Part shown: positions 1 through 24,770 of the stretch, piece after piece
How positions within the stretch are numbered: position 1 is the first letter of the stretch
How the letters are laid out: each line of letters starts with the position of its first letter
Source: a virus
DNA length: 24,770 nucleotides
IMG/VR virus record: IMGVR_UViG_3300046002_001758
Location: 1-24,770 of that record
Reading direction: 5' to 3' (one strand)
Made by a program: the position numbers and the translations under genes
Notes under the pieces: model-generated
The model's input: the letters and a program-made list of their open reading frames with translations, nothing else
What the model was told of the DNA's origin: nothing
Database searches by the model: none

Positions 1-12
1 CGAGAGGGTCAT
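1..12 (-). CDS. Start of next tail gene (partial)
   Basis: An ATG at 12..10 opens a frame that runs off the window and reads M-T-L-S. It lies 6 bases after the stop of the preceding tail gene. A purine-rich stretch (AGGGAG, read on the minus strand) sits about 11 bases upstream and could be the ribosome site. Position and spacing match the rest of the operon, so a further tail or baseplate gene is likely. Only four codons are visible, so the product is unknown. Confidence 0.35.
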
Positions 13-18
13 TGATAA

Positions 19-411
19 TCAACTCCCTATTGCTATCGTTAAGTCGCCCTCGAACACCCACGTTTGTCCAGCAACCTTTGTGCCGTTATTCTCAACGAGC
101 CTGTTCAGCATTACGACGCCAGAACCTGCGGCGGCTCCGTTTGAAATTCCCCATTCACGCCAGTCGAAGTTTGCTTCAGCCGAGGTGAAGGTTGATTTAA
201 ATGCAAGCAGATTTCCGATGCAGGTCGGATACCCTTCGTCTACAATCTTCCTGAACTTGTTCGTTGCGGCTTGCAGGTCTGTTTGTGTCGCTGCAAACGC
301 GGCTGAACTATCCCCAACACAAACATATGCGTGAGTGGCGTCGAATATCTGTCCCGTTCCCCCGATTACTTTTTGCGCGATAAAGTCACGCCCTGTGTTA
401 AACATTCCCAT
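19..411 (-). CDS. Conserved phage tail protein, 130 aa
   Basis: This is a small structural protein downstream of the tape measure gene. Visible segments are an N-terminal MGMFNTGRDFIAQKVIGG, a central AAFAATQTDLQAATNKFRK, the aromatic NFDWREWGI and a C-terminal LNRLVENNGTKVAGQTWVF. These resemble a widespread tail or tail-fibre associated family of unknown role, in which the NFxWxEWG and LNR...GTKxxGxTW stretches recur. That match is from memory of the family. There is no signal peptide and no transmembrane segment. A strong ribosome site (AGGAGG) lies about 11 bases before the ATG at 411; a second in-frame ATG follows at 405. The gene follows a 56-residue gene by only a few bases, in one operon with the tail genes. 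Confidence 0.75.
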   Translation of the reverse strand: MGMFNTGRDFIAQKVIGGTGQIFDATHAYVCVGDSSAAFAATQTDLQAATNKFRKIVDEGYPTCIGNLLAFKSTFTSAEANFDWREWGISNGAAAGSGVVMLNRLVENNGTKVAGQTWVFEGDLTIAIGS

Positions 412-416
412 GATCT

Positions 417-587
417 TCAGTCCTCCTGTTTTAATTTTCCAATAAAGTCTTCGGCTTCTTTCCCCGTTAGTTCGGTTAATCCATCAACTACCTCATACGG
501 TTCGTCGATTCCCGGTGTAGTTCCTTCAGCGTACTTCGAGATTTTCGCTTTGAACCGAACCGTAATTGCCAGTGAATCGTCAGTCAT
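417..587 (-). CDS. Small tail-operon protein, 56 aa
   Basis: A short reading frame fills the gap between two tail genes. It starts MTDDSLAITVRFKAKISKYA and ends GKLKQED, giving 56 residues. It is preceded by GAGGTG about 11 bases before the ATG. The stop lies 5 bases before the start of the next gene and overlaps that gene's upstream region. Base composition and codon use look like those of its neighbours. The N-terminal half looks like alternating beta strand and the C-terminal half is charged and helical. In long-tailed phages small proteins at this place are tail assembly or tail-tip components, but I do not recognise a family. The call as a real gene rests on fit, ribosome site and operon position. 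Confidence 0.7.
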   Translation of the reverse strand: MTDDSLAITVRFKAKISKYAEGTTPGIDEPYEVVDGLTELTGKEAEDFIGKLKQED

Positions 588-594
588 TTTGAAA

Positions 595-942
595 TTACAC
601 CTCTTCTAAAGAAACTTTAATGTTTTTCCATAACTCAGGGTCGGCGTATAACATTTCGTGGTTAAAGTCAGAGCCTACTACTACGTCAATTGTTTTTGAT
701 ACGCCCAAATATGGAAATGTGAATGGGAATGAGCCTACTACATGATACGCCTCTGAAAATACCGCCATTTCAATATCTGTAAGGGTATCAAATGATAAAT
801 CTAATTTTAATTTAAATGCAATTACATCTGATACTGACCGTCCTGATGCAGTCCTTTCGGTTCTTGCAAGTTTAACATCGGATATTGAAAATGCAGTCGG
901 CTCTGGAATTGCTACCCTGTTAAGCCTCCATGTAAATGTCAT
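595..942 (-). CDS. Small tail protein after tape measure, 115 aa
   Basis: A 115-residue protein beginning MTFTWRLNRVAIPEP and containing LARTERTASGRSVSDVIAFK. Its start overlaps the tape measure stop by four bases (ATGA), so its translation is probably coupled to it. The beginning (MTFTW followed by a short Pro-rich strand, then an R-T-A-S-G turn and a D-x-I-x-x-K strand) resembles small tail proteins seen directly after tape measure genes in many siphoviruses and in Gram-positive prophages (DUF6711-like). I state that resemblance from memory. It probably takes part in the tail tip or its attachment. No membrane segment or enzyme motif is visible. Confidence 0.65.
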   Translation of the reverse strand: MTFTWRLNRVAIPEPTAFSISDVKLARTERTASGRSVSDVIAFKLKLDLSFDTLTDIEMAVFSEAYHVVGSFPFTFPYLGVSKTIDVVVGSDFNHEMLYADPELWKNIKVSLEEV

Positions 943-3900
943 GCGCTACTCCTGCCAGTTCGGATGTTTTCTGTAATATCCACTTGTTTCAACATTCTGG
1001 ATAATGTTTTAAGGGTGGATTTATCCCAAATCCCTGCTACATGGATATGTACATCTCCACCTTTTGCACCACCCCGACCAACCCCACGGGCAACGGCATC
1101 GGCTAATAAATTATAATCAATTACTGCACCTTTGTTTGTTAATGGTGTGATTTTGGCTCCCCCGGGTAAATTTAACAGTTCCGGCCCTTTCTCACCGACA
1201 ACTACCACTCCGGCGGTACCAACATCCCCTCCTTCAGCCGCAAACGGCCCGCCTCCACCACCACCACACATGGAATTAGCCCAGTTTGCATTTGCCTGTG
1301 CTTCGGCGGCGGCAAAGAATCCCTGTCCTGCTTGTGACTGTTGGTATCCTGCGCCATTTGCATTATCCGCAATATATTTGAAATATTCATAAGTTCCGAT
1401 TTTGTATGGGTTATTTGAAACTCCAAATTGAGAACTTGTGCCATTTCCATTTCCACCGCCACCAGAACTTCCACCACCAAACGGAGAATATGAACCAGAC
1501 CCGCCAGAACCCCCACTACCGCCTGATCCACCAGAGCCTCCCACTCCTGCCGCTGATAACCCCGCTAATGCACCCATTACCTCGCCAGTAAATTTGTTGA
1601 TGATTGTAACACCATCTTCAGCCATTATTCCAAATGCCCCTACTGTACCTGTCTTTAAACCGTTTGCACTTCCGACACCGTTTGTGGTGGTATCTTTGTA
1701 TGAAGTGGTTATGGTTTTTCCAGAGGTATCAACGTAAGAAATCTGTTGCTGTCCATTTAGCGTGGTGATGCCGAGGGCTTTTACCCCGGTTGCCGTCTGC
1801 TGCTGAAGTTGCGAGGAGTCGGTTGTTCTCTGCTGCTCTAGTAATGCCCCGTCTGATGCGGTTGTCTGCGCTGCGATCTGGTCGTTTGTTTGCTTGGTTG
1901 CATCTATCGCTTGCTTGTCGAATCCCTGCTGGTTTTTGAGTTTTTGTTTTGAGGCGATTGCCTGTTCTGCGGTAATCTCTTTGGTGCTGTCGAGGGTTAT
2001 CTTGTCAAATGCTTTCCAAAATGTCCCTATTAATTTGTCGTTGGGGGTTACGGTTCCCGGGGCTAACTGTGTTATGGTTTCATGCCCAGTCCCAATCGGG
2101 ATGGTTGATGCCCCGCCAATCACATCTCCCGCAGGTGTGTAGAGCTCCACGCCACGTTCCCCGACGGTGTAGAGTCCTGTCTTTGTTACAGGGCCACCTT
2201 TGTACAGACCCGGGGCTGTAGGGGCGGGATCTAGGGAGTCCAAATATGATTGATATGCGTCATTTACCGTCTGATTATTTTCAGCCATCTGGGTGGTTTC
2301 TTGGTCGGCGTTTTCATGAGATGAAACACTGTTTGAGTCCCAATCGTCATAAGTTGTAGAGGGAGAATCGGGATCTGCCCCGGAATACACGGGTTTCCCG
2401 TCATTCATCCCGGTGACTTTCCCATCATACCCGGGATTTCGTGATCCGTCTGGATTATAGACTTTTAGGTAGTAATCCGATGACCCTACAGTATATTGCG
2501 TTTTCGCTGGGGGACCGGAAGTCCCTGTCCCTGTCCCTGTCCCGGTCTGTCCTGTTATTTCTCTACCATTCTCGTCATATACAACTCTGTTCCCATTGAT
2601 TGTCGGGGTTATCGGGGTATTCAACAGAGAGGCCAAATCTTTAAAATTGGCTTTCAAGGCGTTGAAATACCCCGTCCCATCATCCAACAATTTTTTTAAC
2701 GACCCAGTCATTTTTGTTGTTGCACCATCGGTATCGGTTGCCAACTGTCCTGCGGCGGTGCCGGTGTCCTTATACGCAGTTTTGATATCCCCTGTTTTCG
2801 TAACGACGTTGGCGGCGTTGGCGTCTGTGGCTTGGGTCTGCTTTTGCAGGCTGTCTAACAGGGCAACTTCGGTTTCGTTCATTGACCCACGTTGCTTTTC
2901 GAGAGCCGCAATAATCTTATCGCTGGTCTGGTCGGTGGATATCCCATACTTCTCTGCAAGTCCCGTTAGTTTCTCTTGAGCGATTGCATACTGCTCGATG
3001 GTTTCCTTCGACTTGTGGAGCGTATTGTCGTAACTCTGCTGGGCTTCAATCATTGCCAGTTGCGCGGTACGTGCCTCCCTCGACGTTGCGCCGAACTTCT
3101 GGACCGCTGCCTTATACGCGACGACCGCATCAGCCGCCTTATCCTGTGCAATTGACAACTTCAGCGTGGTCGTTTCCATGTCGTCTTCAAGTCCACGGAA
3201 CTCGTCAATCACGCCGTTCAGTTCGTCGTAGGCAGTCTTCAGTGCGTCAACCTTGGACTTTGCATCTGTCAGTTTATCATGTGCTGCTTGGAAGGCGTCA
3301 AGGGCGGCTTCATTGCCCTCAACCGCGACTTTAATATCAGCGTATGCTGGGGAATACCCCTTCAGCGTTTCGATGGTCTTTTCGTATGCAGCGGTCTTCC
3401 TTGCCTCTTCTGCTTCGGTTAACTCTGCACTGCCCGCCCCTGCGGTACCCAGATCCTTTAACGCCTGTCCCTGCGCTGTAATTGCACCCGTGGTAGGATC
3501 GAACGCCCCTTTCAGTGATGCTTGTGCTCTGGCAACAATCTCGGCGTTTGTGCCACCCTCTGCAATCGAGGACGCATACGCCTTCATAATTAATGTGGCT
3601 TTTTCGAGCGAGGGAATGTCAGCGAGTTTTCCGATATCTGGGAACTTGAGGTTTGCAAATGCATCCGATAGGGGCTTCACTGCCGCCGTAACCCCGTCAA
3701 ACAAAGGTTTTAACAGACCCAGTTTAGACGCTAACCAATCTACATACTCACCTGATTTTTTGAGGTGGTCTGTAATTGCCTTGAACCCCGTGGTGATGCC
3801 CCCTTCGGCTAAACGCCCAAGATACGCGACCATTAACTCAAGTCCTGCTCCAAGTGCCTGACTTTGGGCTCCGGCTCTTTCCATCGCATTCGTAAACCCG

Positions 3901-5255
3901 TCTACCTCTTTCGTTGCACCAGCGGTCTTTGCATTAACTCCGTCGAGGCTGTCCATCCCAGTGAGGAAGGATTCCCATACCCCACCTGCGGACTCGACGA
4001 CCTGCTTCATCACATCAGTAAGGGCGGTGAACGCAGTGGTCATTGCTTTTGAAACAGAGCCGACTTTCTCCTGTATCCCTCCAAGGTTAACCGTCCATGC
4101 CGCGTAGAGCAGGATTACTGCGGCTGCGACTGCGGCGATGATTGGTAATAGTGGGAGAAGTGCTAACCATATTGCAGAGCCCATTGCGGTTGCCCCTGCG
4201 GATGCACCTGCGAATCCCGGTATCATCCCGGTTATCCCTGTTGTCAGCCCGGGTACCGCCGACGCCGTGCCTGACAAAACCAGCGATAATCTGCTGAAGT
4301 CTGTCGCGAGTGTTCCGGCGACCCCACGCAACATATCGAACCCCTTCAGTGCCGGCCCTACTGCTAACAACGCCGGAGCGAACTGGGCTAACTGGGCAAT
4401 CGTCCCTGCGAATTTATACGTGACTTGCCCAAGGATGTTCTGGAGTTTCTCCAGGGGGGTGATCATGGAATCGTGCATTGCCGCATTTTTCTCCATCGAC
4501 CCCGAACTTTCCTCGACCTTTGCCTTGAGAGCGTCGAACTTTTCGGCAGTTACACCGAGGCATTCTGATAGCGGTTTCCCTGTTTCAATTGCTTCCGACA
4601 TTGCTCTGTTGAACGCCGCCATTGCAGGTCGGCCTTTAATACCCCGTTCCGCGAAGACCCCCAGAGATGCTGCAGCATCGTCTACGGTGAGTCCGAGCTT
4701 TGTCATATTCGGCCCTGCCCTGTTAAGGAACGTCAAAAACTCTCCAACAGAAAGGGTTGTATTACGGGTTACGAACCCAAATGCTCCAAGGGCTTCAGAC
4801 TCATGCCCCGCAGTGATTCCTACCGTTCTTAGAGCCACTCCCGCTTCAGCGAGGGATACGGTGTTTTCATGGGTTGCATCGCCAACCATATCCCAGAACT
4901 GGGTATAAGTTTTAAGACCTTCCGCACTATCGACCCCCGCCTGCCGGCCTTTCATCATGACCTCTACCATCTCTCCGACTCCATCGGTAGATCCGGCTAT
5001 AGAGATTGCATAACTTCGCATGGCTTCTTCAGACATACCATACGTTTCGGCAAGTTTGCGGGTTGATTCTGTTAACGGGGCTTGTTGACGTGCCATCAGT
5101 TCAAGGGATGCGCCAGCCGCAGCTCCGGCGACGGTGATCTCTTTCCACTTACTAGCGAGAGATGTTGCCGCCGATCCCCCGGCCTCACTTATGGCTTTAA
5201 ACCCAGACGATGCCTCGTCGGTGAGTTTTACAATGATTTCAAGTAGTTCCGTCAT
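939..5255 (-). CDS. Tail tape measure protein, 1438 aa
   Basis: The longest gene in the window, placed directly after the tail chaperone as is usual for tape measure proteins, which set tail length and later help DNA cross the host envelope. Residues about 60-310 resemble the TP901-type tape measure core (AETYGMSEEAMR, VDDAAASLGVFAERG). A hydrophobic segment at about 361-387 (IWLALLPLLPIIAAVAAAV) is a likely membrane-active helix. Ala/Lys/Glu-rich coiled coil follows at about 540-830. Low-complexity Thr/Gly runs and a GGSGGS stretch lie in the last third. Two copies of the G(E)RGxELxxPxG-type motif (VGERGVELYTPAG and VGEKGPELLNLPG), common near tape measure C-termini, are present. It shares four bases with the next gene. 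The start ATG at 5255 lies inside the frameshifted chaperone extension, so its translation may depend on that event. Confidence 0.93.
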   Translation of the reverse strand: MTELLEIIVKLTDEASSGFKAISEAGGSAATSLASKWKEITVAGAAAGASLELMARQQAPLTESTRKLAETYGMSEEAMRSYAISIAGSTDGVGEMVEVMMKGRQAGVDSAEGLKTYTQFWDMVGDATHENTVSLAEAGVALRTVGITAGHESEALGAFGFVTRNTTLSVGEFLTFLNRAGPNMTKLGLTVDDAAASLGVFAERGIKGRPAMAAFNRAMSEAIETGKPLSECLGVTAEKFDALKAKVEESSGSMEKNAAMHDSMITPLEKLQNILGQVTYKFAGTIAQLAQFAPALLAVGPALKGFDMLRGVAGTLATDFSRLSLVLSGTASAVPGLTTGITGMIPGFAGASAGATAMGSAIWLALLPLLPIIAAVAAAVILLYAAWTVNLGGIQEKVGSVSKAMTTAFTALTDVMKQVVESAGGVWESFLTGMDSLDGVNAKTAGATKEVDGFTNAMERAGAQSQALGAGLELMVAYLGRLAEGGITTGFKAITDHLKKSGEYVDWLASKLGLLKPLFDGVTAAVKPLSDAFANLKFPDIGKLADIPSLEKATLIMKAYASSIAEGGTNAEIVARAQASLKGAFDPTTGAITAQGQALKDLGTAGAGSAELTEAEEARKTAAYEKTIETLKGYSPAYADIKVAVEGNEAALDAFQAAHDKLTDAKSKVDALKTAYDELNGVIDEFRGLEDDMETTTLKLSIAQDKAADAVVAYKAAVQKFGATSREARTAQLAMIEAQQSYDNTLHKSKETIEQYAIAQEKLTGLAEKYGISTDQTSDKIIAALEKQRGSMNETEVALLDSLQKQTQATDANAANVVTKTGDIKTAYKDTGTAAGQLATDTDGATTKMTGSLKKLLDDGTGYFNALKANFKDLASLLNTPITPTINGNRVVYDENGREITGQTGTGTGTGTSGPPAKTQYTVGSSDYYLKVYNPDGSRNPGYDGKVTGMNDGKPVYSGADPDSPSTTYDDWDSNSVSSHENADQETTQMAENNQTVNDAYQSYLDSLDPAPTAPGLYKGGPVTKTGLYTVGERGVELYTPAGDVIGGASTIPIGTGHETITQLAPGTVTPNDKLIGTFWKAFDKITLDSTKEITAEQAIASKQKLKNQQGFDKQAIDATKQTNDQIAAQTTASDGALLEQQRTTDSSQLQQQTATGVKALGITTLNGQQQISYVDTSGKTITTSYKDTTTNGVGSANGLKTGTVGAFGIMAEDGVTIINKFTGEVMGALAGLSAAGVGGSGGSGGSGGSGGSGSYSPFGGGSSGGGGNGNGTSSQFGVSNNPYKIGTYEYFKYIADNANGAGYQQSQAGQGFFAAAEAQANANWANSMCGGGGGGPFAAEGGDVGTAGVVVVGEKGPELLNLPGGAKITPLTNKGAVIDYNLLADAVARGVGRGGAKGGDVHIHVAGIWDKSTLKTLSRMLKQVDITENIRTGRSSA

Positions 5256-5391
5256 GGCGCGTCAATTCCCGTTTATGGACTTGTAGGAGGAATTCTATCT
5301 GAATGGGAGTGAGATCGGATTGATAATCTGCAAACCGATACCCCATTAGGCAAAGACTGGCAACTTCATCGCCGTCTTCACTTCTTACGAA
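5239..5391 (-). CDS. Frameshift extension of tail chaperone (GT-like)
   Basis: This open stretch in the +1 frame relative to the chaperone gene adds about 49 residues after Phe140, reading VRSEDGDEVASLCLMGYRF and ending in HKRELTRHDGTT before a TGA at 5241..5239. It contains DLTPIQIEFLL. Extensions of G-type tail chaperones commonly carry a similar short helix (LTPEQI...LL). The extension overlaps the tape measure start by 17 bases, as GT products do. The +1 frame has a stop just upstream (within GCAGTGAAC), so the shift must occur in a window of roughly 15 bases before the zero-frame stop. A separate small gene from the internal ATG (MGYRFADYQ, 33 residues) is the alternative. No clear ribosome site supports that. 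Confidence 0.65.
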   Translation of the reverse strand, partial: FVRSEDGDEVASLCLMGYRFADYQSDLTPIQIEFLLQVHKRELTRHDGTT

Positions 5392-5395
5392 AGGT
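5378..5395 (-). other. Probable +1 ribosomal frameshift site
   Basis: The last chaperone codons read ACC TTT CGT AAG AAG TGA. A tRNA-Phe on TTT could re-pair with TTC one base forward, which is a perfect slip, and enter the open +1 frame. The window is bounded upstream by a +1-frame TGA and downstream by the zero-frame TGA. Tail chaperone genes of long-tailed phages classically use programmed frameshifting, most often -1; +1 and -2 cases are known. The exact slip codon is inferred. Confidence 0.5.
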
Positions 5396-5809
5396 GTTCA
5401 CTGCGGCGGTAACGTCTTCTTTCTTCACCCCCGATATAATGCGGATCTCCTTTGCGACGATGGATACAATTCCAGCTGGCTGCATATCACGGACTTCTTC
5501 GATGGACATCTGTTCGTCGAAGGCGATACCGTAACGGCAGGTCATTACTTCAGCCTCGAAATCTGCTTTGGCTGATTCTGCAATGTCGAACGATACAACA
5601 GGCTGTCCACCATTCGCATAGGCTCTGCCCATATCGGTATCAATCTTAATCGCATTGTACGACAGGGCTTGGATCTCCGCCCACTGTCCTGACGTTAAAG
5701 AGCGGAGGGGTAGTTCCCCACCCAGCTCTTCAAACATTACAGACTTTACTGCATTCCTACCACGCAGGAGATTCTCCTTTGTGATGGCTGGCATCTTCTT
5801 TGCGCTCAT
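5378..5809 (-). CDS. Tail assembly chaperone (G-like), 143 aa
   Basis: A 143-residue protein between the major tail protein and the tape measure gene, the standard position of the lambda gpG-type tail assembly chaperone. It coats the tape measure protein and recruits tail tube subunits. The sequence is rich in short helices (MSAKKMPAITKENLLRGRN, LRSLTSGQWAEIQALS, VTAAVNTFRKK) with a GIVSIVAKEIRIISGV strand/helix near the end. The fragment MTCRYGIAFDEQMSIEEV resembles chaperone family members in which an acidic helix precedes the C-terminus. The start overlaps the major tail protein stop by ATGA, so the pair is probably translationally coupled. An adjacent +1-frame extension provides a longer product, which supports the assignment more than sequence similarity does. 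Confidence 0.75.
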   Translation of the reverse strand: MSAKKMPAITKENLLRGRNAVKSVMFEELGGELPLRSLTSGQWAEIQALSYNAIKIDTDMGRAYANGGQPVVSFDIAESAKADFEAEVMTCRYGIAFDEQMSIEEVRDMQPAGIVSIVAKEIRIISGVKKEDVTAAVNTFRKK

Positions 5810-7083
5810 ACGGCAGTCATCTCATCTTCGAGGTTGCTGATCGTTACGAGGATATCGGTTGCAACGGCGGATGTGCTGTTAAGGACAACGCCCTGCTTGA
5901 GCATCGCCGTTCCCGAGATGTTCTGGACGATGATATCCTTACCAGACGACTGGGTTTTAACCCCGGTAAGCAGACCCCTTGGGATCTGGATGTTGATGTT
6001 ACCATACTGTCCTGCATTCAGGTCGATGGTGAACGACGCCTCTGTTGAACCGTCGATTGTCGGTGCGTGAGCTGAACCCCATACTGCCTCAATCATCTCC
6101 ATCGACTCGAAGTAGACGTCAAGCGAGAAGGTCACATTCCTGTCACCTGCAACGGTACCACGGCCGAACCTCGACCCTACACCCATCTTGGTGGTAAGAG
6201 CGTTGGATACGTCGATACTGAACCCCTTTACAAGTGCAGACTTATCCACACCGTTGATCGCTACTACAGCGTCAGGGAATGAGAACGGGTATGCGGTTGG
6301 CAGTAACAGGGCTTCAACCGCCTGAATCGTTGCAGAACTATCCTTCTGGGCAACAACTCCAAGCGAGCAGTCGAGGAAACCGTTGGCTAACTTCAGACCG
6401 AAGGACTTCAGTTGCGACCCCTCGAACACATGCTCGAAGATATCTTTACCAATCCTGAACGTATACGACGGCAGCGAGTTTTCCGTGCTCCCGTATAGTT
6501 CGTGCAGGTTTGTTGCGTTCACAGTCGGAATCTTATCAATCTGGACTACAGGCGTTAACGCCGCGTGACCGAACTCCAATGCCCCGGTGAAGGTGAGCGT
6601 TGTCGTGCCTGACGTGGATGTTGCAACAGTCCTGTATTCAGTATCAGAGCCGTTCGGAGTCCCGATACGGATGTACGTTCCAGACGGGAAGGACGTTGAT
6701 GCAAGCGTCGTGAGGACAACGGATGTTGCGCCAACAATAGAGGCGTTCGCTGCCTTGATTGTGGTCGAATACCCACCGAATACATCGTTGGCGTTTGATG
6801 CAGACCTGTCGCCGCTTCCAACCGTGTAGACGTATCCGCCGAGTGCGGCAAGTGCCATCCACCCAAGCGTTGTGATCTCTCCTGCGAAGTTCACACCACC
6901 GGACGGTTCGTATGGCCCCGGGCGTCTGATAGTTGGAGAACGTCCGAGTCCACCTTTGAAAATCATCTCTGTGTTCGCAGGGCTGTCCATCGAAGACGAA
7001 GCCATGTCTACGTGCATGAGTGCGTTAACACCCGTGCCGTACGTGGCTTCTCTTCCGAATCCGAAATACCGAATCGTTGCCAT
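5806..7083 (-). CDS. Major tail (tube) protein, 425 aa
   Basis: It follows the tail terminator and precedes the chaperone, the usual place of the tail tube subunit. Beta-rich, with MATIRYFGFGREATYGT at the start, a feature of one tube-protein family (short beta strand then a Y-G-T-x-V turn), and FSLDVYFESMEMIEAVWGS in the C-terminal half. At about residues 105-185 it contains an extra Ser/Thr-rich beta module (YSTTIKAANAS ... SFPSGTYIRIGTPNGSDTEY ... FGHAALTPVVQIDKIP). A recognisably related module is also present in the major capsid protein of this virus. The length is larger than the roughly 150-350 residues of many tube proteins, partly because of this insertion. A ribosome site (AAGGGAG) precedes the ATG. 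Confidence 0.82.
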   Translation of the reverse strand: MATIRYFGFGREATYGTGVNALMHVDMASSSMDSPANTEMIFKGGLGRSPTIRRPGPYEPSGGVNFAGEITTLGWMALAALGGYVYTVGSGDRSASNANDVFGGYSTTIKAANASIVGATSVVLTTLASTSFPSGTYIRIGTPNGSDTEYRTVATSTSGTTTLTFTGALEFGHAALTPVVQIDKIPTVNATNLHELYGSTENSLPSYTFRIGKDIFEHVFEGSQLKSFGLKLANGFLDCSLGVVAQKDSSATIQAVEALLLPTAYPFSFPDAVVAINGVDKSALVKGFSIDVSNALTTKMGVGSRFGRGTVAGDRNVTFSLDVYFESMEMIEAVWGSAHAPTIDGSTEASFTIDLNAGQYGNINIQIPRGLLTGVKTQSSGKDIIVQNISGTAMLKQGVVLNSTSAVATDILVTISNLEDEMTAV

Positions 7084-7089
7084 AATCTT

Positions 7090-7581
7090 TTACTCCCTTG
7101 TCATGAATCTGACATTCACAAAGGCTACCGATGCAAATATCGACCCATCTTCTTTTACCTTCCCTGTCAGCCCGAACGCCCCACTGCGGGTATCCGAAAC
7201 GAAGTCGAGGTCGAGGTGCCTGCTGGGGATATATTTTCCCTGACTGACAGACCATTTAGAAAGAACAGAAGACCGCGCCTTTGCAGCGAGTTTCCGCGCT
7301 TCCTTGAACCCGATTTCCGTGTCGTTCACGTCCTTGATATAAGCGACAAGACCTATCGGTAATGTCCACTCTTCAGCTAGTGAAACGGATGTGGCGTTCG
7401 GGGTTGCAAGGTCAGGTGAAACCTGAATCATCGGCAGGTCTTTGGGCTTCCTCGTCCTGTCACCACCGATAACGGTTGTAACGTCAGCGAGTTTTCCACC
7501 GACCCTGCATTCCGCATTTACCCGGGCGACAACCGCGTCGAAAATCTGCTCGAATGCAGAGTCTAAAGTTACCTGTTCCAT
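7090..7581 (-). CDS. Tail terminator / neck protein, 163 aa
   Basis: Start chosen at the ATG at 7581 (MEQVTLDSAFEQIFDAVVAR), because its A is shared with the TAA stop of the upstream gene (TAATG) and because nine upstream codons would only extend into that gene. The protein has an N-terminal amphipathic helix, a central strand region (PKDLPMIQVSPDL, EWTLPIGLVAYI) and a C-terminal beta region ending VAFVNVRFMTRE. This layout and the position between the HK97-gp10-like protein and the tube protein fit a tail terminator (gpU-like), which caps the tube and joins it to the head. I see no diagnostic motif, so the role is inferred from order and fold pattern. Confidence 0.65.
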   Translation of the reverse strand: MEQVTLDSAFEQIFDAVVARVNAECRVGGKLADVTTVIGGDRTRKPKDLPMIQVSPDLATPNATSVSLAEEWTLPIGLVAYIKDVNDTEIGFKEARKLAAKARSSVLSKWSVSQGKYIPSRHLDLDFVSDTRSGAFGLTGKVKEDGSIFASVAFVNVRFMTRE

Positions 7582-8027
7582 TACGATCCTCCCATTGCTT
7601 CCGCACAAGCCCGTTGGAAGAACTCTTCAACTCGTCCACGGGTGGATACGATACCCCGGTCGATATACTCGTTCGGTGCCGTTCCATACGCACAGATGTT
7701 GTGAAATACCCCACCAGGATTAAGACCATGCCGTTCTGCCCAGGCAGCGATAGGACCGTAGTCGTAATCTCCCGGCGGTGCCCCATCGTTTACTGACAGT
7801 GCGTAATCTGCACTCGAGCCGATGTACCAGTCGAACTCCTCTGACCCCTGCTGGAACATAAAGAACGAACCCTGGAGTTTCCCCGTATCAACGGGTGCCT
7901 CTTTCTTGAGGTTTCCCATCAGTTCCTGGGCAGTGTACTTAACAACCCGCCGTTGTGCTTCAGCAGGCTTCTCAAGTATCTGCTCGACCTGCTCTTTCGT
8001 AAAAATAGTAAATTCATACTGGGGCAT
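7581..8027 (-). CDS. HK97 gp10-like head-tail connector, 148 aa
   Basis: A 148-residue protein with ELMGNLKKEAPVDTGKLQGS at about residues 35-54. The KxxAPVDTGxL stretch is the hallmark of the HK97 gp10 family, which completes the neck between capsid and tail. The segment DWYIGSSADYALSVNDGAPP continues the family pattern (a strand ending in YA...v..G). A C-terminal helix (RVEEFFQRACAEAMGG) is typical. The ATG directly follows the TGA of the upstream connector gene (TGAATG), with GGGGAT about 8 bases upstream. It shares the TAATG junction with the tail terminator gene. Together with the connector it forms the expected head-to-tail joining block. Confidence 0.82.
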   Translation of the reverse strand: MPQYEFTIFTKEQVEQILEKPAEAQRRVVKYTAQELMGNLKKEAPVDTGKLQGSFFMFQQGSEEFDWYIGSSADYALSVNDGAPPGDYDYGPIAAWAERHGLNPGGVFHNICAYGTAPNEYIDRGIVSTRGRVEEFFQRACAEAMGGS

Positions 8028-8507
8028 TCAAAGTATCCCCACACTAGAGTCGTTTTCAGCAATCGCTTCTGCCAACGCTAGTGCGGCTGATGTAACAACC
8101 GGACATAGGCTGACGGTTGATAATCGTGGGTATCTCTGAAGGTCTTTCTGAATTGCCGGGGTGAGGAATGTATCGTTGCTCATCTGGATTGCAAACTCCC
8201 CGATCCTGACGATTGGGGTATCCCTACGCATTACTGCGAAGGCTACCATGTTTGCAACGATACGACGGGCAATCATCCCGATCCCTGGAGGAACTACGGC
8301 ACTGTTGGCACTGTAATCCCTACCCCGGTCGTTATCAATCAGGTCTTTTGCTTCGGTAAGCCACCCTTCGAGGAGGACGACCAGTTTCTCCTGGGCAGTC
8401 TTGGCCCCGGTTCCTGCGGCATCAGCAACGATACCAAGGTCTGCGGGTTTAATGCCCGTCATCGCGATGACATCTGCTGCCGAGCTGTAGAACAAAGGGT
8501 CTGCCAT
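8028..8507 (-). CDS. Head-tail connector (adaptor), 159 aa
   Basis: A 159-residue helical protein beginning MADPLFYSSAADVIAMTGI. The order Y-x-S...DVxAxTGI...LxxLLExWLTEAKDLID...IARRIVANMVAFAVMRRD is the layout of gp6/gp15-like adaptor proteins that bind the portal ring beneath the capsid. A helix bundle with a central amphipathic helix (LVVLLEGWLTEAKDLIDNDR) is visible, followed by a strand region with mixed charge (IVRIGEFAIQMSND). It starts 5 bases after the preceding gene. The ribosome site is weak (AGGT). The assignment rests on sequence pattern and on position between the capsid and gp10-like genes. Confidence 0.72.
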   Translation of the reverse strand: MADPLFYSSAADVIAMTGIKPADLGIVADAAGTGAKTAQEKLVVLLEGWLTEAKDLIDNDRGRDYSANSAVVPPGIGMIARRIVANMVAFAVMRRDTPIVRIGEFAIQMSNDTFLTPAIQKDLQRYPRLSTVSLCPVVTSAALALAEAIAENDSSVGIL

Positions 8508-8512
8508 GAGAT

Positions 8513-8881
8513 TTACCTACGGGATTTCTTCCTTCCACCGACCTGTCGATTTTCTGACGTTTCTTCGACAGGTTCTGACGACGTGTCGATTTCTTCGACA
8601 GGTTCTGTTACAACCACGGCTTCAACAACGGGTTCCGGTTTGAATACGGGTCGGCGTTCTGGAATCGGTACTGCCTTCTGCACAACCGGCGTAGGGGTGA
8701 CCGGGGCTTGCGGAGGCTGGTCGATTGATAATATCTTGATCTTCAAGGCGGAAGCGGACTTCAGAGCCTTCATGTTATAGTCTGGAACCAGGACGGTACG
8801 TTTAGACTGCGGTGGGAATGCGATCCAGCCACGGTCTACTGGCGAAAGCCCTGTGTTCTCAACCTCACAAATAAAATTCAT
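8513..8881 (-). CDS. Small head-region protein with acidic/basic tail, 122 aa
   Basis: Start chosen at the ATG at 8881 (MNFICEVENTG), 13 bases after the capsid gene stop and preceded by AGGGA; an open frame continues upstream to 8935, but it would overlap the capsid gene. The first about 55 residues form a compact beta region (NTGLSPVDRGWIAFPPQSKR). Then comes a Pro/Val-rich linker (PPQAPVTPTPVVQ), a Glu-rich repeat of the EPVEE type, and a basic end RKKSRR. No family is recognised. In many phages a small gene here encodes a capsid decoration or neck protein; the Pro/Glu tail would suit a flexible surface or a DNA-facing arm. The repeat makes two inverted repeats in the DNA. Confidence 0.65.
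   Translation of the reverse strand: MNFICEVENTGLSPVDRGWIAFPPQSKRTVLVPDYNMKALKSASALKIKILSIDQPPQAPVTPTPVVQKAVPIPERRPVFKPEPVVEAVVVTEPVEEIDTSSEPVEETSENRQVGGRKKSRR
8541..8600. repeat. Two tandem inverted repeats inside a coding region
   Basis: ACCTGTCGA at 8541-8549 pairs perfectly with TCGACAGGT at 8565-8573 (9-bp stem, 15-base loop). TGTCGA and TCGACA at 8584-8600 form a second hairpin with a 5-base loop. TTCGACAGGTTCTG occurs twice about 30 bases apart. The repeats coincide with the EPVEE peptide repeat, so they may be a by-product of coding-repeat expansion. An mRNA processing or stability role downstream of the highly expressed capsid gene is also possible. Confidence 0.5.
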
Positions 8882-8894
8882 TGGTGGTCCCTGC

Positions 8895-10196
8895 CTATAC
8901 TGCTGGGACATCAATGTATGCGACAACTGCTCCATTCTCGTCTTCGTAGTTGCAATCGCCCTCGAAGGTCAGAACGAAGTCGGTGCGCCTGTCTGCTGCA
9001 AACCGCTGTGGTTCGATGGTCACATCGTGGAAGACTCCCCACACCATGTTGTCGGGGTTGGCGAGGATTGCACAACGTCCGTACGTGTGGCTTGTTCCGT
9101 TGAATGCAGCCGTGCGTTCGAGCATGGACACGTAGACGACGGGAATGCCCTTGAAGTATAGCGGTGCGTCGCCAGTTGTTGCAGAGTCACCAAGGACGGT
9201 GTTCCGTGCACGGAGGATGTCCCGGTATCCATCGTAGACTTCCCAGTTAACGTAGAACCTCCACTGCTTGGTGTTCTGTAAGTACTGCTTCGGAAGTGCA
9301 CCGAGCATCTCGTTGAGCATCGTGTCAACCCAGTTGCTGGCGTTCTTGTTGAAGTCAGGGATTGCGTCGATCTGGACAACGGGTGCGGGTGATGCGTGAG
9401 CATACTGGCACGGGGTCGTGAACGTGATCGAGGTTCCCGAGGTTGCGGAAGATGCAACGGTCATGAACTCTTCAGTTGCTGATCCGGCGGTGCCGATACG
9501 GACGAACTGTCCTGCGGTGAGTGCTGACGGGTCTGCGGTGGTGACGATTGTATACGCACCTGCGGAAACGTCGTTGCTGGACTTGACGGTTGTGGAGATG
9601 CCTGCTCCTGTGTCTGCACCCTTGGTTCCGTAAATCTTGTTTCCTGCGTTCTTGAGCCACCCGTTGGTGAGAGCGAGGAATGGGAAGTTTGCAGACGGGT
9701 AGAGCGACATATTGGAGAACAGTGCCCACTCTTCAAGGTCACGCCCTGCGGCTTCTCCAAAGAGGTCAATGAGCGTCTGCTCGAAGTTACCCTTCTCCAT
9801 GTTCCGGCGGAGGGTTGCATCACGAAGACCGCAGATTGCCTGTAACTCACGGGCAACGAGCTTGTTGGTGACGGTGGTCGGAGCGACGTAGTTCGAGTCG
9901 CTTAACGTGTTGTCGTAGTATCCGAGGCTGGTGTGGTTCTGGGCTGCTGACTGTGCCTGGGATGCGAGTGCACCGCCACCAGTGAGGATACGTCCGGAGA
10001 AGCTGATACGGTCGATATCGACAATCGGGTTGTCCATCTTCTTGAACCGTGCCTCTTTGAGGATGGTCGTCTGAATCTGGAGGGTGCGAATGAACGCATC
10101 ATACTTCTCCGGCTGGAGAACGGATGTGCCCATCGTGGTCGGGGTGACAATGCCCTTCAGGGCGGCGTCAAGGTTAGTTAAAAGGTCGTCGGTCAT
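8895..10196 (-). CDS. Major capsid protein (HK97-fold), 433 aa
   Basis: A 433-residue protein directly after the protease/scaffold gene, the position of the HK97-fold capsid subunit. Supporting segments are a helical N-arm (MTDDLLTNLDAALKGIV), the spine-helix-like region VTNKLVARELQAICGLRD..RNMEKGNFEQTLIDLFG, and the C-terminal domain with YFKGIPVVYVSML and YGRCAILANPDNMVWGVFHD. Residues about 200-278 form a Ser/Thr-rich beta insertion (STTVKSSNDVSAGAYTIVTT ... FVRIGTAGSATEEFMTV ... VVQIDAIPDF), related to one in the tail tube protein. A good ribosome site (AGGAAGG) sits 8-10 bases before the ATG. No protease-trimmed delta domain is obvious at the N-terminus, so scaffolding probably comes from the C-terminal part of the upstream gene. 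Confidence 0.88.
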   Translation of the reverse strand: MTDDLLTNLDAALKGIVTPTTMGTSVLQPEKYDAFIRTLQIQTTILKEARFKKMDNPIVDIDRISFSGRILTGGGALASQAQSAAQNHTSLGYYDNTLSDSNYVAPTTVTNKLVARELQAICGLRDATLRRNMEKGNFEQTLIDLFGEAAGRDLEEWALFSNMSLYPSANFPFLALTNGWLKNAGNKIYGTKGADTGAGISTTVKSSNDVSAGAYTIVTTADPSALTAGQFVRIGTAGSATEEFMTVASSATSGTSITFTTPCQYAHASPAPVVQIDAIPDFNKNASNWVDTMLNEMLGALPKQYLQNTKQWRFYVNWEVYDGYRDILRARNTVLGDSATTGDAPLYFKGIPVVYVSMLERTAAFNGTSHTYGRCAILANPDNMVWGVFHDVTIEPQRFAADRRTDFVLTFEGDCNYEDENGAVVAYIDVPAV

Positions 10197-10199
10197 GGT

Positions 10200-12464
10200 C
10201 TATGCCTTCCTGATCTTCCGGCCGAAGTCATCGCGGTCTGCATCGGCAGTCTTCGTCGGGGTCGGTTTGATAATGTCTGCAATCTGAATCGCCTTGCTTG
10301 CGGGTTTCCCTGCAAGGTTCTCGATTGACTTGGTCACCTGTTCGACAACTTCCGACTTTGCGGCAGTGATATCGGACTTGGTGGTTTCAATCGCTGACTT
10401 CAGCGTTGCAATTTCAGTGGTCAATGCGTCTTCTTTGGCTGTTACGTCAGCCATTTCTGCCTTTGCACTGACTGTCTGATCAAGTGCATCAAGCCTCTCG
10501 GTAAGAGGGTCAATAGCAGACTTCACCGCAGTTTCAATTACGGTTTTCAGTTCTTCGGGTGTCATGTTTTCAATCTCCTTCTCAGAAGTCAGTGCCTCGG
10601 CAGTATCCACTGCTTCATCGACCGTTGATTCTGATGATTTCTTCCCTGCATTCGCTACTTTCTGGTAGATTTCCTTTGGCGTAGGTTTTGCAGGCTTTGC
10701 AGCGGGCTTTCCCAAAAACTGTGCAGCCGCCTTCCGTTTCCGGTCTTCTGCATCTTTTGCTTCCTGCAATGCCTGTGCTCCGAAGTCCTTTGGTTTAGCG
10801 GGTGCCGGTTTAGCGGGAGCGGTTGTTGCAGGCTTTGCAGGCGTAGCCGTGGTGGGTTTAGCGGTTGTTGCAGGAGCCTTTGATAATGGTGCAGGTTTGG
10901 ATACCGGAACTGCCTGTCTTGCGGCGTTGTTCTTTGCCTGTGCTGCAGCCGCGTTAACGAGGGCTAATTGTCTACCTGCTGCCAGTCTTGCCTGTGCTGC
11001 GGCTTGGGCGGCTACAATAGCGGGGGTCACATGACCCGTCTTACCAGATCCCGGTCCACCTTTCTGTACGGCGTAGAACTGTTCCAGGGTGATCTGACCG
11101 ATTACATCCAGGCGTTCATCGACCGTTGATTCTGATGATTTCTTTCCGCGCAGTTCACGCTCCCAAGCTTGGGCGAACTTGTTGTAATGGGTTTCAACCG
11201 GGTCTAGGCGGAGAGAGGGGTGGTCCATCTGTCTAGACATTTCCGCTTTATACTCCGGGGTTAGGTCCAGTTTAAGACTGTTAATAGAGTTGATATACTG
11301 GGTCCCGTCAACATCAATCGCTACCCAATCGTAACGTCCAAATCCAACAACTGGCCCTGTTATTTTGGCAAATGAATTCTCTCCATCTTTGAGTCCCTGG
11401 TAGTCACCATGGCCAGTTACAATATCTCCACGCTTGATGCCCTGTGCTTGTGCTGCTTTGGATTGGGTTTCAGAATATCCATCTTTAACCAACTTCGGGT
11501 TCAAACTAGGGATACTGCCGCTGCCAGATCGGTCGGTAGTGTGACCACGAACACCAGACCCTTCGCCACCTTTCTGTACGGCGTAGAACTGTTCCAGGGC
11601 GATCTGACCGATTACATCCAGGCGTTCATCTTCGTCTGCCTTTCCAACGATCTGGTATTCGTCAAACGAGATGTCAGTAAGGATGTCTACTTCGGGAACC
11701 TTGTTGTCGTAGAGGACTTCTTCAGCCGTTAGGGTGATAGTATTCTGTTCTGCAACAGGTACCGGGGAATCTAGGGTAATTCGTTCTGATTCCGCCCTGG
11801 TGATCAGTCCCTTCAGCGAGTCATACATTCCACGGAGAACGGAAAATGTATCTTCAGAAAAGGATCTTCCGGCTTTCTCGGCAGGGACAATTACTTCCGG
11901 AACGTCAAGGTCTATATCCCCTTGTTTCGCAGCCTTCAATGCGAAGAACTTGGCTTTCGGGACGCAGGGTTCATCAACGAAACTGACGAACGGAGCATAC
12001 CAGTCTTCACCAAGGTCGGCAATGAGAGTCCTCTTGTAAGCAGCATTTCCCGCTGACTTGAGAGCCTTCGCACTGGTGCCAGCAACTCCCATTACGCTGT
12101 AACCCGTGAGTGCTCCGGACTTCACCCCTGCCCATGTAATAGCGTCGTTAACCTTGGACGCCATGACCCAGGAGCCCCTCGGGAGAATGACCTGCTTGCC
12201 CTTTACGGTTACGACCCTACGTTCGGGCAGGATGTAACTCTCCACCGGGGAAGCGACGTTCTTGAGCGTGTGCTGGATGTCAACATTACGATAAGACATC
12301 ATCCACTTGTGAGCCACACGTTCGATCTCTTTCTCGGTGAGTAATTTTTCACCTCGGGCAAAATCCCCGTCCGGCTCTCCAGGGACGAGTACGGCAGCAT
12401 ACGCAATTTGCTGCTCATCGTTTTTCATGACGATATATCCAGTCAGTTCTGTGCTATCAGCCAA
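10200..12464 (-). CDS. XkdF-type prohead protease fused to modular scaffold, ~754 aa
   Basis: The N-terminal third matches the XkdF-type phage serine protease family: AYAAVLVPGEPDG, a His in NVDIQHTL and Ser in GALTGYSVMG as candidate catalytic pair, ESYILPE and GSWVMASKVND. Two modules follow. Each starts DERLDVIGQIxLEQFYAVQK, then GGxGSG, and ends GKKSSESTV. The modules have different middles: one compact (RGDIVTGHGDYQGLKDGENS), one Ala/Lys/Pro low complexity. A coiled-coil C-terminus (about the last 140 residues, LTEEL-like helices such as VIETAVKSAIDPLTERLDAL) looks like a scaffold. Start uncertain: I chose TTG at 12464 because GGGGGTGG lies 4 bases upstream. Alternatives are GTG 12509 and ATG 12503, both inside the 81-bp array, and ATG 12428. 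Fused protease-scaffold is common in phages. A prohead protease usually trims head proteins and may process the linkers elsewhere in this window. Confidence 0.85.
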   Translation of the reverse strand: MADSTELTGYIVMKNDEQQIAYAAVLVPGEPDGDFARGEKLLTEKEIERVAHKWMMSYRNVDIQHTLKNVASPVESYILPERRVVTVKGKQVILPRGSWVMASKVNDAITWAGVKSGALTGYSVMGVAGTSAKALKSAGNAAYKRTLIADLGEDWYAPFVSFVDEPCVPKAKFFALKAAKQGDIDLDVPEVIVPAEKAGRSFSEDTFSVLRGMYDSLKGLITRAESERITLDSPVPVAEQNTITLTAEEVLYDNKVPEVDILTDISFDEYQIVGKADEDERLDVIGQIALEQFYAVQKGGEGSGVRGHTTDRSGSGSIPSLNPKLVKDGYSETQSKAAQAQGIKRGDIVTGHGDYQGLKDGENSFAKITGPVVGFGRYDWVAIDVDGTQYINSINSLKLDLTPEYKAEMSRQMDHPSLRLDPVETHYNKFAQAWERELRGKKSSESTVDERLDVIGQITLEQFYAVQKGGPGSGKTGHVTPAIVAAQAAAQARLAAGRQLALVNAAAAQAKNNAARQAVPVSKPAPLSKAPATTAKPTTATPAKPATTAPAKPAPAKPKDFGAQALQEAKDAEDRKRKAAAQFLGKPAAKPAKPTPKEIYQKVANAGKKSSESTVDEAVDTAEALTSEKEIENMTPEELKTVIETAVKSAIDPLTERLDALDQTVSAKAEMADVTAKEDALTTEIATLKSAIETTKSDITAAKSEVVEQVTKSIENLAGKPASKAIQIADIIKPTPTKTADADRDDFGRKIRKA
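10614..10643. repeat. 30-bp direct repeat, copy at end of module 2
   Basis: This 30-bp stretch is identical to 11115-11144, an offset of 501 bp (167 codons). It encodes the GKKSSESTVDE boundary at the end of the second module in the protease/scaffold gene. The copy at 11115-11144 marks the end of the first module. The identity is at DNA level, beyond what conservation of the peptide would require. Confidence 0.85.
11056..11120. repeat. 65-bp direct repeat, start of module 2
   Basis: This copy matches 11566-11630 at 64 of 65 positions, an offset of 510 bp (170 codons). It encodes DERLDVIGQITLEQFYAVQK and the first residues of the GG-x-GSG linker. The duplicated DNA flanks a non-homologous middle segment, which is the layout expected after cassette duplication followed by replacement of the middle. 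Confidence 0.88.
11566..11630. repeat. 65-bp direct repeat, start of module 1
   Basis: Partner of 11056-11120 (64/65 identical). It encodes DERLDVIGQIALEQFYAVQK plus GGEGSG at the start of the first module of the protease/scaffold gene. The module between this repeat and 11115 carries a compact domain with RGDIVTGHGDYQG and a WVAIDVDG strand, unlike the Ala/Pro-rich second module. Confidence 0.88.
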
Positions 12465-12477
12465 GGTTCCACCCCCA

Positions 12478-13128
12478 CGGTAGACTACTAGTGGTGATAA
12501 CATTGCCACTGTGCCAATATAGCACGTTCATGGCTAGAACTATTGAAAATCCAACGGTTCTACAGACTACTAGCGGTGATGCTGTTACAACCGATCTGGT
12601 ATAGCCAGTTCGTGGTAGTGCCAATAGTTTTTAGGATAAACTACAGACTTCTGGATACGAGTCCCTGGCAATGGGTCAGATATAGTGGCAACGACGGAGT
12701 ATCCGTTGTTTTAAAATTATCTGTAATCCAATAGTGCGGGACCCGTTACAATCGTGCCAATACAGCAAGTCTGGTATAGGGACTATCGTTTGGTACTAAG
12801 TTCTACATTCCTCTGGAGGAATCCTTACCACGACTGTAACCATATACGGGTTCCACGCTCTAGCCTATTGGTAATTCCGTAGGTCTACATTCCATCGGGT
12901 ACGAGTCCGTTACAACTGGAGCAATATATCTGGATGCGTGAGAAGATACCATACGTCAAAGGATTCTACAGACCTCTATAGTCAATTCCGTTACAACCGT
13001 GCCAGTATAGCGATATCTATTACGATTCTACAGTAGTTCAAAAAATTCTACAGACGGCGAAGACGGGACAGTTCGGCAGTGTCGATATTGACCATTACTA
13101 CCATGAACGAAAAAAGAACGACTGGTCG
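12478..13128. repeat. Degenerate tandem array, ~81-bp period, about 8 units
   Basis: Units begin near 12478, 12560, 12641, 12721, 12803, 12885, 12966 and 13048, so spacings are 82, 81, 80, 82, 82, 81 and 82. Each unit starts close to TTCTACAGAC (variants CTACATTC, CTGTAATC). The conserved half continues with GTTACAAC and GTGCCAATATAGC in units 1, 4 and 7 best. The other half is far more variable. Spacing is not a multiple of 3 and stops occur in all frames, so the array is not coding. Copies share about half to two thirds of positions by eye. Unit 1 touches possible upstream starts of the protease gene. The array occupies most of the only gene-free stretch in the window. Its function is unknown. 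Confidence 0.72.
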
Positions 13129-13274
13129 ATGGAAAATCAATGGTTTTCCATATAAACTATAGATTACTCTTGGTTACGGTGGGTAGATAGTATGTATTCG
13201 AGGTCGATAGGCCCTGTATGTTCGTTGAAAGCCTCGGTTTTACAGTCCGGTTTCGCCTGAATCTAAAGGATTGA
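13129..13274. other. Non-coding interval between array and terminator
   Basis: About 146 bases with no open frame that fits the neighbouring genes. It holds a short inverted repeat at 13131-13149 (GGAAAA and TTTTCC around a 7-base loop) and an AT-rich TATA-like element on the minus strand. It could contain the promoter for the protease-capsid-tail transcription unit. Nothing else stands out. Confidence 0.5.
13148..13156 (-). promoter_or_regulatory. TATA-like element (tentative promoter)
   Basis: Minus-strand TTTATATGG in an AT-rich stretch, placed after the terminator of the effector operon and before the array and the protease gene. It resembles an archaeal TATA box. No bacterial -35 element is at the right distance. 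A transcript starting here would have a leader of over 600 bases including the array. This is weak evidence. Confidence 0.25.
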
Positions 13275-13307
13275 CCTTTAAAATAAAAGAAACCCAAATT
13301 GGGGTTG
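13275..13307 (-). terminator. Rho-independent-type terminator after effector operon
   Basis: AACCC at 13291-13295 pairs with GGGTT at 13302-13306. On the minus strand the hairpin is followed by TCTTTTATTTT. It lies about 35 bases downstream of the stop of the 78-residue gene, the last gene of the effector operon. The plus-strand side also has a T-run (GGATTTTTGG), so it could work in both directions. It separates the effector operon from the protease-capsid-tail operon. Confidence 0.65.
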
Positions 13308-13341
13308 GATTTTTGGTATTTAAAGACCGTCGATTGTCGAA

Positions 13342-13578
13342 TCAGTAAATCACGTTGGGGTCGAACGGAGGCGGCGGGACCAGTACCTTCTCAACCAACC
13401 AGCCGTCTTCGGTTGCCATGTGTGCCAGTTCGCCCGTCAGGTCTGGCGTGTAGCCGTCTATCTGGTCTGCACAATACAGGGTGTTCATCATGCTCTCAAT
13501 CGTCTTGTCGTCGCAGACCCAGATGCCGTTTTCCACGGTCGCGGTGAGTCCTCCGTTCGTCAGTAAAATTTTTGTCAT
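13342..13578 (-). CDS. Small last gene of effector operon, 78 aa
   Basis: A 78-residue acidic protein starting MTKILLTNGGLTATVENG and ending PPPPFDPNVIY. Its ATG overlaps the TGA of the 933-residue polyprotein (ATGA), so it is translated together with it, and the terminator follows at once. A short beta meander (GLTATVENGIWVCDDKTIES) precedes a helix (SMMNTLYCADQIDGY). No family is recognised. A small protein tied to the end of an effector operon could be an immunity factor, a chaperone or a packaging aid, but nothing in the sequence decides this. Confidence 0.7.
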   Translation of the reverse strand: MTKILLTNGGLTATVENGIWVCDDKTIESMMNTLYCADQIDGYTPDLTGELAHMATEDGWLVEKVLVPPPPFDPNVIY

Positions 13579-16376
13579 TTCTTTCCGCCCTGCACGGCAT
13601 TGATAATAAACTTGAAGTATTCTGGGTCGTCTTTGGCAAACTTAATGGGGTCTCTGTATAACGACTCCAACCCCATACTGATGATCTCCGTGTTCTTCTG
13701 ACCCGTATACACCCTGCCAGCATAGGCTTCCTTGAAGTTGTCTTTAAGGGTGACTTCGCTGGAGTCATAGCCCCTCGACGGGTATATGGATTTCAGCGTT
13801 ACGGGTTTCTCTCCAACCGTACGGCTATTTCTAAAATCAATGGCTGCTTGCTGGACACCGGTTGCCTGACTCTCTATTGCATGTCCAAGTTCGTGAACCA
13901 CTACGTCGGGTCCATCATTTGGTGCAATCTTTATCACATCTCCATTTACGGATGCGCTGGCTCTATAACCCTTTTCCTCTCTGTCTATGGATACATCTGT
14001 CTGTCCCTGCAAGTCCGTTGATACCATCCTTCCGATAAATTCATTTGCCGTTTTAACAGATTTTGTTTTACTAGAATCTCCACTAACCGTGAGCGAACTT
14101 GTCCCAGGTGGGTTTATGTAAAGACTTTCTATTACTTCGGTCTTCAGTGCGTGTATCGCGTCGTTGTTCTGTTTGAGTGCTGGGTTAATTTCAGCGAGTA
14201 GTTTGGACTGTTCTGCATGGAGTTCATTAAGACGGGCTTGTTCTGGCGACGCCCGCTTTTCTTCAACGGTGGTATATTTTGCATCACGCTCACCCATTAA
14301 TTCCGCTATTTGGTTGTGGGATGCATCCAAGGATTTGCATATTCTATTACCGTTGGCTTTCAATTCGCTAGTCTTGTCCTCCCATTCTTTTATCTTCTCA
14401 AGGGCAATATCTCCCCGGTTGACAACGTCTGTGGTTTCTTTTTCGTCTGGGGTTTCTGGAACCACACTTTGTTTTTCTTGGGTCTCAACTGGGTCTTTTT
14501 CACGCGGGGTCTTATCTCCGAGTTCTTCATTGAGAACCTCCTTTAAATTCCAATTCATGTCATACTTGCCACCATGGGCGGTCGCTATTTGGTCAACTGT
14601 TACAACCCCATCTTCAACGGAATATAGGAACACCCCGTTCAGTTTCCCATCCCTTGGCCCAAACGTACTACTACTTACCCCAACGTGTTTTCCATCGGTA
14701 CCATTTGCTATTTCAAGGGCGGTTTTCTTATCGTTTGGTGACAACCAACTAGATTTTCTAATCTGGAGGGACAGTTCCCTATAACCACTTGGGGTTACAG
14801 TTTTCCAGTCGCTACCAAATCGGTTCACGTTAAGATTTCCACCACTCGGGGCAGACCCGCCGAGGTGCCCCTGTACGCTTTCGTGGTTGAAGTTGCCTGA
14901 ACCTTCGCCCCCCTTCATAGTAGACATCCACTTCTTGAATGCCGCCTTCATTGCACCAGATAGGAGGATCTTCCCCGTCCCATCCCTGAACGTAAACGTC
15001 TTGTCGGTGCTGAACTGTTCCGGCGTAGACCCGTAGGTTTCTGCGAACTTGCCGAACTGCCGCTGGCCCAGGTCTAATACCTTCTGCAGTCTGGTGTTCT
15101 CCTTGTTCTCTGTCAGTGCGATATCGAAGTGGTCGTTGTTCCAGTCAATCGAATCAATCGTCCCGCCGAGCATCCCGAGTGTAAACTTACCCGTAACGGG
15201 TGATACTTCGTCTACCGCTTGGTTGTACCGTTCGGCAACACCCTTCGGTAGGTTTGCAGAGGCGATGTTGTCCTTCATCTGGGACTTGGCGTCGGCAAGG
15301 GTGATCTCCTTTGCATGGAACGATTCAAGGACGTCGATGTTATCTGATACGTTCCTGAACATCGGGGGTAACTTATCGGCGGCGAACAGGGCGGTGTTAT
15401 CGGCTACACGGATTGCAGAACCAGACGGGTCTTCTACCCAGTCGATACTCGTTGCATCGTGCGTCCTGATGTTGTTGGAGATTTCCCTGCCGGCGTCCTT
15501 TCCTAATGCGGCTTCTACCATCGGGCGGGCGTTCTCATCGAAGTTCTGCTGTGACCATCTCGGATGCCCTTCGTCCAGCCCTGACATTGACGGGTCAGTC
15601 ATGTAGCCAGTATCGTGGTATATCTGGGCGATGTAAATCTCTGCTGCCTTCTCCGGAGTCAGGTCTTCGTTCGGGTTCTTCAGCTCCATCTCCATCGAGC
15701 GGTCAATGTTCCCACTGATATGGTGAATCCCGTGATCTCCCAACTGTCTGGTCTGTGCTTCCATCTCCTGTGCAAGCAGGGTATCGGTAGCGTCAACGGT
15801 GAGGGCACGGACTTGATCTTCCGACATTCCCGTTCCACGCAGCGATTCCTCGTAGTTCGTAGCGACCCGATCTACCATCTCTGCCGACCGGGGTGTGAGG
15901 TTATCTTCACTTACCGACCAGATACGGGACTCAACGTCTGCACGGATATCGCCTGTGTTTTCCCATGCTTTGGCGTCTTTGAGCAGTACATCCCTTCTGG
16001 CAACAACGGACTCCTTTGCATTCGCCATCCGGTCCCGTTCTGAAACTGATAACTTTGACCACTCTTCACGGCGTGTGCCAGGGTCTTTCGCCATCCATTC
16101 CTGTCGGTTGAATGCAGAGCCGGTTCCATCCCCGGGCGCACTTCCACCCAGATGTCCCGGTACACTTTCGTGCCCGTGGTTCCCAGATCCTGCTCCGCCC
16201 TTCATCGTGGACGCTTCTGCATTGATAATCTGTTGCTGTAGCGTTTTCGGGATGTCGTCAAAGGTCTGGCAAAATTGAACTGCGTCCACAAATGCGTATC
16301 GTTCTTCCAGGGTCTTTTCCGAGAACGTACGGGAGTTCACTACATTAGCAAGTCTTCTACTCAACTCTGGTTCCAT
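13575..16376 (-). CDS. Polyprotein: HD phosphohydrolase, unassigned domain, coiled coil, HExxH peptidase; 933 aa
   Basis: Order seen: an N-terminal leader (residues 1-57, FCQTFDDIPKTLQQQI) shared with the ART protein ending at 18227; linker 1 (59-81); an HD-domain-like region (about 200-340) with HGIHHISGN, IYHDTGY (His254-Asp255), HPRW, RTHDAT and RVADNTALF; linker 2 (488-510); an unassigned region (515-620, GVFLYSVEDGVVTVDQIATA, perhaps GNAT-like but lacking the usual Gly motif); a coiled coil (655-755); and a zinc peptidase (755-930) with HELGH at 828-832, TEIISMGLE at 896-904 and DPEYF. The last part matches a head-associated peptidase family often joined to MuF proteins. HD domains hydrolyse phosphate esters, including nucleotides and cyclic oligonucleotides; the substrate here is unknown. 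A strong ribosome site (GGAGGAGG) precedes the ATG, which follows the upstream TAA directly. Confidence 0.85.
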   Translation of the reverse strand: MEPELSRRLANVVNSRTFSEKTLEERYAFVDAVQFCQTFDDIPKTLQQQIINAEASTMKGGAGSGNHGHESVPGHLGGSAPGDGTGSAFNRQEWMAKDPGTRREEWSKLSVSERDRMANAKESVVARRDVLLKDAKAWENTGDIRADVESRIWSVSEDNLTPRSAEMVDRVATNYEESLRGTGMSEDQVRALTVDATDTLLAQEMEAQTRQLGDHGIHHISGNIDRSMEMELKNPNEDLTPEKAAEIYIAQIYHDTGYMTDPSMSGLDEGHPRWSQQNFDENARPMVEAALGKDAGREISNNIRTHDATSIDWVEDPSGSAIRVADNTALFAADKLPPMFRNVSDNIDVLESFHAKEITLADAKSQMKDNIASANLPKGVAERYNQAVDEVSPVTGKFTLGMLGGTIDSIDWNNDHFDIALTENKENTRLQKVLDLGQRQFGKFAETYGSTPEQFSTDKTFTFRDGTGKILLSGAMKAAFKKWMSTMKGGEGSGNFNHESVQGHLGGSAPSGGNLNVNRFGSDWKTVTPSGYRELSLQIRKSSWLSPNDKKTALEIANGTDGKHVGVSSSTFGPRDGKLNGVFLYSVEDGVVTVDQIATAHGGKYDMNWNLKEVLNEELGDKTPREKDPVETQEKQSVVPETPDEKETTDVVNRGDIALEKIKEWEDKTSELKANGNRICKSLDASHNQIAELMGERDAKYTTVEEKRASPEQARLNELHAEQSKLLAEINPALKQNNDAIHALKTEVIESLYINPPGTSSLTVSGDSSKTKSVKTANEFIGRMVSTDLQGQTDVSIDREEKGYRASASVNGDVIKIAPNDGPDVVVHELGHAIESQATGVQQAAIDFRNSRTVGEKPVTLKSIYPSRGYDSSEVTLKDNFKEAYAGRVYTGQKNTEIISMGLESLYRDPIKFAKDDPEYFKFIINAVQGGKK
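14847..14915 (-). repeat. Inter-domain linker, HD polyprotein copy 2
   Basis: It encodes KGGEGSGNFNHESVQGHLGG followed by SAP (residues 488-510), between the HD region and the unassigned domain. Gly/His/Ser-rich, no predicted fold. It is a copy of the linker found in each polyprotein of this window. Confidence 0.8.
16134..16202 (-). repeat. Inter-domain linker, HD polyprotein copy 1
   Basis: It encodes KGGAGSGNHGHESVPGHLGG followed by SAP (residues 59-81), between the leader peptide and the HD region. A hybrid of the NHGH and ESVPGHxGG versions, which suggests recombination between copies. Confidence 0.8.
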
Positions 16377-18230
16377 TTACTTTCCTCCTCCGTAGCCAGT
16401 GGGTGTTTTCACTATCGTTCGTTCTGGGATACATAAGGCTCCACGGTTAAGAACTACCACATACTCACTCCCCGTTACATGGATTGCATCGTACCCCATG
16501 TAGGCAGCGAAAACCCCATCGTCCTGCACCCCCTCCCGAATATTATAATATGCGGCTTGGCGAGCACTGGATCCTGATATGGTCTGGGCGGTTGACTGAC
16601 TTCTCCCTTCTCGTTCAGTAAGGTCTATCTTGGCGTCAAACGCTGTATGTAAATCCCGTAGATCCCGATCCTTGATTACCCGGGAATCTGGTTTCAAGAC
16701 CGCTTCCATTACGTTATTATCGTTTTTCCCCCCAAATGCAAATGCCGTGCGATATGCTATACCCGGGGTGTTTGGGACGGTTGCAACGTCTTCCTTCGGG
16801 TTTGCTGCAAAATACGTACCATTTCCAGATAGTCCCGACCCTGCAAAGTAATTTCCATTTCTGAACTGGTCGATGTACTCGGTCCCGGGGATGTTACCTT
16901 CCGATGGGATTGCTTCACCTGGGGTGTAATGTACACCCCACCCATCGTTTACCCCACGGTACATAATGCCATAGGGACTTTCTTCTACCAGTTTGTCAAA
17001 GTCTTCATCTGGTAAAACAGACGGGTGTGCATCGAATCCCCGTTCTTTTACAACCACTGCCAGAACTGCATCTTCCCTTCTATCCAGGTGGTATTCTTCA
17101 AACAGGCGTCGTCGTTCATTCCGTACTCCATTTTCAGAATGGATCAGCCGTTGGATTATCGGGGATGTCTTGTAGTCCATCTTTTCGTGGTTTCCCGGTG
17201 TTGCAGGTATTCCACCATCACCCGGGGCTGACCCGCCACGGATTCCAAGGCGTCCTGCATGCCCGTGGTTCCCAGAGTTTGCATTGCCCTTGGTTACCGG
17301 CCCCGTCTTAATGACGATAACTTCTGACTCTGCGGAATACCCTCGGAACACGCCAATACCACTTAGAACCGTGTATCCTTTCCCTGGCAGATCCTTTACC
17401 GGCATGTAGGTATTTGGGTAGAGTCGTTCACCTGGGTTTGTGATAGCCGACGTTTCTGCTCCTCGTTCAAAGGTCGTGAACGATAGGACGTCCCGTTGCA
17501 GATCCTTTGGTGACAGAGAATCGTTGTAGGGTTTTGAGTCTGGTGATGCCCGATACAGGGTAAGTCCATTGTTTACCTTATCTACGGCGTCGTCATACTT
17601 ACCCTGCCAGTAAAATGCATATTCTTCCGGTTCGGTAATCGGGTTGTAATACCAGTCTTCTACACTCGATAACTGCATCCCTCTGGAAACCAGTTCCCTG
17701 TCGGTATCCATGTTCATTTTATCGGGGGCAATCTCGTTAAGGGATGCAACGACGGACTTTGCGTCTTTATCCCAAATCTCCTGCTGTTTTTCGATTACTG
17801 CCTGTTCTATCTGTGCATACTCACGGAGGACTTGCCCCTGTTCGCTGTCGGGGTCGTTCCAATATTCCGTTAAATTTTTGTCGCCTGCTATCTGGTTGCT
17901 CTGGTCGTGACTATGTTGCGTAAATGCGTGTTCTACATCATTTACAGACTTATCCGAATACCCCTTCGACTTCAGGTAATCTTTTACTTCCTGTTTCTTT
18001 ACTCCCTCCGACGAAGATTTAATTTCCCCAATGGAAGGAATCTGCGACGCGATACTGGGTGCAGAGCCACCGCGATGACCGATTACACTTTCGTGGTTGA
18101 AGTTTCCAGAGCCGGCTCCACCTTTCTTGGCTGACTTGGTTATACGGGCGATCAGGCGTTTCTCTTCATCGGTGAACGGTTGGTTGCCACCCATCACGTA
18201 TTCGCCAGTAAACTTTGCGTCTGTCGTCAT
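16377..18230 (-). CDS. Polyprotein with two ADP-ribosyltransferase-like domains, 617 aa
   Basis: Start chosen at the ATG at 18230 because it overlaps the upstream TGA (ATGA) and has GGTGA about 6 bases upstream. An earlier in-frame ATG lies inside the preceding gene. Residues 1-35 are a leader (MTTDAKFTGEYVMGGNQPFT), then linker 1. The first domain (about 60-312) has an Arg-Ser-Glu type ART layout: TLYRA (Arg227), LSFTTFERGA, and AESEVIV with a Glu-x-Glu pair (301/303). Linker 2 follows. The second domain (about 340-600) has MYRGV (Arg425), GNGTYFAA, VLKPDSRVI, YMGYDAIHV and YVVVLNRGALCI. It is a paralogue of the last domain of the MuF protein. ART enzymes transfer ADP-ribose from NAD to a target protein; the targets here are unknown. 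No membrane segment is visible. Confidence 0.8.
   Translation of the reverse strand: MTTDAKFTGEYVMGGNQPFTDEEKRLIARITKSAKKGGAGSGNFNHESVIGHRGGSAPSIASQIPSIGEIKSSSEGVKKQEVKDYLKSKGYSDKSVNDVEHAFTQHSHDQSNQIAGDKNLTEYWNDPDSEQGQVLREYAQIEQAVIEKQQEIWDKDAKSVVASLNEIAPDKMNMDTDRELVSRGMQLSSVEDWYYNPITEPEEYAFYWQGKYDDAVDKVNNGLTLYRASPDSKPYNDSLSPKDLQRDVLSFTTFERGAETSAITNPGERLYPNTYMPVKDLPGKGYTVLSGIGVFRGYSAESEVIVIKTGPVTKGNANSGNHGHAGRLGIRGGSAPGDGGIPATPGNHEKMDYKTSPIIQRLIHSENGVRNERRRLFEEYHLDRREDAVLAVVVKERGFDAHPSVLPDEDFDKLVEESPYGIMYRGVNDGWGVHYTPGEAIPSEGNIPGTEYIDQFRNGNYFAGSGLSGNGTYFAANPKEDVATVPNTPGIAYRTAFAFGGKNDNNVMEAVLKPDSRVIKDRDLRDLHTAFDAKIDLTEREGRSQSTAQTISGSSARQAAYYNIREGVQDDGVFAAYMGYDAIHVTGSEYVVVLNRGALCIPERTIVKTPTGYGGGK
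17223..17291 (-). repeat. Inter-domain linker, 617-aa protein copy 2
   Basis: It encodes KGNANSGNHGHAGRLGIRGG followed by SAP, between the two ART-like domains. It belongs to the NHGHAGRxGIRGG version of the linker. Confidence 0.78.
18057..18125 (-). repeat. Inter-domain linker, 617-aa protein copy 1
   Basis: It encodes KGGAGSGNFNHESVIGHRGG followed by SAP. It lies between the short leader and the first ART-like domain. Confidence 0.8.
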
Positions 18231-19888
18231 TTGCTCACCGGGATCATCGTTATGAAATGGGTGTTCGTGGTTATCCCAGTCCATGCCTTTGCCGATACGA
18301 CTTCTTTTCCAATAACTTTCATCGTCGTTCCTCTTGGTAGGAGGACTTCCGTCATTGCTCCTCCGTTGTAATACATTCCTTTAATCTTGCCGTCTGTGAG
18401 GACTCTTATAATAGTTCTCTCGGATTCTTTCGACGGTGGGTCGCCTTTCTTTTCGGCCCAGTTAATACTAAAAGCCTTGGCAATGGTCGGATCCAACGAG
18501 GTCGCTGCATATCCCATATCTGTACAGGTATCTCCAATATCCATTGCTGCAACAATCCGTCCATGTTCTGGTCCGACGCCTCTATACAAATCGACCCCCT
18601 CTGGAAGTGCCTCAACGTTATCGAATCCACCATCTATACTTGCAATAGTTGCATTAAACGCCCCGTTTTTCCAATCTCCTGTACGAGCAATATAAGTTGG
18701 ATCCCGCAGGAAACTCTGGGTATTACCATAAGTTCCTCCCGTGAACCATTCGCGGATGTCTGCATTGTGTTGCACCATCAACGCCGTGGTATGTGCCAGT
18801 CCAGATAGGTTTTTATCAATCTCGGTCTGATATGCGATTTCGCGCCCTCTACCATCTGTCCACGCCCACCCCATAGAGTCTTTCACTTTCTGGTCTATCC
18901 CAACTCCACCACCACTTGGTGCCGATCCACCGCGATGCCCCGGTACGCTTTCATGGTTGAAGTTTCCAGATCCTGCGCCACCCTTCTTTGCATACGACTT
19001 GTCAATTACAACTTCCCGTTCCATTGACCCATACGGAGACGCAATCGTTCTCCATGAGAACATTACTTCATCAGACGTTACGATGGTCGGTTTAATCTCT
19101 GCTCCTGTATTAACATTAGCCGTTGCACTAAAGGCTCCACCCTTTGATTCTGATACGGATAACATTCCACCGTGTGCAGATCCGGCACGGAACATCGTAG
19201 CCTCTTTCCCATTGGTCTTTTCGAATACCTCCTTCGATAGATCCTTTATGTACGTTGCGGCTTCCTGGTGTTTCTCTCCCAGTTCTCCATCCAGTGCTTT
19301 TTTGAAGTATTCTGTTGGCAGTGTGTTACCATGCCCACTTTCCTGTTCGTAATAGCTGGTCAGTCTTGTTCCAACGAACATCCTCTGGTTTACATCCTTC
19401 GGTATCCATTCAGGCCGGTCTTTCTTCATCCATGGTTCGGGAACTTCGTTGTATTTCTTCCATTCTTCCTGTCCGTCTATCCACCCAGACCAGTGCCGGA
19501 GTTCTTCCCCGAATCCCTTCTCATCAGCATAGGCAAGTGCATCAGTTCTAATTCCATTCCGTGCAGCATCAATATCCTTTTCGATAGACGAGGTTATTCC
19601 TGCATGTGCAGAAACCATATCGCTAATCTGTGATCCATCAGACGGGGCACTTCCTCCTCTGATGCCAATACGGCCTGCGTGTCCATGGTTGCCTGACTCG
19701 GCGGTACCGTACTTCTGTGCGGCCTCTGCTTTGATAATCTGTTGCTGTAGCGGTTTCGGTATGTCTTCGAAGGTCTGGCAAAACCGGACGGCGTCTATAA
19801 AGTCATAACGTGCAGAAATACCTTTCTCTATGAACAAATCGGAGTTCACTGCGAACGCAAGTCTATGACTCAACCCTGGTTGCATCAT
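18227..19888 (-). CDS. Polyprotein with two ADP-ribosyltransferase-like domains, 553 aa
   Basis: Start chosen at ATG 19888 because ATGA joins it to the stop of the MuF gene and GGGGAG lies 5 bases upstream. Residues 1-57 are the leader (MMQPGLSHRLAFAVN, then FCQTFEDIPKPLQQQI), homologous to the leader of the HD polyprotein. Linker 1 lies at 59-82, linker 2 at 302-324. Domain 1 (about 85-300) shows TMFRAGS (Arg234), GGAFSAT and MEREVVI with Glu-x-Glu at 290/292. Domain 2 (about 330-553) shows VDLYRGV (Arg436), MGYAATSLD (Thr/Ser 463-464) and AMTEVLLPRG (Glu514). In the latter the first Glu of the usual Glu-x-Glu pair is Met, so target preference may differ. Both domains look like arginine-type ART folds; activity is inferred from motifs only. 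Confidence 0.82.
   Translation of the reverse strand: MMQPGLSHRLAFAVNSDLFIEKGISARYDFIDAVRFCQTFEDIPKPLQQQIIKAEAAQKYGTAESGNHGHAGRIGIRGGSAPSDGSQISDMVSAHAGITSSIEKDIDAARNGIRTDALAYADEKGFGEELRHWSGWIDGQEEWKKYNEVPEPWMKKDRPEWIPKDVNQRMFVGTRLTSYYEQESGHGNTLPTEYFKKALDGELGEKHQEAATYIKDLSKEVFEKTNGKEATMFRAGSAHGGMLSVSESKGGAFSATANVNTGAEIKPTIVTSDEVMFSWRTIASPYGSMEREVVIDKSYAKKGGAGSGNFNHESVPGHRGGSAPSGGGVGIDQKVKDSMGWAWTDGRGREIAYQTEIDKNLSGLAHTTALMVQHNADIREWFTGGTYGNTQSFLRDPTYIARTGDWKNGAFNATIASIDGGFDNVEALPEGVDLYRGVGPEHGRIVAAMDIGDTCTDMGYAATSLDPTIAKAFSINWAEKKGDPPSKESERTIIRVLTDGKIKGMYYNGGAMTEVLLPRGTTMKVIGKEVVSAKAWTGITTNTHFITMIPVSK
18917..18985 (-). repeat. Inter-domain linker, 553-aa protein copy 2
   Basis: It encodes KGGAGSGNFNHESVPGHRGG followed by SAP, between the two ART-like domains, right after the catalytic-Glu strand of the first. 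Confidence 0.8.
19643..19714 (-). repeat. Inter-domain linker, 553-aa protein copy 1
   Basis: It encodes KYGTAESGNHGHAGRIGIRG followed by GSAP. A 61-bp stretch here (19662-19722) is identical to 20678-20738 in the MuF gene, including synonymous positions. Confidence 0.85.
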
Positions 19889-22800
19889 GTACTCCCCTTT
19901 ACTGGAACCGGGAATTTCCGTTCTGGGATACAAATCGCCCCACGGTTCAACAAAACGACGAAACTTTCGTCCTCAATATAAATGGCGTCGTACCCCATGT
20001 ACGTTGCATACCGACCTGGGTCAGTCATTATATATTCCATCATGTGAGCCTGTTCATAATATTCTGGGTTGTCCATTTTATCTAGGAGTTTTCCTTCGAG
20101 TTCCCTGTGTTCTACAGTCAGGGTTTTAAAGTTCACTACCTTTGCATCCGGTTTTAAAACGGTTTCCATGATACGATCTTTATCTGGGTCCAACCCCGAG
20201 AATGCTCTTGCAACTTCGTATGCTATTTCTGGGGTCCACCCCTCGGATCCAGGCAATTGATTGTTACTTTCATCCGTTGCTGCTGCGAAATACGTCCCAT
20301 CGCCACTAACTCCAATTCCCGTATGCAGTTTTCCATTCTTAAATTCGTCTACGTATTCTGGATCCTTTTCTCCACGGTATAATCTACCATAGGGACTATC
20401 TTTTACCAATTGATCAAACTGTTCATCTGATACCCTACTTGGCAATTCTGCGAATCCCTGTTCTTCCTGCATCGCGTGTAAAACAGGATCTCCCTGCTGC
20501 ATATCGATCATGTTTCTCGATTGCTCACGGATTAGTAGATTCCTCTCGTCTACCCTATTGCAATTCGGTTGGAGGAACCGCTGGAATATCGGGGATGTCT
20601 TGTAGTCCATCTTGCTATGGTTACCGGGAATCTTTAGGGATGACCGTCCACCATCTCCCGGCGCACTTCCACCTCTAATGCCAATACGGCCTGCGTGTCC
20701 ATGGTTGCCTGACTCGGCGGTACCGTACTTCTGTGCGGACTTTTCAGAATCTACTTGGACGATATCGCCTTCGTAGAACTGTTGCATATCGTCTGGAGCC
20801 TTGAATCCCCACGGCATAAGGTAGGGAACGGTTGTGCATCGGCAATTAATCCACTCGCCTATATCCCCATCGGTATCGCCGGGGTAGAGCAACCCATTGT
20901 TGAACGTGTCGCCAACTGCAACAATCTGTCCGTGCATGGCAACGTGGTCGGCCGAGCCGTTTGTGCCGTCCCTTACCCGTTCGTCTTCAGCCGTCCACCA
21001 CTGCTGATACTCCACTTCCATTTCTTTGAACTGTTCGAAGGCTCCCTGGTTCTGGGCACCGTTGATCTCCGTGCGGGCAATCAGGTCTGCACGTTCGGGA
21101 CTGATTCCTTCGAATACCTTTTCCAGCATTCGTGCGACGTCGTACGTGCCTTTCTCTTCCACGAATCCTTTTGCCAGGGTACTCATTACATCCCCGGTAA
21201 TCCTGTCCATCGTATCGTTCGAGGCGATGAAAGACTTCGCCAGCATCCTGATAAGAATCTCTGCAATGGGGTTCTTCAGTAATGCCTTCTTTGCGGCTAT
21301 CCGTTTCGAGTGCTTTATCCCTGCGTAGAAAGCCGTCTTCCTCTTGTTCTGGATGATCCTGACGAAAGCAGGGCGGTTCTTTTCCAGTATCTTTTTCAGA
21401 ATCGGAGCGATTTCTTCCGGTGTGTTTGTCGATTGGACTTTGCTACGGGTTTCTTTTTCGATGGACTTAAACAGTTTCCGTAACTGTGCCGAGAGGTTCC
21501 TGACGATCTTCAGTTCAGGGACTGCAGCCTTACTTGCCGCGAGAATCAGTTCTATATCGTAGGCAAGGTCTAGTGCATTAGACTCTTTCGTGGCCCCATC
21601 CAACCGTGCCTGTACCCTGGCGTTGGATTTTGCCCGGGCGGTATCCCTTTCAGCGACTTCTGCCCTGTAAGCGGCGTCAATCTCATCGTTGGTTAATGGG
21701 GAAACGATTTCGTTTCCGTCATCTGATGACCCTTTGTATTGGTATGAGGGACCAAGAGTTTCTATTGCTTCACTATCGACGTAGACTTCCCCGCCACCTG
21801 TCATTGCAGATCCCAACAGTTGTGACGGGGCCATTCTGACGCTGTGGAGCATATCAGTTTTCGATGCGTCTGCGGCTACTCGGTCTGACGATGAAAACGA
21901 CATGAACGGGTAACTCATCCCACCACCACGGTAGTACGTCTGCGGGGTATCTAGCCAGTCTTTAAACGTCCCGTCAGTTCTGCCTGCCTGAACATCACTG
22001 GAATATGTTTCATACAGGGTCATTTCACGTACCCCATCGCTTTTCGTGAGCCTATCGTAGATTTCCTGCTTTGCGTCCTGCTTTGCACCACGGGTCCAGT
22101 CTTGGTTGGCAGAGTTAAAAACCCGCCATTCTCCTTCAATCCCATAGACTTTTGCCTGTTCGGTTGCATCACCTGCACCATCCGCATCCAAATCGTCAAC
22201 AAATCCGCGGTTGCTTGTAGGGGGTTCGTAATAATCTGAAACGGTTGCCGTGGTCGCTGGAGCTGACCCTCCACGATGCCCCGGTACGCTTTCGTGGTTG
22301 AAGTTGCCAGAGCCGGCTCCACCCTTGGTTGCCCTTTCTATTCCCTGTGAAGCGGGGTCGGCATTCCAATCATACGTTTTAACAAGACCGGAATAGGACT
22401 TTACAAATTCTTCGGCACGCTCTTCGTCGGTACCAACGACCGAATGTCCAAATTCATGAATAAAGTTCCTATTCGTGTTCTCTTCGAGGTCTGGGTTATA
22501 TATCGACGTGTAGATCGTTCTGGTTTCTGGAACGTACGCACCCATTGCATAATCAGTGTCATCAAACCCTAGATCGTTTAACCGTGATACAACATCTTCC
22601 GGGTTATCGTAGACTTCAATTCTTTCGCAGGCAGATGCTTCTATCTCCCGTTTCGGAATGGTCTGAAGCGTGTGGGCAATTATATCAGACGACGTTGTTA
22701 TCGTGGTCTCTGTGTTTCGGTATATGGCGAATGTCCTGCCTCCAACTTTAATGTCAGTCTGATTGAACGGCCCACCTGACGGAGCAGAGCCACCCAACTG

Positions 22801-22905
22801 ACCGATTACCCCGGCGTGACCCCAGTTACCAGACGATGCAGTTCCATATTTCTGCACAATCAGGTCTATATCGGCAATCAGTTCGTACGCTTCGTCTGCA
22901 TTCAT
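19885..22905 (-). CDS. MuF head-morphogenesis polyprotein with peptidase and two ART-like domains, 1006 aa
   Basis: Domain order: leader (1-18); linker 1 (19-42); HExxH peptidase-like domain (43-192, IHEFGHSVVGTDEERAEEF, His150, Glu151, His154); linker 2 (194-216); ART-like domain (about 217-400, YYRGGG Arg326, FMSFSSSDRVA, GGGEVYV Glu373); a basic helical region (about 410-600); the MuF domain (about 590-697: ARTEINGAQNQGAF, WWTAEDERVRDG, HVAMHGQIVAVGDTF, WINCRC); linker 3 (726-749); and a second ART-like domain (about 755-993, RLYRG Arg844, GDGTYFAA, VLKPDAKVV, YDAIYI, VVLLNRGAICI). MuF proteins sit at the portal and are needed for head assembly, so this protein could tether effectors to the head. 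The MuF core is normally near the N-terminus or alone; here modules are attached at both ends. The start has ATGA overlap with the 215-residue gene. Confidence 0.88.
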   Translation of the reverse strand: MNADEAYELIADIDLIVQKYGTASSGNWGHAGVIGQLGGSAPSGGPFNQTDIKVGGRTFAIYRNTETTITTSSDIIAHTLQTIPKREIEASACERIEVYDNPEDVVSRLNDLGFDDTDYAMGAYVPETRTIYTSIYNPDLEENTNRNFIHEFGHSVVGTDEERAEEFVKSYSGLVKTYDWNADPASQGIERATKGGAGSGNFNHESVPGHRGGSAPATTATVSDYYEPPTSNRGFVDDLDADGAGDATEQAKVYGIEGEWRVFNSANQDWTRGAKQDAKQEIYDRLTKSDGVREMTLYETYSSDVQAGRTDGTFKDWLDTPQTYYRGGGMSYPFMSFSSSDRVAADASKTDMLHSVRMAPSQLLGSAMTGGGEVYVDSEAIETLGPSYQYKGSSDDGNEIVSPLTNDEIDAAYRAEVAERDTARAKSNARVQARLDGATKESNALDLAYDIELILAASKAAVPELKIVRNLSAQLRKLFKSIEKETRSKVQSTNTPEEIAPILKKILEKNRPAFVRIIQNKRKTAFYAGIKHSKRIAAKKALLKNPIAEILIRMLAKSFIASNDTMDRITGDVMSTLAKGFVEEKGTYDVARMLEKVFEGISPERADLIARTEINGAQNQGAFEQFKEMEVEYQQWWTAEDERVRDGTNGSADHVAMHGQIVAVGDTFNNGLLYPGDTDGDIGEWINCRCTTVPYLMPWGFKAPDDMQQFYEGDIVQVDSEKSAQKYGTAESGNHGHAGRIGIRGGSAPGDGGRSSLKIPGNHSKMDYKTSPIFQRFLQPNCNRVDERNLLIREQSRNMIDMQQGDPVLHAMQEEQGFAELPSRVSDEQFDQLVKDSPYGRLYRGEKDPEYVDEFKNGKLHTGIGVSGDGTYFAAATDESNNQLPGSEGWTPEIAYEVARAFSGLDPDKDRIMETVLKPDAKVVNFKTLTVEHRELEGKLLDKMDNPEYYEQAHMMEYIMTDPGRYATYMGYDAIYIEDESFVVLLNRGAICIPERKFPVPVKGST
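20659..20730 (-). repeat. Inter-domain linker, MuF protein copy 3
   Basis: It encodes KYGTAESGNHGHAGRIGIRG followed by GSAP, between MuF core and C-terminal ART-like domain. DNA 20678-20738 is identical to 19662-19722. Confidence 0.85.
22258..22326 (-). repeat. Inter-domain linker, MuF protein copy 2
   Basis: It encodes KGGAGSGNFNHESVPGHRGG followed by SAP, between the peptidase-like and first ART-like domain. The same residue sequence occurs at 18917-18985. Confidence 0.82.
22780..22851 (-). repeat. Inter-domain linker, MuF protein copy 1
   Basis: It encodes KYGTASSGNWGHAGVIGQLG followed by GSAP, between the 18-residue leader and the peptidase-like domain. It is the most divergent of the nine copies in the effector operon. 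Confidence 0.75.
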
Positions 22906-23549
22906 ACCGAGTCACCGAACAGCATGTTCGCCGACGCCACCTTCTCATCGCCGTAGTCAATCAGGAGCGGGTAGACCCATCCACCCATGCTTGGGATAAC
23001 CCTGTTGCTGTCAATCGCAAAGAAACGGTTACTGCCCTTTATGCTTATCCAATACGTGCGTGGTTGGATTGGCGTTCTGACGATTATTGCTCCTTCGTGG
23101 AAGTTGATAACTTCTTCAGCGGGCATGAAGATTCCCCTCACATCGCGGGTCTTTCTGGAATCCCTGAACCAGCAGTCGGGGTCGAGGTGATGCGGAGGGA
23201 ATACGAAATCCCGCTGTCGCTGGAACATCTTGTAGATGATATAGTTCATCGGCTCCCGGTAGTGGCTATCGTAGAAATACGTGAACAGGGCAATCATCAT
23301 CGGTTTCCAGATCATCCCGAAGCAGCGTTTTGAATCCTGCACTTTACGGTAGTCACAGAGGATCTCATACATGACTTTTCCGTTTCCCGATAGCCCGTGA
23401 GCGTATTTCTTCTCGTCTACCTTTACCAGAGGCAGGTAGCGGATTATCATGCGGGCGATTGCCTTGAAGGTTGAGTTGAACTTTACGGTTTCAACGGTGC
23501 AGGTTTGCAGTTCGTCGTAACCGTTGATTACTTCGATATCTCCCGGCAT
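22902..23549 (-). CDS. Unrecognised 215-aa protein upstream of MuF gene
   Basis: A 215-residue protein beginning MPGDIEVINGYDELQTCTVE. The middle is rich in aromatic residues (WKPMMIALFTYFYDSHYREP), followed by FPPHHLDPDCWFRDSR, a His/Asp/Cys cluster that could bind metal, and a C-terminal beta region (AIIVRTPIQPRTYWISIKGS). There is no signal peptide and no convincing transmembrane helix. GGGGGAT precedes the ATG, and the stop overlaps the MuF start (ATGA), so it is co-translated with the head protein. It begins one base after the stop of the membrane miniprotein. The position suggests a head-assembly or packaging factor, but I recognise no family. Confidence 0.72.
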   Translation of the reverse strand: MPGDIEVINGYDELQTCTVETVKFNSTFKAIARMIIRYLPLVKVDEKKYAHGLSGNGKVMYEILCDYRKVQDSKRCFGMIWKPMMIALFTYFYDSHYREPMNYIIYKMFQRQRDFVFPPHHLDPDCWFRDSRKTRDVRGIFMPAEEVINFHEGAIIVRTPIQPRTYWISIKGSNRFFAIDSNRVIPSMGGWVYPLLIDYGDEKVASANMLFGDSV

Positions 23550-23550
23550 T

Positions 23551-23685
23551 TCAGTATCCCCCGTGGTCTTTGATGAATCCCATCAGGAGTTCTATAAAAA
23601 CATAGGCAAAGAGAATCCCAAGTCCGAATAGCATCATCACTTCGGGGATTCTTTCAGTTGGGGGTATCAGGTTGAAAAACGGCAT
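23551..23685 (-). CDS. Small membrane protein, 44 aa
   Basis: A short open frame fills the interval between the phosphoesterase and the 215-residue gene. It begins MPFFNLIPPTERIPEVMMLF and ends MGFIKDHGGY. A single hydrophobic helix of about 20 residues (MLFGLGILFAYVFIELLMGF, broken by one Glu) is flanked by a polar N-terminus and a basic-then-polar C-terminus, as in a one-pass membrane protein. Its start overlaps the phosphoesterase end by 32 bases and its stop lies one base before the next ATG, the tight packing of its neighbours. AAGGATG just before the start is a weak ribosome site. An internal ATG pair (23635 region) would give a 28-residue version. Holin-like or an inner-membrane factor are possible; the length is too short to decide. 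Confidence 0.55.
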   Translation of the reverse strand: MPFFNLIPPTERIPEVMMLFGLGILFAYVFIELLMGFIKDHGGY

Positions 23686-24739
23686 TGGCATCCTTGGTAT
23701 ACGGGGTTAGTTTGTTATGTTCGAGGACGAAGAACCCCGCATTCGTCATCGGGTGTCGCGTGGTATCTCGTAGATAATCCAAGGATTCCCGGTGATATAA
23801 ACCGCCTGTGTCTGCCACCGTAAACGTGCCTGACTTATCCCTGCCTTGCGCCATCACATGCGAATGCCCTGCGGCGATATTGCACTGGTGCTTAATTGCT
23901 AACTCCCTTGCTACCGACAGTGGAATCTGGGAGTAATTGCGGGGGTGACAGAGCCGCCACGCCTGCCCCTCCTGAAAGACATGCATGTGATCGTCCATCG
24001 TGACCTTATAGCCCGAATGGATGCGTGTAAGCCCGAACAGGTCTTCCATGCCCATCATGCCTTTGTTCAGGTTAATCCATCGCATTTCGTGGTTCCCCCG
24101 GCTGAAGAGAATCTTATCGAAGTGTTCTTTCAGTTCGAGGATAACCGCACGGACGTTATCTTTCTCCTGCGTGAAGGATTGCGTAACGGTGGTTCTCGTC
24201 CACATGCTGAAATTATCGCAGTCCCAGAAGTCGCCGGGAACGCAGAGGGTCTTAATACCCTGTTCGTCGGCTACCTGATACATCAGGTCTAACAGAGCGA
24301 TATCGTGGAACGGAACGTGGAAGTCAGAGGCAATAATGCAGCAGTCGCTGTCGATATCAATCGGTGTTCTCTGATGCGTGATGTCGGCGGCGTATTCTCC
24401 GTCAGCGGCTGACAAAGCCCTGTTACGCCTCATCCGTGCAGCGCATTCTTCGGGGTGATTCTTCTGCCAGAGATTCCCCTTTGCCGACTGCTGCTTCAGG
24501 CGTCCAGCATCGTAACCTTTCTGCCACGCTTTCCTCGCTTCAGGAGTTTGCTTCGTGGGCTTCACCAGTACCACCCCCGGTTCTTTGGCGGGTTTCTCAA
24601 CAGGACTTCCGAGTATTTCATGAAGTATTGCTTTACCTGCCTTCGGAATGACCGATTCAGATTGCGCCGGTACCAGACTGGGTCGTGCCTCATCCAGAAC
24701 CCTTCCCTTTTTACGGTTCGAGTCATTCTTCACCGACAT
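23654..24739 (-). CDS. Calcineurin-like metallophosphoesterase, 361 aa
   Basis: Start chosen at ATG 24739 (MSVKNDSNRKK), preceded by GAGGATGGGG; an open frame continues to 24769 but overlaps the upstream gene more. Residues 1-125 are a basic, low-complexity N-terminal region (GYDAGRLKQQSAKGN, ARMRRNRALS). From about 138 comes the two-metal phosphoesterase core: ASDFHVPFHD (Asp139, His141), VPGDFWDCDN (Asp170), SRGNHEMRW (Asn216, His217), CHPRNY (His265) and AGHSHVMAQG (His292, His294). All expected metal ligands are present, so it is probably active. Phage members of this family occur near packaging genes and may process nucleic acid ends or nucleotides; the substrate is unknown. The C-terminus overlaps the small membrane gene by 32 bases. 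Confidence 0.85.
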   Translation of the reverse strand: MSVKNDSNRKKGRVLDEARPSLVPAQSESVIPKAGKAILHEILGSPVEKPAKEPGVVLVKPTKQTPEARKAWQKGYDAGRLKQQSAKGNLWQKNHPEECAARMRRNRALSAADGEYAADITHQRTPIDIDSDCCIIASDFHVPFHDIALLDLMYQVADEQGIKTLCVPGDFWDCDNFSMWTRTTVTQSFTQEKDNVRAVILELKEHFDKILFSRGNHEMRWINLNKGMMGMEDLFGLTRIHSGYKVTMDDHMHVFQEGQAWRLCHPRNYSQIPLSVARELAIKHQCNIAAGHSHVMAQGRDKSGTFTVADTGGLYHRESLDYLRDTTRHPMTNAGFFVLEHNKLTPYTKDANAVFQPDTPN

Positions 24740-24770
24740 CAGCCCCATCCTCTGCAAACTCAACCGCATC
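24723..24770 (-). CDS. End of an upstream gene (partial)
   Basis: A frame open to the window edge ends DAVEFAEDGADVGEE before a TGA at 24725..24723. It overlaps the phosphoesterase start by 17 bases, in line with the packing of this operon. An acidic C-terminus and the location just upstream of MuF-related genes would fit a portal or terminase large subunit, but only 15 residues are visible, so the product cannot be named. Confidence 0.45.
   Translation of the reverse strand, partial: DAVEFAEDGADVGEE

Follow-up and report, generated by a model that had tools for sequence, protein, structure and literature searches.

A degenerate 81-bp tandem array upstream of the head operon of an uncultured virus related to methanogen siphoviruses: a candidate row of protein-binding sites

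The DNA in front of the prohead protease gene of an uncultured tailed virus carries seven head-to-tail units of about 81 bp, in each of which a conserved core alternates with a filler of free sequence and nearly constant length. The array is real and unusual, and it is a feature of a single virus. We tentatively favour, with slightly less than even confidence, the idea that it serves the head operon as a repeated operator, i.e. a row of putative protein-binding sites controlling these genes. Little is known about how tailed viruses that infect methanogenic archaea time the expression of their capsid genes. A late-gene control region would offer a compact piece of DNA with which the controlling protein could be fished out, while a relict would be a warning not to read function into regular spacing by itself.

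Seven units in the largest intergenic gap

The window, i.e. the whole stretch of DNA analysed here, spans a complete virus record of IMG/VR. It is linear, measures 24770 bases, is a fragment, and has all its clear genes on the minus strand (Table 1). Its largest intergenic gap (12462-13341) measures 880 bp, the runner-up 183 bp. A sequence-only reading had proposed that a degenerate array of about eight units fills most of this gap, and had named shuffled sequence as the control for its period. Within the interval proposed for the array, autocorrelation summed over three adjacent lags (81-82 region) reached 0.902, a value above each of 300 dinucleotide shuffles (0.834 ± 0.015, maximum 0.875). 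Units were obtained by cutting the gap at the TCTACAGA box. Pairwise identity among units 1-7 was 38-59% with offset 0 always best, compared with 31% for random window pairs (99.9th percentile 45%). A sequence-only unit model matched exactly these seven units with scores of 40-52 bits, and no other part of the window scored above 5 bits. As this model had been trained on the units themselves, leave-one-out HMMs were added, in which the omitted unit was the top match in six of seven cases (E 2.6e-10 to 4.5e-3). The exception was unit 5 (12802), which came second best with E 0.12. Tandem Repeats Finder missed the array, whose units are too diverged. Together, the autocorrelation, the pairwise identities and the leave-one-out HMMs confirm the array.

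Table 1. Features of the window in the direction of transcription.
Feature	Position	Strand	Remark
Metallophosphoesterase	24769-23654	minus	earliest window gene in the direction of transcription
215-aa protein		minus	between metallophosphoesterase and MuF protein
MuF protein	22905-19885	minus	
Three further large proteins	19933-13575	minus	after MuF in the direction of transcription
78-aa gene	13342..13578	minus	final gene of the upstream operon
Terminator-like hairpin AACCCCAATTTGGGTT with T-rich tail	13291..13306	minus	just after the 78-aa gene; weak
TATA-box-like TAGTTTATATGG (archaeal)	13149..13160	minus	T[TA]TATA[TA] match
Dyad ATGGAAAA-N7-TTTTCCAT (ATGGAAAATCAATGGTTTTCCAT)	13129..13152	.	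adjoins the TATA-like box, between array and upstream terminator; seen by eye
Orphan box TTCTACAGAC	13046..13055	+	in array register; remainder of an eighth unit undetectable
Degenerate tandem array	12477..13046	.	seven head-to-tail units, each 80-82 bp long
Unit 7	12965..13046	+	additional TTCTACAG box at about 13024
Unit 6	12884..12964	+	
Unit 5	12802..12883	+	weakest unit
Unit 4	12720..12801	+	
Unit 3	12640..12719	+	
Unit 2	12559..12639	+	best score of all units
Unit 1	12477..12558	+	core to about 12524
Prohead protease, XkdF-like (Peptidase_S78_2)	10200..12461	minus	first gene of the head operon
Major capsid protein, XkdG-like	8895..10196	minus	directly after the protease
Connector and tail genes		minus	after the capsid gene in the direction of transcription
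Tail tube protein (PF18906)	5806-7083	minus	
Tape-measure-like protein	5255-939	minus	

Successive unit starts lie 82, 81, 80, 82, 82 and 81 bp apart. The regular spacing described earlier therefore stands, but the count of about eight does not: the eighth shrinks to the 10-bp orphan box, which the unit model failed to pick up even with filters off. Likewise, the motif reported on the minus strand is present, but merely as the complement of the same head-to-tail units. The array does lie between two operons, both of them on the minus strand; it ends at 13046, and nothing array-like was detected at 13056-13128, which had been counted as part of it.

Constraint on core and spacing

The conserved core of about 48 bp runs from TCTACAGAC through GTTACAAC to CCAATATAGC and holds three boxes, TCTACAGA, GTTACAAC and ATATAGC, with centre distances of 25 and about 13 bp. 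The remaining 33 bp or so are near background identity, while the length of this filler stays at 32-34 bp. Column identity is 0.54 in the first 50 columns versus 0.34 in the rest, and nine columns are invariant. This contrast bears out the proposed alternation of a conserved and a variable half. When star-tree evolution was simulated with one rate for every column, none of 3000 runs reached it, and nine invariant columns were rare under the same model (p 0.018); the simulation assumes a star tree and a fixed alignment, and repeat-specific histories could widen the null. Moreover, the first 68 columns are free of gaps in all seven units despite 170 of 476 letters differing from the majority. 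Judged by typical indel rates in prokaryotic noncoding DNA, several indels would probably have collected over such divergence without selection.

We considered whether the array might be a relict satellite, an old tandem duplication in an inter-module gap that is decaying and has no present function. Duplicated copies of about 48 bp parted by unrelated filler would then account for the contrast between core and variable part. Such an origin would agree with the strong divergence of the units, with the absence of the array from all relatives searched and with the tendency of insertions to collect at module boundaries. Decay at a uniform rate, however, does not produce the observed contrast and rarely leaves as many invariant columns, nor does it explain why the random half keeps its length or why so many mismatches came without an indel. 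We regard a relict as rather unlikely.

Column permutations were used to look for a coding signal in all six frames. Signals were equally weak in three of them, spread over both strands (z 1.9-2.1), so none stood out. No single open frame runs through the array, since stops break every frame, and the unit spacing changes the reading frame in four of the six intervals. An intact tandem-repeat protein gene was rejected on account of these stops and frame shifts. A decayed gene for a protein of 27-residue repeats (81 = 3 x 27), broken by frameshifts and stops, would explain why the spacing clusters at 81. Codon-position conservation of the core in a minus-strand frame (0.43/0.57/0.64) leans to period three (permutation p 0.066), and plus-strand frame 2 contains 4 stops against 11 expected (p 0.038), with a 63-aa ORF on units 2-3. 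Yet the minus frame that fits has two stops in the majority consensus itself, the second codon position is the least conserved one in the plus frame, and the equally weak frames on two strands favour none. A decayed repeat gene is thus unlikely.

RNAalifold found zero consensus pairs and no covariation among the units on either strand, and searches with Rfam and for tRNAs gave no match. Folding energies were ordinary (z -0.53 for the minus strand, -1.90 for the plus strand). The covariance analysis and minus-strand folding proposed for each unit thus lent no support to an RNA element, and a structured RNA array was rejected. The same results speak against a long 5' leader RNA built of repeated domains (acting as attenuator, antitermination element or sponge) that would be read toward the protease gene, starting at the TATA-like box (13156). 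No other intergenic site on the minus strand matches T[TA]TATA[TA], and the position of this box just upstream of the array would suit a leader, which we nevertheless consider very unlikely.

The suggestion that core and spacing are under selection, as in a row of protein-binding sites, survived these tests: the units show rate heterogeneity, ungapped columns, no RNA covariation and no consistent coding frame. Its helical argument did not. For B-DNA the figure of about eight turns does not hold, as the mean of 81.3 bp corresponds to about 7.75 turns. Rough in-phase placement would need an unusual 10.2 bp/turn. At 10.5 bp/turn each site is offset by roughly a quarter turn from the one before, so an arrangement on the same face is not supported. 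The boxes are asymmetric in at least some units.

The virus, its relatives and the flanks of the array

Another IMG/VR record, IMGVR_UViG_3300046006_002718 (L036), is 100% identical over 5225 bases to window positions 19544-24768 and prolongs the virus upstream by the portal and large terminase genes. The best annotated matches of the terminase, portal and protease are archaeal viruses: the terminase matches vir524 of Methanomicrobiales (48.5%), the portal Drs3 of Methanobacterium (39%), and the protease psiM100 and psiM2 (35-41%). By these matches the virus is a tailed, uncultured relative of methanogen siphoviruses, and they point to a methanogen as its probable host.

Two observations concern the proteins themselves. 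The major capsid protein (residues about 170-300) and the PF18906 tail tube protein (residues about 65-199) have a domain in common (35% identity over 142 aa, E 2e-11). It is also found in the capsid protein of the nearest relative, L001 (L001:1129-2412), and is absent from three more distant capsid relatives; one inserted domain in both capsid and tail tube would be unusual. Furthermore, a linker of about 22 aa (GGAGSGNFNHESVPGHRGGSAP / GTAESGNHGHAGRIGIRGGSAP) occurs in eight copies across four consecutive large proteins on the minus strand (window 13575-22905; motif starts at 22845, 22323, 20724, 19708, 18982, 18122, 16199 and 14912), with two shorter forms in the protease (11570 and 11060). 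The linker connects cassettes such as MuF and ADP-ribosyltransferase-like domains, and one 83-bp linker-coding stretch is 95% identical between two genes. The linker-joined domains look like a modular cassette system of head-borne proteins.

The gene order bears on the possibility that the array is an origin, a partition centromere or a packaging site, i.e. an iteron-like array for a replication, ParB-like or terminase protein. Such sites are typically regular noncoding direct repeats, and with the genome incomplete the partner genes may lie outside the window. Within it, no replication or partition gene was recognised, and ordinary iterons are shorter and much less degenerate than these repeats. 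Pac sites are usually found in or near the small terminase gene. Here the portal and large terminase genes map beyond window base 24768, on its upstream side, which puts them over 11 kb from the array and disfavours the pac site considered in the sequence-only reading. Overall, a role in replication, partition or packaging appears doubtful.

The array is bracketed by a terminator-like hairpin upstream and by the prohead protease-capsid operon downstream. Evidence for the terminator is weak, as 2 such sites were found in 1.7 kb compared with 1.7 in shuffles. The TATA-like TAGTTTATATGG is a candidate promoter from which a transcript would pass through the array; each unit also holds a weak TATA-like ATATAG. 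The adjoining dyad is a possible operator. No sigma-70-like promoter was found within the array. On the minus strand, TTGGCACG...TAAC resembles a sigma-54 site by eye, but was dropped because its GG/GC pair varies across units. The protease probably starts at TTG 12461 after GGGGGTGG, a choice favoured by comparison with the start MSELTG in L001, while the alternative GTG 12509 would put the protease N-terminus over unit 1.

Alignment-based scans turned up related capsid proteins at 28 viral and two genome loci, and the unit model found no unit in the loci and records of these relatives. Where the DNA before the protease is sequenced, a short gap (at most about 210 bp), small genes or a MuF gene occupy that position. 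Three loci with long gaps ahead of the protease gene showed no period; they contain a MuF-like coding stretch (L025 and L031) or small ORFs (L022). The informative comparison is missing because L001, whose capsid protein is 64% identical, begins 14 bases before the protease start codon. Among the relatives with this locus sequenced, none carried the similar array expected at the same place. A blastn search of the array region against phages gave no match. Two IMG/VR motif scans were empty and one returned 19 scattered single matches, about chance level, in which the unit model found nothing. No similar array was found in the literature. Judged by these searches, the array is known from this virus only.

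A candidate row of binding sites and its parallels

We prefer a row of binding sites because it accounts together for the kept core, the kept spacing, the free filler and the position of the array; the missing RNA structure and the lack of a single reading frame fit as well. The array would be a cis-acting DNA element in which seven sites of about 48 bp are held 80-82 bp apart just upstream of the prohead protease-capsid-tail operon. A viral or host DNA-binding protein would occupy the sites, probably cooperatively, as has been proposed for archaeal-virus regulators that extend along series of degenerate sites. The bound protein would set the timing or the level of capsid-operon transcription, in either direction of control. 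We infer protein binding, the head operon as target and the effect on transcription alike. Counterpoints are that no known relative preserves the array, that the spacing does not amount to whole helical turns, that the boxes are not symmetric in every unit, that no regulator gene was recognised among the genes of the window (the genome being incomplete), and that the candidate promoters of the head operon amount to one TATA-like box upstream of the array. That the array represents an undescribed class of viral regulatory DNA, with seven composite 48-bp sites at a selected spacing as the late-gene control centre of a methanogen virus, is a bolder proposal that we consider improbable.

Among known systems, CRISPR arrays likewise alternate a kept part with an unrelated part of fixed length. 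Here, however, the repeat parts are only about 54% identical, there is no palindromic repeat, and no cas-like gene was found among the window genes examined with Pfam and PHROGs. A CRISPR array, with its near-identical repeats and cas genes, was therefore rejected. Iteron arrays of replication origins are also noncoding head-to-tail direct repeats. Iterons are about 20 bp long and well conserved, whereas the present units measure 81 bp, are about 47% identical and are flanked by head genes with no replication gene nearby. An iteron origin was rejected, as unit size, divergence and flanks do not fit. The tandem repeats of Borgs, archaeal extrachromosomal elements, are intergenic as well, but perfect, recent and A-rich (PMC9879509), in contrast to the strongly diverged array, which is not A-rich.

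As a working parallel, without assigning the array to their class, we would take the operators of the archaeal-virus ribbon-helix-helix (RHH) regulators AvtR, SvtR and F55. Theirs are short and lie near promoters of early or regulator genes, while the array ahead of the head operon repeats a 48-bp core at intervals of 81 bp for 570 bp. Several copies of a specific intergenic site, as expected of RHH operators, are present (seven units with three boxes each). The likeness lies in intergenic sites of falling quality, for which cooperative coating has been proposed: AvtR is reported to protect a stretch of about 100 nt as it extends from sites of high affinity to degenerate ones (PMC5569661).
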